Source: Rickettsiales bacterium (lineage in GTDB: Bacteria > Pseudomonadota > Alphaproteobacteria > Rickettsiales > Rickettsiaceae). From it: a DNA stretch of 64,000 bases. The position numbers and the translations under genes were made by a program. Below are positions 1 to 64,000 of the stretch, piece after piece. How positions within the stretch are numbered: the first letter of the stretch is position 1; every line of letters starts with the position of its first letter. Where the stretch lies: positions 1-64,000 of the forward strand of contig CANGTI010000002.1 in the NCBI GenBank assembly GCA_947456795.1. Reading direction: 5' to 3'. The notes beneath the pieces were generated by a model. That model worked only from the letters and a program-made list of their open reading frames with translations, was not told where the DNA came from and did no database searches.

Positions 1-2397
<2,397 letters not shown>

Positions 2398-2627
2398 ATC
2401 ACTTAGAGATTATGCATACAGAACTAACTTTACAGCATTTTTCTCAGCTACAAACAAATATATATATCAATGTAGCTTGTTTACTTTTTTAAACAGCGAA
2501 GGTTCAAAACCAACGTGGAATGATATATTGGTTTCTTCATATAGGCAAGCGGCAAGGTCGTTAGTTTTGCATTTATTATAAAAAATATAGCAGATTGTAG
2601 CCTTTTTGTATTAAGAGCTATGTATCC

Positions 2628-5015
2628 TTAGACAGTTTTTCTTTTTTTGGAGGTTGATGAGGTTTTGGTAGTCTTTTTAAAGGCTCTTCCCTTTGGTTTG
2701 TCTTTTGCCTTTCGCACTATTTCTATTGCAAGCTCTGCTTGAATTTCTAGAGGCTGATCAATTTTATTAACATTGACTGTTTTATCTTCACATTTAAGAT
2801 ACGGTCCAAATTTAGAAATATTGAGTGAAATCTCCTTATCGTTATCAGGGTTGATACATATAGTTCTAGGTAAAGAGACTAGTTTTAGCGCTAGGGCCAG
2901 ATCTAAGCTCTCTGAGGTATATTCTTTGGGCAAATTTACCCTCTTAATAAGCACACCGCTTTCTGATTCCATTTTGAGGTATTTGCCGTACATGTTTGTA
3001 CCAAAGAGGATCGCATTTCCATCGATATCACGACCAACTGCAATTTCTTTTGGAATATTAGAGTTGGTATCAGAAGAATTTGGAATCAATACTGATTGAG
3101 CAAATTTACAATCTGGGTATTTTGCGCATGTGAGAAACATACCGAATTTGCCAAATTTTAGTTTTGGATCTGGACTTTGGCAGATTGGGCATTTTTTTTG
3201 CTCTTCACTTCTGCCATTCGGAAAGACATAACTTTCTAAATTTGAGCTTATTGCTACGGTAATCTCTTCGATATTCTTTTTTTCTAAGTCTTTAACTTGA
3301 GTATGAAATCCTAGCCAAAAATTTTGGAGCATTAATTTCCAATCTAGCTCTCCCCTGGCAACTGAATCTAATTCATTTTCAAGATTAGCTGTAAAGTCAT
3401 AGTTAAAGTAATTCGAGAAGAATTTTACTAAAAACGTTGTAAGTACCGCCCCCCTTGGATCAGAAACAAACCTTTTTTGTTCTAGGGTCACATAACTTCT
3501 TTCTTGTAAGACCGATATGATCGTTGCGTAGGTAGAGGGCCTACCTATTCCAAGTTCCTCCATTGTCTTTACTAGGCTAGCCTCAGTAAATCTAGGGGGC
3601 GCCTCTGTAAAGTGCTGCTTTGCATCTATTTTTTCTAATTTTAGATCTTGATCGTGTTTTAAGTCTAAAGGTAGCAAGGGTGTGTTTTTTTGACTTTCTT
3701 CCTCGCTTTCTTCTACATCCTTAAATTTTTCGTATACTACAAGATAAGAATTTTTTGGATCGGTAAAAGATTCGTTTGCTCTTGCAAGGGTGCTGCTATC
3801 TATAGAGGATATATCTATTGTAAGAATTTTTGTTGTTGCGGGGTTCATTTGAGAGGCAATTGTACGTTGCCAAATCAGCTTATATAATTTGTACTGATCT
3901 TGATTTAAATGGTTTTTTAATTGGTTAGGGTTTAGATCTGCTTGAATGGGTCTTATTGCTTCGTGTGCCTCTTGTGCATTTTTTGTTTTTGTTTTGTATA
4001 CGTTTGGTTTGTTTGGGACGTGGTCTTGGTCAAAAGCTTTGCTAATATAATCTCTAATTTGATTTAAAGCCTCGTCAGAAATTGTCACTCCATCCGTTCT
4101 CATATAGGTAATTAGGGCTTTCTCCTCTCCCGCAATCTCTACTCCTTCATATAGCCCTTGGGCTACCTGCATAGTTTTTTTTACACTAAAACCCAATTTA
4201 TGCGATGCATCTTGTTGCAGAGTGGAGGTATTAAATGGAGGTAGTGGATTTCTTTTTTGCTCTCTGTTCTTAATTTCTGCAATTTTGAATTGTTGCTCTT
4301 GTATCTTAGTTTTTACCAATAATGCTGCTTCTTGATTTTTAATGTCCAATTTTTCGAGTTTTTTTCCTTCAAACTGTATTAGCTTTGCTTTGATCAATTC
4401 ATCTTTTTGAGTATGAAAGTCTAATTGCAAACTCCAGTATTCTTCGGAATGAAATGAAAGTATTTCTGTTTCCCTTTCACAAATTAATCTAAGGGCTACT
4501 GATTGGACCCTTCCAGCGGATCTGCAACTAGGTAACTTTCTCCACAACAAAGGAGATAAAGTAAACCCCACCAAATAGTCTAAAGCTTGCCTTGCTTGTT
4601 GTGCCTTTATTAGGCTTGTTTCCAAAGATCTGGGCTCAGAAATTGCCTTTAATACGGCTGCTTTCGTGATTTCGTAAAAAGTGACTCTAAAAATCTTGGA
4701 TTTGTCCGTAATTGCATTGCTGCTTTTTAGAGTTTCAACTATATGCCAGGCTATTGCCTCTCCTTCTCTATCTGGATCTGTGGCTAGGTATATGCTGTCT
4801 GCCTGTTTTGCCAGGGATACTATTTTTGGTACAGACTTACTTGCATTTGGCGTGAGCTCATAAAACATTGCAAAATCTTCCTCTGGCAATACGGAACCTT
4901 TTTTTGAAGGAAGAGATCTCACGTGTCCATTAGAAGCTGTGACGACGAATTCCGCTCCAAGGTATTTTCCTATAGTTTTAGCTTTTGCAGGAGATTCTAC
5001 TATCAGCAGTTTCAT
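2628..5015 (-). CDS. topA: DNA topoisomerase I
   Basis: Type IA topoisomerase that relaxes negatively supercoiled DNA in the cytoplasm. The 795-residue product starts with the Toprim signature (KLLIVESPAKAKTI, residues 2-15; acidic DPDREGEAIAWH near 80-91). The catalytic tyrosine is Y304 in the ITYMRTDG motif. One C-terminal zinc-ribbon is recognisable with cysteines near 609, 612, 630 and 636, followed by a lysine-rich tail. Length is slightly shorter than the E. coli enzyme, which has more C-terminal zinc domains. It starts at an ATG 13 bp downstream of dprA, so the two are probably co-transcribed; topA-dprA adjacency is common in alphaproteobacteria. Confidence 0.97.
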   Translation of the reverse strand: MKLLIVESPAKAKTIGKYLGAEFVVTASNGHVRSLPSKKGSVLPEEDFAMFYELTPNASKSVPKIVSLAKQADSIYLATDPDREGEAIAWHIVETLKSSNAITDKSKIFRVTFYEITKAAVLKAISEPRSLETSLIKAQQARQALDYLVGFTLSPLLWRKLPSCRSAGRVQSVALRLICERETEILSFHSEEYWSLQLDFHTQKDELIKAKLIQFEGKKLEKLDIKNQEAALLVKTKIQEQQFKIAEIKNREQKRNPLPPFNTSTLQQDASHKLGFSVKKTMQVAQGLYEGVEIAGEEKALITYMRTDGVTISDEALNQIRDYISKAFDQDHVPNKPNVYKTKTKNAQEAHEAIRPIQADLNPNQLKNHLNQDQYKLYKLIWQRTIASQMNPATTKILTIDISSIDSSTLARANESFTDPKNSYLVVYEKFKDVEESEEESQKNTPLLPLDLKHDQDLKLEKIDAKQHFTEAPPRFTEASLVKTMEELGIGRPSTYATIISVLQERSYVTLEQKRFVSDPRGAVLTTFLVKFFSNYFNYDFTANLENELDSVARGELDWKLMLQNFWLGFHTQVKDLEKKNIEEITVAISSNLESYVFPNGRSEEQKKCPICQSPDPKLKFGKFGMFLTCAKYPDCKFAQSVLIPNSSDTNSNIPKEIAVGRDIDGNAILFGTNMYGKYLKMESESGVLIKRVNLPKEYTSESLDLALALKLVSLPRTICINPDNDKEISLNISKFGPYLKCEDKTVNVNKIDQPLEIQAELAIEIVRKAKDKPKGRAFKKTTKTSSTSKKRKTV

Positions 5016-5028
5016 TTTTTTACTCTTT

Positions 5029-6159
5029 TTATTTCAAAATCAAGGCAACGACATTACCCGGGTATCTTACAATTTTTTCTGCAAGTTCTAATTCAAGCAG
5101 TATTCTGTATACAGTTTTTATTGGTATTTTGCTATGAGAGATCAATGTCTCTATATGAGTAGGAGTTGAAGATAGCAGGCTCAGGATCAAATCTCGCATG
5201 TTATCACAAACCTCTGGAACATTTTCCGTGGTTAATATTTCATATTGCTGAGAGGGCTTTTCTTGTAATTTTGTTTTTACTTGAACTAACTGAGGCAAGT
5301 TTTCGATTATATCTGCTGCATTTTCTACTATTATTGCTCCATCTTTTATAAGCTTATTAGCTCCCTTTGATCTTGGATCTAAGGGAAACCCTGGTACTGC
5401 AAAAACCTCTCTTCCTTGTTCTAAGGCAAAATTTGCTGTAAGAAGAGAGCCGGAATTTTTTCCAGCCTCAATGACCACTGTGGCTAAACTCAGGCCAGAA
5501 ACTAGTCTGTTTCGCTGGGGAAAGTGCTGCATTAGTGGTTTTGTGCCGACTGGTAGTTCGGCAATTAATAGTCCTTGATCTTGAATTTTATGGTATAAAT
5601 GTTCATTTTGAGGAGGATAAATATTGTCTATTCCTCCAGCCAACACCCCTATTGTATTGGGCAGCGCAGCGCTATGCGCAGCCGCATCTATTCCTCTTGC
5701 AAGACCCGAAACTATTATTATTTGGGCTTTGTGCGACAAATCTGCTGCTATGCTTTTGGCTAGAGTCTCTCCATTTATAGAAGAATTTCTGGCACCTACT
5801 ATTGCTATTGAATCTCTGTTTAGGAGGTGTTTATTGCCTTTATAACTCAGTACTGGAGGGGGGCTTTCAATATGAAAAAATAGCTTGGGATAATCTTCGT
5901 CTTCAAAAGTTAGTATGCCGGCACCGATTTTTTCTAACTCACTGAGCTCTTTTTCTACTTTTTCTATGGAACAAATTTCAATGGGCTGTTTTTTTCCTAC
6001 TCTAAGAGAAAAGCTTGGCATTTCCTTAATGGCATTTTCTGCTGTACCAAACATCTCCAGCATCCTAAAGAAAAGTCTGGGACTTACGTTTTCTGTGCGC
6101 GCAAGCCTCATGATGTTAATCATACTTGACGAATAGGATTCCTTCAGACTGTAATGCAT
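5029..6159 (-). CDS. dprA: DNA-processing protein DprA/Smf
   Basis: DprA binds single-stranded DNA and loads RecA during natural transformation; in non-competent lineages its role is unclear. The 376-residue protein has the Rossmann-like core with IVGARNSS, VSGLARGIDAAAH and GVLAGGIDNIYPPQN, followed by QRNRLVSG and EAGKNSGSL, and ends with a winged-helix domain (about residues 310-376). The start is the first ATG of the frame; internal methionines at residues 13 and 17 are possible alternatives. It is the first gene of the dprA-topA pair on the minus strand. Confidence 0.95.
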   Translation of the reverse strand: MHYSLKESYSSSMINIMRLARTENVSPRLFFRMLEMFGTAENAIKEMPSFSLRVGKKQPIEICSIEKVEKELSELEKIGAGILTFEDEDYPKLFFHIESPPPVLSYKGNKHLLNRDSIAIVGARNSSINGETLAKSIAADLSHKAQIIIVSGLARGIDAAAHSAALPNTIGVLAGGIDNIYPPQNEHLYHKIQDQGLLIAELPVGTKPLMQHFPQRNRLVSGLSLATVVIEAGKNSGSLLTANFALEQGREVFAVPGFPLDPRSKGANKLIKDGAIIVENAADIIENLPQLVQVKTKLQEKPSQQYEILTTENVPEVCDNMRDLILSLLSSTPTHIETLISHSKIPIKTVYRILLELELAEKIVRYPGNVVALILK

Positions 6160-6294
6160 TCAAAACAAGATATATTAATTAAATTGAGTTAAATAGATTG
6201 ATTGAACAAAATACTGTGTGCATTATGCACGAGATTTAAAGTGTTGAATACTTTTCTATTCAAGTTCATTTGCTAATCAGTCGAGTTAAACTTT

Positions 6295-6549
6295 ATGTTG
6301 CAAAGTAGAAATCCATTTTTGCTTTTAAAGCATGCTGACATGCTTACTCAAGAGCAATTAAGCGCCTTGCCTCAAAACATTGTTTCCCAATTACACCCCC
6401 TAATTGAAGCAATAGATGAGGGTAAGTTTTCTGGAGAACAGATTGCAGAAATGAAAGTTTGGGTACAATCTCTTGTTAAGAGTCTTAAGAATTGTTCCTT
6501 AGGGGATGAATGCTTTGATTTGGTCAGGAAACTGTTGAATGCCACATGA
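6295..6549 (+). CDS. small protein of unknown function (84 aa)
   Basis: An 84-residue frame starting with ATG at 6295, divergent from dprA. The product is soluble-looking with an amphipathic, helix-rich composition (MLTQEQLSALP, EAIDEGKFSGEQIAEMKVW) and no recognisable domain. No strong Shine-Dalgarno sequence is seen. A 13-bp palindrome (GTGCAT-T-ATGCAC, 6218-6230) lies about 65 bp upstream and could be an operator. The amino-acid composition is that of a real protein, but the size and the lack of recognised relatives leave this uncertain. Confidence 0.45.
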   Translation: MLQSRNPFLLLKHADMLTQEQLSALPQNIVSQLHPLIEAIDEGKFSGEQIAEMKVWVQSLVKSLKNCSLGDECFDLVRKLLNAT

Positions 6550-6767
6550 CCTTTGCAGGTAAATGTGAACAAGAAACATGATTCATCATTTACAAAGGAC
6601 TCTTTTTTACTAGAATCTATTCCTGTTCTTTACCGCAAAATTACACTGAGTTCTTTTCAAGGGAAATTTTAGATTCTTCTTTCTAATAGGGGCCTTGAAT
6701 TTAATTTAATTACACCTGTTGTACTTCTACATTTGTTCTACTGATTCACTATTATCAAGGCTTATTT

Positions 6768-8045
6768 ATGGTTCGGGTTCGTAAATTTAACAGTAGTAAA
6801 GGTTCTGTTTTTTGGGCTGCTATAATAGGGAATATACTAGAATATTATGATTTTACCGTGTGTATAGTTTTTTCTGTAGAAATAGGGAAAACGTTCTTTC
6901 CGGCTGATTCTGGCATTTCTCAGATTTTAGGTGCACTTTTGGCATTTGCCTTTGGATTTATTTCAAGACCTGTAGGCGCGGTTGTTCTTGGGTATGTTGG
7001 CGATAGGTACGGACGTCGTTCTGCTTTGTTATGTTCGGCGCTTGGCATGACATTTTCTACTTTCGGCATTGGGTTTTTACCTGGCTATGGAACAATAGGT
7101 GTATTTGCTATTCCTCTGCTTTTTGTATTTCGTATGATTCAGGGGTTTTGTATTAGTGGAGAAGGAACTGGAGCTGCAATCTTTATTTTAGAGCACTGTA
7201 AAGTAAAAAGACTAAGTTTAATGGCTGGTGTTGTAAACAGCACTAATATAGGGGGTACTGTACTTGCAACATTGGTGTCTTTGGGATTGAGACATTTTTT
7301 TCCAGATAAAGATTTTGTGTGGCGTTTTGCATTTATATCTGGCGGTTTATTTGGCTTGCTTGCCCTTTTTTTAAGGTGGAAAGTTTCAGAGACTCCAATT
7401 TTTGCGATTATGCAAAAGCAAAAAGGAGGCGTAAGAGATGGCATCAGGAAGGTTGTAAAGGACTCTTGGCGTCAAATGGTTTTGACCTTTATAATTGGCT
7501 CTTTTGCGGGCAGCATAGTTCAGCTTATTAAAGGCTACGTCAACGTTTATTATCAAGATATCATGGGTTTGCCAGCTCAAATTTCTCTTATTTATCTTAT
7601 GTATACTTCCATTGTTTTGATGATCAGTATGATAGTTTTTGGTGCATTGGGCGACATGGTCGGCAAATCTAGAGTTTTGATTGGATCTGGAATAGCCGCT
7701 ATTGTCTTTTCTATTCCGGCTTTGTTATTTATGTCTGGCCCTAGCCTATCACATCACATCATTGCTCTGACTTTACTGGCCCTTATAGCTGGTGCGGCTT
7801 CTGCTTCTGCTTATGCTTTTGTGATCTTAATATTTGAGCCATCTCAAAGATTTTTTGGAGTATCTGTGAGCTATAATTTAGGTATAGCCCTCTTCGGAGG
7901 TACTTCCCCTTTGATTGCTAGGGGTCTTGTAGAAATGTTTGGAAATTCATATTCTCCGGCTTACTACATCATACTACTTGCTGCATTATTTTTGGTTGCT
8001 ATGAACAAGACTAGATCATTTATTATTCCAAAGGATTATCTGTGA
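6768..8045 (+). CDS. MFS transporter, MHS (metabolite:H+ symporter, ProP-like) type
   Basis: A 425-residue, twelve-helix membrane protein. TM1 carries GNILEYYDF; the loop 2-3 motif is GYVGDRYGRR, preceded by FISRPVGA; TM4 has FRMIQGFCISGEGTG. These are the hallmarks of the metabolite:H+ symporter family that includes the proline/betaine transporter ProP and dicarboxylate transporters. The substrate cannot be read from sequence. It sits alone between a small unknown gene and convergent tyrS. It keeps the canonical MHS pattern much better than the eleven tandem paralogues at 32171-48435 and is clearly a separate lineage. Confidence 0.9.
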   Translation: MVRVRKFNSSKGSVFWAAIIGNILEYYDFTVCIVFSVEIGKTFFPADSGISQILGALLAFAFGFISRPVGAVVLGYVGDRYGRRSALLCSALGMTFSTFGIGFLPGYGTIGVFAIPLLFVFRMIQGFCISGEGTGAAIFILEHCKVKRLSLMAGVVNSTNIGGTVLATLVSLGLRHFFPDKDFVWRFAFISGGLFGLLALFLRWKVSETPIFAIMQKQKGGVRDGIRKVVKDSWRQMVLTFIIGSFAGSIVQLIKGYVNVYYQDIMGLPAQISLIYLMYTSIVLMISMIVFGALGDMVGKSRVLIGSGIAAIVFSIPALLFMSGPSLSHHIIALTLLALIAGAASASAYAFVILIFEPSQRFFGVSVSYNLGIALFGGTSPLIARGLVEMFGNSYSPAYYIILLAALFLVAMNKTRSFIIPKDYL

Positions 8046-8069
8046 AAGTATTGAGCAATGACCTTCTCA

Positions 8070-9320
8070 CTAGAGTGCTTCTTTTTGTTCAGACAATAGG
8101 AAATGCTTCTTTTTGCCAATAGTAATTTTAAATGCATGATCTTTGTGCAGATCTGAGGCAAAGATCAGTTTTTGCACTTCTGTGATTGTTTTGTCGTTAA
8201 TTTTGACGCCCCCTCCCAGAATTAGTCTTTTTGCCTCTTGTTTTGAAGAGACTATTTTACCTAAGAATAAGATTTCAGAAAGCAAGCACCCACCGTCTAG
8301 ATTTTTTGAACTAATTGTTATCGTAGGAAGGCCTATCAAATCGCTGGTTGATTCAAATGCTGCTTTTGCAGATTGTCTTGCCAAATCTGCTGATTCTTTT
8401 CCGTGACACAATAAAGTCAATCTAAATGCAAGTTCTTCTTTGGCCCGATTGATATCTGTGCCGCACAAGTGTCCAAATGCTTCATATTCTTGTGAAGAAA
8501 ACTCGCAATAAAGTGCAGCAAATTTCTCTACATCCTTATCATTTACATTTCTCCAGTATTGAAAATATTCATAAGGGGAAGTAGAGATCTCGTTAAGCCA
8601 CACCGCTCCCGATTCTGATTTTCCCATTTTTAAGCCATTTGCAGTTGTAAGTAAGGGTATCGTTAATCCATAAACCTTGCTTTGCTTGACTTTGTGTATT
8701 AGTTCTACACCAGTTACGATGTTACCCCATTGATCACTTCCTCCGATTTGCAAAATACAATTATGGACACGATTAAGATGCAAAAAATCAAAACTTTGTA
8801 GTACAACATAACCAAACTCAAGCAAGGATAAGTGCTGATTTTGTTTTAATCTTGATTTGATAAAGTCTAGTGTAAGTATTTGATTGACAGAGAAATGTTG
8901 ACCGTAATCCCTTAGAAATTCCAAATGCTTAAGCGAATCTAACCAATCGGCGTTATTGACAAGTAAGGCATCATTTTTTTGATTACCAAATTTTATAAAT
9001 TTGGCTAGTGATTTTAAAATACCTTTGGTATTGTCCTTAATCTGGTCTTCAGAGATTAACTCCCTAGCCTTTGTCTTGCCTGAGGGGTCCCCTATTCTGC
9101 TTGTACCTCCTCCGATTAATATTATGGGTTTATTGCCGTATTGTTGTAGAAGACGACTAAGCATTATTGCGAGTAAATTACCTACATGTAAGGAATTTGC
9201 TGTACAATCAAAGCCTACGTAAAAAACTGCTTCACCTTTTTCTAGAATTTCAAACAACTCTTCTGTATGAGTGCATTGATGCAAATAGCCTCTAGTTGCT
9301 ACTATTTCCTTTAGTGACAT
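8070..9320 (-). CDS. tyrS: tyrosyl-tRNA synthetase
   Basis: Class Ic aminoacyl-tRNA synthetase charging tRNA-Tyr. The 416-residue protein contains the HIGH-type motif as HVGN (45-48), the tyrosine-pocket segment GGSDQWGN (193-200), and the KMSKS-type loop as KMGKS (231-235). The C-terminal ~80 residues form an S4 RNA-binding domain (AKRLILGGGVKIND). Length is normal for the family. It converges on the MFS gene ending at 8045 and lies downstream of the DUF2335 gene on the same strand, 37 bp away. Confidence 0.97.
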   Translation of the reverse strand: MSLKEIVATRGYLHQCTHTEELFEILEKGEAVFYVGFDCTANSLHVGNLLAIMLSRLLQQYGNKPIILIGGGTSRIGDPSGKTKARELISEDQIKDNTKGILKSLAKFIKFGNQKNDALLVNNADWLDSLKHLEFLRDYGQHFSVNQILTLDFIKSRLKQNQHLSLLEFGYVVLQSFDFLHLNRVHNCILQIGGSDQWGNIVTGVELIHKVKQSKVYGLTIPLLTTANGLKMGKSESGAVWLNEISTSPYEYFQYWRNVNDKDVEKFAALYCEFSSQEYEAFGHLCGTDINRAKEELAFRLTLLCHGKESADLARQSAKAAFESTSDLIGLPTITISSKNLDGGCLLSEILFLGKIVSSKQEAKRLILGGGVKINDKTITEVQKLIFASDLHKDHAFKITIGKKKHFLLSEQKEAL

Positions 9321-9357
9321 TTTTCTAATTGATTTTTAGATTCCCGATGTAGGACTA

Positions 9358-9858
9358 TTACCTTTTATAACGATCCAGCTTGTTTTTATTCTTATTGTTA
9401 TTGTTATTGCGAAGTCCTTTGGTTTTTAAAACCTTATCCCAATAGATGCCAAAGATAGAGACAAGAGTCAGGCTTGCTGTATACATCCCTCCTAAGGAGA
9501 GGGCTTTGTATGAAAAACCCATTTTTGCAAATTTTAGTACTACAAGAAATACAAATATTGTTGAACAGGCGCCAAACATTTGGCCTAGCACTCTTGCTAT
9601 GAAATTGATTCTTAAAATCGTATGAGTTGTTTTGTGTCTATAGTCTTGTTCTTTCTGAGCTATGCTTAGAGCGTGTTCCAGTGTTCCTGGATACAAAGCT
9701 TCATATTCAGATATGACTTCAATTGGAGGCAGGACCTTATCTATTCTTAGATTGTGTTTTGGGCTTGATTTAGTACCACTTTGCTCTCTCTCCATGTGTC
9801 CTTTGTTTAACATATTGTGCTCATTGCGAAAATAATGTTTTATTTCTCTATCTTGCAT
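9358..9858 (-). CDS. DUF2335 family membrane protein
   Basis: The 166-residue protein has the region typical of DUF2335: a proline/acidic lead (LPPIEVISEYEALYPGTLEHAL), a basic segment (AQKEQDYRHKTTH), then two predicted membrane helices (about residues 92-112 and 118-138). Members are often found in phage-derived or mobile regions; their function is unknown. It follows the GTA-like cluster in the same direction and may belong to it. The extreme C-terminus is a low-complexity tail of asparagines and lysines (near residues 151-161), encoded by a short AAT/AAC-rich run, which is unusual and probably unstable. The start is the first ATG of the frame. Confidence 0.75.
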   Translation of the reverse strand: MQDREIKHYFRNEHNMLNKGHMEREQSGTKSSPKHNLRIDKVLPPIEVISEYEALYPGTLEHALSIAQKEQDYRHKTTHTILRINFIARVLGQMFGACSTIFVFLVVLKFAKMGFSYKALSLGGMYTASLTLVSIFGIYWDKVLKTKGLRNNNNNKNKNKLDRYKR

Positions 9859-9903
9859 AGGATTTAGTTTTAATATTTATTTGTACGCTAACATTTCTGA
9901 ATT

Positions 9904-10077
9904 TTACACTTCAGATTGGTTTGAACCATTGGCAGTAGCCTGTGGTTCTTGCATGCTTTCGTCTTTATGGTGAGTCTCTTGCTTTTTGTAATAACGGCAA
10001 GAGTCGGATATTCCTAAAACAAAATTTTTAAAGAAACTTTTTTCTTTTTTATAATGAGATATGTTGATGTGAATCAT
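9904..10077 (-). CDS. small protein of unknown function (57 aa)
   Basis: A short ATG-initiated frame on the minus strand, 24 bp after the stop of the gp13-like gene and before the DUF2335 gene. The product begins MIHINISHYKKEKSFF and is hydrophilic, rich in Lys, His, Gln and Ser towards its end. It has no recognisable domain. Its position and orientation fit a last small member of the GTA-like transcription unit, or a remnant of a deleted tail gene (the gp14/gp15 position in the reference order). It may equally be non-coding spacer. Confidence 0.35.
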   Translation of the reverse strand: MIHINISHYKKEKSFFKNFVLGISDSCRYYKKQETHHKDESMQEPQATANGSNQSEV

Positions 10078-10101
10078 TTGTTCTTGCTGCTTTATATTGT
10101 A

Positions 10102-10905
10102 TTACAAAGGTAAGTTGGGCTCTCCCTGAAAATTAACAGCATTGTCATACAAAACACAAGTTGAAAAAATCTTATTGCACCCTGGTGTCAGGGTGATGTT
10201 TGTTTCTCGCTTATCTTTGAAATTTTGTAACACAATCTGAGGAAAAGAGCTTTGTAAAAGCACAATTCCAATTTGATAATCAACACCTTGTTCCACTTTG
10301 CCCAGAATATGTTTTAATACTACTCTACTTATGCCACTAATTACTGCGGTTCCAAGATCGAAATAGTTATTTCCGTATTGTGCGTGCCTTTCGGGTACTG
10401 AAAAGGAAACTTCATTTTCATATATCTTTAAGATATCATAAGTTTGAGATAATTGCTTTAGATCTTTTTTGCATCTCGCATCTCCAAATTGAGCTCTGCA
10501 AGTTCTGCTGTATCTTTTAGAAAAAATCTGGCGCATAGACTGTGTCCCCGATTCTAAATACATGTGAAAACTTCTGACAAAATCTGCTACTTTGACGCAG
10601 CGGCATAATGCAAAAGGTGTAATTGTATTATTTTGAGGATCGAAAGTTTGAATGCGTACTGTGCATCCAAGTAACGGAAGTTGGCGCTGCACTCCTGTTT
10701 GTTCGTATGCACCTTCTAGTACTACACTTATTGTCCCATTGTCCTTAAAGGTGGCGAACTGCACATTTAAACAAGAAGCTTCGTAAAAATCATTTTGATT
10801 GGCCGTGCATTTGATTGCATGGCTTGCGCTTGTTAATTTGAGTTCTTGGCCGTCTTCTAGTTTGAGAGTAAAGAGGTAATGATGGTCAATCAAGATTACA
10901 GACAT
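10102..10905 (-). CDS. GTA/phage tail protein, gp13-like (DUF2163 / phage_BR0599 family)
   Basis: This 267-residue protein resembles the conserved tail-tip component located after the DUF2460 gene in alphaproteobacterial gene transfer agents. The diagnostic C-terminal half contains SKRYSRTCRAQFGDARCKKDL (about residues 130-149), matching the family's paired-cysteine CRA-x-x-GD-x-RC motif. The N-terminal region (YLFTLKLEDGQELKLTSASHA) corresponds to the family's first beta-rich domain. Length is slightly short of the usual ~290. It follows the gp12-like gene by 25 bp in the reference GTA order. Confidence 0.8.
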   Translation of the reverse strand: MSVILIDHHYLFTLKLEDGQELKLTSASHAIKCTANQNDFYEASCLNVQFATFKDNGTISVVLEGAYEQTGVQRQLPLLGCTVRIQTFDPQNNTITPFALCRCVKVADFVRSFHMYLESGTQSMRQIFSKRYSRTCRAQFGDARCKKDLKQLSQTYDILKIYENEVSFSVPERHAQYGNNYFDLGTAVISGISRVVLKHILGKVEQGVDYQIGIVLLQSSFPQIVLQNFKDKRETNITLTPGCNKIFSTCVLYDNAVNFQGEPNLPL

Positions 10906-10930
10906 GGGGTTTACATGGAATAGCTTTAGT

Positions 10931-11551
10931 CTATTTTAGCACTTCTACTAAATCAAAAGGTTCAACCGAAGCGCAAAAATCAAGCTCTGATTTATATTTT
11001 AGTGAATCTGTATCAAATCTCACAGGAATATTGAAGTCAAAATCGGCTCTTAAAAGCTCTATGTTTTCTTGCAACACTTCTTCCGTAACGGTCACTATTC
11101 CACGTTCATCTGAGATATTTTTTACTACTCTTTCTTTTTTATCATTAATAAATACTCTGACCGAATCTTTTATTGGTTTGAGGATTTTTCTGTGAGGAGC
11201 ATTGCACGTATGTTGCAACGTTTTGTCGTAGGACTTAATTAATTGAAATTTGAGATTTTGCCTATCTAAAAGGAGCAAGGGTTGATTTTCAGCTTTGTGT
11301 TCATTTGGATCTCTTAATATAAAAGCATATTTTTTTCCTTGGACTTTGCAGAAGAAATTTTGCAGTTCCCCTACTTGAGTGGAGGTTAATTTGCAATTTG
11401 CAACTTTATATCTATTTATTGGAGTAATGTGGTTTGCAAATCGCACTTCTCTTTTGCTGTTAGAAGTTTGTACTTCAGTGCTAAATGTAGGACCTCCTAC
11501 AATAAAGGTATATAAAAAACTTGGTAATTCTTCGTCAAAAAAATCTTCCAT
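10931..11551 (-). CDS. GTA/phage tail protein, gp12-like (DUF2460)
   Basis: A 206-residue protein with the DUF2460 pattern: an N-terminal FFDEELPSFLYTFIVGGPTFST, then REVRFANHITPINRYKVANCKL and FFCKVQGKKYAFILRDP. The family is a distal tail component of lambda-like phages and RcGTA-type agents. Length matches the usual ~210 residues. The initiating ATG is 7 bp after the stop of the upstream fusion gene. In reference GTAs, genes for the major tail protein, a chaperone and the tape measure lie between the gp8 and gp12 homologues; here those three are absent. Confidence 0.8.
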   Translation of the reverse strand: MEDFFDEELPSFLYTFIVGGPTFSTEVQTSNSKREVRFANHITPINRYKVANCKLTSTQVGELQNFFCKVQGKKYAFILRDPNEHKAENQPLLLLDRQNLKFQLIKSYDKTLQHTCNAPHRKILKPIKDSVRVFINDKKERVVKNISDERGIVTVTEEVLQENIELLRADFDFNIPVRFDTDSLKYKSELDFCASVEPFDLVEVLK

Positions 11552-11558
11552 AGCTTAT

Positions 11559-12443
11559 TTATACTAATTGACTGCTCGTATCTTTTTCTAACGATATTGT
11601 GCCCTGATATTTTATTTGGGCTCTGACAGAGAACCTATCTTCTGTTGTATCCCAAGAAGTTCCAACGTGGTCTAAAGTGCTAATTTTGTACTGATAACGA
11701 CTTTTTGTTCCAAAGGATTGTTCTGAGTAGATCTTGGATTGAACTTTCTCAATTGTTTTTATACTGATGGCTGTGACACATTTGCTTGCAAGTAAAATCA
11801 TAAAACTCTGGTTGTAGCTTATTGCGTTAATAGAAAAGCCAATTTCATAAGATGGCAAGGCAGTAGCGCATGGTTTTAAAAAATTCATTTTGATTATAAT
11901 GCAGGGGTATTTGTCTACGTTGTCTTGCTCTTCTAGATAAACCATACATTTTTCAGAGCCATGTAAAATTGACTCTGAAAGAGTGGTTTGTATGGTACAT
12001 AAAATGCTTTGTACAAAATTAAACACCTCATCACTTGGTCTTGATTCCATTAAGGGCATTGTTTGGGCGGGTAGAGGTACCGCTATGATGTTTAAGAATC
12101 GACTGTTTTTATCGTGTTTTGATATGTCTTTAATCTTAAACCAGTCTTGTGCCTTTAAAATTCTCATTTTATGAGAGATTTCTGGAAGTTTCCTAATTTG
12201 AAAAATGTGGTAGGGGTTTACAAAAGAGACGCCAAAATGCAAGGGATTTATCGTTTTAACAAAATTTTGAGGATCCAAATAATTTGCTTGTGTATCGTAT
12301 TTTTTTATCCAGACATAGTCTCGTTTTGTGCTACTGGTCTGAGTATTTTGTTCTTCTATATTCCTGAAGATCTTTTGTTCTTGGCTATGTAGGGAAATCT
12401 TGTATTTAAAAGATTTGGGCAAAGGTATTTGCATTAGAGACAC
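11559..12443 (-). CDS. probable fused GTA head-tail adaptor (gp7-like) and tail terminator (gp8/DUF3168-like)
   Basis: The 294-residue protein is about as long as gp7 and gp8 together and lies exactly where those two genes are expected. Residues ~40-125 fit the head-tail joining adaptor pattern (W-I-K-K near 47-50, then HIFQIRKLPEISHKMRILKA and DWFKIKDISKHD). Residues ~140-290 fit the DUF3168 tail-completion pattern (VFNFVQSILCTIQTTL near the start, YEIGFSINAISYNQSF in the middle, and a terminal DRFSVRAQIKY strand). No internal stop or restart separates them. The start overlaps the connector gene by 10 bp, implying translational coupling. The fusion reading is inference; a single diverged protein is the alternative. 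Confidence 0.6.
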   Translation of the reverse strand: MSLMQIPLPKSFKYKISLHSQEQKIFRNIEEQNTQTSSTKRDYVWIKKYDTQANYLDPQNFVKTINPLHFGVSFVNPYHIFQIRKLPEISHKMRILKAQDWFKIKDISKHDKNSRFLNIIAVPLPAQTMPLMESRPSDEVFNFVQSILCTIQTTLSESILHGSEKCMVYLEEQDNVDKYPCIIIKMNFLKPCATALPSYEIGFSINAISYNQSFMILLASKCVTAISIKTIEKVQSKIYSEQSFGTKSRYQYKISTLDHVGTSWDTTEDRFSVRAQIKYQGTISLEKDTSSQLV

Positions 12444-12964
12444 AATCTTCTGTAAGGCTGATAAAGTTCAATAGAGTCGTTGTTTTGTATCAACGCGGGA
12501 GATTGTCTATAATGCATGTTGTATATGTGATGTAATACTCCTTCTTTTATTGCATAAGGCGTGACTTCGTGCTGATTCCATCCTGCTTCGTATCTTATTT
12601 CTGTAATTGATTGTTTCTCCCTCTCCTTTTGCGTTAGCATATTTTCTTTGAGGTCATAATTATTCATTAAAGATTCTGGATTTTCTATCTCTCGATCTCC
12701 TTGCTTGCAGCTAAGGAATTTCGTGGCAAATGCAACCGGTAGTGTTATCGTTTTATTGGTAGAGGCTTTTGTTGTGTAGACGATTGTTTGGGTGACGATG
12801 CAGCGTCTTAGAAAAGATTCCGCTGCATCAATCGCGCATCCCAGCATTTGTTCCAAAACTTGATCTTCATCTGGATTGTTGTTATCTATCCAGAGACGTA
12901 CTTTGATGACATCAAGTGGTAGAAAATCTGTATATTTTTTTTCTAATATAAAATACTGGGACAT
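12434..12964 (-). CDS. GTA/phage head-tail connector, gp6-like
   Basis: A 176-residue, mainly helical protein whose N-terminus (FLPLDVIKVRLWIDNNNPDEDQ) and helix LEQMLGCAIDAAESFLRR match the gp6-type head-tail connector family (phage_QLRG/PhiE125 gp8-like), which forms the ring beneath the portal. The C-terminal part (PYAIKEGVLHHIYNMHY) contains the usual last helix. Reference proteins are about 190-200 residues. It lies 40 bp after the capsid gene and overlaps the following gene by 10 bp. Confidence 0.75.
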   Translation of the reverse strand: MSQYFILEKKYTDFLPLDVIKVRLWIDNNNPDEDQVLEQMLGCAIDAAESFLRRCIVTQTIVYTTKASTNKTITLPVAFATKFLSCKQGDREIENPESLMNNYDLKENMLTQKEREKQSITEIRYEAGWNQHEVTPYAIKEGVLHHIYNMHYRQSPALIQNNDSIELYQPYRRLCL

Positions 12965-13004
12965 TTTTGGGTGTTGTGTTTAGTGTCTTGGACAGCCTTT
13001 TAGC

Positions 13005-14126
13005 TTACTCCTCTGAGTATGTAAGAGCGACTAGCGCATCTGGGTTTACCAAATCTCCTCCAACCCTTTTTACTGCATAAAAACCAACAAAGGGTCTATT
13101 GGAATATGGGTCCCGCATGATGGGTATTTCTCTGTGGTCTATTATTTTATAAGCAGATTTAAAATCTCCAAACAATATGATCGCTTCTCCTTTCGATTCA
13201 GCCTTATATTGAGGCATGTACTCAGAGCATAAAACTTTGTATCCCAAAAGAGTTTCTGGCATGTTGTAGTTTATTTTGGGGCTCCATAAAAATCTTCCTA
13301 CTTCGTCTCTAAGTGTTTGTATTTTAACTAAAGTGCTCTTATGCATGAGAAAAGTTGCATTATGGTGATATTGATTACTTAACTTAGAGACTAAAGCTAT
13401 TAGTGCATCTCGTAGGTATTTTTCTTCGGTGCTGGCAATGTTTTGTTTATTTGCTTGCTTGAGATTGTTTAGTATGCCCGTTGGTTCGCATTTATCTTTT
13501 CCGTGTAAGAAGCTTTCTTCCTCTTTTTGAGCAAAGCTATAGCTTAATTGCTCTATTAACCAGCTTTCAACATCTACACAGGCATCTTCTAGCAAAGTCT
13601 GCGTTGCTTGAGGTAGTGCATATAATTCGTGTAGCAAGATTCTTTGTTTTTTTATTGTTGGAGTATCTGTTGACTTTTTTTTCAGTTGATCATTTATGAC
13701 CCAGTCACATTCAAATCCTCCGTCTTGCACTACAACGTCTAATCCTCCTGTTGATATTTCTTCAATGGAGGATATTTCCCGTATTGGAGAAAGGTGTTTT
13801 AAGGCACCAATGATTTTGCGACCTATGGAGGTCTCTATTACTGAATCATGGGAGTTTTTTTCATCGCCAAAGGCCAAGTTTTTACGTATAAGATTTGGAT
13901 GTATATTACCTTTCCTAATGTAGTCAGAAATATAATTCTCTTCTATCAATCCGTCTTTTGTCAAAATTGCACTATCTGGTCTTTGATTGTTCATTGCCAG
14001 ATCTTTGTACCTCCTTTCTAAGTTGTCCATTTTTTCTCTTAATTGTGATGTTTCGTGCTCGTGCTGAGAGTGAAATTTGCTCCAATTGTTTGCTAATTCT
14101 TCAATTTTTTGGGCTGCATGTTCCAT
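13005..14126 (-). CDS. HK97-fold major capsid protein (GTA gp5-like)
   Basis: A 373-residue phage-type capsid protein. The first ~50 residues form a charged coiled coil (HEHETSQLREKMDNLERRYKDL), the delta/scaffold domain normally removed by the prohead protease. The rest follows the HK97 fold of GTA capsids: SIGRKIIGALKHLSPIREIS, then QDGGFECDWV, TLLEDACVDVESWL, the G-loop area FLHGKDKCEPTGIL, and the C-terminal YAVKRVGGDLVNPDALVAL. Length is near the RcGTA capsid. It is followed by the connector gene and preceded by the protease gene, 23 bp away, the usual order. Confidence 0.9.
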   Translation of the reverse strand: MEHAAQKIEELANNWSKFHSQHEHETSQLREKMDNLERRYKDLAMNNQRPDSAILTKDGLIEENYISDYIRKGNIHPNLIRKNLAFGDEKNSHDSVIETSIGRKIIGALKHLSPIREISSIEEISTGGLDVVVQDGGFECDWVINDQLKKKSTDTPTIKKQRILLHELYALPQATQTLLEDACVDVESWLIEQLSYSFAQKEEESFLHGKDKCEPTGILNNLKQANKQNIASTEEKYLRDALIALVSKLSNQYHHNATFLMHKSTLVKIQTLRDEVGRFLWSPKINYNMPETLLGYKVLCSEYMPQYKAESKGEAIILFGDFKSAYKIIDHREIPIMRDPYSNRPFVGFYAVKRVGGDLVNPDALVALTYSEE

Positions 14127-14149
14127 AGTTAAACTGATCTTAAATGTTT

Positions 14150-14647
14150 TTATAGTGTGAGCCTTAATGATTTTGCTGTGCTAATAAGTTGTATTAAATT
14201 GTCAGATTCTGATTTTTCATAAATAGAACTAATTTTTGCATTAAGGTTTGCTGGAAATGTTACGACACTAATCTCATAAAGAATTGCCTCTGAGATTTCG
14301 TTATAACCTTTTGAATTAATTGTAGCTCTTTTAGGAATTATGCCGACGCTTAGTCCCCTTACTATGCCAGCTTTTATAAGCTCAGCTGTTTCACGTCCGA
14401 CTTGAGTTTTGGTTGTAATTGTTGCTTTTATGAAAAGTCCATAATTATCCTCTTTTATTTGAGTGATTGATCCTATTGGATTGTATGCGTCGTGTTGCCA
14501 CAAAAGCTTGAGGGCACAGTTGCTTGTTTCCAGAGTGTCCTTAAATGCGCCCTCTTTAATAATATCGTGGGCTTGATCAACACACCTGAACACACTTGCG
14601 TAACCCTGTATTTGGATTTCTTTTGCAAATGTGAGGGCTGGGCTCAT
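14150..14647 (-). CDS. HK97-family prohead protease (GTA gp4-like)
   Basis: A 165-residue serine protease that matures capsid proteins. The expected catalytic elements are visible: His in LLWQHD, Ser in RGLSVGI, and an acidic residue in the segment YEISVVTFPAN. N-terminal IQIQGYASVFRCVDQAHDI is the typical opening strand. It is the first gene of the minus-strand GTA-like cluster. Large terminase and portal genes, which normally precede it, are absent: trpS is divergent on the other side. The cluster therefore lacks its DNA-packaging genes here; in Rickettsiales GTA genes are often scattered over several loci. Confidence 0.88.
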   Translation of the reverse strand: MSPALTFAKEIQIQGYASVFRCVDQAHDIIKEGAFKDTLETSNCALKLLWQHDAYNPIGSITQIKEDNYGLFIKATITTKTQVGRETAELIKAGIVRGLSVGIIPKRATINSKGYNEISEAILYEISVVTFPANLNAKISSIYEKSESDNLIQLISTAKSLRLTL

Positions 14648-14796
14648 GTTGTATGATTTTGTTTCTACGTTATTATGTGTTGTTTATAACAAAAGAATTC
14701 TTTAGCACTAACCAGTTTGACGACAAATTAATTTGCTTATTAATTGTTCTTTGCTTGTTTGTTGATGAATGGATTTTGCGAAAATCTGAGCGGTGT

Positions 14797-15792
14797 ATGA
14801 TTAAAAAGATTGTTTTGACTGGAGATCGTCCAACTGGCAGATTGCATCTTGGTCATTATGTTGGTTCTTTAAAATCTCGAATTGATTTTCAAGAAGGGCA
14901 TGATCAGTATATTATCATTGCCGATATGCAAGCATTGACAGACAATTTTGAGCATGCTGGCAAAATAGCTGAAAATGTTTTTGAGCTAACTTTGGATTAT
15001 CTTGCAGTTGGTCTTGATCCCCAAAAAAATACCATTTTTATACAATCTTGTGTGCCCGCTCTCAGTGAGTTGTGTAACTTATTCATGAACGTTGTCACCA
15101 TGGCTCGCTTAGAGCGTAACCCAACAGTAAAAGAGGAAATTCGTACTAAGTATTTGAACAAAGGTATTCCTGCCGGATTTTTTTGTTATCCGGTAAGTCA
15201 AGCCGCAGACATAGTTGCTTTTGGCGCGGATATTGTGCCAGTTGGTAATGATCAATTGCCCATGATAGAACAATCAAATGAAATTGTTCATAAATTTAAT
15301 CAACTTTATGGAGATGGGTGCCTTAAAGAAGTTAAGGCATTTCTTAGTGAAAATCCTAGATTACCAGGCATAGATGGAGTAAGAAAGATGGGCAAGTCTT
15401 TAGGAAATGCTATTTATCTTTCAGATGAAGATTGTGAGATTCGTGCCAAAGTTCATTCTATGTACACAGATGCAAAGCATTTGCGGGTAAGTGATCCAGG
15501 TGAGGTGCAGAATAACGTTGTTTTTATGTATTTGGATGTTTTTTATACAGATAAAGAGCATCTTGCCTCTTTAAAAGCCGAATATAAAAAGGGCGGTTTG
15601 GGAGATGTACATTTAAAAAATCTCTTGACTCAAGTGTTAATAGATCTAATTGGCCCTATTAGGGAAAAGAGAAAATCTTTCAAGAGAGCTGATTTAATTG
15701 ACATATTGAAAAAAGGAACAGCAAAAGCTTCTAATGTTGCTCAAAACACTCTTTGGGATATAAAAAGTAGAATGCGAATTAATTATTTTTGA
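14797..15792 (+). CDS. trpS: tryptophanyl-tRNA synthetase
   Basis: Charges tRNA-Trp. The 331-residue protein opens MIKKIVLTGDRPTGRLHLGH, containing the HIGH motif as HLGH (17-20), and has KMSKS as KMGKS (197-201). MARLERNPTVKEE and the tryptophan-pocket NDQLPMIEQ are also present. The frame is open further upstream to 14653, but those 48 residues are not seen in TrpS proteins, so the ATG at 14797 is preferred (GAG at 14788 is a modest ribosome binding site). It begins a plus-strand unit with the Lol transporter genes. Confidence 0.95.
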   Translation: MIKKIVLTGDRPTGRLHLGHYVGSLKSRIDFQEGHDQYIIIADMQALTDNFEHAGKIAENVFELTLDYLAVGLDPQKNTIFIQSCVPALSELCNLFMNVVTMARLERNPTVKEEIRTKYLNKGIPAGFFCYPVSQAADIVAFGADIVPVGNDQLPMIEQSNEIVHKFNQLYGDGCLKEVKAFLSENPRLPGIDGVRKMGKSLGNAIYLSDEDCEIRAKVHSMYTDAKHLRVSDPGEVQNNVVFMYLDVFYTDKEHLASLKAEYKKGGLGDVHLKNLLTQVLIDLIGPIREKRKSFKRADLIDILKKGTAKASNVAQNTLWDIKSRMRINYF

Positions 15793-17015
15793 TTTTTGAA
15801 ATAGTGTTATTTGGAATAAATTTGAGCTTTGTTTATACAGTAGCCGTGCGGTATGTATTTTCTTCTAGAGTAGATAAGTCAGCATCTATTGTGTCTTTTC
15901 TTGCAATATCGGGAATAGGATTGGGTGTATTTGCTCTGATTATTGTAATGTCTGTTATGAACGGATTTCGCTCAGATCTGATTTCTAGTATAGTTGCGTC
16001 TTCTGGAGAGCTTACAATTAGGGCTTTTCAGCCTACAAAGCAATACAATGAACTGCTCTATAAGATTCAATCTACCTCTTTTATCAAAAGTATTAAGCCT
16101 GCTGTTTTTTCCTATGGAATTGCAGAATCTGAGACAAATCGCAGATACGTTACAATTAAAGGCATTGAGTCTTTGAAGTTTAAGTTAGCTAAAGGTAACC
16201 TGGATTTTTTAAGGGGATCCAGTGGTATTGCGATCAGTAAAAGTTTAGCACAAGCTCTCAATGTAAGTATTGGAGACACAATTAACTTGGCAAATCTTGA
16301 ATCTTTAGTGGACGAGGGATGTTTTAGTCTCAAGCTTTTTACTGTTAAGGCTATATTTTTTGATTCGTTAGAAGATTCGGCTTTAATTTTGACGTCCATT
16401 GAGGGTGCAAATTCTCTATTACAAGAGTATAAAGGTGTTTCATTGTTTGAAGCAGAGACTATTGATCCTGATCGATCAGAGGAGTTTGCTAGCTATCTAA
16501 AGACTTTTGTACTTCCTAAAGACTACAGCATTTGTACCTGGCAGCAGCTTAATCCTGATTTATTGAGAGCTCTTGAAGTTGAAAACGTGTCAATGTTTAT
16601 TATTTTAAGTCTGATAGTTTTAGTTGCAGTTTCCAATGCTCTTTCTAGCTTGGTAATGACAGTAGAAGAAAAAACTTACGAAATTGCAATATTGAAAACT
16701 ATGGGAGCTTGTCGTGGTGAAATTCTCCTGATATTTATTCTCAAAGGTCTTGCAATTGGTATGATGGGTGTTGTTTCTGGATCGGTTTTGGCTTTTGCAT
16801 TAATTTTAAATGTCCCTTTTATCAAAAACTTACTTCTAAAATCTGAATTCAAAGCTTTCGAAGGTCTATGGTATTTTCTTGATAAAATGCCCATATCTAT
16901 CAACCCTTTTGAGGTTTGCAGTGTTATTGCACTTGCGTCTATGTTGTCTTTTTGCGCCACCCTTTACCCTGCTTATAAAGCTGCAAGTATTGACCCTGCT
17001 TTGAGATTAAAATAA
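15789..17015 (+). CDS. lolC: lipoprotein-releasing ABC transporter permease (LolC/LolE)
   Basis: Inner-membrane permease of the Lol system that detaches outer-membrane lipoproteins for transfer to LolA. The 408-residue protein has the family N-terminus with TM1 (ISGIGLGVFALIIVMSVMNGFRSDL), a large periplasmic domain (about residues 75-260) and three C-terminal helices with the conserved EIAILKTMGA segment. The proposed TTG start overlaps the trpS stop in TTGA, suggesting translational coupling; later GTG/TTG codons up to 15846 are alternatives. A single permease beside one LolD is usual in alphaproteobacteria, where one protein forms the dimer. Confidence 0.93.
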   Translation: MIFEIVLFGINLSFVYTVAVRYVFSSRVDKSASIVSFLAISGIGLGVFALIIVMSVMNGFRSDLISSIVASSGELTIRAFQPTKQYNELLYKIQSTSFIKSIKPAVFSYGIAESETNRRYVTIKGIESLKFKLAKGNLDFLRGSSGIAISKSLAQALNVSIGDTINLANLESLVDEGCFSLKLFTVKAIFFDSLEDSALILTSIEGANSLLQEYKGVSLFEAETIDPDRSEEFASYLKTFVLPKDYSICTWQQLNPDLLRALEVENVSMFIILSLIVLVAVSNALSSLVMTVEEKTYEIAILKTMGACRGEILLIFILKGLAIGMMGVVSGSVLAFALILNVPFIKNLLLKSEFKAFEGLWYFLDKMPISINPFEVCSVIALASMLSFCATLYPAYKAASIDPALRLK

Positions 17016-17701
17016 TGCCTATTTTGCATCAAGCCCTAGCACTTTGCGATATAGTGCATAGCTACTTTGGAAAGGATGGGTGTGCTCGAGTACTGAATCA
17101 AATAAACCTTAGCATTGCTGTTGGAGAAATTGTAAGCATTATGGGAGTGTCTGGAAGTGGTAAATCTACTCTTTTATCTATCGGGGGTCTACTTATGAGC
17201 CCTAGTCAAGGTAAGGTGCAAATTTGTGGACAAGATGTTTCGTCATTTAATGACAAGGCAAGGGCAAGATTTCGGCTAGAAAATATTGGATTTGTTTATC
17301 AAAAGCACTTTTTATTGAGGGATTTTAACGTACAAGAAAATGTTATGATGCCTCTCGTTTTAAAGGATGACCTAAATCGTATGCACATGACTCAGTCCGT
17401 AGAAAAGTTGCTCTCTAAGTTTAATTTATCAAATAAGTCTCTGTGCATGCCATCTCAATTATCAGGAGGAGAGTGTCAGAGGGTTGCCATTGCAAGAGCC
17501 CTTATATCTTTGCCTAAGCTAATTTTAGCAGATGAACCAACTGGAAATCTAGATGTAGCACATTCACGAGAAGCGTTTATATATCTAAGGGACATTGTAA
17601 AAGAGCATAAACTTGCCTGTCTTATTGCTACGCACGATCCTTTGATTGCTAGCATGACCGACAGAACTGTGTATCTGCAAAATGCAACGCTGAGTTTATA
17701 G
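17015..17701 (+). CDS. lolD: lipoprotein-releasing ABC transporter ATPase LolD
   Basis: ATPase partner of the preceding permease. The 228-residue protein has Walker A GVSGSGKST (44-52), Q-loop YQKH, ABC signature LSGGECQR (149-156), Walker B LILADE (169-174), and the switch histidine in IATHD. The DEPTGNLD segment is characteristic of the LolD/MacB/FtsE group. Its ATG overlaps the lolC/E stop by one base (TAATG), so the two genes are coupled. A 183-bp spacer without a recognised gene follows before tRNA-Trp. Confidence 0.96.
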   Translation: MPILHQALALCDIVHSYFGKDGCARVLNQINLSIAVGEIVSIMGVSGSGKSTLLSIGGLLMSPSQGKVQICGQDVSSFNDKARARFRLENIGFVYQKHFLLRDFNVQENVMMPLVLKDDLNRMHMTQSVEKLLSKFNLSNKSLCMPSQLSGGECQRVAIARALISLPKLILADEPTGNLDVAHSREAFIYLRDIVKEHKLACLIATHDPLIASMTDRTVYLQNATLSL

Positions 17702-17873
17702 CAGCATATAAACTTTCTTCGTGAGGTAGTCTTATTTGGGTATGGATCTCTTTTTGCATCAACCTAATGAGGAATATTTCCTATTCTACGCAATAATCTT
17801 GCAAGATCCTTACATAGCTTGTCCTTGCATAGAGCTGTTAAATGTCCTAGAATTCCCTTGGAATTGTCTACAA

Positions 17874-17879
17874 TATAAT
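17874..17879 (+). promoter_or_regulatory. candidate -10 element upstream of tRNA-Trp
   Basis: A perfect TATAAT lies 5 bp before the tRNA-Trp gene in otherwise unremarkable spacer. No good -35 is found at 16-18 bp, so only the -10 is proposed. The very short distance to the mature tRNA means the transcript would begin at or just inside the tRNA 5' end, which makes this placement doubtful. Confidence 0.3.
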
Positions 17880-17884
17880 TTCAT

Positions 17885-17960
17885 AGGAGCATAGCTCAAT
17901 TGGTAGAGTGTCGGTCTCCAAAACCGAAGGTTGCAGGTTCGAGCCCTGCTGTTCCTGCCA
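17885..17960 (+). tRNA. trnW: tRNA-Trp (anticodon CCA)
   Basis: A 76-nt cloverleaf with acceptor stem AGGAGCA/TGTTCCT, D-arm TAGCTCAATTGGTAGAG, anticodon loop with CCA, T-arm GGTTCGAGCC and an encoded 3' CCA. It lies 35 bp before secE, as in many alphaproteobacteria where the order is tuf-trnW-secE-nusG; the tuf gene is not here. Confidence 0.98.
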
Positions 17961-17995
17961 TCGTAGGTCTTTTCTTGTATATAAAATGGTTTCCT

Positions 17996-18187
17996 ATGTT
18001 TTTAAGAAGATGGTCTTCTTTTGCCTTGCAAGTTTTTACTGAAGCTAAAAGGATTGATTGGTTTGCTAAGGAAGATTTGCTGGGCTCTGTGTTGCGTATA
18101 CTGCTCATAGTTGCTATCGTCAGTACGGTCTTTCTTGGAATTGACTGGGTGATCTCAAGTTCTATAGCACTTTTGCTAAAAATTTGA
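17996..18187 (+). CDS. secE: preprotein translocase subunit SecE
   Basis: Small single-span subunit of the SecYEG channel. The 63-residue form (FLRRWSSFALQVFTEAKRIDWFAKED..., then one membrane helix from about residue 31 to 55) fits the short alphaproteobacterial SecE with its amphipathic pre-helix rich in conserved K-R and W. The frame extends upstream through tRNA-Trp, so the ATG at 17996 is chosen. The neighbours tRNA-Trp and nusG confirm it. Confidence 0.93.
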   Translation: MFLRRWSSFALQVFTEAKRIDWFAKEDLLGSVLRILLIVAIVSTVFLGIDWVISSSIALLLKI

Positions 18188-18248
18188 CTTTTTATTCTGT
18201 GTTTTGGGTGTTTTTGTTAGTGCTTATTATATGGTCAGTAATGTTTTT

Positions 18249-18791
18249 ATGAATGATGAACAAACTTCTTTTCAGTGGTATGTAGTATGTGTTACTGCTG
18301 GTGCGGAGCGTAAAGTAAAACAGACAATCGAGGAGCATTCTTTGAAGTCTGGTCTCGAAAGTTCTTTTGCTGAAATATTGATTCCATCTGTCTCTGTAAC
18401 TGAGATGAGGCGTGGCAACAAGATTGTTGTGGAAAAGAAGATTATGCCTGGTTACCTATTTGTTCACATGGATATGTCTGATAAATCAGCCAGAATAATA
18501 GAAGACATACCGGAAGTTTTCAGATTCTTAGGTGGTAACAAACCCAATGTTGTAAAATTAGAAGAAATACAACGGATAAGGGATGCGATAGAAAATCAAG
18601 CTCAGACAGCAAGATCCGATGCTGTATTTGAAGTTGGAGATATGGTGCAGATTTTAGAAGGTCCTTTTGAGTCTTTTAAGGGGCAAATTGATTCGGTTAA
18701 TGAAAAAGAGAGTAAAATAGTGGTTGTGGTCAGCATTTTTGGCAATGACACAAGGATCACTTTGAGTATGGATCATATAAAAAGAGCTTGA
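18249..18791 (+). CDS. nusG: transcription termination/antitermination factor NusG
   Basis: Binds RNA polymerase and couples it to Rho or the ribosome. The 180-residue protein opens NDEQTSFQWYVVCVTAGAERKV (NGN domain) with the conserved IMPGYLFVHMDM and VFRFLGGNKP. The KOW domain is GDMVQILEGPFESFKGQI near residues 127-144. The frame is open to a TTG at 18204, but the ATG at 18249 gives the normal family length; an ATG at 18231 is possible. It follows secE and precedes rplK, the standard order. Confidence 0.95.
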   Translation: MNDEQTSFQWYVVCVTAGAERKVKQTIEEHSLKSGLESSFAEILIPSVSVTEMRRGNKIVVEKKIMPGYLFVHMDMSDKSARIIEDIPEVFRFLGGNKPNVVKLEEIQRIRDAIENQAQTARSDAVFEVGDMVQILEGPFESFKGQIDSVNEKESKIVVVVSIFGNDTRITLSMDHIKRA

Positions 18792-18846
18792 AACTTCTAT
18801 ATGTTTCTTTTAGAATCCTTTCTCAGACTTTCGTGGTAAGTTTTTT

Positions 18847-19305
18847 ATGTCTAAGGTTGTAAACTCCGGAAAAGCTATAGCTGTTAGGGCTCAACTGACT
18901 GTTGGGGCTCAGACTGCGTCTTTAGCTCCTCCTGTGGGGCCTTTTCTTAGTCAAAAGGGTGTGGATAAAAAAATAGTGATGGACTTTTGTAAGTCTTTTA
19001 ATGACTCTACTAAAGATTTCGTCAGGGCGACTCCTATTCCGGTGATACTAGAAGTATATAAAAATGGGAAGTTCGCAGTTTTCATTAAATCTCCCCCGGT
19101 TTCTTATTTATTAAAAAAAGCCTTGGGTCTTGAAAAGTTTTCGGCTCTACCAGGAAGGGACTCTCCTATTGCCACTTTATCTGCAGAGCAGTGCAGAAAG
19201 ATAGCTCAGGAAAAGATGCAGGATCTTAACGCCTATAGTATCGAAAAAGCTTTTTCAATAATTGTTGGTTCAGCAAAATCAATGGGAATAAGGGTAGAGG
19301 TTTAA
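18847..19305 (+). CDS. rplK: 50S ribosomal protein L11
   Basis: Binds the GTPase-associated centre of 23S rRNA. The 152-residue protein shows the N-terminal AQLTVGAQTASLAPPVGPFLSQKGVD and the C-terminal RNA-binding part with GSAKSMGIRVEV. Some consensus residues differ (for instance PFLSQKGVD where most bacteria have PALGQ-G-N), consistent with a fast-evolving lineage. It is 4 bp from rplA. Confidence 0.96.
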   Translation: MSKVVNSGKAIAVRAQLTVGAQTASLAPPVGPFLSQKGVDKKIVMDFCKSFNDSTKDFVRATPIPVILEVYKNGKFAVFIKSPPVSYLLKKALGLEKFSALPGRDSPIATLSAEQCRKIAQEKMQDLNAYSIEKAFSIIVGSAKSMGIRVEV

Positions 19306-19309
19306 TTTT

Positions 19310-20032
19310 ATGCAGATATTGAAAAAGCGTAGTAAAAATATTCAGCAGTCGTACTCTCTTGTGTCTGCATCTAATTTTTATGAAATTAGTGATGCTATTG
19401 ATATTTTGCAAAAGTCTGCTTTTACAAAATTTGACTCTACATTAGAAGTTGCTGTTAAACTTGGAATAGACCCTAAACAGACTAGTCAAGTTGTAAGGGG
19501 CGTTGTATCTCTTCCAGCGGGTACTGGAAAATCTGTAAGGGTTGCAGTTGTATGCAAACCTGGTACTGATGTGAAGGGAGCTGACATTGTGGGAGGCACG
19601 GAGTTAATAGATGATATTGCAGCGGGCAAAATAGATTTTGATTTTTGTATTGCAAGCCCAGATATGATGGGTCTGCTTGGAAGAGTTGCAAGAATTTTAG
19701 GACCAAAAGGTCTCATGCCTAATCCAAAGCTTGGTACTGTGACGTCTAATTTAGATGACGCAGTACAAAAGGCTAAGGCCGGAAGGATTGAGTTTCGTTC
19801 GGATAAAGGTGGAGCAGTAAATTCTGGTATAGGAAAGTTGTCTTTTAACATCGATGGTCTGAAGCAGAATTTTATTGCATTTGTTTCTGCGGTGATTGAT
19901 GCAAAACCTTCTGGAGTGAAAGGTGAGTATTTAAGATCTATATATCTTTCTTCCACGATGGGACCTTCTGTGCGTATTGCTCTTTCCGATTGTTTTGCTA
20001 ATATTAGCTCTTCTTCAAGGGCATCTTCTTAA
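19310..20032 (+). CDS. rplA: 50S ribosomal protein L1
   Basis: Forms the L1 stalk. The 240-residue protein contains the family hallmarks LGIDPKQTSQVVRGVVSLPAG, GRILGPKGLMPNPK and the DKGGAVNSGIGK segment. In many bacteria L1 represses translation of rplK-rplA by binding the mRNA leader; whether that occurs here cannot be judged. The ATG follows rplK by 4 bp and the gene ends 17 bp before rplJ. Confidence 0.97.
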   Translation: MQILKKRSKNIQQSYSLVSASNFYEISDAIDILQKSAFTKFDSTLEVAVKLGIDPKQTSQVVRGVVSLPAGTGKSVRVAVVCKPGTDVKGADIVGGTELIDDIAAGKIDFDFCIASPDMMGLLGRVARILGPKGLMPNPKLGTVTSNLDDAVQKAKAGRIEFRSDKGGAVNSGIGKLSFNIDGLKQNFIAFVSAVIDAKPSGVKGEYLRSIYLSSTMGPSVRIALSDCFANISSSSRASS

Positions 20033-20049
20033 GTTTTGACTTTTTTCTC

Positions 20050-20607
20050 ATGAGTGCTGCATCCAAAATACGTAAATCTTTTAGAAGTAGTAGAGATAAA
20101 TCTATAGATCAGATCAAGTCTATCCTTGAACAGAATTCTCTTTTTGTTGTCTTAAGCTATAAGGGCTTGGACACCGTTGCTACCGATTCTTTTCGTCGTT
20201 TGCTCAGGAATAATGGAGCAGTCTTAAAAGTTGTTAAGAATTCTATTATGAGAATTGCCTCAGCAGGCGTGGCTAGTGACGATCTGGTGAATTCGTTCAA
20301 AGGTTCGTCTGTTGCTGTTGCATTTTCTTGTGAACGCGATCCTGTGAGTCTTGCTAAAGTTGTTTGTGATTTTGCTGACAACGAAAGCAGATTGCAAGTG
20401 TTAGGGGGAATCATTGAGACGAGAGTTTTTGATTTTGAAGGAATATCAAAAATTGCTTCTATGTCCTCCATGGATCAGCTTTATGCTGAGCTTCTAAGTA
20501 CTTTGATGTCTCCCACTCGAAGTCTTATTAACATTTTGCATTCACCTATGGGGCATGTGATTCGAATGTTGAAAAGCTATTCGGAGTTTGTGCAAAAGCC
20601 TGATTAG
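20050..20607 (+). CDS. rplJ: 50S ribosomal protein L10
   Basis: Anchors the L7/L12 dimers on the ribosome. The 185-residue protein has the conserved N-terminal part (KSILEQNSLFVVLSYKGL, LRRNNGAVLKVVKNSIMR in diverged form, AVAFSCERDPVSLAKVV) and the long C-terminal helix that binds L7/L12 dimers. It lies between rplA and rplL with a 59-bp gap to the latter's start, where L10-L12 autoregulation usually acts. Confidence 0.95.
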   Translation: MSAASKIRKSFRSSRDKSIDQIKSILEQNSLFVVLSYKGLDTVATDSFRRLLRNNGAVLKVVKNSIMRIASAGVASDDLVNSFKGSSVAVAFSCERDPVSLAKVVCDFADNESRLQVLGGIIETRVFDFEGISKIASMSSMDQLYAELLSTLMSPTRSLINILHSPMGHVIRMLKSYSEFVQKPD

Positions 20608-20666
20608 AAGGGCTTGGCTCAAGAATTTTATAAATCATTACTATTTAATAATTAAAGGTGCTAAAC

Positions 20667-21068
20667 ATGACGCAACAAGAGAGAGTCAAAAATATAGTTG
20701 ATCAGCTTACAAGCTTGAGCTTTATGGACCTAGTAGAAGTTACTGGTTCTCTTGCTTCGGTTCTGAGGGAGAGAGGTATAGATCCATTTCCTGCAGCTGT
20801 TGCAGTTTCTTCTCAATCCTCTGCTGCCACGGAGGTAAAAAAAGAAGAGAAATCTTTGTTTGATGTTGTATTAACTGGGTTTGCTGCAGACAAGAAACTG
20901 TCGGTGATTAAGGAAGTACGAGCAATTACTGCTTTGGGTCTCAAAGAGGGTAAAGATTTGGTTGAAAGTGCTCCTGGTGCTGTCGTAAAGTTAGGGTTGG
21001 ACGCAGCTGAAGCAGCTGACGTAAAATCTAAGCTTGAGGCCTCTGGTGCTACTGTGGAGCTTAGGTAA
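20667..21068 (+). CDS. rplL: 50S ribosomal protein L7/L12
   Basis: Stalk protein recruiting translational GTPases. The 133-residue protein has the N-terminal dimerisation helix ([19 protein letters not shown]), an alanine/serine-rich hinge (near 45-60) and the C-terminal domain [43 protein letters not shown] at 20667 with AAAGG 8 bp upstream is chosen over a GTG at 20658. Unusually, rpoB does not follow; a hairpin with a T-run and then tRNA-Cys come next. Confidence 0.97.
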
Positions 21069-21108
21069 ATTTTTGCTTTTCGCATAAATTTAACGTACTT
21101 TGGGCATT

Positions 21109-21130
21109 CTTTCCTTTTAGGAAGGTTTTT
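21109..21130 (+). terminator. probable intrinsic terminator after rplL
   Basis: A 7-bp stem with one G-T pair (CTTTCCT / AGGAAGG, loop TTT) is followed directly by TTTTT. It lies 40 bp after the rplL stop on the plus strand and would end the secE-to-rplL transcript where rpoB would normally continue. Confidence 0.55.
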
Positions 21131-21256
21131 ATGGTGGAGGAGTGAATCTTTTATAGAGATTTGCTTAAAAGGGCCTTGATGCACTTTCTGGTGCGCAGGG
21201 CTGATTTTATGTATCACTCTTCCTTTTGCCCTTAGCTTTTGATGTGTAGCTCTCGT

Positions 21257-21331
21257 GGCCGGATAGCAAAGCGGTAATGCAGGGGACTGCAAATCCCCTA
21301 TACGTCGGTTCGATTCCGACTCCGGCCTCCA
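21257..21331 (+). tRNA. trnC: tRNA-Cys (anticodon GCA)
   Basis: A 75-nt cloverleaf with acceptor stem GGCCGGA/TCCGGCC, anticodon stem GGGGA-type around loop CTGCAAA (anticodon GCA), T-arm GTCGGTTCGATTCCGAC and an encoded CCA at 21329-21331. It lies between rplL and the HU-like gene. Confidence 0.98.
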
Positions 21332-21429
21332 TTTCCTGCCTTTCTATGTTTTATACTGTGCTTTTTTTGTTACAGACTTTTACTGTAAAAAATGTCATTG
21401 ATTTCAGTTAGGGCTTTTCATCTAATGAT

Positions 21430-21470
21430 TTGACAAAATCTGCCAATAGAGGTTAATTTGACTTAGTCAA
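21430..21470 (+). promoter_or_regulatory. candidate promoter with overlapping palindrome upstream of the HU-like gene
   Basis: A consensus -35 TTGACA (21430-21435) is followed at 17 bp by TTAATT (21453-21458). A 13-bp palindrome TTGAC-TTA-GTCAA (21458-21470) begins at the last base of the -10, where an operator could sit. The start codon of the HU-like gene is at 21587. The element is read by eye, without a trained model for this organism. Confidence 0.4.
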
Positions 21471-21586
21471 AATGTGGTTTGGTTCTGTGTGTATAAAGTT
21501 TGTGATACTGTTTGTTTGGAATCTTTAAGATAATTCTTTTGGGCCTTTTTTATTTTTTTAACTTAATTTTAGGGTAATTGCTGTTT

Positions 21587-21886
21587 ATGAATAAGTCAGA
21601 ATTCATATCTTTTATGTCTGGTCGTGGTGGTACCAAGGTTGAAGCTGAAGCCGCTCTGAGTCTTGTTTTAGATTCTATCGTAAGTGCTGTGTCCGAGGGT
21701 AAAGGAGTGAACATTGTGGGCTTTGGCTCTTGGAACATTGCAAAGCGTCAATCTAGGAATGGACACAATCCTAAAACTGGATTGAAGATGTTGATCCCTG
21801 CGTATAATCAACCTGTTTTTAAAGCTGGTCAAAGATTAAAGGACGCTTGTAATGGTAAAACCAAGGAATCAAATCCTAAAGAATAG
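21587..21886 (+). CDS. HU/IHF family DNA-binding protein
   Basis: A 99-residue nucleoid protein. It has the two N-terminal helices (MNKSEFISFMS..., VEAEAALSLVLDSIVSAVSEGKGV), the GFGSW strand and the DNA-bending arm with RNGHNPKTGLKM, ending FKAGQRLKDACNGK. The proline in NPKTG is the intercalating residue of the family. The arm fits HU somewhat better than IHF subunits, but assignment within the family is not safe. The ATG at 21587 is preferred over an upstream TTG at 21578. It is 23 bp before the peroxiredoxin gene. Confidence 0.9.
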   Translation: MNKSEFISFMSGRGGTKVEAEAALSLVLDSIVSAVSEGKGVNIVGFGSWNIAKRQSRNGHNPKTGLKMLIPAYNQPVFKAGQRLKDACNGKTKESNPKE

Positions 21887-21909
21887 TTTTCATTTTTAAT
21901 ATCTATACT

Positions 21910-22506
21910 ATGAGCATATTTGTAGGGCAAAAGGCGGCGGACTTTACTGCCAGCGCCGTCATGCCTAACAATGTTATTGAGCATGCTTTTAACTTGGAAA
22001 GGCACGCTCAAGGAAGGTACTGCATGTTGATGTTTTACCCCTTAGATTTCACCTTTGTTTGTCCCTCTGAATTGGTCTCTTTAAATCACAACCTTGAGGA
22101 ATTTGAAAAAAGGAATTGTTTAGTATTGAGTGTTAGCGTTGACTCTCATTTCACGCATCTTGCTTGGAAAAATACTGATCTTAATAACGGAGGAATATCT
22201 AACGTACAATTTCCTATGATTTCTGATTTAAAGAAAGAAATCGCTTCCGCCTACGGAGTGCTGAATTCCGATGGTGTCGCTGTACGGGGCACATTCATTA
22301 TGGATAAAAGCTTTATTATAAGGCACATATTGATTAATGACATGCCTTTGGGGCGCAATCTGAAAGAGAGCTTGCGCATTCTAGATGCAATGGAACATCA
22401 TTCAAAGCACGGAGAGGTGTGTCCTGCTGATTGGGTAAAAGGAGAGCTAGCAATGTCTCCTACTGCTCAAGGAGTAAAGGATTATATGGGTAAGAGCAAA
22501 CTATAA
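21910..22506 (+). CDS. typical 2-Cys peroxiredoxin (AhpC/Prx1 type)
   Basis: Reduces hydrogen peroxide and organic peroxides using a peroxidatic cysteine. The 198-residue protein has C51 in the motif YPLDFTFVCPSE and the resolving cysteine C171 in GEVCPADW, with the catalytic Thr/Ser context TFVCP. A C-terminal tail (QGVKDYMGKSKL) completes the Prx1 fold. It sits 23 bp after the HU-like gene, likely one transcript. No AhpF-like reductase is adjacent, so thioredoxin (28439) is a plausible electron donor. Confidence 0.95.
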   Translation: MSIFVGQKAADFTASAVMPNNVIEHAFNLERHAQGRYCMLMFYPLDFTFVCPSELVSLNHNLEEFEKRNCLVLSVSVDSHFTHLAWKNTDLNNGGISNVQFPMISDLKKEIASAYGVLNSDGVAVRGTFIMDKSFIIRHILINDMPLGRNLKESLRILDAMEHHSKHGEVCPADWVKGELAMSPTAQGVKDYMGKSKL

Positions 22507-22844
22507 ACAAAGCATCATCTGGGTGCTTGTTTTGATATCAAAATAACATTTGCTATCCATTCTGATTGAGACCTGTTGCTTTAAGCTGGAGTCTTGCCTT
22601 TGTTTATAAGTTTTATTAGGTCTTTTTTTATGGGGGTTTTGACCTACTAAAACCTCTAGCCTGGGTTTTCTACGCCAAACTGTTTAGAGCGGCACCGCGA
22701 ATTTTGCCTTTTTGTATCTCTTTCGGATACTGCTTTGTATTTGAAATGATATTTTCTATTCCTCACTAGCTTTTTTTATAATTGATCACTGAAAAGTAAT
22801 AAGTGAGATCTGCTTAGTATGTAAAGACACGTTTTATCATTTTA

Positions 22845-22946
22845 ATGTGATTTTAAGCACGGAATCACTGCTTATAATAAATACGCGTCTTTGAGTGAGG
22901 CACTCCTTTATTGTCACTGTTTGAGGAGATCTCTTAAAAATCTAAG
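22845..22946. repeat. imperfect direct repeat, copy 1
   Basis: A ~102-bp segment beginning ATGTGATTTTAAGCAC and ending ATCTAAG. It shares with copy 2 the blocks GGAATCACTGCT, GCGTCTTTGAG and TCACTGTT in the same order. An internal 6-bp stem GTGATT/AATCAC (22847-22852 with 22863-22868) is kept in both copies. The period between copies is about 179 bp. Confidence 0.75.
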
Positions 22947-23023
22947 ATGAGAAACGTTCGTTACAACTTTTTATTTGATCACTTGAGCTATTTTTTCATC
23001 TATAAAAGTACCCATTTTGGGAG

Positions 23024-23124
23024 ATGTGATTTTTGTAAGCATGGAATCACTGCTATACAAAGATGCGTCTTTGAGGCGACGATATACTCTATCACTGTTA
23101 TGGCCTATCCCATAAATATCTAAG
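23024..23124. repeat. imperfect direct repeat, copy 2
   Basis: A ~101-bp segment matching copy 1, from ATGTGATTTTTGTAAGC to ATCTAAG. The GTGATT/AATCAC stem (23026-23031 with 23045-23050) is retained although the loop has changed length. A fragment CTATAAAAG just before it recurs once more near 23191, which hints at further, more decayed copies. Confidence 0.75.
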
Positions 23125-23234
23125 CTAATCACAAGGGCACATGTTCTCATTTAGGCTATCTCTTTCATCTTGTGTATAAGAAAGAGCGGGCTATAAAAGC
23201 ACACTTCTTGTGGGGCCTGGGTTTTTGTTGTATT

Positions 23235-23274
23235 GAGAAACGAGATTCTATTTTTTTATAGAGTCTCGTTTCTC
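23235..23274. repeat. 17-bp inverted repeat (hairpin)
   Basis: Arms GAGAAACGAGATTCTAT (23235-23251) and its near-exact complement (23258-23274) differ by one position that still forms a G-T pair; the loop is six T residues. It is not followed by a T-run on either strand. It could act as a bidirectional transcription barrier between the convergent peroxiredoxin and rpsA genes. Confidence 0.7.
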
Positions 23275-23335
23275 TACAGAACTAGAGGGAAACATATCGC
23301 AGATGTTTCTCTTCGCCCTTTATGGGGGCTGATCT

Positions 23336-23390
23336 GGACCACGCACCTACACACCAAACTGAAAAATCTGGTGTGAGGTTGTGCTAGGCC
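23336..23390. repeat. long imperfect hairpin downstream of rpsA
   Basis: Arms at about 23336-23356 and 23369-23390 pair over roughly 20 bp with small bulges; the core CACACCA/TGGTGTG is perfect. It begins 12 bp after the rpsA stop on the minus strand, the usual place for a terminator or 3'-end stabiliser, but no T-run follows. Confidence 0.5.
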
Positions 23391-23402
23391 GTTCAAAAAG
23401 CG

Positions 23403-25016
23403 TTACTCGCTTTTACCTAATTTGACTCTTCTTTCATTCTTATTAATCTCTTTGATCTGGAATCTTATTTTAGATCCTGTGCTGATTTCTGCTTTTGCAT
23501 TGATTTCAGATTTTGAAACAGATATTTGCAAGCCTTCTGCTTCTACGACTGCGCTTTCTTCGTTAAACATTACTAATGTAAATTCAACTACGCTGTTTAT
23601 AGAATGTTTTGAGACAAAGTTTTCATATGGATCGTTTGTCAATTGCTTGATTCCCAGGCCAATTCTATCTCTTTCTACATCTATGGATAGGATTTTACAT
23701 TCTACCATGTCTCCTTTATTGAAGGCATTCATAGCAGTTTTGCTATTTTCACTCCAAGAGATATCGTTTTCATGTACAAGTCCGGTGATCTCTTCTGTTA
23801 GCGAGACAAACATTCCAAAGTTGGCTATTGTTTTAACTTGGCCTTTAACTATGGATCCTGCAGGATGAGATTCTGCAAATTTTTGTAACGGTCTTTCTGT
23901 ACATTGTTTTATACTTAAAGAGACTCTGTATTTATCTTGATCTATTCCAATGACTTTACATGTTATGTCTTGATCTACGGTAAATAAGCCTTTAAAGCCT
24001 CTGTCATTTTTGGTAGAACTCCAAGAGAGTTGAGATACATGTACAAGGCCATCAATACCATTTTTCAGCTCTACGAATATCCCGTAATCAACTATATTAG
24101 TTACCTTACCTTTGACTATGCTGCCAATCGGAAATTCTTGCTGAATTTCTTGCCAAGGTTTTTCGTCCAACTGTTTAATTCCAAGAGATATCCTTCTTGA
24201 TTCTGGGTCAAAGTTGATTACTACAACTTTTAGATGTTCTCCTACTTTCAAAATTTCAGAAGGGTGATTTACTCTCTTCCAAGATATATCGGTTATATGT
24301 ACTAGACCATCTATACTACCAAGATCTATGAAAGCCCCGTAGTCAGTGATATTCTTTACCACCCCCTCAAGTACGGCTCCTACTCTGATATTTTTGAGCA
24401 ACTCATCTCTAGCTTCCGTTCTTGCAGACTCAAGAACAGCTCTTCTTGAGACAACTATGTTACCCATTTTTCTGTCCATTTTCAGTATATAAAAAGGTTG
24501 TACTAGGTTGAGCAGATGTGTTACATCTTGCAATGGTTTTGTATCTATCTGACTGCCTGGTAGGAATGCTACAACTCCAGAGAGGTCAACTGCCAGTCCT
24601 CCCTTGATTCTGCCAAATATTACTCCGTTTACTGTAAGATTTTCTGCAAATGCTTTTTCAATAGGCTCCCAAGCTTCTTCTCTTATTGCTTTTTCTCTGC
24701 TTAAAACGACTTTGCCTTGTCTATTTTCTATTTGTTCTACAAAGACGTCTACTTGCTCCCCTATTTCTGGTATTCTTTGCGTCTTATCTCTTTCAAATTC
24801 TTTTATCGGTATAATGCCTTCACTTTTTAGATTTACATCTACGGTGATTGTATGGCGATCTTTTGCTGTAACTGTTCCTCTTGTTACAATTCCTTCTCTT
24901 AGGGATTTTTCTTGTGCTTCTTTGATTAAATGTAAGAAGTTCGCCTCAGCCTCAGTGTCGTTATCTTTATCAAAATCTACAAGATTAAGTACAAATCTTT
25001 CTTTTTTGTTCTTCAT
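23403..25016 (-). CDS. rpsA: 30S ribosomal protein S1
   Basis: Binds mRNA on the small subunit. The 537-residue protein consists of repeated S1 (OB-fold) domains; typical repeats are seen at VGAVLEGVVKNITDYGAFIDLGSIDGLVHITDISW, GSIVKGKVTNIVDYGIFVELKNGIDGLVHVSQLSW and GSIVKGQVKTIANFGMFVSL. Six domains fit the length, as in other proteobacteria, with the last one diverged. It starts at the first ATG. The gene stands alone, with 209 bp to pgpA upstream and the repeat-rich region downstream. Confidence 0.96.
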   Translation of the reverse strand: MKNKKERFVLNLVDFDKDNDTEAEANFLHLIKEAQEKSLREGIVTRGTVTAKDRHTITVDVNLKSEGIIPIKEFERDKTQRIPEIGEQVDVFVEQIENRQGKVVLSREKAIREEAWEPIEKAFAENLTVNGVIFGRIKGGLAVDLSGVVAFLPGSQIDTKPLQDVTHLLNLVQPFYILKMDRKMGNIVVSRRAVLESARTEARDELLKNIRVGAVLEGVVKNITDYGAFIDLGSIDGLVHITDISWKRVNHPSEILKVGEHLKVVVINFDPESRRISLGIKQLDEKPWQEIQQEFPIGSIVKGKVTNIVDYGIFVELKNGIDGLVHVSQLSWSSTKNDRGFKGLFTVDQDITCKVIGIDQDKYRVSLSIKQCTERPLQKFAESHPAGSIVKGQVKTIANFGMFVSLTEEITGLVHENDISWSENSKTAMNAFNKGDMVECKILSIDVERDRIGLGIKQLTNDPYENFVSKHSINSVVEFTLVMFNEESAVVEAEGLQISVSKSEINAKAEISTGSKIRFQIKEINKNERRVKLGKSE

Positions 25017-25225
25017 GATTTAAAAATGATCTAACTGATGCTGGTTAATTTAAGCAAGGTATAACTGGACAAATTCACTTATTTTTAGTGCCTTAGAGCG
25101 GAAATAGTGCTTCTACTCAAAGCTCATTGTGAATAAATGTACTTGCAAACAAGTTGCACCTTAAGCAGAGAAGATTCTAATTGATATTGCCAAATTTGTA
25201 TAGGACATGTATTTGAATACTTGGT

Positions 25226-25765
25226 TTATGATTGAGAGAAAGTGAATACAATCAGATAATAACCTGAAAGTCCGGCGCACAGACCCGCTAAGACGTCGTC
25301 TGCTATTATGCCGAATGCGTTATTGATTTTTCGGTCAACAAAACTTATGGGCCAGGGTTTTAATATATCGAATAACCTGAAGAAGCAAAGGCATGAAACG
25401 TGTAGGAATACTTGTTTATACTCAAAGATATTGCTGGAGATAAGAGCATTGCAAAGGTTAAAAGCTATCAATTGCCCTATGACTTCGTCGAGAATAATTT
25501 CCTTTGGATCTTTTTTACCTCTATTATTTGACGTGTAACTTGTGATAGCTACAAGACCAATCGCAAAGAGTATAAAAATCAATATTGTATCAAAATACAG
25601 TAGGTTCCATTTGCTTGGATTGATTTTTGTTACGGCAATATAATGCACTACTGTAGTAAATATAGATCCTGCAGTTCCTGGTGCAGATACAAATCCAAGA
25701 CCAAAGCATGTCGATAAATACCTAAAGCACCTATCTGTAAAATTTTCTTTTTGCAATTTCCTCAT
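25226..25765 (-). CDS. pgpA: phosphatidylglycerophosphatase A
   Basis: Dephosphorylates phosphatidylglycerophosphate in the inner membrane to give phosphatidylglycerol. The 179-residue protein shows CFGLGFVSAPGTAGS near the start, the acidic DPKEIILDEVIGQLIA motif and RLFDILKPWPISFVDRKINNAFGIIADDVLAG, the PgpA signature, with four hydrophobic segments. The ATG at 25765 is chosen; the frame continues to a TTG at 25816, which would run into the divergent fliO upstream region. Confidence 0.93.
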   Translation of the reverse strand: MRKLQKENFTDRCFRYLSTCFGLGFVSAPGTAGSIFTTVVHYIAVTKINPSKWNLLYFDTILIFILFAIGLVAITSYTSNNRGKKDPKEIILDEVIGQLIAFNLCNALISSNIFEYKQVFLHVSCLCFFRLFDILKPWPISFVDRKINNAFGIIADDVLAGLCAGLSGYYLIVFTFSQS

Positions 25766-25863
25766 GTTGCTCAGTCTGTATTTTATGTTTAATGTGTGCT
25801 GGATCGGCCAAAACAAATCCCTTAGTGGGTAATTTTAACCTAATTAACTTGATTGAGATACAT

Positions 25864-26133
25864 ATGAACACTTTTGTTTATACGGTTTTAATTTTAACAC
25901 TAGTTTTGATATCAGCATTTGTTGTATTAAAATTATTTGGCAAATCTTTAGGAGTGCTTTTTCCCCAAAGGTTATTTAAAGCTAGAAGCTGTGAAATTGA
26001 GTACCTCACCTACATTGACCACGGTACAAAATGCGCACTTTTGCATCACAAAAATAAAAGTTATCTTTTGTTGCTAAGTAAAAACAATAATTTGCTTTTG
26101 GATAGTTATGAAAAATCCGAAAAATCTGACTAG
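25864..26133 (+). CDS. fliO: FliO-like flagellar export protein
   Basis: An 89-residue protein with one membrane helix (about residues 7-27) and a small cytoplasmic domain (CEIEYLTYIDHGTKCALLHHKNKSYLLLLSKNNNLLLDSYE) fitting FliO, which assists FliP assembly in the flagellar export gate. The ATG at 25864 is taken because the upstream extension is not FliO-like. Its end overlaps the start of fliP by 26 bp, which supports the assignment: fliO-fliP order is standard. Confidence 0.75.
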   Translation: MNTFVYTVLILTLVLISAFVVLKLFGKSLGVLFPQRLFKARSCEIEYLTYIDHGTKCALLHHKNKSYLLLLSKNNNLLLDSYEKSEKSD

Positions 26134-26878
26134 ATTCTGTTTGATTTTCCTATTATTGCTCTTTTGTATCTCGAATCCTGTATTTGCGGCAAGTAAAGCA
26201 AGTTTTAGTGTGGACGATGTTCAGAAACTTCTTGCTGGGCCTTCTTTTAGTGGTCGAGTGATTCAGGTTTTTTTACTCATAGGAGTTTTGGGGTTGGCGC
26301 CCTCGTTGCTCATTATGGTTACTTCTTTTGTGAGAATTTCTATAGTGCTATCTATTGTAAGGACGGCACTTGGGTTGCAGCAGTCTCCTCCGAATCAGGT
26401 TCTAAACTGTTTGGCATTATTTTTAACTTTTTTTATAATGTCATCTTCATTTAAACAGGCTTACGATTGCGGACTAAAACCACTAATTGCTGAGACATTG
26501 TCGCCAGAAGAAGCTATACCCCTCATTGTTGAGCCGTTTAAGAAATTTATGGTGGCAAATACCCGCAGCAAAGATTTAGAGCTTTTTTCTGGTATAGCCC
26601 AGGTAGAAATCAACAGTGATTCATTGGAAAATTTACCTTTGGAGGTAGTGATTCCGTCCTTTATGATTAGCGAATTAAGGAGAGGTTTTGAAATAGGCTT
26701 TTTGCTGTTTTTGCCTTTTTTAATAATTGATATTGTGATAGCATCGATTTTGATGGCAATGGGAATGATGATGATGCCTCCTATTATGGTGTCTTTACCA
26801 TTTAAGATTATCTTCTTTGTACTTATCGACGGTTGGTATCTGCTTGCTGGAAGTTTGACTAAAGGCTTTATCACTTAA
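26108..26878 (+). CDS. fliP: flagellar type III export apparatus protein FliP
   Basis: Core component of the flagellar export gate. The 256-residue protein has a cleavable signal (MKNPKNLTRFCLIFLLLLFCIS...VFA), then ILIGVLGLAPSLLIMVTSFVRISIVLSIVR in essence and the QSPPNQVL motif, a periplasmic loop, and two C-terminal helices with ASILMAMGMMMMPP. All are FliP hallmarks. It overlaps fliO. fliQ is present about 4.3 kb further on the opposite strand; fliR is not in the window. Retention implies that a flagellum or a related export gate was kept. Confidence 0.96.
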   Translation: MKNPKNLTRFCLIFLLLLFCISNPVFAASKASFSVDDVQKLLAGPSFSGRVIQVFLLIGVLGLAPSLLIMVTSFVRISIVLSIVRTALGLQQSPPNQVLNCLALFLTFFIMSSSFKQAYDCGLKPLIAETLSPEEAIPLIVEPFKKFMVANTRSKDLELFSGIAQVEINSDSLENLPLEVVIPSFMISELRRGFEIGFLLFLPFLIIDIVIASILMAMGMMMMPPIMVSLPFKIIFFVLIDGWYLLAGSLTKGFIT

Positions 26879-26894
26879 TTTAGCGTATGAATCA

Positions 26895-28406
26895 ATGATG
26901 ATCAAAAAAACTCAAAGCTTTTCTGCATTTTTCAAAAGCCTTCCTCTGAGTATTTTTCTACTTTTTCCTCTTGTGCTTTGTGCAGCTGAGGTAAAGAATT
27001 CATCTCAGGGTCAAATAAGGCAAAGCGTCATTGAAAAAGCAAAACTTTTAGCTGTCACGATAGACCTTTCTCTTTCCACTTGTGCGTATGAAAGTGGTCC
27101 AAAAAAATCTTCTGGATCTGGTTTTGTTATAGATAGAAAAAACGGTATTATTGGCACTAATGCTCACGTTATTGGAGGCCCTTCTCTATATGAGAGCTAC
27201 TTTGTTACATTTCATAATGGAAAAAAAGTTGAAGCAAAGCCTTTATACTGTGATATTTGGCAGGATCTTGGATTTTTAAAAATCGATCCTAAGGAAATTC
27301 CATCTGGCGTGCCCCAGGTTACATTTGCAAAGAAAGGCTCGGTAAAAGAAGGGGATCAAGTTTTTTCTATTAGTAACAGTGAGCGCGCTGCTTTCTCATT
27401 TAACTCTGGCTACTTAAGTAGCCTACACTGTTCTAAGGGTTTAATGCCTCAGCACTCTTTTGTTGTAAACTACAATCAGGTGGGGGGTAGTAGTGGTGCT
27501 CCTGTATTTAACACTAATGGAGAAGTTGTTGCTGTGAATTTTGCTGGATCCGACTCTTTTCGTTTGGCTGTCAATGGTCAGTACCTTCAATACCTGATGA
27601 AATTTTTGTCAAATAATCAACAGCCCGTAAGAAGGCATACTGGTGCTATTGTAGGATTTTATTCTTTATCTGATGCAGTCAAGTATAAGCACTTTCCTAA
27701 AGATATTGCAGATAAATATATGGACGAATTGCCTCTATTAAGGGGTAACGTTTTGGTAATTGACACAATAATTAAGCATTCTCCCGCCTTTGATAAGATG
27801 CAAAGTGGAGACATACTGTGGAAAATTGATGGAAAAATCTTGGGGGCTGATCTGTATGCCTTTGATGAGTCTATGAATCACTCCAAAGGATCTGTTCTTA
27901 TTAATCTTTACAGATACGGCAAAGGATTCTTGGATGTTACAGTGGATACCTACGACATTAACAAACACAAAATAAATAAGATTGTTAATGTTTGTGATGC
28001 ATACTTTGTTGCTGCCGACTGCTTTTTAGCAAGGTACAGAGGAGTGCCTTTTGGTACAGTGTTTTGTAGCTCTATTGACGTATCATCTCCTTTTTATCAG
28101 CAGGGTATAACAGAGTATGGAATGCCTAATCCTCTTATGTGTGGTTTTGACGTAGTAGAGATAAACAATAAAGCAATTCTTTCTCTAAATGATTTAGTCG
28201 ATCAAGCCTTGATTGCTAAAGAAAAACATGATTTAGGACTTGTGTTAAAGGCAACGCCCAGGGTGCCGATCTATTGTTTTAATCGATATGATTTTCTCAC
28301 AACATCTTATGAAGTTCTAAAAGACGTCCAGCTTAAGCATGATTTTAAGCTAGAGGTACATACGTTTGACGAAGAAAAATCACTTTGGATAAAAAACGTA
28401 AAATAA
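26895..28406 (+). CDS. diverged HtrA/DegP-like periplasmic serine protease
   Basis: A 503-residue secreted protein with an N-terminal signal (hydrophobic segment about 17-30, cleavage likely after ALCAAE-type residues). The trypsin-like domain has a plausible triad: H91 in GTNAHV, D124 in WQDLGF and S200 in VGGSSGAPV, where classical HtrA has GNSGG. The C-terminal 270 residues probably hold two PDZ-like domains (one with LRGNVLVIDTIIKHSPAF..SGDILWKIDGK). No close named subfamily is recognised; it is larger and more diverged than DegP. It lies 16 bp after fliP, possibly co-transcribed. Confidence 0.75.
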   Translation: MMIKKTQSFSAFFKSLPLSIFLLFPLVLCAAEVKNSSQGQIRQSVIEKAKLLAVTIDLSLSTCAYESGPKKSSGSGFVIDRKNGIIGTNAHVIGGPSLYESYFVTFHNGKKVEAKPLYCDIWQDLGFLKIDPKEIPSGVPQVTFAKKGSVKEGDQVFSISNSERAAFSFNSGYLSSLHCSKGLMPQHSFVVNYNQVGGSSGAPVFNTNGEVVAVNFAGSDSFRLAVNGQYLQYLMKFLSNNQQPVRRHTGAIVGFYSLSDAVKYKHFPKDIADKYMDELPLLRGNVLVIDTIIKHSPAFDKMQSGDILWKIDGKILGADLYAFDESMNHSKGSVLINLYRYGKGFLDVTVDTYDINKHKINKIVNVCDAYFVAADCFLARYRGVPFGTVFCSSIDVSSPFYQQGITEYGMPNPLMCGFDVVEINNKAILSLNDLVDQALIAKEKHDLGLVLKATPRVPIYCFNRYDFLTTSYEVLKDVQLKHDFKLEVHTFDEEKSLWIKNVK

Positions 28407-28438
28407 AAACCTGATTATTTTAAGCACGAATTTTTGTT

Positions 28439-28846
28439 ATGTCTAATTCTGAAATCACCGACGACTGTTGCGATCATACTGACCTAGATCAAAAAAATAA
28501 GTCTTTGATGCATACCTTAATGGATGATGAGTTTCATACTTCTGTGATTGGGCACCGGGGTTTGGTTTTAGTAGATTTTTGGGCTCCATGGTGTGGTCCT
28601 TGTAGAGCCGTGGCTCCTATTCTTGAGGAAATGGCATGCTTGTTTGTGGATAAAGTTAAATTTTTTAAAATGAATATAGATGATAATCCGCATACTCCTG
28701 TAAAATACCAGGTCAGAAGTATTCCTACCCTGGTTTTGTTTTTCAATGGAGAAAAGTTAGAAGTAAAAGTTGGTATGCAATCAAGAGAAGCTCTTGAATC
28801 TTGGCTTAGCGATGTGGTTGTAAAGCATTTAAATGCTAGTGTTTAA
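28439..28846 (+). CDS. trxA: thioredoxin
   Basis: Disulfide reductase of the cytoplasm. The 135-residue protein contains FWAPWCGPC with active-site C52 and C55, the cis-proline segment SIPTLVLF and the C-terminal helix. An N-terminal extension of about 28 residues with several acidic residues and two adjacent cysteines (C10, C11) is unusual; an ATG at residue 24 (28508) or 28 (28520) would give a standard-length thioredoxin. The stop overlaps the end of the convergent CCA-adding enzyme gene by 11 bp. Confidence 0.92.
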   Translation: MSNSEITDDCCDHTDLDQKNKSLMHTLMDDEFHTSVIGHRGLVLVDFWAPWCGPCRAVAPILEEMACLFVDKVKFFKMNIDDNPHTPVKYQVRSIPTLVLFFNGEKLEVKVGMQSREALESWLSDVVVKHLNASV

Positions 28847-30080
28847 AATTTTTTGCCACTTTTATTAAATCTTCTGAGGACAGAGTGAACCTACTTTGCG
28901 CCCAAATTTGCTCTAGGTGAGATATTGCTATTCCTATTGCCTCGCCTTTGTAACCAAAATTCATAAGGTCTAGCCCGTTGATTGGCATTGGCTCTCTTTT
29001 TAAAGAGATCGTTGCATCAATGCAATTTTGTATATCTTGCATGGGTAGTGAGTTGATGCACCCAGCAAGTATTGCGTATTCTTGGATTTTATAATTTTTG
29101 TAATGTCTTACAAGCAGTTTATTTTGAAGTTGATTGAGAGTTTGAAGGTTACTTATTCTTTCAAGCAAATTCAAAATTGAATTAATTGTGGTTTTAGGAA
29201 ATTTTTGTCTTTTTAGGGTTGTCAATAAAGTGATGGGATCATTTTGGTGCAACAACGACGCATAGTTCATTTCAAGGCTTGGCGTTGAGTTGAACGCAGA
29301 AGAGGCACTTGAGCTTTTTTCCAGCATTTGTAGATCAAATGTTAGTTCGGGCAATATTGTTTGTAAAACGTTGCCAGCAAGCATCTTGCTCAAGATGGGA
29401 ATTTTCTTATCTTGTACAAGAATCTTATCAAATTCGATTTTTATTCTTTCGCATGATATTTGAGAGAGGTTTTGTGCGTATTTGGCACACTGTTCATACC
29501 CCACTTGGTCTATTGCTTTTGCATATTTTGCTGAAAAGCGGAAAAATCGCATGATTCTTAAATAATCTTCTTGAATACGCTCCTTTGGATCTCCTATAAA
29601 GAGTACTTTTTTTTCTTGAAGGTGTTTTGTTCCTTCAAAATAATCAAATAATTTATCTCTAAAAGGGCAATAGCTTATGGCATTGATTGTAAAATCTCGT
29701 CTCTTGGCATCGATTTGAAAATCATTTGTAAATTCTACTAATGTATGTCTGCCGTCACACCCAAAGTCTTTTCTTAAAGTAGTGATTTCGCATTCCTGAT
29801 TGTGTAATATTATTTTTATTGTGCCAAAACTAATTCCAATTGGTATGAGTTTTGCTTGAGGAAAAAGATTCATTACTTTTTCTGGATTAAGTGGAGTTGC
29901 TATGTCGATGTCGTAAGGCTTAATGCCAAGTAGAGCGTCTCTTACGCATCCACCGATGAGTCTTGGCCACAGATCTTGGTCCAGATTATGCCCTAAAGTT
30001 TGAAGTATGAAAGACAGTGTTTGATTATCCTTAACCAGGTTTGCTAAAAACTCTCTTTGTAACAAAGTAAGATTTAGCAT
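28836..30080 (-). CDS. cca: CCA tRNA nucleotidyltransferase / poly(A) polymerase family
   Basis: Adds or repairs the 3' CCA of tRNAs. The 414-residue protein has the class II nucleotidyltransferase head with LIGGCVRDALLG and the catalytic DID (KPYDIDIATPL), the RRDFTINAI motif and the neck segment IQEDYLRIMRFFRFSAKY, followed by an all-helical body. tRNA genes in this window encode CCA, so a repair role is likely. The frame extends upstream to 30176 inside bamD; the ATG at 30080 matches the family start better. It follows bamD on the same strand. Confidence 0.9.
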   Translation of the reverse strand: MLNLTLLQREFLANLVKDNQTLSFILQTLGHNLDQDLWPRLIGGCVRDALLGIKPYDIDIATPLNPEKVMNLFPQAKLIPIGISFGTIKIILHNQECEITTLRKDFGCDGRHTLVEFTNDFQIDAKRRDFTINAISYCPFRDKLFDYFEGTKHLQEKKVLFIGDPKERIQEDYLRIMRFFRFSAKYAKAIDQVGYEQCAKYAQNLSQISCERIKIEFDKILVQDKKIPILSKMLAGNVLQTILPELTFDLQMLEKSSSASSAFNSTPSLEMNYASLLHQNDPITLLTTLKRQKFPKTTINSILNLLERISNLQTLNQLQNKLLVRHYKNYKIQEYAILAGCINSLPMQDIQNCIDATISLKREPMPINGLDLMNFGYKGEAIGIAISHLEQIWAQSRFTLSSEDLIKVAKNFKH

Positions 30081-30130
30081 AAAAAAAAGCTTAAGAGTTT
30101 TATCTGAGCTGAGATCGGGACGTGTTTTTA

Positions 30131-30961
30131 TTATCTTGCGTATTGGAGAATTTGTTTTTTTGCAGCTTTTGTCCAAAAACTTTGTGCAAATTTATCGCTC
30201 AACATCTTTTCGCATTCTAAGGCTTCTTCTTTTAGTCCCATCATGAGATAACTTTCTGTCATCCTAAAGAGAGCTTCTTGTACAAAATACCCATCCTTAT
30301 TATTGGTTGCTACATGTTTAAAGGACAACATTGCTCCAATTGGGTTCAAATTGTTTAAATGAAAGCGCCCTACCAACATTTCTTTCTCAATTAAATAGTT
30401 CTCTATTATAGTCACGTGATTTTTTAGGACATCTTCCGTGTAAGGGCTTTTTGGAAACAGCTGGGCCATTTGATGTGCCAGTTCAATTGCATTTTGCTGC
30501 GCTGCGCTGCATCCTTTTGTAGAGGACATTTGTTTTTCATAACAAAGTATCTTCAAATAATTCACATACTCAGCGTTGTAGCTGTTGGGATGAAATGTCT
30601 CTAGATCTTTTAACGTACAAAGGGCATCTAAATAGTCATTGTCTTTGTATAGAGCATAAGCTTCTAGCAGTATGGAAGATGCTGCAAATTTACTTGCAGG
30701 CTTATCAGTATACATTTGAAAAAAATGTTTAGCAGATCTTTTGTACTTTCCACTCTTGATTAGCTCAATTCCTTGCTTATAAAGATTTTCCTCAGATACA
30801 GGGCAGTTTTTTATTTGAGAATCAGTTTTCAATTTTCCAAAGCTAGATTTACCTAGGCTAAATCCATTTGTAAAAATGCAGCAGAGCATAATTAAGGCAA
30901 CACTTTTCAAGATAAGATCAAGTGGGTATTTTGGTGTTTTGGAAAAGAAAGTCTCTGTCAT
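30131..30961 (-). CDS. bamD: BamD-like outer membrane assembly protein (TPR)
   Basis: The 276-residue protein carries an N-terminal hydrophobic segment (LDLILKSVALIMLCCIFTNG) and then TPR-type helices: ENLYKQGIELIKSGKYKRSAKHFFQMY, AYALYKDNDYLDALCTLKDLETFHPNS, and ELAHQMAQLFPKSPYTEDV, which is characteristic of BamD/ComL. BamD helps BamA insert beta-barrels. The lipobox is not canonical (adjacent cysteines in IMLCCI), so lipidation is uncertain. Overall length fits the family. Confidence 0.85.
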   Translation of the reverse strand: MTETFFSKTPKYPLDLILKSVALIMLCCIFTNGFSLGKSSFGKLKTDSQIKNCPVSEENLYKQGIELIKSGKYKRSAKHFFQMYTDKPASKFAASSILLEAYALYKDNDYLDALCTLKDLETFHPNSYNAEYVNYLKILCYEKQMSSTKGCSAAQQNAIELAHQMAQLFPKSPYTEDVLKNHVTIIENYLIEKEMLVGRFHLNNLNPIGAMLSFKHVATNNKDGYFVQEALFRMTESYLMMGLKEEALECEKMLSDKFAQSFWTKAAKKQILQYAR

Positions 30962-30981
30962 TGAATTTGTACGAAAATAAA

Positions 30982-31066
30982 TGGTGCCCCTGGCCGGATT
31001 CGAACCGGCACATCCAGTGGATAGCAGATTTTGAGTCTACCGCGTCTACCGTTCCGCCACAGGGGC
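30982..31066 (-). tRNA. trnL: tRNA-Leu (anticodon CAA)
   Basis: An 85-nt class II tRNA on the minus strand with acceptor stem GCCCCTG/CAGGGGC, anticodon loop CTCAAAA (anticodon CAA), an extended variable arm, T-arm CCGGTTCGAATCCGG and encoded CCA (complement at 30982-30984). It lies between bamD and fliQ. Confidence 0.97.
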
Positions 31067-31173
31067 CTAGTTAAATTTAGCCTTGCTATGTCTCAAGCAA
31101 ATAGGCAGATTAATTTTACCCCCTTGTGAGATTTAATACAATTCAAACCAGCAAGGTTAAGGAGGAATACTTG

Positions 31174-31449
31174 TTACTGGGGAGGTTTGTTTTCTATAAC
31201 TAATTGTGCTATATGGTCGGTAAAGATCTGTAGTCTTGTTACCATATAAGGCATAAAGAGCATTAAGCTAAAAAACACTGCAAGGATTTTAGGTATGAAT
31301 GACAAGGTTGACTCTTGAATTTGAGTCACTGCTTGCAATACAGAAATGATGAGTCCAGAAATCATTGCCACAAGCAAAACCGGGGCAGAAACGCTAATTA
31401 ATGTTTGTAGTGCTTCTCTTCCTACGGCGCCAGCTATTCCTATATCCAT
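31174..31449 (-). CDS. fliQ: flagellar type III export apparatus protein FliQ
   Basis: A 91-residue protein with two membrane helices, corresponding to FliQ (normally ~89). The pattern ALQTLISVSAPVLLVAMISGLIISVLQAVTQIQESTLSFIPKILAV is diagnostic. The ATG at 31449 is chosen because upstream residues are hydrophilic and atypical. It is separated from fliP, with which it is usually adjacent, by several unrelated genes and is on the opposite strand. Confidence 0.94.
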   Translation of the reverse strand: MDIGIAGAVGREALQTLISVSAPVLLVAMISGLIISVLQAVTQIQESTLSFIPKILAVFFSLMLFMPYMVTRLQIFTDHIAQLVIENKPPQ

Positions 31450-31579
31450 TGTAGGACCAGTGTTGATTTTATTTGTTTGAATGACTGTCCTCAAAGCATG
31501 ACTTGCGATGCAAAGTGAAACCCATCATACTTTTATAGAGTGCTACAGGAAATATCAGATTACATCCTTTTTCTGTGAT

Positions 31580-31792
31580 TTAGAATCGTGTGAGATTTTT
31601 TGACAAACTTTCTAAATCTTGATCTGTGTAGCCCATTGCTTTTAGAACAGATTTGGACCTATATATCATAGAAGCTCCTCTTGCTGTCCGTAAAGCACGC
31701 AAGTGTTTTACGGAGTTAGAAAGAGCTTCGCCAGAAACTCCAAGCTCTTTACCACAGCTAGCAACCAAAGCTCTCTTTAATTCAAGATCCAT
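31580..31792 (-). CDS. small protein of unknown function (70 aa)
   Basis: A 70-residue basic protein starting MDLELKRALVASCGKELGV and ending ESLSKNLTRF. The composition and predicted helices look protein-like, and the central part (NSVKHLRALRTARGAS) could be a nucleic-acid-binding helix, but no family is recognised. An upstream TTG at 31807 is an alternative start. It is isolated, 130 bp upstream of fliQ on the same strand. Confidence 0.5.
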   Translation of the reverse strand: MDLELKRALVASCGKELGVSGEALSNSVKHLRALRTARGASMIYRSKSVLKAMGYTDQDLESLSKNLTRF

Positions 31793-32170
31793 ATAAAGCC
31801 TTGTCAAAATCGTATTATATAACTCTGTACTATGCAGATAAAAAAGTCAAGCGCCCAAATAACTCTAGGTGTATATAATTAATAGATATTTATCTACAAC
31901 TTCACATCTTTTCGCATTCCACTGCTGATAATTTATGGTGAGTTTCTTGTGGGGCTGAGGCAAATGGCGCATTCTTTTACTTTGCACTTATTAGTGTGGC
32001 GTGGTCAGAGTAAAGTTATCAATGATTGACAATCATATAAGGAATGCTGAGACAACCTAAAAGGAGTAAGGTTTTTTTCATTGGAATAGAAATCAAAGTG
32101 CAAAGTTGAGGCAGCAATTTTCAATAGTCAAGATTAATTAGTCTATAACACATTACATTCACAATTGTGT
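31793..32170. other. 378-bp spacer before the MFS array
   Basis: No convincing gene is seen. It contains a short palindrome ATGATT-GAC-AATCAT (32022-32036) and CACAATTGTG (32160-32169) next to the stop of the last array gene; the latter could be part of a 3' hairpin. Nothing else is recognised. Confidence 0.5.
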
Positions 32171-33484
32171 TTATGTAATTCCATGTGGATCTGATTTTTC
32201 CTTGTTTTCGAAATACTTTAAAGACCAGTGAAAAAATAAACCTAAAGGCACTAGTATTACTAAAAGTCCTGAGATACCCAGTTTTGCTGTTGCAAAGACC
32301 ATTCCAAAAGACATTGAGGAAATTGTCACCAACAACGCTACTGCATTAATAATGGCTACATATCTAAATCTGGCAAACACAGGAAAGTATTTAAAAAACA
32401 AAGCATTTGCCGGTACTTGGTCAAAGGTGACGCAACAAGCAGTACATTGAAAATAAAATACTACTTGTGGGCTAGGGTTTAGGTGCATTTGTACAAGAAA
32501 TATTCCTAAAAACGTAAAAAAGCATATTAGGCTTACTCGTGTAATCTTTAGCGGCGATATGTAATATGTGATGTATGAAAGCACAAGTAGCGCTATCGTA
32601 TCTACAAAAGTGACCCAAAAATTATTTGTTATGACTTGTGCGGCAGTAAAACCAAAGTCCTTTCTTAGTATTTCTCCACAGTAGATGTATATTAAATAAA
32701 AGCACGCCGGTCCTCCGCAACGAATTCCAAAATATGCTATAGAAGTTAAAACCTCTGTTTTAGGCTGAATTGCGATGTTTGAGTGCTGCTCTTTCAACTG
32801 TTGCTTTATGGTTGACCTATCTGCAAATTCAGATGCTTCCCTAAGAGATCTTCTTGCCACTGCTCCAATAATTCCAATGCATGCCCCAAGTAGGAAAGCA
32901 AATCTCCAAGCATTCTTAGACCACTCAGGTGGAATTAATGACGTTACAATGTAACCAACTCCAAGGGCAGCCAGCCCTCCCAAAGACATGATGACCACCA
33001 TAAACGTAACTAATCTGTACTGTTTTCTTGGCGTTTTTACAGTCTCGGTTACATATATTTCTACACCCACTACTTCCGCAGTGACGGATATATTTTGTAT
33101 AGCGCGACATATTGTGAGTACTATAGGGGCAGTGATACCTATCTGGGCATAAGTGGGTAAGGCTGCCACAACCACACAGCAGCAAGCCATCAGAGTTGTA
33201 GCAATTATAATTGTTACTTTTCTTCCTAATAAATCTCCAAGGTATCCAAATAAAATTGCTCCAAATGGCTTTAGAACAAAGTTGGAGCAAAAGGTAAACG
33301 CAGGAATAAAGGGTGTAAATCTATTATTTTGCGAGAAAAATAAATCATTTAATACAACTGCAAGATGTATATGCAGCATGCAGTCAAAATACTCTAAAAA
33401 CGTCCCTAAGGATAAAAGAGCTATTCCATGGGTCTGGTCTTTTGACAATTTATCATCCACATCTTTCTTTTTAGAATGATCCAT
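32171..33484 (-). CDS. MFS transporter, tandem-array member MFS-1
   Basis: The last gene of the array in transcription order; 437 residues, twelve helices. TM1 has FLEYFDCMLHIHLAV and the loop 2-3 motif is GYLGDLLGRK (80-89). The TM4 motif reads CRAIQN (126-131) where most paralogues have CRMIQG or CRMVQG, so a conserved glycine is lost. The TM7 Cys-x-x-Pro motif is CGGP (256-259), and the loop 10-11 signature is PANALFFKYFPVFARFRY. The central loop (KEQHSNIAIQPKTEV) is shorter than in MFS-2 to MFS-5. A decayed relative lies between it and MFS-2. Confidence 0.88.
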   Translation of the reverse strand: MDHSKKKDVDDKLSKDQTHGIALLSLGTFLEYFDCMLHIHLAVVLNDLFFSQNNRFTPFIPAFTFCSNFVLKPFGAILFGYLGDLLGRKVTIIIATTLMACCCVVVAALPTYAQIGITAPIVLTICRAIQNISVTAEVVGVEIYVTETVKTPRKQYRLVTFMVVIMSLGGLAALGVGYIVTSLIPPEWSKNAWRFAFLLGACIGIIGAVARRSLREASEFADRSTIKQQLKEQHSNIAIQPKTEVLTSIAYFGIRCGGPACFYLIYIYCGEILRKDFGFTAAQVITNNFWVTFVDTIALLVLSYITYYISPLKITRVSLICFFTFLGIFLVQMHLNPSPQVVFYFQCTACCVTFDQVPANALFFKYFPVFARFRYVAIINAVALLVTISSMSFGMVFATAKLGISGLLVILVPLGLFFHWSLKYFENKEKSDPHGIT

Positions 33485-34117
33485 ATGATTTAAACAACTA
33501 AGGTAAACAATTTAAGACACAGTTATTGTCTACTGTTTATTAATTTTTTGTAAAGAGTGTTTAGTATAAATTGATCAAATTTTACGCACAGAGTACTTAA
33601 GAAAAATATTCCGCTTTTTGTAAAAGGCCCTATTTTTCGTCTTTATCTTTTTTTTAAAGTATCTTCAGGTCCCTGCAAATAATCCTATAATTGGAATAAC
33701 TTTGATCAAACTTGCGTACCTGAATCTCTTTAGTGCCGGAAAGTATCTAAAAAATATTGGTGCAGCAGGTGGACAATCAAATCTCACAATTAGGCAGAGA
33801 TATTGAAAAAATTGTATTTTTTTAAGAGAAGGTAAAGCATTCATTAAATGGAAAAGATGCTATGAAGAGAAAGCTAAGTAACTCTCAATTTTATTATTCT
33901 GTTAAATACTGGTGCGAAAGCTACAATTGGGCACTTTCTTCAGGATTTTATTCTTTCATTGAGATATATTTCAACTCTATTAACTGTAGCTAAAGCTTAC
34001 ACTAGCGTTAGTAAGAATGAGAAGTATGTTGTGACTAAAGGTTTTTGTTAGAGGCAATCTAAAAGATATTCACACTTTCAACGGCAAGCAATTCTACTTT
34101 TTTTACATTCTAAATTC
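33485..34117. other. 633-bp interval holding a decayed MFS copy
   Basis: No intact gene. The left part (33485-33646) is AT-rich spacer with a TAAACA/TGTTTA inverted repeat upstream of MFS-1. The centre and right contain two blocks that translate on the minus strand into MFS-array sequence; these are listed as a pseudogene. From 33996 to 34117 nothing is recognised. Confidence 0.7.
33647..33995 (-). pseudogene. decayed MFS-array transporter
   Basis: Two blocks in the correct relative order survive. At 33905-33995 the minus strand reads VEIYLNERIKS-stop-RKCPIVAFAP, aligning with VEIYLSESLKPPLQYPVVAL of MFS-2. At 33647-33815 it reads RFDCPPAAPIFFRYFPALKRF and RYASLIK, then a short stretch, a stop, and RYFKKK, aligning with the loop 10-11 signature and the C-terminus. 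The segments for TM5-TM9 and TM11-TM12 are deleted. The surviving blocks are closest to the MFS-2 to MFS-5 subgroup. Confidence 0.85.
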
Positions 34118-35434
34118 TTACCTTTTTTGCATTTGTTCTCTTTGCTCGAAATAATAAATTCCCCAGGCAAAGCAAATACTAAACGGAATAAAAATTAGCA
34201 AAATTCCGCTTTGGCCAAATTGTTTTGTAGCATATGCTAAAAGAAAGGAGGTTGTTGTATAAGAAAAAGTTATTGCAACAGAGCGTATCAAACTTGTGTA
34301 TCTGAACCTTTTTAATGCGGGAAAGTACTTAAAAAATATTGGTGCAGCTGGGGTATAATCAAATCTAAAGGTTGCCCAGATACATTGAAATAAGATTAAA
34401 GTTTTTGGGGTGTGCCATTGGTAAAACACAAGAATAAATAGTACAAGACTTACTAAAAAAATTACTAACTTAAACTTGATTATCCACAGCGGTCGTAACT
34501 TATAGCTGCAGTAGGCTACTAACAAAGATATTAGTAGGTTCAATATAGCTGGAAGCATATTGTTATCTATTATCTGAGTAGGAGTATATTTAAATTCATT
34601 TCTTAGTATTTCTCCGCAATGAAATAACATGAGGTAAAAACATAAAGGTCTTGCGCAACAAATAAAAAAATATGCCAAACAAGTTGCAAAAGGTACTTTT
34701 GGGTTAATAGACGGATTTTTTTTGCTCCATTTAATATCAGCTTTTTTAAATGCTTCTTTTAGTAGTTTTTGTTTGTCTGAAAATTCTGTAGCTTCTTTTA
34801 GGCTACTTCTTGCAACGTTTCCTACCATCCCTATTATTGATCCTATTAGAAAAGCCAACCTCCAAGAATTTCCGGACCAATTATTTAAAACCATTGTATT
34901 AGTACAAATGTATGCCATACAAAGGGCGAGGAAACTTCCAAGCCTACCAAAGGAGGCTACTAGAGCAACAACTGGATACTGCAGAGGAGGTTTTAGACTT
35001 TCAGAGAGGTAAATTTCAACTCCAGTAACTTCTGCAGCTCCAGACATTCCTTGTATCATTCTACAAAATATAAAGAGAATTGAAGCGGTAACGCCTATCT
35101 GTTCATACGTAGGTAAAAAGGCAAATGTTAAACAGCAAGCAGATATCAACAAAGAACTCACTATTATTGTGGATCTTCTACCAAAAATATCGCCTAGATA
35201 ACCAAAAAATAAAGCCCCTACGGGAGACAAGAAATATGTTGAAGAAAAGGAGAAAGCTGGAAGGAATTCTTTTATGAAACTTGATTTTTGAGGGAAAAAC
35301 AAATCATTAATTATAACTGCGATATGACCGTGCAGCATTCTATCAAAATCCTCCAAAAAGACTCCAATTGATAAGAGGGCAATTGCATGTGTTTGCTCTT
35401 TTGTTAATTTTGTTTGAGTTTTATCTGTTGTCAT
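34118..35434 (-). CDS. MFS transporter, tandem-array member MFS-2
   Basis: A 438-residue transporter of the MFS-2 to MFS-5 subgroup. TM1 is VFLEDFDRMLHGHIAV with an extra acidic residue; the loop 2-3 motif is GYLGDIFGRR; TM4 has CRMIQGMSGAAEVTGVEIYLSES. The long central loop KKADIKWSKKNPSINPKVPF is a subgroup marker. TM7 has CARP and the loop 10-11 signature is PAAPIFFKYFPALKRFRY. The ATG at 35434 is preferred; a GTG two codons earlier is possible. An 8-bp inverted repeat (TTAAAGTT 35443-35450 / AACTTTAA 35471-35478) sits just upstream. Confidence 0.88.
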   Translation of the reverse strand: MTTDKTQTKLTKEQTHAIALLSIGVFLEDFDRMLHGHIAVIINDLFFPQKSSFIKEFLPAFSFSSTYFLSPVGALFFGYLGDIFGRRSTIIVSSLLISACCLTFAFLPTYEQIGVTASILFIFCRMIQGMSGAAEVTGVEIYLSESLKPPLQYPVVALVASFGRLGSFLALCMAYICTNTMVLNNWSGNSWRLAFLIGSIIGMVGNVARSSLKEATEFSDKQKLLKEAFKKADIKWSKKNPSINPKVPFATCLAYFFICCARPLCFYLMLFHCGEILRNEFKYTPTQIIDNNMLPAILNLLISLLVAYCSYKLRPLWIIKFKLVIFLVSLVLFILVFYQWHTPKTLILFQCIWATFRFDYTPAAPIFFKYFPALKRFRYTSLIRSVAITFSYTTTSFLLAYATKQFGQSGILLIFIPFSICFAWGIYYFEQREQMQKR

Positions 35435-35546
35435 AAGCACACTTAAAGTTGTCCCCTTCTCTTATTAGGTAACTTTAAATTACTAAAAAGCAAGATTTGT
35501 TTTTGTGCAGTGTAGTGTTGTTTATAACTACTAGGTAAGATACTTT

Positions 35547-36860
35547 TTATTTAGTAAGTGGTTTTTCTTTTTGTTTAAAGTAGTTAAGACTCCAGGCAAA
35601 ACAGGCGCTAAATGGAATAAAAACTAGTAAAATTCCTGCATGGCCAAATTTTTTACTAAGTATAGTAAGCCCAAATGAAGTAAGCACTGTAGTAAAAACC
35701 ATAGATAAGGAATTAATTAGGCTGGCATACCTAAACCTTTTTATTGTTGGAAAATGTTTGTAAAATATTGCTCCTGCCGGAATATAATCAAACCTCGTGA
35801 TTGTAAAAATGCACTGAAAAAGTAGAACTATTTGAGGTTTTTTCCAGATATGCAAGACTAAAGGAAAGCACATGATCAACATCATGAAGGATATTAATCT
35901 AAACTTTATAATCTTTAAGGGGTGTATCTTGTAGCTAAGGCAACATATCACTAGACAGGTACATAAATTTAATACAGCGGGCAGTAAATTGTTTTGCATC
36001 ACTTGTTTTGCATTCAACCCAAAGGTATTGTGCAATACTTCTGCGCAATAGAAAAAGATAATGTAAAAACAAGCAGGCCTTGCACAATTGATGAAAAAAT
36101 AAGCCAGAGATGTAGCAAAAGGAACTTTAGGATTAATAGAGAGATTAGTTTTACTCCACTCTATGTTTGCCTTTTTAAATTGTGTTTTAAGCCATTGTTG
36201 TCTGTCTGCCAATCCTGTAGCCTCTTTCAGACTTCCTCTTGCAGCAGCTCCTACGACCCCCACTACAGCTCCTGCCAAAAAAGCCAATCTCCAGGGGTCA
36301 TGAATAAAATTTTGATACATTGAATGGCTTGAAAAAAATATTGCAACACCAAGTGCTGCAAGGCTTCCAAGTTTATTAAATACAGATACTAATGCCACTA
36401 CTGAGTATTGTACCGGAGGCTTTGTGCTTTCGGTTAAGTATATTTCTACACCATTAAATTCAACAAATGCTGTCATGCCTTGGAGCATGCGTACTATAAT
36501 TAAGATAATGGGAGCTGCAATACCTATTTGCTTATATGTAGGTAAAAAAGCTAATATTATAGAGCAAATTGCCATTAAGGTTGAGCTTAGAATGATCAGG
36601 GCTTTTCTACCTGAGATATCAGCCAAGCGTCCAAAAAATATGGCCCCTAAGGGAGCTAAAAAATAGTTAGAGCAAAAAGCAAATGCAGGTATTAATGAAT
36701 TAATAAAATGATCTGTTTGAGAGAAGAATAAGTTGTTGAGATAAGGAGACATATAAGCGTAGAGCATTCTGTCAAAATCCACTAAGAATACTCCTGTGGA
36801 CAGAAGGACTAGGGCTTGTATTTGATCTTTTGTTAATTTTGTTTGAGGCTTTTCTTGCAT
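35547..36860 (-). CDS. MFS transporter, tandem-array member MFS-3
   Basis: A 437-residue transporter. TM1 is VFLVDFDRMLYAYMSPYLNNLFF, the most altered TM1 of its subgroup (Glu replaced by Val, His of YVHM by Tyr). The loop 2-3 motif is GRLADISGRK, with Ala before Asp. TM4 reads VRMLQGMTAFVEFNGVEIY, lacking the usual Cys. The central loop is KKANIEWSKTNLSINPKVPF; TM7 has CARP; the loop 10-11 signature is PAGAIFYKHFPTIKRFRY. The N-terminus QEKPQTKLTKDQ is shared with MFS-4 and MFS-5. A strong inverted repeat at 36870-36911 lies 9 bp upstream of the ATG. Confidence 0.88.
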   Translation of the reverse strand: MQEKPQTKLTKDQIQALVLLSTGVFLVDFDRMLYAYMSPYLNNLFFSQTDHFINSLIPAFAFCSNYFLAPLGAIFFGRLADISGRKALIILSSTLMAICSIILAFLPTYKQIGIAAPIILIIVRMLQGMTAFVEFNGVEIYLTESTKPPVQYSVVALVSVFNKLGSLAALGVAIFFSSHSMYQNFIHDPWRLAFLAGAVVGVVGAAARGSLKEATGLADRQQWLKTQFKKANIEWSKTNLSINPKVPFATSLAYFFINCARPACFYIIFFYCAEVLHNTFGLNAKQVMQNNLLPAVLNLCTCLVICCLSYKIHPLKIIKFRLISFMMLIMCFPLVLHIWKKPQIVLLFQCIFTITRFDYIPAGAIFYKHFPTIKRFRYASLINSLSMVFTTVLTSFGLTILSKKFGHAGILLVFIPFSACFAWSLNYFKQKEKPLTK

Positions 36861-36869
36861 CGTTTCTAC

Positions 36870-36911
36870 AACTCTAGATTAATCAATATAATTATTGAGT
36901 AATCTAGAATT
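36870..36911. repeat. inverted repeat upstream of MFS-3
   Basis: Arms 36870-36888 and 36893-36911 (19 bp, two mismatches; core TCTAGATTA) with a 4-nt loop TAAT. It ends 9 bp before the MFS-3 start codon, so in RNA it would be a 5'-UTR hairpin; in DNA it could be an operator. Related repeats precede MFS-4 and MFS-5. Confidence 0.75.
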
Positions 36912-36947
36912 ACTAAAATGCAAGTGCTTTTTATACTTTTAGATTTT

Positions 36948-38309
36948 TCACAAATGTTCAGCAAATGTGCTTTTTTGTCTGGAAATAAATTGTGCTTTTT
37001 GCGACTCTTGCTGTTTTTCAAAATATCTCACAGCCCATGCAAAACACGCTCCAATAGGAAGTAATACCAATAGAATTCCGGTATGACCAAAATGCTTTGT
37101 GATTATTACCAAGCTAAAAGATGTGATGAGGTACGTTAGAGTTGTTGCAAGTGTTCTTATTAGGCTTGCGTATCTAAATCTTTTTAATACAGGAAAATAT
37201 TTTAGAAAGATTGGAGCGGCTGGTATGTATTCGAATCTAAACACTACCAAAAGGCACTGAAAAAATAATACAGCACTTGGACTATGCCAGATTTTTATTA
37301 CTATGGGAAAAAGCATTACTAAAAGAAAAAACAGTGTAATTTTAACTTTCACGATTTTCAAAGGTGCTATTTTATAACTTAAGAATGCTACTATTAATGA
37401 TCCGATGGTGTACAGAATTGCTGGCCAAATGTTATTGGTAATAATTTGAGCCGCACTCATGTGAAACGTATTTTTTAAAATCTCTGAACAATGCAAAAAT
37501 ACAAAATAGAAGGATAAGGGTCTTGAACAATATATAAAGAAGTAAGCTATTGAAGTAGATAAAGGAATTTTGGGATTAATGGATGGATTACTTGCGCTCC
37601 ACTCGATCTTTGCTTTTTTAAATTTTTCCTTTAAGAACTTTTGCCTGTCTGCAAATTCTGATGCCTCTTTTAGACTTCTTCTTGCCATGCCTCCAATGAC
37701 TCCGATTAGAGTTCCTATCAGAAAGGCTATACGCCAACCATCTTTTGCAAGAGGCTCCGGTAATATTTTTGTATTTATAAAAAAACTAGCGATGCATAAC
37801 GCTGCTAAACTACCAAGACTTTGAAATACTCCAACAAAGGCTACGATCGGGTATTGTGCCGGAGGTTTTATACTTTCAGTCAAATATATTTCTACTCCAG
37901 TGATTTCTGAAATTCCAGACGTACCTTGTATCATTCTACAAAGAGTGAAAATCAATGTTGCGGTAATTCCTATTTGTTCGTAGGTAGGCAAAAAAGCCAC
38001 AATTATGCAGCATCCCGCCATAAGCAAAGAGCTGGTTACTATAATTGCCTTTCTTCCAAATATATCACCAATATATCCAAACAATAGAGCGCCCAATGGT
38101 GTAAGAAAATAGCTAGAACAAAATGCAAAAGCTGGAATAAATTCTTTTACTAAAGGGTCTGTTTGAGGGAAAAATAAGTCATTTAATACTACTGATGCAT
38201 GCACATACAGCATTCTATCAAAGTGTTCCAGCAAAGATCCTATGGATAAAAGCGCCACAGCTTGTATTTGATCTTTTGTTAATTTTGTTTGGGTTCTTTC
38301 TTGCAGCAC
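36948..38309 (-). CDS. MFS transporter, tandem-array member MFS-4
   Basis: A 453-residue transporter starting at GTG (38309), aligned with the starts of MFS-3 and MFS-5 through QERTQTKLTKDQ. TM1 is LLEHFDRMLYVHASVVLNDLFF, loop 2-3 GYIGDIFGRK, TM4 CRMIQGTSGISEITGVEIYLTES. The central loop is KKAKIEWSASNPSINPKIPL, TM7 has CSRP, and the loop 10-11 signature is PAAPIFLKYFPVLKRFRY. It has a longer hydrophilic C-terminal tail (QKAQFISRQKSTFAEHL) than most members. It ends 87 bp before the MFS-3 start. Confidence 0.88.
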   Translation of the reverse strand: MLQERTQTKLTKDQIQAVALLSIGSLLEHFDRMLYVHASVVLNDLFFPQTDPLVKEFIPAFAFCSSYFLTPLGALLFGYIGDIFGRKAIIVTSSLLMAGCCIIVAFLPTYEQIGITATLIFTLCRMIQGTSGISEITGVEIYLTESIKPPAQYPIVAFVGVFQSLGSLAALCIASFFINTKILPEPLAKDGWRIAFLIGTLIGVIGGMARRSLKEASEFADRQKFLKEKFKKAKIEWSASNPSINPKIPLSTSIAYFFIYCSRPLSFYFVFLHCSEILKNTFHMSAAQIITNNIWPAILYTIGSLIVAFLSYKIAPLKIVKVKITLFFLLVMLFPIVIKIWHSPSAVLFFQCLLVVFRFEYIPAAPIFLKYFPVLKRFRYASLIRTLATTLTYLITSFSLVIITKHFGHTGILLVLLPIGACFAWAVRYFEKQQESQKAQFISRQKSTFAEHL

Positions 38310-38315
38310 GAATAC

Positions 38316-38357
38316 AACTTTTGATTAATCGGTATAAACATTGATTAACTTAAAGTT
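38316..38357. repeat. inverted repeat upstream of MFS-4
   Basis: Arms 38316-38330 and 38343-38357 match as AACTTT...TTAATC with three central mismatches. It starts 6 bp before the GTG start of MFS-4 and shares the TTGATTAA word with the stronger repeats before MFS-3 and MFS-5. It is weaker than those two. Confidence 0.5.
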
Positions 38358-38393
38358 TTTTTAAATCAAGCTATTTTAGATCTTAAAATTTTA

Positions 38394-39752
38394 TCAGTTG
38401 GAAGAAATTGTGTTTTTTTGGATTTCAATGCCTTGCCTCTGTGATACTTTTTCTTTTTGCTCAAAATGATAAATGCCCCAAGTAAAGCAAATACCGATTG
38501 GAAAGAAAATTAATAAAATACCATTAGTGCCAAACTCTTTTGTAACTAATTCAAAACCAAAAGCAGCAACGCCAAAAGTGATAAGTGTGGAAATAGCCCG
38601 TATTAAGATTGCATATCTGAATCTTTGCAGAATTGGAAAATGCTTGAAAAATATCGGGGCAGCTGGCATATAATCAAATCTGACAAATACCAAAATACAT
38701 TGAAAGAGCAATATAGTATTAGAGCTGTGCCAAATGTTAAAAGCTATAAGAAAAAATATTATTCCAGTAATAAAGAGGGCTACTTGTAATTTAATGATCT
38801 TAAGAGGGGCTATAATACCACTACAATATACAGTTCCCAGTAGTGCTATTACGTTTAAAATAGTAGGAAAAAGGTTGTTTTTTACTACCTGAGCTGGTGT
38901 GAAACCAAAGGTGTGGTGCAATATACTACCGCAGTGAAAGTATATAAAATATGCGCATACTGGCATGCCGCAATGAACAAAAAAATAGGCTACTGAGGTT
39001 GATAAAGGCACATGAGGATTTAGGGATAGGTTGTTTTTGCTCCACTCTATATTGGCCTTTTTGAACTGATCCTTAAGCATTTTTTTTCTGTTTGCGAATT
39101 CGCTTGCTTCTTTTATACTGCCTCTTGTGATTGCTCCAATTATTCCAATAATCGAGCCAACAAAAAAAGCTATTCGCCAACCTTGTATTGGAAAATATTG
39201 ATACGGTAATGTTATGTTAGTAAAAAAGGCTGTTATCCCTAGTGCAAAAGCGCTACCCAAAGTAGCAATCGCGTATGGGAGAGCTACTGCTTGATATTTA
39301 AGTGGGTGCTTAATACTTTCCGTTAGGTATATTTCTACTCCTGTAATTTCTGAAACTCCGGATATGCCCTGAATCATACGACAGGCAGTAAGCAATATTG
39401 GTGCGCTAATGCCTATCTGTGCATATGTGGGGAGAAATGCCACTGTTATACAGCATATTGACATCAGCATTGAGCTTAATACTATCGCAGATCTTCTTCC
39501 TATTGTGTCTCCTACGTATCCAAAAAGTATTGATCCAAATGGAGTTAACAAATAATTAGTACAAAAAGAAAATGCAGGGATCAGAGATTTGATGACTAGA
39601 TGTGTATCTGGAAAAAACACATCATTTAGAATTACTGCCGTATGTAAGTAAAGCATCTTATCAAAGTATTCGAGAAAAGTGCCTATTGAAAGAATGCCTA
39701 CAGTTTGTAATTCCTCTTTTGTCAATTTTGTTTGAGGTTTCTTTGAATGCAT
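38394..39752 (-). CDS. MFS transporter, tandem-array member MFS-5
   Basis: A 452-residue transporter. TM1 is FLEYFDKMLYLHTAVILNDVFF, loop 2-3 GYVGDTIGRR, TM4 CRMIQGISGVSEITGVEIYLTES. The central loop is KKANIEWSKNNLSLNPHVPL. TM7 has CGMP, breaking the CARP/CSRP pattern of its subgroup, and is followed by VCAYFIYFHCGSIL. The loop 10-11 signature is PAAPIFFKHFPILQRFRY. The region between TM5 and TM6 (FFTNITLPYQYFPIQGW) is longer than in its relatives. The start codon is 4 bp from a perfect 20-bp inverted repeat, leaving no room for a Shine-Dalgarno sequence outside the hairpin. Confidence 0.88.
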   Translation of the reverse strand: MHSKKPQTKLTKEELQTVGILSIGTFLEYFDKMLYLHTAVILNDVFFPDTHLVIKSLIPAFSFCTNYLLTPFGSILFGYVGDTIGRRSAIVLSSMLMSICCITVAFLPTYAQIGISAPILLTACRMIQGISGVSEITGVEIYLTESIKHPLKYQAVALPYAIATLGSAFALGITAFFTNITLPYQYFPIQGWRIAFFVGSIIGIIGAITRGSIKEASEFANRKKMLKDQFKKANIEWSKNNLSLNPHVPLSTSVAYFFVHCGMPVCAYFIYFHCGSILHHTFGFTPAQVVKNNLFPTILNVIALLGTVYCSGIIAPLKIIKLQVALFITGIIFFLIAFNIWHSSNTILLFQCILVFVRFDYMPAAPIFFKHFPILQRFRYAILIRAISTLITFGVAAFGFELVTKEFGTNGILLIFFPIGICFTWGIYHFEQKEKVSQRQGIEIQKNTISSN

Positions 39753-39756
39753 AAAA

Positions 39757-39802
39757 GCAACTCTGGATTAATCAATTTCTATATTGATTAATCCAGAGTT
39801 GC
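39757..39802. repeat. perfect 20-bp inverted repeat upstream of MFS-5
   Basis: Arms 39757-39776 (GCAACTCTGG...) and 39783-39802 (...CCAGAGTTGC) are exact reverse complements over 20 bp, with loop TTCTAT. In the transcript it would form a stable stem immediately followed by TTTT and the MFS-5 ATG. It may be a terminator for readthrough from MFS-6, a translation-controlling hairpin, or an operator. Confidence 0.9.
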
Positions 39803-39910
39803 AATAATGCAAGAAAATTTTTATCAAGAAAAAGATTTTTATCAGACTGATCTTCTGTGTTTTTATTTGGCTTTTTTTTACAATCTCTCTTTTTATCCAG
39901 TAAGGAGTGC

Positions 39911-39964
39911 ATGGCAACATTGAGGAATGTGCCCAAGTTTAGAGGAGGCAAACTTGTGTGCCAT
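39911..39964. repeat. nested inverted repeats downstream of MFS-6
   Basis: Outer arms ATGGCA (39911-39916) and TGCCAT (39959-39964) enclose inner arms CAAGTTT (39934-39940) and AAACTTG (39950-39956), giving a bulged hairpin. It lies about 80 bp after the MFS-6 stop in the 293-bp spacer between MFS-6 and MFS-5, which otherwise shows nothing recognisable. Confidence 0.5.
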
Positions 39965-40045
39965 ACCTAAAAAAACACGAACCGTCATGTCATTTTAGGA
40001 TGGCGTAACTTTTACTTTTTTTCTATAGAGCAGTGAAAAAGGTAT

Positions 40046-41350
40046 TTAATAATTTTGTTGCACATGAGGACCATGGACTTCTTTTTTTTCAAAATATCTT
40101 AAGGACCAGAAAAAACTAATGGCAACAGGCACAAGTATCAAAAAGATTCCATTTTGGCCTAAAGATCTTGTTACAGCCGCTAAACCGAAAGAAGAAATTA
40201 CATATGTAGCCAACTTTGCCATAGCGCTAATCACTCCTACGTATTTAAAGCGCTTGAATACCGGAAAATATTTAAAAAATATCGGACTTGCAGGTGCGTG
40301 GCTAAGTAAAAACATACCACCGATGATCTGAAAAATAAAAACTGTCTGAGCTGAGTGATAGTATTTAAAAGCAAAAGGAAAAAATGGCATAAAAATGCAA
40401 AATAGTATCGCCTTTGTTTTTATGATTTTCAGAGGGGATAGTACATAGCTGAGCGCGACTATTATGACAAAGCTTGATGTTTGAGCCAAATTGACCCAGA
40501 AGTTGTTAGACATCACTTCTAGCGCAGTAAATCCAAAGCTATTTTTTAGTATCGCTCCACAGTGTATGTACACAAAATAAAAGCATGGCGGTCTTGCACA
40601 TTGTATGCAGAAAAAGGCGATTGAAGTTGCCAATGGAGTCTCTAATTGGACTTTTTGTAACTCTGTTCCAGTTCTTTCTTTTAACTGTTTTTGAAAAGTT
40701 TCGTACCTGTTTGAAAATTCTGCCGCCTCTTTTAAGGTTCTTCTGGCGGCAGCCCCTACTATTCCAATTGCGGCACCAAGCAAAAATCCAAGTCTCCAAG
40801 AATACTGAAAATGATTTGATAAACTACAAGACAATACACCAATGCTTAAGGCGGCTGCTCCTCCAACGGAGCTTAAAAGACTTAGTATTGCAACCAAAGG
40901 ATATTGCGCTGGAGGCCTTACACTTTCTGCAATATATATTTCTGCACCAGTCATTTCAGCACTTGCAGACATTCCTTGTACCATTCTGCAAAGTGTTAAT
41001 ACAATAGGGGCTGTAATTCCTATCTGTGCATAGGTAGGCAGTCCTGCTAAAACTATGCAGCAACATGCCATAGTCATAGTAGTCATAACGATTACTACCT
41101 TTCTTCCTAACAGGTCTCCCAAATATCCAAAAAACAATGCCCCAAATGGTCTAAGTAAGTGAGTAGAGCAAAAAGAAAGAGCCGGAATAAAAGCTTTTAC
41201 CAAAGGATCTGTTGTTGGAAAGAATAAATCATCGAGCAGTACTGCCATATGCACATAAAGCATCAGATCAAAATATTCCAGAAAGGTACCTAAAGACAAA
41301 AGCATCACTGCTTTGATTTGGTCCTTTGTGATTTTATATTGTTCTTTCAT
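40046..41350 (-). CDS. MFS transporter, tandem-array member MFS-6
   Basis: A 434-residue transporter intermediate between the two subgroups. TM1 is FLEYFDLMLYVHMAVLLDDLFF as in MFS-7 to MFS-9, loop 2-3 GYLGDLLGRK, TM4 CRMVQGMSASAEMTGAEIYIAES. The central loop (KQLKERTGTELQKVQLETPL) matches neither subgroup. TM7 has CARP and the loop 10-11 signature is PASPIFFKYFPVFKRFKY. The C-terminus SLRYFEKKEVHG is encoded with a run of eight A residues. It starts at an ATG 61 bp downstream of MFS-7. Confidence 0.88.
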   Translation of the reverse strand: MKEQYKITKDQIKAVMLLSLGTFLEYFDLMLYVHMAVLLDDLFFPTTDPLVKAFIPALSFCSTHLLRPFGALFFGYLGDLLGRKVVIVMTTMTMACCCIVLAGLPTYAQIGITAPIVLTLCRMVQGMSASAEMTGAEIYIAESVRPPAQYPLVAILSLLSSVGGAAALSIGVLSCSLSNHFQYSWRLGFLLGAAIGIVGAAARRTLKEAAEFSNRYETFQKQLKERTGTELQKVQLETPLATSIAFFCIQCARPPCFYFVYIHCGAILKNSFGFTALEVMSNNFWVNLAQTSSFVIIVALSYVLSPLKIIKTKAILFCIFMPFFPFAFKYYHSAQTVFIFQIIGGMFLLSHAPASPIFFKYFPVFKRFKYVGVISAMAKLATYVISSFGLAAVTRSLGQNGIFLILVPVAISFFWSLRYFEKKEVHGPHVQQNY

Positions 41351-41411
41351 AAATAGATTTTTGTAAAAATTGTTAGGCCTATTGTTTTATAAAAAAGATA
41401 GGCAAAAGATG

Positions 41412-42716
41412 TTAAGATTCCTGAAGTTCTTTTTTTTCAAAATATCTAAGTGCAAAAAAGAAAAGAATAGTGATAGGTATAAATACCATCCAAATTCCTG
41501 GGTACCCAAATTTATCTGTTGCAAAAGCAACACAGACTGGTCCAACAAAATAACCTCCGGATTTTGCCAATGCACTTATAGTGCCTATATATCTAAATCT
41601 TTTTACGGTAGGAAAATGTTTAAAAAGGATGGCAGCTGCAGGCGTATTACCAAGATAAAATGAATGTATTAAACATTGAAATGCCAACACCATTTTAGGC
41701 GAAGAAAAGTACTGCATTGTGAAGGGAATAATGCAAATAAGGCATGCAAAACCCAATGCTTTAACCCTTACGATCCTTAAGGGGGGGATTTTGTATGATA
41801 AACATGACAACAATAAACTTACGCTAAAACTCGTAAGTCCCACCCAAAAATTATTTTGGATTACCATCAGGTTGGTGAATTGAAAGGTTTCTTTTAAGAC
41901 TCCTCCAAAATATATGTAGGTCAGGTAAAACAACGCTGGATGCCCTGCATCCATGCAAAAATAGGCAATAGAAGTACTTAAGGGGACTTTAATTCTATCG
42001 TGATTAAAATTTACTCCAATTTTTTTATATTGCTCCTTAAAGGCTCTTTGTCTATCTGCAAATTCTGCTGCTTCTTTCAGGCTATTTCTTGCAACGGCCC
42101 CTACTATTCCAATTGCAGCTCCAATTACAAATGCAAATCTCCAAGCATCATTTGCCCAAGCAGCCGGAAATAAATTAGTATTAATGAAGAAAGAGCCTAT
42201 TCCGATTGCAAGTACGCTACCTACGTTTGTAAATATGTACACAGAAGAGACTAAAGGATGTTGCAGTGGAGGCTTTACACTTTCGGCCAGATATATCTGA
42301 GCTCCAGTGGTTTCCGCACTCGCAGAAATACCCTGCACCATGCGACAAAGCGTCAGAACAATTGGAGCAACAATGCCTATCTGCTGATATGTGGGCAGTG
42401 CTGCAAGTGTTAAGCAGCATACAGCCATTATTGTAGAACTTAGTATTACAGCGGCTTTTCTTCCCACCTTGTCTCCTATACGACCAAAGAACATAGCACC
42501 AAGTGGCCTCAACGCATGTGTAGACCAAAAAGAAAATGCAGCAATTTGAGCTTTACTAAAATAACCAGATTGAGGGAAAAAGATGTCGTTTAGAATCACT
42601 GCCATATGCACATAAAGCATTAGGTCAAAATATTCTAAAGTGGAACCTATGGAAAGGAGAGCAACTGCTTGTTTTTGTTCTTTAGAAAGCACTATACTTG
42701 AGTTTTGTTTTGCCAT
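41412..42716 (-). CDS. MFS transporter, tandem-array member MFS-7
   Basis: A 434-residue member of the recently triplicated MFS-7/8/9 set. Residues 1-150 (MAKQNSSIVLSKEQKQAVALLSIG..., loop 2-3 GRIGDKVGRK, TM4 CRMVQGISASAETTGAQIYLAES) are almost the same as in MFS-8. The TM7 Cys-x-x-Pro motif is replaced by DAGHP in AYFCMDAGHPALFYLTYIY, and the TM10 area reads HSFYLGNTPAAAILFKHFP. It lacks the DSQ tail of its sisters (ends KKELQES). The start is 19 bp after the MFS-8 stop, in a spacer nearly identical to that between MFS-8 and MFS-9. Confidence 0.9.
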   Translation of the reverse strand: MAKQNSSIVLSKEQKQAVALLSIGSTLEYFDLMLYVHMAVILNDIFFPQSGYFSKAQIAAFSFWSTHALRPLGAMFFGRIGDKVGRKAAVILSSTIMAVCCLTLAALPTYQQIGIVAPIVLTLCRMVQGISASAETTGAQIYLAESVKPPLQHPLVSSVYIFTNVGSVLAIGIGSFFINTNLFPAAWANDAWRFAFVIGAAIGIVGAVARNSLKEAAEFADRQRAFKEQYKKIGVNFNHDRIKVPLSTSIAYFCMDAGHPALFYLTYIYFGGVLKETFQFTNLMVIQNNFWVGLTSFSVSLLLSCLSYKIPPLRIVRVKALGFACLICIIPFTMQYFSSPKMVLAFQCLIHSFYLGNTPAAAILFKHFPTVKRFRYIGTISALAKSGGYFVGPVCVAFATDKFGYPGIWMVFIPITILFFFALRYFEKKELQES

Positions 42717-42735
42717 AATAGTTTTAAACCTATTT

Positions 42736-44064
42736 CTATTTTGTAATCATTGTTTGTTGAGAATCGTTGAGTTCTTTTTTTTCAAAAAATCTAAAAGCAA
42801 TAAAGAAAAGAATAGTAATAGGTATAAATACCATCCAAACCCCTTGATAACCATACTTATCGGTTGCAAGAGCTACCAGAGAGGGCCCCAAAAAGTAGCC
42901 TCCAGATTTTGATAGAGCGCTTATTGTTCCTGCATATCTAAATCTTTTTACTGTAGGAAAGTGTTTAAAAAAGATCGCAGTTGCTGGTACGGGTACTGGA
43001 TAAAATATTGTTATCAAGCACTGAAACGCCAAAATCATTTTAGCGGAAGGAAGGTACTGCATGATCAAGGGAAAGGTTGTAATCAAACAGAAAAATCCGA
43101 TAGCTTTAACTCTTACTAGCCTTAATGGAGGAAATTTGTAAGACAAACATGACCACAGAAAAGTTGCTCCAAAACTTACTATTCCCACCCAGAAATTATT
43201 TTGAATGACCATCAGGTTGCTGAATCCAAAATGCTCCTTTAACACAGTACTGCCACAGTATACGTAAATTAGATAAAACGCAGGTGCATGAGCAAAAGTG
43301 ACAAAGAGATATGCAATGCAATTTTTAAAAGGTACTTTAATATTGTCGTGATTAAAATTTACTCCAACTTTTTTATATTGTTCCTTAAATGCTCTTTGCC
43401 TATCCGCAAATTCTGCTGCTTCTTTCAGGCTATTTCTTGCAAGGGCTCCAACGATTCCAATTGCAGCTCCAATTACAAATGCGAACCTCCAGGCATCATT
43501 TGCCAAAGCAGGTGAAAATAACTTAGGATTGATAAAAATTGCTGCAATACCTATAGCCATAGCACTTCCTATGTTTGTAAATATATACACAGAAGAAACT
43601 AAAGGATCTCGGTAAGGAGGCTTTACACTTTCGGCCAGATATATCTGAGCTCCAATGATTTCTGCGCTCGCAGCAATTCCTTGTACCATACGACAAAGCG
43701 TCAGAACAATAGGAGCAACAATGCCTATCTGCTGATATGTGGGCAGTGCAGCTAAAGTTAGGCAGCATGCAGCCATTACCGTAGCGCTCAAGATTACAGC
43801 GGCTTTTCTACCAACCAAATCTCCTATACGACCAAAAAATATTGCACCCAAAGGTCTCAATGCATGACTAGACCAAAAAGAAAATGCAGCAATTTGCGCC
43901 TTACTAAAATAACCAGACTGGGGGAAAAATATATCGTTTAGGACTACGGCCATATGCACATAAAGCATTAGGTCAAAATATTCTAAAGTGGAACCTATGG
44001 AAAGGAGAGCAACTGCTTGTTTTTGTTCTTTAGAAAGAGCGATACTTGAGTTTTGTTTTGCCAT
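42736..44064 (-). CDS. MFS transporter, tandem-array member MFS-8
   Basis: A 442-residue sister of MFS-7 and MFS-9. Loop 2-3 is GRIGDLVGRK, TM4 CRMVQGIAASAEIIGAQIYLAES and the central loop KEQYKKVGVNFNHDNIKVPF. The TM7 region is radically different: AYLFVTFAHAPAFYLIYVYCG; the TM10 region is TIFYPVPVPATAIFFKHFP. The C-terminus KKELNDSQQTMITK is six residues longer than in MFS-9, where a CAA codon has become TAA. The N-terminus MAKQNSSIALSKEQ matches MFS-7 except one residue. Confidence 0.9.
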   Translation of the reverse strand: MAKQNSSIALSKEQKQAVALLSIGSTLEYFDLMLYVHMAVVLNDIFFPQSGYFSKAQIAAFSFWSSHALRPLGAIFFGRIGDLVGRKAAVILSATVMAACCLTLAALPTYQQIGIVAPIVLTLCRMVQGIAASAEIIGAQIYLAESVKPPYRDPLVSSVYIFTNIGSAMAIGIAAIFINPKLFSPALANDAWRFAFVIGAAIGIVGALARNSLKEAAEFADRQRAFKEQYKKVGVNFNHDNIKVPFKNCIAYLFVTFAHAPAFYLIYVYCGSTVLKEHFGFSNLMVIQNNFWVGIVSFGATFLWSCLSYKFPPLRLVRVKAIGFFCLITTFPLIMQYLPSAKMILAFQCLITIFYPVPVPATAIFFKHFPTVKRFRYAGTISALSKSGGYFLGPSLVALATDKYGYQGVWMVFIPITILFFIAFRFFEKKELNDSQQTMITK

Positions 44065-44100
44065 AATTTTTTAAACCTATTTCTATTTTGTAATCATTGT

Positions 44101-45411
44101 TTATTGAGAATCGTTGAGTTCTTTTTTTTCAAAAAACCTAAGTGCAACAAAGAAAAGAATAGTGACAGGTATAAATACCATCCAAACTCCTTTATAGCTA
44201 AAGTGATCGGTTGCAAGAGCTACAAGAGAAGGGCCTGCAAAATAACCTCCGGACTTGGCCAAAGCATTGATAGTGCCGGCATATCTAAATCTTTTTACAG
44301 TAGGAAAGTGCTTAAAAAAGATTGCAGCCGCAGGAACCTTGCCTAGATAAAAAGTGGTTATTAAACACTGAAATGCAAAAATCATCTGAGCAGAAGGGTA
44401 ATATTGCATCGCTAAAGGAAAAGCTAAAATTAGGCAAGCAAACACTATTCCTCTCATGCGTACAATCCATAAAGGAGAGATCTTGTAAGACAAGCAGCTC
44501 CATAAAATGACTGCTACAAAATCTAGGTTTACTACCCAAAAGCTATTTTGCATTACTTGCAAATTACTAAAGCCAAATTCTTTCTTCAAAATAGCGCTGC
44601 CCATGTATACGTATACTAGATAAAACAGAGTGGCCCCAGCAACAGATAAGGTAAAATAGGCAATAGAAGCGCTTATTGGCACTTTAATATTGTCGTGATT
44701 AAAATTTACTCCAATTTTTTTATATTGCTCCTTAAAGGCTCTTTGTCTATCTGCAAATTCTGCTGCTTCTTTCAGGCTATTTCTTGCAACGGCCCCTACT
44801 ATTCCAATTGCCGCTCCAATTATAAATGCAAATCTCCAAGCATCATTTGCCCAAGCAGATGGAAATAGTTTCGTATTAACGAAAATAGACCCTACGCCAA
44901 GTGCAAGAGCGCTTCCTAGGGTCATAAATACTCCTATAGAGGAGACTACAGGATGCTGAAGTGGGGGTTTTACACTCTCAGCTAAATATATTTGAGCTCC
45001 GACAACTTCTGCGCTCGCAGCAATACCTTGTACCATGCGACAAAGCGTCAGAATAATGGGTGCCACAATGCCTATCTGCTGATATGTCGGCAGTGCAGCT
45101 AAAGTTAGGCAGCACACAGCCATTACAGTCGCACTAAGTATTACAGCGGCTTTTCTGCCAACTAAATCTCCTATGCGGCCAAAAAATATTGCACCTAAAG
45201 GTCGCAATGCATGACTAGACCACAAAGAAAATGCCGCAATTTGCGCCTTACTAAAATAACCAGACTGGGGGAAGAATATATCGTTTAGAATCACTGCCAT
45301 ATGCACATAAAGCATTAGGTCAAAATATTCAAGTGTCGACCCTATGGAAAGCAGTGCGATTGCTTGTTTTTGTTCTTTAGAAATTTTGTTAGTAGAGACT
45401 TTTGAGGTCAT
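44101..45411 (-). CDS. MFS transporter, tandem-array member MFS-9
   Basis: A 436-residue sister of MFS-7 and MFS-8 with a different N-terminus (MTSKVSTNKISKEQ). Loop 2-3 GRIGDLVGRK and the central loop KEQYKKIGVNFNHDNIKVPI are shared. TM7 reads AYFTLSVAGATLFYLVYVYMG, again lacking Cys-x-x-Pro, and TM8 NSFWVVNLDFVAVILWSCLS has an acidic residue absent from its sisters. TM10 is TTFYLGKVPAAAIFFKHFP. The protein ends KKELNDSQ at a stop that arose by a single substitution; the former coding end survives as the start of the 36-bp spacer before MFS-8. Confidence 0.9.
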   Translation of the reverse strand: MTSKVSTNKISKEQKQAIALLSIGSTLEYFDLMLYVHMAVILNDIFFPQSGYFSKAQIAAFSLWSSHALRPLGAIFFGRIGDLVGRKAAVILSATVMAVCCLTLAALPTYQQIGIVAPIILTLCRMVQGIAASAEVVGAQIYLAESVKPPLQHPVVSSIGVFMTLGSALALGVGSIFVNTKLFPSAWANDAWRFAFIIGAAIGIVGAVARNSLKEAAEFADRQRAFKEQYKKIGVNFNHDNIKVPISASIAYFTLSVAGATLFYLVYVYMGSAILKKEFGFSNLQVMQNSFWVVNLDFVAVILWSCLSYKISPLWIVRMRGIVFACLILAFPLAMQYYPSAQMIFAFQCLITTFYLGKVPAAAIFFKHFPTVKRFRYAGTINALAKSGGYFAGPSLVALATDHFSYKGVWMVFIPVTILFFVALRFFEKKELNDSQ

Positions 45412-45433
45412 GATGTTTTGTTCTAAATTTAAT

Positions 45434-45691
45434 TTATACAGGGCAAAATTGCAGATTTCTTTCCTTCCTCATATATGTCGTGCTCCAACTGGTCACTAAG
45501 GACCAAGAAAAAGCAGTAACAAAAGATGCCAATAAGGGTTTCGTTGCTGTTGGAAAAAATACATCATTGCAAAGTACCCTCATGTGTACGTAAAACATGA
45601 GGTCAAAATATTCAAGGAAACTTGCAATTGATAAAAGACTAAATATCTCTACTTGTTCTTTTGATAATTTTTCTTCCGAAGCTGTGCTCAT
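45434..45691 (-). pseudogene. internally deleted MFS-array transporter
   Basis: An 85-residue frame whose first ~65 residues are a normal array N-terminus (LSKEQVEIFSLLSIASFLEYFDLMFYVHMRVLCNDVFFPTATKPLL in part). The continuation AFSWSLVTSWSTTYMRKERN resembles the C-terminal end of MFS-6 (SFFWSLRYFEKKE): the DNA CACTAAGGACCA at 45495-45506 matches CTTAAGGACCA in MFS-6. The likeliest history is one deletion that removed about 350 codons and joined TM1-TM2 to the last helix. It cannot form a transporter. Spacings to its neighbours are 19 and 22 bp, so it still sits inside the array's transcription unit. Confidence 0.8.
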
Positions 45692-45710
45692 AGCAAAAGA
45701 CGTGATTCAG

Positions 45711-47069
45711 TTAGAAAGTTATTTCAGATTTTGGTGGCGCTGAAATTCTGAATTCTTTATTTTCAAAATACGTCAACGAAAGCGCAAAAAGGACTCCTGC
45801 CGGCACAAATACTACAAAAATGCCGCTATAACCAAAATTCAATGTTGCCCATACTATCCCTAGAGACGTTACAACATATACCAGAAGATATACCAGAAGA
45901 CCTGCTAAAGTGTTAAGTGCTGCTGTATATTTAAACCTTTTGAGTACAGGAAAGTGTTTGAAAAATATTGAACCAGCAGGAACATCTTCTAGCATAAACA
46001 TACCTGCAAGGCATTGAAATATAACAACCACTTGAGCGCTTGGATATTTACTCATTAATAAGGGAAATAAAGGCATTACGCAAAAAAACAGAATTAGTCT
46101 GGCTTTGACTATTTTTAATGGGCTGATTCTATAACTTAAATAAGCGATAAACATCAAAGCAAAAATTATTGAGAAACAAAAAAAGAAGCTACTTAGCATC
46201 ACCTCATGCACAGAAAAGCTAAACTCTTTTTTTAAAATTTCTGGACAGTATGCATATATAAAGTATATGCATGGGGGTCTTCCGCAATGCAGGCAAAAGT
46301 AATAAAAAGATGTAAGGAACGGAACTTTAGCCTTAAGGACAGAATTTTTACCTGAGTTAAAGTGAATGTTTGTAAAAGTTTGATTATACATTCTTTGTCT
46401 ATCGGCAAAATCAGATGCCTCTTGCATACTCCTTCTGGCTTTAGCTCCAACTATTCCAATCACTGCTCCAACAAGGAATGCAAATCTCCATGAATGTTTT
46501 ATCCAATTTTGATCAAAAAATCTTGGATTAGTGCAAATAGCTCCAACGCAAAGAGCAAGAACGCTGCCTATAGCAACAAAAATAGCAGCCAAGGATACCA
46601 AAGGATACTGTATCGGAGGTTTTACACTTTCTGCTATGTAAAGTTGCACACCAACAATTTCAGCAGAAGCAGCAGCGCCTTGCAGCATGCGGCAAATGGT
46701 GAGTACGATAGGTGCTGTGATTCCTATTTGTTCGTATGTGGGAAGCCCTGCAAGCACTATGCAGCAAATAGACATTATGATTGTTGTAAGTATAATAGTT
46801 GGCTTTCTCCCAATTGTGTCTCCTATGTAGCCAAAGAACAATGCACCAAAAGGCCTTAGAACATAGGAGGCTAAAAAGGAAAAAGCTGGAACAAAAGCTC
46901 TAAGCATAGAGTCTGAGATTGGAAAAAACAAATCATTCAGCAGTACTGCAATGTGCAAATAGAGTACAACGTCAAAAGACTCCAGCATTGTCCCGATGGA
47001 AAGCAATGCAACGGCCTCTTTTTGATCTTTTGAAAGTTTGGTTTGATGCAGGCTCTGATCACTTGTCAT
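45711..47069 (-). CDS. MFS transporter, tandem-array member MFS-10
   Basis: A 452-residue, more divergent member. TM1 is MLESFDVVLYLHIAVLLNDLFF, loop 2-3 GYIGDTIGRK, TM4 CRMLQGAAASAEIVGVQLYIAES. The central loop TFTNIHFNSGKNSVLKAKVPF is unique. TM7 has CGRP and TM8 begins with SSF in place of the otherwise constant NN. The loop 10-11 signature is PAGSIFFKHFPVLKRFKY. TM11 is several residues longer than elsewhere (AGLLVYLLVYVVTSLG). It follows MFS-11 by 34 bp. Confidence 0.87.
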   Translation of the reverse strand: MTSDQSLHQTKLSKDQKEAVALLSIGTMLESFDVVLYLHIAVLLNDLFFPISDSMLRAFVPAFSFLASYVLRPFGALFFGYIGDTIGRKPTIILTTIIMSICCIVLAGLPTYEQIGITAPIVLTICRMLQGAAASAEIVGVQLYIAESVKPPIQYPLVSLAAIFVAIGSVLALCVGAICTNPRFFDQNWIKHSWRFAFLVGAVIGIVGAKARRSMQEASDFADRQRMYNQTFTNIHFNSGKNSVLKAKVPFLTSFYYFCLHCGRPPCIYFIYAYCPEILKKEFSFSVHEVMLSSFFFCFSIIFALMFIAYLSYRISPLKIVKARLILFFCVMPLFPLLMSKYPSAQVVVIFQCLAGMFMLEDVPAGSIFFKHFPVLKRFKYTAALNTLAGLLVYLLVYVVTSLGIVWATLNFGYSGIFVVFVPAGVLFALSLTYFENKEFRISAPPKSEITF

Positions 47070-47103
47070 AATTTACACTTTTGATTACTAGTTATAAAAA
47101 GGC

Positions 47104-48435
47104 TTAATTTGGTGATTGAGCTAAGTTTAAGAGGTTTTCTTTTTCCCTTTTTTCAAAGAAAACTGCTGAGCAAAAGAAGCACAGACCTGCTGGCAGTAAA
47201 AGCAAAGGCATACCAAAGTAGCCGCACTGCTTGGTAAGGGGCAATGATATGATAGGTAAAACAGCATAAACCAGACCTTTGGCACAAGAGACGAGCAGTG
47301 CGCTGTAGGTAAACCTTCTTAGTGGAGGAAAATATTTATAAAACATTGGAGTGGCTGGTACCTGATCAAAAGCAAACATTGCACAAAAACACTGAAAGAA
47401 CAGTACGGTAGCCGGGGATTGATGCAGCTGCATAACAATTGGAAAGAACGCAACAACAACAAGACAGGTCAGAGTTTTAAACTTTAACAATTTTAAAGGG
47501 TGTATTTTGTAACTTAACTGCGCTAGACACAAAACCCCAAAAAAATCTGCCAGTGCCACAAGCAAGTTATTGCTTATCACTCTGCCAGTGGTGAAGGAAA
47601 AATTATCCGCAAGTAGGTTTCCACAATAAAAATACACAAAGTACATTGACACAGGCTTTGCACAATGCAGACAAAAATATGCAAAATATGTAGGTAAAGG
47701 GCGTTGAGAATATAATCCCTTTATATCTAGATTCAGACGAATATTTTTTTTGTCATATTCTTTTTTCATTAAGTTTGTTCTGTCGGCAAATTCAGTTGCT
47801 TCTTTGAGACTTTTGCGTGCGATTGTTCCAACTATGCCCACAACAGCACCGAAAAGGAATGCCCCTCTCCATGCATACTCCATCATACTTCCTGAAAAAA
47901 ACTCGACGTTTGTAAAAAGAGCTCCAACGCTGAGTGCTGCTATGGCTCCCAATTCTCCAAAAACCTGAGTATAAGCGGTAGTTGGATACTGCATTGGTGG
48001 TTTTACGGTTTCAGCAATATATAGGTCGGTTCCAGTATACTCAGCGATTACAGAGACGCTTTGTAGTACTCTACAGATTGTTAGAATTATCGCAGAGCTG
48101 ATTCCTATCTGGGCATATGTAGGTAGCGAGGCAAGAGTTAAACAGCAAAAAGCCATTGTGGTTGTGGTAATGACTATGATGTTACTGCGACCAAGTTTGT
48201 CTCCCAGAAAGCCTAGAAAAACACTGCCAAAAGGCATAAAGAAGAAACTAGATGCAAAACCAAATGAAGTGATAAAAGACTTTAAAAGGGGGTCTTGCGT
48301 TGGAGGAAAAAATAAAACATTCAGCACTACAGACATGTGTAGATAAAGAGAAAAGTCAAAAGATTCTAAAAACCTTCCTATAGAAAGCAATACTACTGCT
48401 TTCTTTTGATCTTTAGACAATTTCTCTTCAGACAT
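47104..48435 (-). CDS. MFS transporter, tandem-array member MFS-11
   Basis: The first gene of the array in transcription order; 443 residues. TM1 is FLESFDFSLYLHMSVVLNVLFF, where Asn-Asp/Asp-Asp before LFF is reduced to Asn-Val. The loop 2-3 motif is GFLGDKLGRS, with Ser for the usual Lys/Arg, and TM4 is CRVLQSVSVIAEYTG, losing the motif glycine as in MFS-1. The central loop KKNIRLNLDIKGLYSQRPLP is the longest. TM7 has CAKP and the loop 10-11 signature is PATPMFYKYFPPLRRFTY. The promoter of the array should lie in the 290 bp between this start and tRNA-Ala; none stands out. Confidence 0.87.
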   Translation of the reverse strand: MSEEKLSKDQKKAVVLLSIGRFLESFDFSLYLHMSVVLNVLFFPPTQDPLLKSFITSFGFASSFFFMPFGSVFLGFLGDKLGRSNIIVITTTTMAFCCLTLASLPTYAQIGISSAIILTICRVLQSVSVIAEYTGTDLYIAETVKPPMQYPTTAYTQVFGELGAIAALSVGALFTNVEFFSGSMMEYAWRGAFLFGAVVGIVGTIARKSLKEATEFADRTNLMKKEYDKKNIRLNLDIKGLYSQRPLPTYFAYFCLHCAKPVSMYFVYFYCGNLLADNFSFTTGRVISNNLLVALADFFGVLCLAQLSYKIHPLKLLKFKTLTCLVVVAFFPIVMQLHQSPATVLFFQCFCAMFAFDQVPATPMFYKYFPPLRRFTYSALLVSCAKGLVYAVLPIISLPLTKQCGYFGMPLLLLPAGLCFFCSAVFFEKREKENLLNLAQSPN

Positions 48436-48725
48436 AACAGATCAAAAACATCACTAATAAAATCTTCATATTTCATCTATTAACTATTTATTCAGGATTT
48501 GCAAGACTGGTAAGTAAAAAAATTTAGCTCAATTTGAGAAAATGAATTTCTTTACAACAAGGATTCATCGACTGTGTTGATAAAAATTTAATTTTGTTAT
48601 AACATCTCTACCTAATTCATTGAGTCTTTTTTTTTAAGTCTAAGACTTTGTATTGGCTTTGCGTTGGAAGATTCTTGTCATCTGCAAGATTGGATCTAGA
48701 GTTTTTTTAATGCACTTTTCTTTAG

Positions 48726-48800
48726 GGGGGTATAGCTCAGGGGTAGAGCATCTGCTTTGCAAGCAGAGGGTCAAGGGTTCGACTCCCTTTACCTCCACCA
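48726..48800 (+). tRNA. trnA: tRNA-Ala (anticodon TGC)
   Basis: A 75-nt cloverleaf with acceptor GGGGGTA/TACCTCC, D-arm TAGCTCAGGGGTAGAGCA, anticodon loop TTTGCAA (TGC), T-arm GGGTTCGACTCCC and encoded CCA. In most bacteria this tRNA lies in the 16S-23S spacer; here it stands alone, which agrees with split rRNA operons. A TATAAC at 48598-48603 with TTGATA 15 bp upstream is a weak promoter candidate. Confidence 0.98.
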
Positions 48801-48858
48801 GTGTACGTTTTCACTGGAAATTGGTTTCTTTCATTTTGAAGTTTTCTTTGAATCAAAT

Positions 48859-49503
48859 ATGACTAATCGTTCATTTGCAAGGCGTATATGCAGAGGACTT
48901 TCAGCAACGGGCAAAGGACTTTTAGAAAATGCCTTGCCTGAATTTTCAATAGAATTAGATAATCCCTATAAACTGATTCCGCCACATAGCGCTAGATTCC
49001 TAGAGATAGGTTTTGGTATGGGAGACAATATTGTCAATATGGCAATTGCCAGCCCTGGCAAATATTTTATTGGAGCAGAACCATACAAAAATGGCATTGT
49101 TAGGGTATTAAGAAATATTAAGGAGCACGAATTAAAAAATTTGCTCATTTGGCCAGATGATGTATCGCTTTTATTGCCTGCTTTACCTGATAACAGCTTG
49201 AACGGAATATATGTATTGTTTCCAGATCCATGGCCTAAGAGGCGTCATCAAAAAAGAAGACTCGTAAATGAAGACTTTATTTTGATGTTATCGCAAAAAC
49301 TTGCACGGGAGTGCAAACTATATTTTGCATCTGATGTTAAAGATTACGCAGAAGAAGTGTTGAGACTTTTGCTTTGTTGTAAAAATTTACAAGCAAGTGG
49401 TTCTGGGGCTTTAGATTCTGAATATTTTTCTACAAAATATCATTCTAAAGCCCTAGAAAAAAACTCAGCAACGGTTACGTTTCTACAATTTCAAAAATTA
49501 TAG
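48859..49503 (+). CDS. trmB: tRNA (guanine-N7-)-methyltransferase
   Basis: SAM-dependent enzyme making m7G46 in tRNA. The 214-residue protein has the SAM motif FLEIGFGMGDN, IGAEPYKNG and the hallmark YVLFPDPWPKRRHQKRRLV. The frame is open upstream through tRNA-Ala; the ATG at 48859 starts where TrmB proteins usually begin (MTNRSFARRICRGLS). It is 58 bp downstream of tRNA-Ala and converges on the unknown gene ending at 49546. Confidence 0.95.
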   Translation: MTNRSFARRICRGLSATGKGLLENALPEFSIELDNPYKLIPPHSARFLEIGFGMGDNIVNMAIASPGKYFIGAEPYKNGIVRVLRNIKEHELKNLLIWPDDVSLLLPALPDNSLNGIYVLFPDPWPKRRHQKRRLVNEDFILMLSQKLARECKLYFASDVKDYAEEVLRLLLCCKNLQASGSGALDSEYFSTKYHSKALEKNSATVTFLQFQKL

Positions 49504-49545
49504 AAACTTTTCTCTACTAAGCACGCTATGCAAGTTTTTTTCAAC

Positions 49546-50295
49546 TTACATAATCGTACAAAAATCTGCAGAATCTAGAAAATCACTTAACTCAGATTGA
49601 TCCTGAACCTGCATTTCTGCTGCTGCTGCTGCTTTAGCAGCCTCTTCAGCACGTTTTATGCCGATGCAGTCAAGTCCAAATTGAGCAAACATCGCCCCTA
49701 AGTGATGATTATTCTCAACTGCGGTGCCTAAAAGCATACCCGGAGTAAAAAATTCAGCCGTAGCTTCTGCGGGATTTTGGCTTTGTAGTGCGGAATCGAT
49801 ACAGATTTCTAATGGCTTCATATCTGATGATCTAAGTCCAGATAAAGTGTCGATCTCAAATAAATTAGGTATCGCTTTTGATACAATTAAATTAGGTATC
49901 ACTTTTGATACAATTTTTTTCAGCTCAGATTTATCTCTACTTATGCTTTCCATGATATCCATTTTAGCATTTAGATAATCAAGCTGGTCCTGAGTTGATG
50001 TACTACCTGTAGCTTGTCTTGTAGCTACATTGTTGAGGAAGGGTCTGTAGTTATTTTCTATTTTTATATCCAGCATAGATTCTGCATTGTTTTTGACACT
50101 ATCCCTCAAGGTAATTGCGTACAACTTCTCAAGTTCTCGTTTAGACTGTTCCATTCTTTCTGACATCAACATAAGATGATTTTGCAAATCTTGTGCACTT
50201 TGTTGCATGCCTCTTTGATGGTCTTGCATAATCGCTTGAGCCTCTACTTGAGGGGCTCTGATATCTCTCCATATTAGCAACATAACACCTCTCAT
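49546..50295 (-). CDS. unknown protein with coiled coil, coupled to upstream gene
   Basis: A 249-residue protein starting MRGVMLLIWRDIRAPQ. Residues ~20-65 form a probable coiled coil (QRGMQQSAQDLQNHLMLM, SERMEQSKRELEKL), and near the C-terminus there is an alanine-rich helix (EEAAKAAAAAEMQ). No family is recognised. Its ATG overlaps the stop of the preceding gene in ATGA, indicating translational coupling. A 27-bp tandem duplication (49862-49915) doubles the segment IVSKVIPNL/IVSKAIPNL, so length variation is likely between strains. It could be a secreted or host-interaction protein, but there is no direct evidence. Confidence 0.65.
   Translation of the reverse strand: MRGVMLLIWRDIRAPQVEAQAIMQDHQRGMQQSAQDLQNHLMLMSERMEQSKRELEKLYAITLRDSVKNNAESMLDIKIENNYRPFLNNVATRQATGSTSTQDQLDYLNAKMDIMESISRDKSELKKIVSKVIPNLIVSKAIPNLFEIDTLSGLRSSDMKPLEICIDSALQSQNPAEATAEFFTPGMLLGTAVENNHHLGAMFAQFGLDCIGIKRAEEAAKAAAAAEMQVQDQSELSDFLDSADFCTIM
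49862..49915. repeat. 27-bp tandem duplication inside a coding region
   Basis: Units 49862-49888 and 49889-49915 (AAATTAGGTATCGCTTTTGA...) differ at one base. The repeat is in frame and adds nine residues to the coiled-coil protein encoded on the minus strand. Confidence 0.9.
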
Positions 50296-50645
50296 AGAAT
50301 CCTCTCTATAAAGTGGTCGTGGTCGTTTTGCATCAACGGGATGTAAAAACGCAGTATGATGGCCCAACTCAGAATTAAGTCAAGCTTAGTTGAGATCAGC
50401 TCTTGAAAAAATTTTTGTGCTACAAGGTATGGAAATGACCAAGCCAAAATGGAATTTGACGTATCAAAACTATAGTCGGGTTTAAGCAGCATCTCTCCAT
50501 TAGCGCCAAAATATTCACGTGCTTCTTCTAAAGAAGATTTTATTAAGGATGCTCTGTTGTAAAAAATTTGTGAAAAAGTTCTTATTGTTTCGTATGCCAC
50601 ACTGCTCGTCAAAAGCTTAGATATGCTTTTTTTCACGGCAACCAT
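50292..50645 (-). CDS. unknown protein (117 aa), first of a coupled pair
   Basis: A 117-residue protein starting MVAVKKSISKLLTSSVAYE; a GTG two codons earlier is an alternative start. It has amphipathic helices and one hydrophobic segment near the end (LDLILSWAIILRFYIPLM), possibly membrane-associated. No family is recognised. Its stop overlaps the start of the next unknown gene by four bases (ATGA). The pair is flanked by trmB (convergent) and a 250-bp spacer before the RNase E/G gene. Confidence 0.55.
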   Translation of the reverse strand: MVAVKKSISKLLTSSVAYETIRTFSQIFYNRASLIKSSLEEAREYFGANGEMLLKPDYSFDTSNSILAWSFPYLVAQKFFQELISTKLDLILSWAIILRFYIPLMQNDHDHFIERIL

Positions 50646-50898
50646 GCGCACAATAAAGACATTTATTTTTCTATGTGCAAAAGTTTGCGTAAAACTAAAG
50701 GATTATTCTTCTTAAGCTTTTGCCACAATACAATTGCTACTGCATATCTTTATGCTGCAGTCTCTACAATCTTTGGTTTTAAAAGCTGCAGTTTTGTATT
50801 CCTCTGCTTTTCTGACCTTTGTCGCTAATTTGTACTAGCTCATTGAAAACCCTCATCTTGTAGGTTAAAAGCATGTTCTATTTGCTTTTCAGTTTGTA

Positions 50899-52704
50899 TC
50901 AATAATTTTCATCACACTCTTCATCTTTTTCTGTTTTTTTATCTAATTTTTTGTCTAGATTTGTAGATGCATTCCATCGATCATTTGCATCTGCAAGGGG
51001 TTTATCACTCGTTATTTTTTCTATAGAAAAGCTCTCAACGGCAGCGTCCTGATCTTGTTGCAGATTGATTATTACATTATATTTTTCTTCGATACGAATT
51101 AACTCTGAGCGTTTTTTGTTAAGCAGGGAAAGTATTGTATCAATATGCCCAAACAGATTTATCTCCCTAATAGGGCGAGGATGGATTGCAATTTCACTCT
51201 CAATAGTGCGCAATATCAGCATATCATTGGCGTGAGATGAGCGAACTAAGCCTTTTCCTATGCAGGTTGGGCATACTACCGTATTTATCTCAAGAAATGA
51301 TGAATTAATCCTTTGTCTTGACATTTCAAGAAGTCCAAACTGACTAAGGGACCCTATGTTGATTTTTGCTGAATCTTTTTGAAAGGCTTTATCTAGTACT
51401 TTTTTTATTAAGAATCTGTTCTGACTTTCGCGCATGTCGATGAAATCAATCACAATGAGTCCGGAGATATCTCGTAATTTTACCTGTCTTGCTATTTCAA
51501 CAGCTGCTTCTAGATTTGTTTTTAAAGCTGTTTCTTCTACATTTTGATGTGTATTAGATCTACCAGAGTTAACGTCTATTAAAGTTAGACCTTCTGCTGG
51601 ATTAATAACTAAGTACCCTCCAGAGGATAATCCTGCTATTGGTTGGTATAACTCAGAGATTGTGCTTTCTATATTAAATTTTGTAAATATTGGTATCTCT
51701 TCATCGTAAAATTTTACTCTCTCTTGATGATCTGGCAGCATGCTTTTCATGCAGCTTAATGTTTCTTGGTAGACATTAGTGCCTTGCACTAAAATCTCTT
51801 TTACGGAGTAATTAAACGTGTCTCTTACAGTGCGTTGTATGATGCCCTCTTCTGCGTGTATGAAGCAAGGGGCTGCCTTTTTATTTGCTTCTAGGCAGAT
51901 CGAATTCCAAAGATTTGCTATGTATTCGTAGTCCTTTTTTATGTCACTTAGCGCTATTTTACGACAGGAGGTTCTAATGATTAGGCTGATTTCCTCACTA
52001 GAATTAGAAGTAAGCTGATCTATTAATTTGCGTAATTTTTTGCGCTCTGAGGGCTTGGATATTTTTTTAGAGATACCGTGACATCTGGATTTGTTAGGAA
52101 GTAAAACGCAGTATCTACCGGCAAGAGCAATATTTGTGCTAAATGATGCCCCCTTGCTTCCTCTTGGATCTTTTTGAGCCTGTACCAGTAACACCTGCCC
52201 TCTCCTTAGTACATCTTGAATTTGATTGGAATATTGTTTTTCTCCGTTTCTATTTTTCTGATTGCTGAAAAAGACCTCTTCTGACGTATCAGATTCAATA
52301 ATGTCTGATTCATGTTTGATCGCTTCAATATCCAAAATATCATCATCGTCATCATCGGATATTTCTTCATTACTGAAATCTAGTTTTTGCAATTTTTCAG
52401 TCGGAATTAAATTAACTTGAGCCTTTTTTCTTTTGATAGGATTGTTAATATTATGATAGGCAGATACTATCTCGTTCATTGGCAAAAAGCCCTTTTGTTC
52501 ATTTCCGTAATCTATAAAAGCGGCTTGTAAAGCTGGCTCTATTCTTCTGACTACAGCAAGATATATGTTTCCTTTTATTTGTGGCTGCTGAGTTTTGTAT
52601 TCAAAACTGTCTATTTGGTTGTTTGCATTTAGTAAAACAACTCTCGGTTCATCTTTATAGACGCCATCTATAAGTATTATTTTGTCTCTATTTTGTTGTG
52701 TCAT
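50899..52704 (-). CDS. rne: ribonuclease E/G family endoribonuclease
   Basis: Processes rRNA and degrades mRNA. The 601-residue protein has an N-terminal S1 domain (GNIYLAVVRRIEPALQAAFIDYGNEQKGFLP in part, residues ~40-75), an acidic insertion (SDDDDDDILDIE near 118-129), the RNase H-like and DNase I-like catalytic region with LTLIDVNSGRS and GLIVIDFIDM, and the zinc-link CPTCIGKG. It lacks the long C-terminal scaffold domain of E. coli RNase E, as usual in reduced alphaproteobacteria, so degradosome assembly is unlikely to follow the E. coli plan. Choosing between RNase E and G is a matter of naming. Confidence 0.92.
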   Translation of the reverse strand: MTQQNRDKIILIDGVYKDEPRVVLLNANNQIDSFEYKTQQPQIKGNIYLAVVRRIEPALQAAFIDYGNEQKGFLPMNEIVSAYHNINNPIKRKKAQVNLIPTEKLQKLDFSNEEISDDDDDDILDIEAIKHESDIIESDTSEEVFFSNQKNRNGEKQYSNQIQDVLRRGQVLLVQAQKDPRGSKGASFSTNIALAGRYCVLLPNKSRCHGISKKISKPSERKKLRKLIDQLTSNSSEEISLIIRTSCRKIALSDIKKDYEYIANLWNSICLEANKKAAPCFIHAEEGIIQRTVRDTFNYSVKEILVQGTNVYQETLSCMKSMLPDHQERVKFYDEEIPIFTKFNIESTISELYQPIAGLSSGGYLVINPAEGLTLIDVNSGRSNTHQNVEETALKTNLEAAVEIARQVKLRDISGLIVIDFIDMRESQNRFLIKKVLDKAFQKDSAKINIGSLSQFGLLEMSRQRINSSFLEINTVVCPTCIGKGLVRSSHANDMLILRTIESEIAIHPRPIREINLFGHIDTILSLLNKKRSELIRIEEKYNVIINLQQDQDAAVESFSIEKITSDKPLADANDRWNASTNLDKKLDKKTEKDEECDENY

Positions 52705-52965
52705 GGCAATGATTTCTTTTGTTTTGTAAAAAGCTTATTAACCTCCTTTTAGGGCTAAATTGTGCTTTTTTAATTTTTTAACGAATGAGAATAGCGATTG
52801 TTTGACCTATGTGTCAAGGTCGTTAATTTTTAATCAATACATCCGTTCTATGGATTTGATAGTTTCAAAGTAAGAAAAAGTCTAGATCCTATTAAAGCAG
52901 TAGCACTTTTGAAAATCACAGAGGACTTTAAAAGATACACCAAAAGATTAAGATAAATACAAGAG

Positions 52966-53041
52966 TGGTGGGCGATGACAGTCTCGAACTGCCGACCTCC
53001 TCGGTGTAAACGAGATACTCTACCAACTGAGCTAATCGCCC
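52966..53041 (-). tRNA. trnV: tRNA-Val (anticodon TAC)
   Basis: A 76-nt minus-strand cloverleaf with acceptor GGGCGAT/ATCGCCC, D-arm TAGCTCAGTTGGTAGAG, anticodon loop TTTACAC (TAC), T-arm GCAGTTCGAGACTGT-like and encoded CCA (complement at 52966-52968). It lies between the RNase E/G gene and serS. Confidence 0.97.
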
Positions 53042-53139
53042 TCGCATTTTCTATGAGATCATTATCAGAAATAATTTCCTAATAATCAAGTAATATACAC
53101 AAATTCTCTTCCTCACAACGAGTTTACCTTAATTTACTC

Positions 53140-54411
53140 TTAATGTAGAGACTCTATTGTGCTTTTTCCTTTGAAATATGGTTGCAAAACTTTTGGAATG
53201 TGCAAGACATCTCCGTCAAAGTAATTTTCCAAAATGGATGCAATGGTCCGCTCTATAGCAAGCCCGGAGGCGTTTAGGGTGTGCACATAATAATTTGCTC
53301 CGTCTATTTTATATCGAGAGTTCATTCTTCTTGCTTGAAAATCTCCACAATTAGAACAACTAGAGATTTCTCGATATTTTTGTTCTCCTGGCATCCATAC
53401 TTCTAAATCATAAGTTTTTTGTGAGGCAAAGCCCGTATCAGCTGAGCACAAAAGCACAGTTTGATGAGGTAATTCCAATAATTTTAATATACGCGAAGCT
53501 GAATTTAACAAGTACTGATGTTCAGTTTGAGAGCTTTGATTATCAGTCACGCTTACTAACTCCACTTTTGTAAATTGATGCAATCGGATGATTCCTTTTG
53601 TATCTCTGCCCGCACTGCCCGCCTCTGAGCGAAAGCAAGGCGTGACAGATACAAACCTTATAGGAAGATCTTGAGGGGCAATGATTCGCTCTGCTACAAG
53701 ATTGACTAATGGCACTTCTCCCGTTGGAATGAGCCTGTATCCTTCTGTTGTAACAAAAGAGTCTTCTGCAAATTTAGGCAGCTGTCCGCTATTATACATT
53801 GCATGGTTTTTTACTAGATAAGGAGGAGCGACTTCGCAAAAACCAAATTCTGTAGTGTGGACATCAATCATGAAATTTATCAAAACACGTTTTAACTCTG
53901 CTAAAACTCCTATAAAGCTTACAAATCGGCTACCCGACATTTTGACTGTTTGCGCAAGATCAATCCCACCAAGCTTTGTTGCGATTTCTACGTGATGTAA
54001 TTTGTTTTTTACGTAGGCAATCTTTTCTTCTCCCCAAAGCAAAAGGACACGATTATCCTGCTCGCCTGCTCCAATGGGCACATCTTCTTCTAAAATATTG
54101 GGTATACGGTCCATTAAATGATTAAACTTTAATGTCACTGTATTTAAATTTTCCTGATTTTGAGCAATATCTTGATTGAGGTTTTTTGCAGCTTCCTTTA
54201 TTTCAGAAAAATTATTGCCAATGTTGGGAGCTTGACCCTGTTTTGATAAGATATTCCTTTGTTCTTGGAGCTTTTGTATGATTGCAGTGATCAGCTTTTT
54301 TTCTTCGTCTAAATCTAGCAGATCGGAGACTTGTATATCGGAAACTCCTCGTGCTGTTAGCAAATTCTCCAATTGTTTTGGATTGTTACGTATCCATTTG
54401 ATATCCAGCAT
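53140..54411 (-). CDS. serS: seryl-tRNA synthetase
   Basis: Class II synthetase for tRNA-Ser. The 423-residue protein has the N-terminal tRNA-binding coiled coil (residues ~30-105, KKLITAIIQKLQEQRNILSK), then motif 2 (FRSEAGSAGRDTKGIIRLHQF) and motif 3 (NASGLAIERTIASILEN). The serine-site TGEVPL segment is present. Length is typical. It is 48 bp downstream of ctpA on the same strand. Confidence 0.97.
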   Translation of the reverse strand: MLDIKWIRNNPKQLENLLTARGVSDIQVSDLLDLDEEKKLITAIIQKLQEQRNILSKQGQAPNIGNNFSEIKEAAKNLNQDIAQNQENLNTVTLKFNHLMDRIPNILEEDVPIGAGEQDNRVLLLWGEEKIAYVKNKLHHVEIATKLGGIDLAQTVKMSGSRFVSFIGVLAELKRVLINFMIDVHTTEFGFCEVAPPYLVKNHAMYNSGQLPKFAEDSFVTTEGYRLIPTGEVPLVNLVAERIIAPQDLPIRFVSVTPCFRSEAGSAGRDTKGIIRLHQFTKVELVSVTDNQSSQTEHQYLLNSASRILKLLELPHQTVLLCSADTGFASQKTYDLEVWMPGEQKYREISSCSNCGDFQARRMNSRYKIDGANYYVHTLNASGLAIERTIASILENYFDGDVLHIPKVLQPYFKGKSTIESLH

Positions 54412-54459
54412 TTTAGTTCTGAGAAATAGATTAAAAGAATCGACGATTTTGAAAGATCT

Positions 54460-55731
54460 TTATTTGTGTATTTGTTTTAAAAGATTTTCCTTTTTTTTAT
54501 TGAGTATCTCTAGATACTGGTCTCCAAGAAGAATTTCTTGCGCTTTTTTGTATTGCATATCCCCTTCTGTTACTAATTGTTTAGAAATTGTTTTAATTGG
54601 AACTATTGTATTTTTTCCTTTATTTGTTTCTTCTTTGAGATTTTTTTGTTCTACAAGCACATCTGGTGCAACGCCTTTTTTATCTATAAATCTCTTTTTT
54701 GGAGAGCAATATAAATGCGTAGTCACCTTTATCATTGCATTGTATCGCATTGTTTTGATTAAATTTTGCACAGTGCCTTTACCAAATGACTTGGTTCCTA
54801 CAATCACTGCCCTATTGTTATCTTGCAGTGCTGCTGCAACAATTTCTGAAGCAGATGCAGAACCTTGATTAATGAGCACCACCATAGGCAACTTTGGAGC
54901 TTTGTTTGAGTAAGGGTCTGACTTGGTCATTATTATGTTATCGTCTCTACCCTTTACTCCTACAATATTTTCTGATTCTAAAAAGAATTCACTTACCTCA
55001 ATTGCTTGATTCAATAACCCTCCGGGATTATTTCTTAAATCTAATATTATGCCTACTAAAGGTTGCTTTTCTCTTACCCAAGTGTTTACTTTCTCGCGTA
55101 GTTCTGTTGAAGTACATTCGGTAAAGTGGGCGATGTTTAAATAGCCTATATTTTTGTCTATCTGACTTTTGACTGGGTGATCTTTTATTTTTACCCTCAC
55201 TAGTTCATAGTCTATTGTATGTTTCATCGAGGCTCTTGCTATGGTAATTTTTACCCTTGTTCCCGCCTTGCCTCTGATCTTTTGAATTGCCTTATAGCCT
55301 AGGTCTTTTACTTTTATGCCATCAACGCCAACGATTTTATCTCCGGATTTGATTCCTGCTTTGGCGGCTGGTAAATCTGCAATTGGTGCAATAACCACTA
55401 TTTCCCCCTTATTTGGATGCATCATTTCGATTCCAATGCCTCCAAAACTTCCAGATGTTTTCTCTAAAAACTCCTCCCCATCTTCTCCTATCATGTAGCA
55501 TGAATAAGGATCTAGAGATTCGAGCATTCCGGCGATAGCATTATTTACAAGAGTTTGATATTCCGGTTTTGTTACATGTTGTTTTGCTACGTATTCTAGA
55601 ACTTCTTCAAATTGGCTCGTGTATGTTTGTATTTGAGGCTTTGTTTGGGGTTTGCTTAAAAACTCTCCTTGAGCACAGTAATGAAAAAGCATTAGGCAGA
55701 GTAGAGTTGTTTTGAGCAATCTATTTTTCAT
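54460..55731 (-). CDS. ctpA: carboxy-terminal processing protease (S41 family, CtpA)
   Basis: Periplasmic serine protease. The 423-residue protein has an N-terminal signal segment (LLKTTLLCLMLFHYCAQG), a PDZ domain (about 95-170: GGIGIEMM..KSGDKIVGVDGIKV) and the S41 core with the Ser-containing GSASASEI (290-297) and catalytic K318 in KSFGKGTV. It substitutes Lys for His as general base, as the family does. Likely substrates are cell-envelope proteins. The genes ctpA and murB are 18 bp apart and probably co-transcribed. Confidence 0.95.
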   Translation of the reverse strand: MKNRLLKTTLLCLMLFHYCAQGEFLSKPQTKPQIQTYTSQFEEVLEYVAKQHVTKPEYQTLVNNAIAGMLESLDPYSCYMIGEDGEEFLEKTSGSFGGIGIEMMHPNKGEIVVIAPIADLPAAKAGIKSGDKIVGVDGIKVKDLGYKAIQKIRGKAGTRVKITIARASMKHTIDYELVRVKIKDHPVKSQIDKNIGYLNIAHFTECTSTELREKVNTWVREKQPLVGIILDLRNNPGGLLNQAIEVSEFFLESENIVGVKGRDDNIIMTKSDPYSNKAPKLPMVVLINQGSASASEIVAAALQDNNRAVIVGTKSFGKGTVQNLIKTMRYNAMIKVTTHLYCSPKKRFIDKKGVAPDVLVEQKNLKEETNKGKNTIVPIKTISKQLVTEGDMQYKKAQEILLGDQYLEILNKKKENLLKQIHK

Positions 55732-55749
55732 GTATTGTTCGTGTTAAAA

Positions 55750-56664
55750 CTAATTGTTGTTGAGTTTATTTTTGCCCAATATTTTGACTTCTAAATCTAG
55801 AGTCAGAGAGAATTTTTTATAGATTTTTTCTCTTGTATCAAAAATTAAATTCTCAAAGTCTTTGAAAGTTGCATTTCCCTGATTTAATGCGAAATTTGGA
55901 TGATGGGGAGACCAGATCGCGTCACCTATGCGCATATTAGCACTTCCCGACTCCGTTATATATTGCCAGGCCTTTTTTTCCTTAGGGTTTGTAAATGTAC
56001 TTCCTGCTGTTTTAGCAAAAATTGGTTGTGTTGATTTTTTTTGTTCGTAAAATTGGACCATTGTTGTTCTTATCAGAGCAGGATTCTTGTATTCTCTAGC
56101 AAATGTGGCCCCCACTATGATATCACTTGGCGGTATGCTGGTTTTTCGGTAGCCAAAAGTAATATCATTTTTTGATAATGTTTTTATGTTGCCAAGTCTG
56201 TCTATTATTTCTACAGAAACTATGGAGTCACAAAACTCATGACCATAGCTTCCAGCGTTCATGATTATTCCTCCACCTACGGAGCCTGGTATCCATTCTG
56301 CAAATTCGAAATTAGCGATACCATTGTGCATACAGATCTTAGCAAATTTCCAGTTTAGGGCTGCGGCCCCAACATATACGTGATCTTGACATAAGTCTAT
56401 AGAAGCAAAATTCTTGCCTAATTTTATCACTACGCCTTCTAAGCCATCATCGCTGACTAAAATGTTGGAACCATTACCTATAAATGTTACTGGCACATGC
56501 GCGGGCAGGGATTTTAAAAAATAGCTTAACTCTTGCTTGTCATAAGGAATGTAAAAAATTTCTGCAGCCCCCCCTACTTTAAAACGTGTCAGGGGTGCAA
56601 GTTTTTTTTGGAATTTGAATTCCCCTTTAAGGTTGAGTTGAGTGATTGTGGTTACTAAGCTCAT
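55750..56664 (-). CDS. murB: UDP-N-acetylenolpyruvoylglucosamine reductase
   Basis: FAD enzyme making UDP-N-acetylmuramate for peptidoglycan. The 304-residue protein shows FKVGGAAEIFYIP, GNGSNILVSDDGLEG, the flavin segment EWIPGSVGGGIIMNAGSYG and TAGSTFTNP with the active-site serine. The presence of murB means the organism can still make a peptidoglycan precursor, in keeping with a walled or partly walled Rickettsiales lineage. The ATG start is followed by a normal N-terminus. Confidence 0.95.
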   Translation of the reverse strand: MSLVTTITQLNLKGEFKFQKKLAPLTRFKVGGAAEIFYIPYDKQELSYFLKSLPAHVPVTFIGNGSNILVSDDGLEGVVIKLGKNFASIDLCQDHVYVGAAALNWKFAKICMHNGIANFEFAEWIPGSVGGGIIMNAGSYGHEFCDSIVSVEIIDRLGNIKTLSKNDITFGYRKTSIPPSDIIVGATFAREYKNPALIRTTMVQFYEQKKSTQPIFAKTAGSTFTNPKEKKAWQYITESGSANMRIGDAIWSPHHPNFALNQGNATFKDFENLIFDTREKIYKKFSLTLDLEVKILGKNKLNNN

Positions 56665-56742
56665 TGCATTCAGTCAAAATTAAAAATACATTTAGTACAA
56701 AGTATATTGAATGATTAGTACATTTTAGAATAGTAAAGTGGT

Positions 56743-57150
56743 ATGCGTGATATTAGTTTTATACAAGGTTCTTCGTCTTTATCAAAGATTATTGTAGAAG
56801 AGACTCAGCAATTTTACGATTTGGGATTAAAGATTGGTATATTATGTGGGTCAAGTGAGATTCTCGAATCAGTGGACCAGGTTCTTTGGACTCAAAAGCA
56901 AATTTCTTTTATTCCTCATGCAACGCAAAATGACAGTAATCCTGAGTTGCAACCCGTATACATTAGTGTAGATTTCAATTTTCCCAATTCTCCTCATGTG
57001 CTTTTATGTGTGGAATGTGCTCCAATTGAATCGGTTTTTCAGAAAGAAGTGATAATTTTTTCACCTACATCTAATTTTTTGGAATCAATACGGCAGTACT
57101 ACAGGTCTTTAAGCGACTCTGCTCACAAAGTAACCTTTACCAAGGAGTAA
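56743..57150 (+). CDS. holC: DNA polymerase III chi subunit
   Basis: Clamp-loader accessory subunit binding SSB. The 135-residue protein has the family layout: QFYDLGLKIGILCGSSEILESVDQVLWTQKQISFIPHA and QPVYISVDF. The LW-x(6)-FIPH block is the most conserved part of HolC. It is divergent from murB, 78 bp apart, and convergent with the small lipoprotein gene that follows. Confidence 0.85.
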   Translation: MRDISFIQGSSSLSKIIVEETQQFYDLGLKIGILCGSSEILESVDQVLWTQKQISFIPHATQNDSNPELQPVYISVDFNFPNSPHVLLCVECAPIESVFQKEVIIFSPTSNFLESIRQYYRSLSDSAHKVTFTKE

Positions 57151-57176
57151 GGTTTGTTATTTTCAAAATCATTCAT

Positions 57177-57356
57177 TTATTTGATACTGCTCTTTTGCAT
57201 TGTCTTTAGCTCTTCAATTGGGGGAATTTCTAATGGATTTAACTCCGTGACTCCTTTTTTTGTATAGCTGCAGCTTGTGCAAAAAAGCATGATTGAAAGA
57301 AGTCCAATTGTTTTGGTCAAATATTTAAAGGTAGTGATATTTTGTAGATAAGACAT
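57177..57356 (-). CDS. small predicted lipoprotein (59 aa)
   Basis: A 59-residue frame starting ATG at 57356, 9 bp after the fabD stop on the same strand. The product has a hydrophobic segment ending in a lipobox-like sequence (GLLSIMLFCTSC, Cys at 29) and a short tail YTKKGVTELNPLEIPPIEEL. Small lipoproteins of this shape are common in proteobacteria (for example LptM-like proteins), but no specific homologue is recognised. The lipobox has Cys at -3, which is not standard. Confidence 0.55.
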   Translation of the reverse strand: MSYLQNITTFKYLTKTIGLLSIMLFCTSCSYTKKGVTELNPLEIPPIEELKTMQKSSIK

Positions 57357-57365
57357 TTTTTATTA

Positions 57366-58358
57366 TTATTTTGATATGAGTGAGGAGATAAAAGAATCGA
57401 TGTTTGCAACATTTGCAACATTTACAAATTGCATAGGCTTGTTGTCTCTTCTAGCAAGGTTGGTCAATACTGCGTTAGGTCCGATTTCCAGCATTAATGG
57501 CATTAGTGCATTTTGTTGTAAATTTTTCTTTTTGGTCTCTTTGTCTAAAATATTTAAATCTCTTGTGAATTCAAGAAAGTAGTCAATGCCTTGAGTCCAT
57601 CTGACTGAATTTACAACTTGCTCTATAAGACTTTTTTTTATGTTATCTGACTCCAATCTTATTCCGGTGACATTATTTATTATAGGGATTTTTGGCACTG
57701 TAAAGTCAGTCTTGTTGACAAACTCTTCAAACAAAGATGCTGATTCTTGCATTAAAGGACTGTGAAAGGCTCCACTGACTTTTAGCATTACAGTTTTATA
57801 TTTGAGCTTGTTGAGCTCAGACTCTGCAAAGGATATTGCTTTAGTTTCTCCGCTGAGTATCGTCTGAGTGCTGGAATTATAGTTTGCCACACAGCACATA
57901 CCGTATGCTTTTGCTTTTTCAATAACTTCCGTGAGTATTTCTATTGGAGTATTAAGACAAGCAAGCATTGAGCCAGAAGGGGCTGTGTCCATTAGTTTGC
58001 TGCGTATTTTCAACAAAGAAAGTGCATCCGCAAATTTGATTGATTGAGCTGCGCAAAGCGCTGTGTATTGTCCCATAGAATGTCCCGCAAGCATTTGCAC
58101 GAAGCTATCAATTGGTTGTTCGCACTTACACTCTAGTGCTTTTAGTATTGCTATGCATGTGGTAAACAGTGCGGTTTGGGCGTTGGTTGTAATTCGCAAC
58201 TCTTCTTCCGTGCCAGAAAAAGTTAACTTGCTTAAACCAAAACCAAGAATGTCATCTGCTTCTTCAAAGATTTTGTGTGCTACGGGGAAGTATTCATACA
58301 CGTCTTTTCCCATTCCAACTGTTTGAGATCCTTGCCCTGGAAAGGTTGCTAGTATCAT
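57366..58358 (-). CDS. fabD: malonyl-CoA:ACP transacylase
   Basis: Loads malonyl groups on acyl carrier protein for fatty-acid synthesis. The 330-residue protein begins MILATFPGQGSQTVGMGKD and contains the nucleophile S94 in AGHSMGQYTAL and the catalytic H199 in SGAFHSPLM. Length is close to the family's ~310. It lies between tRNA-Gln and the small lipoprotein gene. Confidence 0.96.
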   Translation of the reverse strand: MILATFPGQGSQTVGMGKDVYEYFPVAHKIFEEADDILGFGLSKLTFSGTEEELRITTNAQTALFTTCIAILKALECKCEQPIDSFVQMLAGHSMGQYTALCAAQSIKFADALSLLKIRSKLMDTAPSGSMLACLNTPIEILTEVIEKAKAYGMCCVANYNSSTQTILSGETKAISFAESELNKLKYKTVMLKVSGAFHSPLMQESASLFEEFVNKTDFTVPKIPIINNVTGIRLESDNIKKSLIEQVVNSVRWTQGIDYFLEFTRDLNILDKETKKKNLQQNALMPLMLEIGPNAVLTNLARRDNKPMQFVNVANVANIDSFISSLISK

Positions 58359-58380
58359 AAACTAATCGAGTAGAAAAATT

Positions 58381-58454
58381 TGGCTGGGATGGATGGATTC
58401 GAACCACCGATGGCGGGATCAAAACCCGCTGCCTTGCCGCTTGGCTACATCCCA
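58381..58454 (-). tRNA. trnQ: tRNA-Gln (anticodon TTG)
   Basis: A 74-nt minus-strand cloverleaf with acceptor TGGGATG/CATCCCA, D-arm TAGCCAAGCGGCAAGGCA, anticodon loop TTTTGAT (TTG), T-arm GGTTCGAATCC and encoded CCA. It lies 26 bp before the fabD start. Confidence 0.98.
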
Positions 58455-58552
58455 TTAAAGAGCAATATTACTACTATCTGTGCTTTGTAATGTCAATCCA
58501 TAGCTTTGAATAAATCAAGCCGAATTTGTATTATATTTGTAAACCCTTGTTT

Positions 58553-58628
58553 TGGTGGAGCCAAGCGGAATCGAACCGCTGACCTCTTGAATGCCATTCA
58601 AACGCTCTACCGGCTGAGCTATGACCCC
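58553..58628 (-). tRNA. trnA: tRNA-Ala (anticodon GGC)
   Basis: A 76-nt minus-strand cloverleaf with acceptor GGGGTCA/TGGCTCC, D-arm TAGCTCAGCCGGTAGAGC, anticodon loop ATGGCAT (GGC), T-arm GCGGTTCGATTCCGC and encoded CCA. It is the second alanine isoacceptor in the window. Confidence 0.97.
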
Positions 58629-58763
58629 ATCTTTCCTAGAAAAAGTCCAGAAATCGACACATGATATACTTTAGTCCTGGATAAAACAATATGTGTTACA
58701 AATTTCGATTTTTTTATAATGAAAAGGACAATATAATCAGATTGGTATTATGAATAGGTTTGT

Positions 58764-58961
58764 ATGACTAGAAAAATTGAATCTTTGATTGCTTTTTTTA
58801 ACGATAAAGAACTTTCTAAATTAGAGAAGAAGAGATCCGGCGGGTGGTACATTACTTACATATCCATGTCTGAAGGAGGCTATGCGGTGGTTTTAGAAAA
58901 GTGTACTCCCGCTTTCCTGGGAGTGTATATTCCTCCTAGAAAAAAGCTTAAAATCAGTTAG
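58764..58961 (+). CDS. small protein of unknown function (65 aa)
   Basis: A 65-residue basic protein, MTRKIESLIAFFNDKELSKLEK..., with a beta-rich middle (GGWYITYISMSEGGYAVVLEK) and a PPRKKLKIS tail. The ATG is preceded by AGG 7 bp upstream. No family is recognised, but the composition is protein-like. It is followed 16 bp later by another small gene, and the two probably form one unit. Confidence 0.55.
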   Translation: MTRKIESLIAFFNDKELSKLEKKRSGGWYITYISMSEGGYAVVLEKCTPAFLGVYIPPRKKLKIS

Positions 58962-58977
58962 ATCACAGGTTCCTTTT

Positions 58978-59103
58978 TTGTCAAAAGAGCAAAAAAAATC
59001 AGAGCGTCTTGCAGGCCTTTTGCGAGAAAATCTTAAGCGCCGCAAGAATACAGAGAAAGAATCAGATTTGGAGAGTAAACCTGATTCTACAATTTTATGT
59101 TAG
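58978..59103 (+). CDS. small conserved-looking protein (41 aa), TTG start
   Basis: A 41-residue frame starting TTG at 58978 with AGG about 10 bp upstream. The product SKEQKKSERLAGLLRENLKRRK resembles small alphaproteobacterial proteins with an S-x-E-R-x-A-x-L-R-E-N-L-x-R-R-K pattern, whose role is unknown. This similarity is from memory of the pattern only. It ends 4 bp before the convergent lon stop. Confidence 0.5.
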   Translation: MSKEQKKSERLAGLLRENLKRRKNTEKESDLESKPDSTILC

Positions 59104-59107
59104 ATTT

Positions 59108-61468
59108 TTATTGTACAATTGCAGATTGTATTTTGAGCTGTAATTGATCAAATCCTTCCAGAGCAATTGCCAAGGCTTCTTCTGCAGTTTTGATGGGTAC
59201 AATGATGAGTTGGTCTAGTATGCTTTTTGGTATGTCTTCCAAATCTTTTTCATTATCTTTTGGTAGTATGACAGTCGTAATGCCTACCCTTTGAGCTGCA
59301 AAAAGTTTTTCTTTTAATCCTCCTATTGCTAAGGCTTTTCCTCGCAGAGTGATTTCTCCCGTCATGGCGACTGTATTTTTTACCTGTAAATTAGTCATTA
59401 CTGAAACTATTGTGGTAAATATGGCAATTCCAGCCGAAGGGCCATCTTTGGGTATTGCTCCTTGTGGCACGTGCAGATGTATGTCCTGATTTTTATACGC
59501 TACAGGATCTATTCCAAAGGCGGTGGCGCGAGATTTAAAAAAACTAAATGCCGCCTGTGCTGATTCTTTCATCACTGTTCCGAGTTTGCCGGTTGTATGA
59601 ATTTCTCCTTTACCAGGTACGAGCACAGCTTCTATTGAGAGCAACTCTCCTCCGAGTTCTGTGTAGGCAAGGCCAGTGGTGACCCCTATTTGACTTTCCT
59701 CTGCTGGTAAGGTGATTCTGTATTTTTCTTGGCCCAAAAAGTTTGTAATATTACTTTTGGTTATGCGCACTTTGTCACTTTCCTTTTTTAATATTTTTAC
59801 CAAGCTCTTGCGTGCTAGAGTACCTATTTCTCTTTCTAAGTTTCTTACTCCAGATTCTTTTGTATAGTTTTTTATAACTTGCAACACAGCGCTGTCTGTT
59901 AAGCTAAACTCTCCTTTTTCAAGTCCGTGAGTACTTATTTGCTTTGGAATCAAGTGTATTTTTGCAATTTGCATTTTTTCTTCATCAAGATAGCCAGAAA
60001 GACGAATGATTTCCATTCTATCTAATAATGGAGTTGGGCAATTAAAGGAATTAGCTGCGGCTACAAACATAACTTGAGACAAATCGTATCCGACTTCTAA
60101 GTAATTATCCAAAAACTTTGAGTTTTGCTCTGGATCTAGTACTTCTAAAAGTGCGGATGTGGGATCCCCTCTAAAATCGGATCCCATTTTGTCTATTTCA
60201 TCAAGTAAAATTAAGGGATTATCCGTACCCGCTTTTCTGATAGCGGCAATTATTTTGCCCGTCATAGCACCTACATAGGTTTTTCTATGACCTCTGATTT
60301 CAGCCTCATCGTGTACTCCTCCGAGCGAGCACTTTACGTAGGTGCGTCCTGTTGCCTTTGCGATTGAAGAAGCAAGGGATGTTTTGCCAACTCCTGGAGG
60401 ACCTATCAAAAATAGTATTGGGCCTTTCATTTTTTGAGATCTTTTTAATACTGCTAAATATTCTATTATTCTCTCTTTGATTTTTTCTAAACCGTAATGT
60501 TCGTCGTTTAATAATTGTTGAGCTTTGCCTAAGTCAATTGTACTTTGATCTGTTGTCTTGCCCCAAGGTAGAGAAAGCAGAGTATCTAAATAATTGCGTA
60601 ATACTGAAGCTTCTGCCGACATTGGGCTCATTAATTTGTATTTTTTCAGCTCACTCTGTGCCTTTTCTTTTGCTTCCTGAGAAAGCTTTAGCTGTTCAAT
60701 TTTTTCCTCTAATTGAAATGTTTCTGATTTTTCTCCTACGCTCTCTAGCTCTTTTTGAATAGCGTTAATTTTTTCTTTTAGATAATATTCTTTTTGAGCT
60801 TTTTCTATCTGGGATCTGATTTTTTGATCTATCTCTTGATCGGTTTGCAAAATCATAATCTCTTTCTGAAGTAGGTCTAAAAGTTTTATTGCTCGTTCTT
60901 TTAGATTCATCTCTTCTAGAATTTGTTGCTTTTGATAAGCGGAACAATTGCCAATATAAGAAGATATGACGTTGGTTGTATGAGAAGGGTCTTTGTGTTG
61001 TAGTAGAGTTGCTATAATCTCTGGGTGTACTGATTTACTGACGTTGCCGTAAAGTGAGAATTGCTCAACTAATCTTTCACATAAGTGGTGTAAGGCTGTA
61101 ATTTCTGTTTCATCTTTTGGGGAGAAATCTTTGAGCACTGTATAAGACGCCATTAGACACCTTTCTTGCTCTGTGACACCCTGAATTTGCACTCTTTCCT
61201 TTCCTTCAATCAAAAGCCTTACTCCGTCCTCTTGTAGAGAAATAGACTGTATTATTTTTACTTTTGTTCCGATGGAATATAGATCTTCTTCTTGTGGATC
61301 ATCAGATTCATAGGACTTTTGTAGGCAGACAATTACGTGATTTTCATAATTCTCCAAAGAAACATTCGCCGCTCTTAAAGACTTTTTGCGTCCTATAGAA
61401 ATAGGAATTACACCTTGTGGAAAAATTGCGACATTTTTCAAAGGTATCAAGGGAAGAAGAGGAGACAT
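59108..61468 (-). CDS. lon: ATP-dependent protease Lon
   Basis: Cytoplasmic AAA+ protease degrading misfolded and regulatory proteins. The 786-residue protein has the N-terminal LON substrate-recognition domain, Walker A GPPGVGKT (356-363), Walker B ILLDEIDK, and the Ser-Lys dyad S678 (PKDGPSAG) and K719 (GGLKEKL). These positions agree with E. coli Lon (679 and 722). Length is full. Heat-shock control is expected, but no convincing element is visible with enough leader. Confidence 0.97.
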   Translation of the reverse strand: MSPLLPLIPLKNVAIFPQGVIPISIGRKKSLRAANVSLENYENHVIVCLQKSYESDDPQEEDLYSIGTKVKIIQSISLQEDGVRLLIEGKERVQIQGVTEQERCLMASYTVLKDFSPKDETEITALHHLCERLVEQFSLYGNVSKSVHPEIIATLLQHKDPSHTTNVISSYIGNCSAYQKQQILEEMNLKERAIKLLDLLQKEIMILQTDQEIDQKIRSQIEKAQKEYYLKEKINAIQKELESVGEKSETFQLEEKIEQLKLSQEAKEKAQSELKKYKLMSPMSAEASVLRNYLDTLLSLPWGKTTDQSTIDLGKAQQLLNDEHYGLEKIKERIIEYLAVLKRSQKMKGPILFLIGPPGVGKTSLASSIAKATGRTYVKCSLGGVHDEAEIRGHRKTYVGAMTGKIIAAIRKAGTDNPLILLDEIDKMGSDFRGDPTSALLEVLDPEQNSKFLDNYLEVGYDLSQVMFVAAANSFNCPTPLLDRMEIIRLSGYLDEEKMQIAKIHLIPKQISTHGLEKGEFSLTDSAVLQVIKNYTKESGVRNLEREIGTLARKSLVKILKKESDKVRITKSNITNFLGQEKYRITLPAEESQIGVTTGLAYTELGGELLSIEAVLVPGKGEIHTTGKLGTVMKESAQAAFSFFKSRATAFGIDPVAYKNQDIHLHVPQGAIPKDGPSAGIAIFTTIVSVMTNLQVKNTVAMTGEITLRGKALAIGGLKEKLFAAQRVGITTVILPKDNEKDLEDIPKSILDQLIIVPIKTAEEALAIALEGFDQLQLKIQSAIVQ

Positions 61469-61573
61469 TACTTTTACTCATAAAAATAGAGAATATGTTT
61501 CAAGCATCTAGCCAAATTCCTTAATTTGGTATAGACAATTGATCGCTGCTTGCTAAATTCCATATAGGTGCTT

Positions 61574-61646
61574 ATGAATGAAAAATCAAGTACCCGTTCT
61601 TTGACCTTGTAGCTTTACACTTGTAGTATCTAGCTACTTGATTCAT
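61574..61646. repeat. interrupted inverted repeat upstream of the dehydratase-like gene
   Basis: ATGAAT-(5 nt)-ATCAAGTA (61574-61592) pairs with TACTTGATTCAT (61635-61646), and GTAGC/GCTAC pairs inside. The potential stem-loop lies 59 bp before the preferred start codon, where a 5'-UTR regulator could sit. It may be chance in AT-rich DNA. Confidence 0.35.
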
Positions 61647-61704
61647 ATGCATGATTTTTGCCTACTTAAGGCTTTTAAACAATAACCTTGATTTGATTTT
61701 CCTG

Positions 61705-62763
61705 ATGCAAAGTTCATTAGAAGTAAAGAAAGCCTACTTTCGCATTAGGGATTTTGTGTTACAAACGCCTATAGTGACATGTGAGCTTTTAAACAAGGCT
61801 CTTGGTCATGAAATTTATTTTAAACTTGAATCTTTTCAACACACGGGAGCGTTTAAGGTGAGGGGGGTATTTAACTATTTCTTATCGATGGAGAGTCTTC
61901 CTGTATCTGTCTCTGTTGGTACTACTGGCAATAATGGTGTGGGTCTTGCATTTGTATCTAATAAACTTGGTATGAAAGCGAGAATATATTTTCCTGAGTG
62001 CTCTGCAGATATCAAAGTTGAAAAAGCTGCTTATTATGGTGCTGAAATTATTAGAACCAAGTCCTATAAAGAAGCTGTAAAGATGGCTCAAGATGACGTT
62101 GAGAAAGGTTTTGTTTGTTTTCCTACATCTAAAAGTGAAAAGGTTATTGCAGGAGCCGGAACTCTTTGCTACGAGGCTCTGCAACAATTATCTCACATTA
62201 AGCTTGACGGAATTTTTGCATCATGTGCAACAGGTGGAATGCTTGCTGGATGCTTGTTGGCTAAAAATCTTTTATCTCCCGAAACCAAGCTTTTTGGAAC
62301 TGAGCCTCAGTCTGCAGACGACGGTTTGAGATCCATTATCAGTGGAGAAGTTGTAACTTTAAGCCAATTTGATACTTTTGCAGACGGACTTAGTGTGCAC
62401 TCTATTTCTGGAACTACCCTTAAGTATCTTAGATGCTTAGATGGATTTTTCTTAGTTGAAGAAGATGAAATCTTGTATTGGACTAAGATTTTAAATGGAG
62501 CATTAAACTCCTTTTGTGAGCCCGCATGCGCAATTAACATGGCTTCTGTTGCCAAATGGTTAGAAAATAAGACCTCTCCTCAAAAAATACTGGTGATTAT
62601 ATCCGGAGGTAACTTGAGCGCCAAAGTGTGTGACGCACTTTATCAATCAGAGAGTGTTTTTACTTTATTGAAGTCAAAGAGAGCAAATTCTGCAAAGTTT
62701 TTTGATTTTCAGAATCATGCTTTTCTTCAATCGCATTCCTTGATCCAAAGGGCATCTTTCTAG
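61705..62763 (+). CDS. PLP-dependent threonine/serine dehydratase-like enzyme
   Basis: A 352-residue fold-type II PLP enzyme related to threonine dehydratase and serine racemase. The PLP lysine is K51 in FQHTGAFKVRG. Two cofactor loops are unusual: GTTGNN (72-77) where relatives have SSGNH, and CATGGMLAGC in place of the glycine-rich GGGGL. The reaction may therefore differ from threonine deamination. The ATG at 61705 matches the family N-terminus (SLEVKKAYFRIRDFVLQTP); an ATG at 61651 is an alternative. Its stop overlaps the convergent DUF155 gene by 4 bp. No other isoleucine genes are nearby. Confidence 0.8.
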   Translation: MQSSLEVKKAYFRIRDFVLQTPIVTCELLNKALGHEIYFKLESFQHTGAFKVRGVFNYFLSMESLPVSVSVGTTGNNGVGLAFVSNKLGMKARIYFPECSADIKVEKAAYYGAEIIRTKSYKEAVKMAQDDVEKGFVCFPTSKSEKVIAGAGTLCYEALQQLSHIKLDGIFASCATGGMLAGCLLAKNLLSPETKLFGTEPQSADDGLRSIISGEVVTLSQFDTFADGLSVHSISGTTLKYLRCLDGFFLVEEDEILYWTKILNGALNSFCEPACAINMASVAKWLENKTSPQKILVIISGGNLSAKVCDALYQSESVFTLLKSKRANSAKFFDFQNHAFLQSHSLIQRASF

Positions 62764-63605
62764 GTAGCTGATTTTATAATCAGATTAACTAGGCTTACCC
62801 CTATTTCTATAGAGATTAATGTTATTATTATGACCTCTAGTCTACTTGAGTGTTTGCAATTCAAGTCGTTTGAGAGAACCTCATACAGATCGTGTATCAT
62901 GTCTAATCTTCTGTTTAAGGTATTTTGTCTTGGCTGGACATCTTGATATCGAGCTGTAACCAGATATAGCTGTTCATAGATCGGTCTGCTCCAGAAGAAT
63001 TCTGGAATATCTAGTATGTCATTGTGTAAATTGATTGAATATCTTTGGCTAAAAAGTTGGCCTATCTTTCTGGAAATTTCTTTTTTTGATAAAGAAGTGC
63101 TTCCATTTTGAGAAAGTTCTTTTTGAATTTTAGACGTGCTGTTTAGCAGATAAGATACGGAGCTTTCGAGGTAGCTTAGTTTTACAGATTGAGCAAGAGC
63201 ATAAGACACTGCAAATTTAGCAAATACATTGTCGGTGTTGAGCATTACATAATCCTCTTCTTCATCGACGTAACTTTTTTCTTCCTCTGGATCATATTTA
63301 CACTTGATCACTTCTTTTGTGGTTTGAGCCTCAATCGATTGTGGACCTGCAAATTTTAATACTTCTTCTTGTATTGCCTTTTCTTCTTGAGCGGTGCTGT
63401 TCCATATCACAAGGGAACCAAAGTAAAATAGAAATACGTCTGCGTATTCTTCTTCTCTGCCAGGAATTGGCATAGAAACGTATAATACATTGTCAATTTT
63501 AGAACATTTTAAATCCGACTTCTTAAAATGCTCTCTAGCGGCCAAAGTATCGTAAGAGTCCGAATGACAAATTGCATAGCATCTGATAACTCCATTCATA
63601 AACAA
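62760..63605 (-). CDS. DUF155 / RMND1-like protein
   Basis: A 281-residue protein of the family that includes yeast Rmd1 and mitochondrial RMND1, conserved in Rickettsiales. Features seen: YADVFLFYFGSLVIWN near residues 53-68, an acidic segment (YVDEEEDYVMLNTD), AVSYALAQSVKLSYLE, then SRPIYEQLYLVTARYQDVQPRQNTLNRRLDMIHDLYEVL and a C-terminal membrane helix (IIITLISIEIGVSLVNLII). RMND1 supports mitochondrial translation; the bacterial role is unknown. It is divergent from tlc. Confidence 0.9.
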   Translation of the reverse strand: MFMNGVIRCYAICHSDSYDTLAAREHFKKSDLKCSKIDNVLYVSMPIPGREEEYADVFLFYFGSLVIWNSTAQEEKAIQEEVLKFAGPQSIEAQTTKEVIKCKYDPEEEKSYVDEEEDYVMLNTDNVFAKFAVSYALAQSVKLSYLESSVSYLLNSTSKIQKELSQNGSTSLSKKEISRKIGQLFSQRYSINLHNDILDIPEFFWSRPIYEQLYLVTARYQDVQPRQNTLNRRLDMIHDLYEVLSNDLNCKHSSRLEVIIITLISIEIGVSLVNLIIKSAT

Positions 63606-63733
63606 GGTGTGTATTTTGTTGATCTAGTTGTAACTTTATCTGTGTTTTAATATTTTTGCTACTTTAAGCTTAGTTCTTATTATACTGTGGTTGCAAATTG
63701 ATGCGACTTAGATAATATCAGACTTCCATCTTT

Positions 63734-63755
63734 ATACCGATTATAGTATCGGTAT
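63734..63755. promoter_or_regulatory. inverted repeat in the DUF155-tlc divergent region
   Basis: An 8-bp perfect inverted repeat, ATACCGAT-TATAGT-ATCGGTAT, lies 23 bp before the tlc ATG. The spacer contains TATAGT, a fair -10-like hexamer, so the arms may be an operator around a tlc promoter. It is not followed by a T-run. Confidence 0.45.
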
Positions 63756-63777
63756 TTATTCGTATAGGTCACACAGA

Positions 63778-64000
63778 ATGCACCACCGCAAAGCTAAGTT
63801 GCTTCGCATTTTGCCATTTTTGTTTTTTAAAATAGCGCCTTTTCCAAGGTATGGAATAAAGAACTTCGCGGCAATGTCTGCTCTGATGTTTTGTATTTTA
63901 TGTAGTCAAAGTTTTTTAAGGGTTTTAAAGGATAGCGTACTTATTTCTGAAGTGAATGTGGAAATAATAGCCTTTATAAAGCTGTATTTTGTTTTGCCCA
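63778..64000 (+). CDS. tlc: ATP/ADP translocase (Tlc), 5' part
   Basis: The first 74 codons, cut by the window edge. The segment FPRYGIKNFAAMSALMFCILCSQSFLRVLKDSVLISEVNVEIIAFIKLYFVLP follows the Tlc/NTT pattern (basic lead, TM1, R-x-LKD-x-LV, then E-x-I-x-FIK-L-x-VLP). These carriers exchange host ATP for bacterial ADP or import nucleotides, and are hallmarks of Rickettsiales, Chlamydiae and other intracellular bacteria. Which paralogue (ATP/ADP exchange or nucleotide import) cannot be told from the N-terminus. Confidence 0.9.
   Translation, partial: MHHRKAKLLRILPFLFFKIAPFPRYGIKNFAAMSALMFCILCSQSFLRVLKDSVLISEVNVEIIAFIKLYFVLP

Follow-up and report, generated by a model that had tools for sequence, protein, structure and literature searches.

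A probable dispersed and tail-reduced GTA in a small Rickettsiales genome

The window, that is, the whole 64,000-nucleotide stretch of DNA analysed, probably holds the genes for head and baseplate of an RcGTA-type gene transfer agent (GTA) that is inherited vertically and dispersed over three loci. The particle would package DNA, and its tail is reduced and may have no tube. The genome to which the window belongs (G000), that of an endosymbiont probably of the family Rickettsiaceae, measures 573 kb and carries GTA genes at three loci, including the window. Head, portal and terminase genes are found at several conserved loci, with open frames and under purifying selection. Dispersed, tail-reduced GTAs are already broadly known from Rickettsiales, and scattered GTA genes of the order are described in the portions of two reports drawn on here (PMC10732058, PMC9203015).

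The gene cluster of the window

The minus strand of the window contains a run of genes in RcGTA order, coding for a protease, an HK97 capsid, an adaptor, a stopper-terminator, a distal-tail protein and a hub, all with open frames (Table 1). A first-pass annotation had described a six-gene cluster in this order with intact frames, and every one of its ORFs was recovered in its place. The left edge that it gave, position 9904, coincides with the end of a 57-aa ORF. The prohead protease retains the His and Ser positions of its aligned relatives, and the hub has four cysteines that are invariant across eight aligned rows. In searches against the PDB, the best matches of the capsid, distal tail and hub profiles are the RcGTA proteins Rcc01687 (6tb9, 6e-100) and Rcc01695 (6tba_6B, 2e-49) and the RcGTA hub (6tba_7A, 6e-34), respectively. 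The gp6 profile matched only other adaptors in the PDB, the RcGTA adaptor not being among the matches. The NCBIfam GTA models for gp12 and gp13 do match these genes, but under their curated cut-offs.

Table 1. GTA genes and adjoining reading frames; positions refer to the window unless a contig of the same genome is named.
Feature	Position	Strand	Evidence
DUF2335-type membrane protein adjoining the cluster	9358..9858	-	phrog_3996 7e-16; PF10097 0.0022 (below cut-off)
57-aa ORF, function unassigned, possibly same operon	9904..10077	-	resembles, by eye, a 54-aa ORF of G011 in the corresponding position
gp13, baseplate hub, 267 aa	10102..10905	-	PF09931 1e-10; PF09356 1e-7; TIGR02218 1e-15 (below cut-off)
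gp12, distal tail protein, 206 aa	10931..11551	-	DUF2460 1e-32; TIGR02217 1.5e-24 (below cut-off)
gp7-gp8, single ORF for stopper and tail terminator, 294 aa, GTG start	11559..12443	-	PF05521 0.002 (below cut-off); hhalign
gp6, head-tail adaptor, 176 aa	12434..12964	-	phrog_442 1.4e-5; PF05135 0.011 (below cut-off); alignment with relatives
gp5, HK97-type major capsid protein, 373 aa	13005..14126	-	PF05065 1e-65; TIGR01554 2.7e-76
gp4, prohead protease, 165 aa	14150..14647	-	PF04586 7e-28; phrog_80 4e-41; TIGR01543 8.5e-31 (above cut-off)
Portal, TerS-position ORF, TerL	G000:C1, about 248.8-251.7 kb		portal 2e-78, TerL 1e-191; all open
Megatron gp15 and GTA holin	G000:C2, about 193.9-197.0 kb		open

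The ORF listed earlier as a single gp7/8 entry exists, and it joins two genes that are separate in the genomes G011, G018 and G022. It aligns by hhalign with both the stopper (2.6e-17) and the terminator profile (5.5e-14), and in its AlphaFold model (pLDDT 79, pTM 0.54) residues 7-131 resemble SPP1 gp16 (Z 11.9), while residues 135-285 resemble the RcGTA terminator (Z 12.2). Against the PDB, the stopper and terminator profiles find the RcGTA chain as a weak match only (E 0.37 and 0.023). Judging from these alignments and the predicted fold, the ORF is a fusion of the stopper and terminator genes, and a single-base assembly error could account for it.

Whether the DUF2335-type neighbour is part of the GTA is uncertain; G011 (PF10097 1.5e-7) and G018 (0.0084) have a counterpart of it in the corresponding position. 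Promoter-like sites (17, vs 18.2 in shuffled sequences) and terminator-like sites (4, vs 4.1) show no excess.

GTA genes at two other loci

The packaging genes had been described as missing, which is correct within the cluster but not for the genome, where the portal, a TerS-position ORF and TerL lie at a second locus. The megatron gp15, also thought to be missing, is open at a third locus together with the holin. The earlier suggestion of a GTA split over several loci is supported by these five open frames at the two other loci. The portal and megatron profiles have RcGTA chains as their best PDB matches, whereas TerS is assigned by its position and has no family match. The megatron has 875 aa, vs 1304 aa in RcGTA, and in G000, G011 and G018 it is devoid of an N-terminal segment that is present in RcGTA. 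In the part of the RcGTA structural report used here, this segment plugs the channel (PMC7296036), and its absence could be a loss of function.

The curated models PF03237 and PF13550 overlooked the genome's own TerL and gp15, which were recovered with the alignments A1 and A2, respectively. Because of these oversights, the negatives given by TIGR02126 and TIGR02219 were not trusted and were redone with the Rickettsiales profiles A3 for gp9 and A4 for gp14.

The missing tail genes

Neither the tail tube gp9 (profile A3) nor the gp14 peptidase (profile A4) has a match at E <= 0.001 in G000 or in any of the 58 genomes sampled from the family (0/58 for each), so the absence of both, claimed on first inspection for the cluster, extends to the family sample. 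Sub-threshold fragments were taken as noise, for gp9 in G024 and G045 (E about 0.05) and for gp14 in G001 and G036 (E 0.015 and 0.06). The assembly is 96% complete, and a gene may sit in the missing part; that gp9 and gp14 are hidden there is argued against by G011 and G018, which are also without both.

The spacing of the remaining genes points the same way. In the window, gp12 starts 7 bp past gp7-gp8, and the usual place of gp10 and gp11 is empty. The count is confined to loci with a recognised gp8 as well as a recognised gp12, 31 of family type and 38 others. The gp8-gp12 distance lies between -83 and +21 bp in 29 of the 31 family-type loci, with a 4-bp overlap as the commonest arrangement (17/31). 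These 31 comprise 22 loci from f1 genomes and nine named records, several genomes being represented more than once (e.g. L038/L074, L046/L079/L135 and L065/L133). The two exceptions, L077 and L143, have gaps of 1334 and 606 bp filled with unrelated ORFs and without gp9, and the 585-bp gap of L166, one of the 38 other loci, is also without a gp9 match. Matches to gp6, gp7, gp8 and gp12 are present in G023 and G034.

It is unlikely, on this evidence, that the same dispersed and functional GTA has an ordinary tail whose tube and tape measure are encoded elsewhere, by genes that are unrelated or have strongly diverged. Such divergence can hide genes, as the curated models that overlooked TerL and gp15 demonstrate; the sensitive profiles covered gp9 and gp14 but not gp10 or gp11; and the terminator, of which the tube is the known partner, has been retained. 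Against this, across 216 genomes of the order A3 detects gp9 in 70, 12 of which supplied rows to the profile (three of its 12 rows, L113, L114 and L128, come from loci without another recognised GTA gene), and 21 of the 70 belong to the reduced family f19, compared with none of the 58 here. In addition, gp8 and gp12 abut in nearly all family-type loci, leaving no space for gp9 there.

Inheritance and selection

The three GTA loci are open and have the same neighbours in G011, which belongs to the same genus, and in G018, which belongs to another, and these shared chromosomal neighbours in two genera are evidence of vertical inheritance. Among the 58 family genomes, the capsid is matched in 49, TerL in 52 and gp15 in 56, and a capsid match occurs in 24 of the 24 genera sampled. 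The GTA proteins of G000 and G011 share 45-83% amino-acid identity, and the capsid of G000 is 62% identical to that of G011 and 42% to that of G018.

HK97-type capsids are common in phages, and 384 phage records match the capsid, which speaks for a recent prophage remnant that is not a GTA. That explanation is scarcely credible: all 384 records fall below 60% capsid identity, the top match among the best 12 of the 384 having 32.5%, and it runs against both the shared chromosomal places in two genera and the occurrence of the capsid throughout the sampled genera of the family. An ordinary prophage (contiguous, recent and phage-like) was rejected on account of the three loci, their shared places and the lack of a phage capsid with at least 60% identity among the 384 records.

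Between G000 and G011, dN/dS ranges from 0.04 to 0.39 for ten GTA genes, a set without gp7 and gp8, which G000 has as a fusion, and from 0.04 to 0.23 for 15 flanking genes, at dS values near saturation (0.96-2.87). The holin has the lowest value, followed by TerL (0.06), and the portal has 0.08; gp6 (0.39), gp13 (0.34) and gp15 (0.24) are higher than the flanking genes. In unsaturated pairs of relatives, dN/dS is 0.05-0.11 for TerL and 0.07-0.25 for the capsid. These comparisons of coding sequences indicate that the GTA genes are under purifying selection, as the intact frames had led the first-pass annotation to propose; this is also the outcome that it had named as supporting function.

A decaying remnant, in which relic loci of a lost GTA are still unbroken in these genomes, is accordingly disfavoured and improbable, even if signs of decay do exist. 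TerL has stops in seven genomes of the genus g10 (G009, G031, G037, G041, G047, G049 and G054), and also in G022, G050 and G057; the capsid was not found in nine of the 58 family genomes; tail genes are gone, and the N-terminus of the megatron is gone in the smallest genomes. Absence or decay of the cluster in close relatives, which had been named as evidence against its function, occurs in part of g10 and in neither G011 nor G018. Not one GTA frame is interrupted in G000, G011 or G018, at 45-83% amino-acid identity between G000 and G011, whereas a neutral simulation on the ten G000 genes in concatenated form (3,185 codons including the ten stops of the genes themselves, with DUF2335 omitted) predicts about 36 stops at a distance of 0.05 and 203 at a distance of 1. 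Every compared gene, moreover, has a dN/dS below 0.4.

The constraint on the packaging genes also bears on the proposal of a particle without DNA packaging, which has lost its premise now that TerL has been located. A shell or injection-like particle that was put to a new use and has given up packaging would suit the missing tube and the missing channel segment of the megatron, with which classical DNA delivery may have been lost. It is very improbable, since portal and TerL are under some of the strongest constraint seen in the GTA genes, and all five of the TerL motif patterns examined, of ATPase- and nuclease-like type, are retained in G000, G011, G018 and G017.

Comparison with known systems

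The system resembles the RcGTA of Rhodobacter capsulatus, as described in the parts of the report consulted (6TBA, PMC7296036), in the order gp4-gp8, gp12, gp13, in its GTA holin family and in the best PDB matches of portal, capsid, distal tail, hub and megatron. Unlike RcGTA, it is spread over three loci, gp9 and gp14 were not found, gp7 and gp8 are fused, and the megatron is shorter.

Orientia tsutsugamushi, of the Rickettsiaceae and so probably of the same family as G000, has six GTA genes at separate conserved places, coding for a terminase, a megatron-type TIM-barrel protein, a portal, a DUF2163 hub, a capsid and a protease, in the account of PMC10732058 as far as it is used here. Its portal lies on a RAGE element (PMC10732058), in contrast to the position beside TerL in G000. 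Wolbachia and other Anaplasmataceae, an intracellular Rickettsiales family, likewise have scattered and vertically inherited GTA loci, according to the portion of PMC9203015 drawn on. A Wolbachia contig (L145) and four f19 loci differ from the present system in having gp9 directly 3' of gp8, the tube gene being kept. The capsid of the Wolbachia contig is spread over three ORFs.

Highly reduced Rickettsiales and Holosporaceae symbionts of protists reportedly keep head genes and miss tail components, and their GTA genes are said to be under purifying selection, both being results attributed to George et al. in 2022.

A proposed particle and its meaning

The particle encoded by these genes probably packs DNA. 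In the mechanism proposed for the dispersed GTA, TerL would pack chromosomal DNA, headful by headful, via the portal into an HK97-type head, which the adaptor, stopper and terminator would close. The distal tail protein and the hub-megatron baseplate would then dock straight onto the terminator ring, resulting in a zero-disc tail, vs five tube discs in RcGTA, and the holin would release the particles.

A broader proposal is offered tentatively, as a possibility short of the expected outcome: selection may preserve, throughout the family, a GTA whose tail has zero discs, its baseplate sitting directly on the terminator ring and its gp8-gp12 coupling nearly fixed. Among the smallest genomes, fusion of stopper and terminator would be allowed (G000), and the megatron would have shed its channel-plug or penetration segment (G000, G011 and G018).

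The specific and testable form of the finding is a family without a detected tail-tube gene in which even genomes of close to 0.6 Mb keep the genes for packaging, neck, baseplate and holin. If the zero-disc reading is true, a siphovirus-like particle would have given rise to a short-tailed, domesticated one that holds and releases DNA in another way. If the particles deliver no DNA, selection must favour another use of them. If they do form with DNA inside, a selected route of DNA exchange or shedding would be retained by obligate intracellular bacteria, and the tail tube would be dispensable for it.

Gene transfer agent genes at separate loci of a reduced genome

The genome that carries the window (G000; 573,489 bp, 96% complete; window C2:1-64000, G+C 37%) contains a head-tail cluster with the order gp4-gp5-gp6-gp7/8-gp12-gp13 of the Rhodobacter capsulatus gene transfer agent (RcGTA), as the first-pass annotation had observed. 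Terminase, portal and gp15 (megatron), which that annotation listed as missing together with gp9 (tail tube) and gp14 (peptidase), are absent from the cluster but present elsewhere in the genome; gp9 and gp14 were not found in it. A GTA split over several loci, one of the two readings proposed earlier, is supported by the portal, TerL, gp15 and holin at other loci, and a particle without DNA packaging, the other reading, is disfavored by the presence of portal and TerL.

GTA-like and other features of the window and its genome (C1, C2: contigs)
Feature	Position	Strand	Evidence or remark
Prohead protease, HK97 capsid, head-tail adaptor, head-completion-like ORF, DUF2460, baseplate hub	window 14647 down to 10102	minus	six ORFs, family matches
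DUF2335-type membrane protein ORF and 57-aa ORF, after gp13	window 9358-10077	minus	
FliP	window 26108-26878	+	PF00813, 4e-74
Eleven consecutive transporter-like ORFs, 434-453 aa	window 32171-48435	minus	
Portal	C1:248,802-249,998		RcGTA portal best PDB match, 7e-69
89-aa ORF	C1, between portal and TerL		TerS candidate by position
TerL	C1 about 250.2-251.7 kb		family alignment, 1e-191
Three ORFs matching Flg_bb_rod, Flg_bbr_C, FliE	L021 12703-13925 = C1 about 258.7-259.9 kb		
Megatron gp15, 875 aa	C2:194.4-197.0 kb		family profile, 3e-231
Holin, 144 aa	C2, adjoins gp15		GTA_holin_3TM cut-off narrowly passed (25.7 vs 24.8 bits)

For profiles built from the G000 proteins and their relatives, RcGTA chains are the best PDB matches of the capsid, distal tail protein and hub; the stopper and terminator profiles best match SPP1-like or other phage proteins, with a weak RcGTA match, and the RcGTA adaptor is absent from the PDB matches of the gp6 profile. 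A 294-aa ORF aligns in its N-terminal half with the stopper profile and in its C-terminal half with the terminator profile, which identifies it, by sequence, as a putative gp7-gp8 fusion; the two are separate ORFs in G011 (the one other sampled genome of the same genus), G018 (another genus) and G022. In its predicted model, whose domain orientation is unreliable (pLDDT 79, pTM 0.54), residues 7-131 resemble the SPP1 stopper (Z 11.9, 104 aligned, 2.9 Å) and residues 135-285 the RcGTA terminator (Z 12.2, 130 aligned, 3.1 Å), tied by other terminators. The two ORFs after gp13 have counterparts there in G011, and G018 has the DUF2335-type ORF; they may be accessory GTA genes.

The TerL and gp15 of G000 are missed by PF03237 and PF13550, respectively, and found by the family alignment and profile. 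The gp15 protein also matches PF13547 GTA_TIM (7e-50) and NCBIfam GTA_megatron (1e-152, yet under cut-off), and its best PDB match is the RcGTA megatron (5e-63). Pfam gives no match for the 89-aa ORF, nor does NCBIfam for its G011 relative; the ORF is a presumed TerS because of its position and its conservation, with similar ORFs directly upstream of TerL in genomes that include G011, G018, G017 and those of genus g4.

The GTA frames of G000, G011 and G018 are all open, and their places are shared (neighbors named by eye). In each genome the window cluster is bordered at one end by a tryptophanyl-tRNA synthetase-like gene and at the opposite end by a DUF2335-type ORF and a tyrosyl-tRNA synthetase-like gene. 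Portal-TerL comes after a shared response-regulator-like gene, and gp15-holin is flanked by the same rsmD-like and rmuC-like genes.

In the parts of the literature consulted, six scattered GTA genes are described in Orientia (PMC10732058), and scattered, vertically inherited ones in Wolbachia and relatives (PMC9203015). GTA-Hunter detected RcGTA-like clusters in 0 of 70 Rickettsiales genomes (PMC6821227, in part), which fits dispersed genes.

Other features of this genome include the transporter-like ORFs, which are all mutually similar (39.5-79% identical, median 44%, 110/110 ordered pairs), with an MFS_1 match in all four examined of the eleven; they make up a large tandem array for a genome of 573 kb. 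Flagellar-type genes lie on C1 and C2 of this highly reduced genome.

Spread, decay and selection

Among 58 genomes of the family, taken as Rickettsiaceae, capsid matches occur in 49 (24/24 genera), TerL matches in 52 (23/24) and gp15 matches in 56 (24/24), some being fragments. The system is not intact in every member. TerL carries stops in G009, G031, G037, G041, G047, G049 and G054 of genus g10, and in G022 and G050, with one TGA in G057 (g10); no capsid was found in g10 genomes G009, G031, G037, G041, G047 and G054, nor in G029, G039 and G040 of other genera. GTA genes can thus be lost, which makes intactness elsewhere informative.

Between G000 and G011, NG86 dN/dS, rough because dS (0.96-2.87) is near saturation, is 0.12 for gp4, 0.14 for gp5, 0.39 for gp6, 0.21 for gp12 and 0.34 for gp13 in the window, and 0.08 for portal, 0.15 for the TerS-position ORF, 0.06 for TerL, 0.24 for gp15 and 0.04 for holin elsewhere. 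Fifteen flanking genes range from 0.04 to 0.23; gp6, gp13 and gp15 lie above that range. At lower divergence, TerL gives 0.05-0.11 in six g4 pairs (dS 0.31-0.45); the capsid gives 0.07-0.25 in 22 pairs from four genera, five of which use a 189-codon piece from G050. Simulated neutral evolution of a concatenation of the ten G000 genes (3,185 codons, including ten native stop codons) produces about 36 in-frame stops when the distance is 0.05 and 203 when it is 1.

In larger relatives (L086, L088, L091, L097), three ORFs come after gp15: one of 217-241 aa, which in L088 is DUF2793-like at a score slightly below the cut-off, then one resembling a holin and one resembling a lysozyme (by eye). The small genomes keep the holin alone beside gp15. 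G044, a family genome, holds two full-length gp15 genes (L092, L093); the L092 copy, within a gp12-gp13-gp15 array, appears to be a distinct GTA- or phage-like element.

A missing tail tube

TIGR02126 detects gp9 in 22/216 Rickettsiales genomes and in 0/58 of the family. Profile A3, built from 12 Rickettsiales gp9 proteins, detects it in 70/216, including 21 genomes of another reduced family, f19 (1.1-1.6 Mb, E 1e-12 to 1e-18), and in 0/58 of the family at E <= 0.001. Neither TIGR02219 nor the Rickettsiales profile A4 finds gp14 in any of the 58.

Gene spacing was counted in loci with both gp8 and gp12 recognized, some genomes entering twice. In family-type loci it is -83 to +21 bp in 29/31, with a 4-bp overlap in 17; of the 38 other loci, 37 have gp9 and a gap of 398-7373 bp. 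gp9 adjoins gp8 in four f19 loci (L213, L214, L215, L220) and in L145, a named Wolbachia contig. Clusters in other Rickettsiales families are near-complete, that of L117 running from portal through gp15 to holin- and lysozyme-like ORFs (by eye). The simplest reading is that the family ancestor would have lost the genes between gp8 and gp12, and gp14. In a Rickettsiales genome outside the family, gp9 of L123 (8336-9290) overlaps gp12 with no gene between, so any tape measure must be elsewhere.

Implications for the particle

Reportedly, according to George et al. 2022, such symbionts keep head genes, miss tail parts and show purifying selection, so the core of the present finding is probably already in print. 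That study is cited in portions of PMC11909080, PMC9953437 and PMC11077975. A literature search including parts of PMC7296036 and PMC2241609 found no statement of Rickettsiaceae-limited tube loss, which is weak evidence.

Without tube and tape measure, the stopper, terminator, distal tail, hub and megatron left would form a zero-disc tail. Four hub cysteines, invariant across eight aligned rows, are placed as at the RcGTA iron-sulphur site (PMC7296036, in part). In the same partial source, the tape measure and the iris of the megatron are proposed to hold the DNA, and megatron residues 1-46 make up the constriction of the channel and a part that may penetrate the membrane. A Gly-rich N-terminal gp15 segment occurs in 12/13 other aligned family members (variant in G017 and G007; G019 diverged) and is missing from the three smallest genomes, G000, G011 and G018 (L098 4396-7023, L099 4586-7258, L100 4974-7493); the G000 ORF is not extendable upstream (877 codons stop to stop). 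With this segment missing, the smallest genomes may have altered or lost DNA retention or entry. The analysis yields a sharper, testable statement on the GTA tail.
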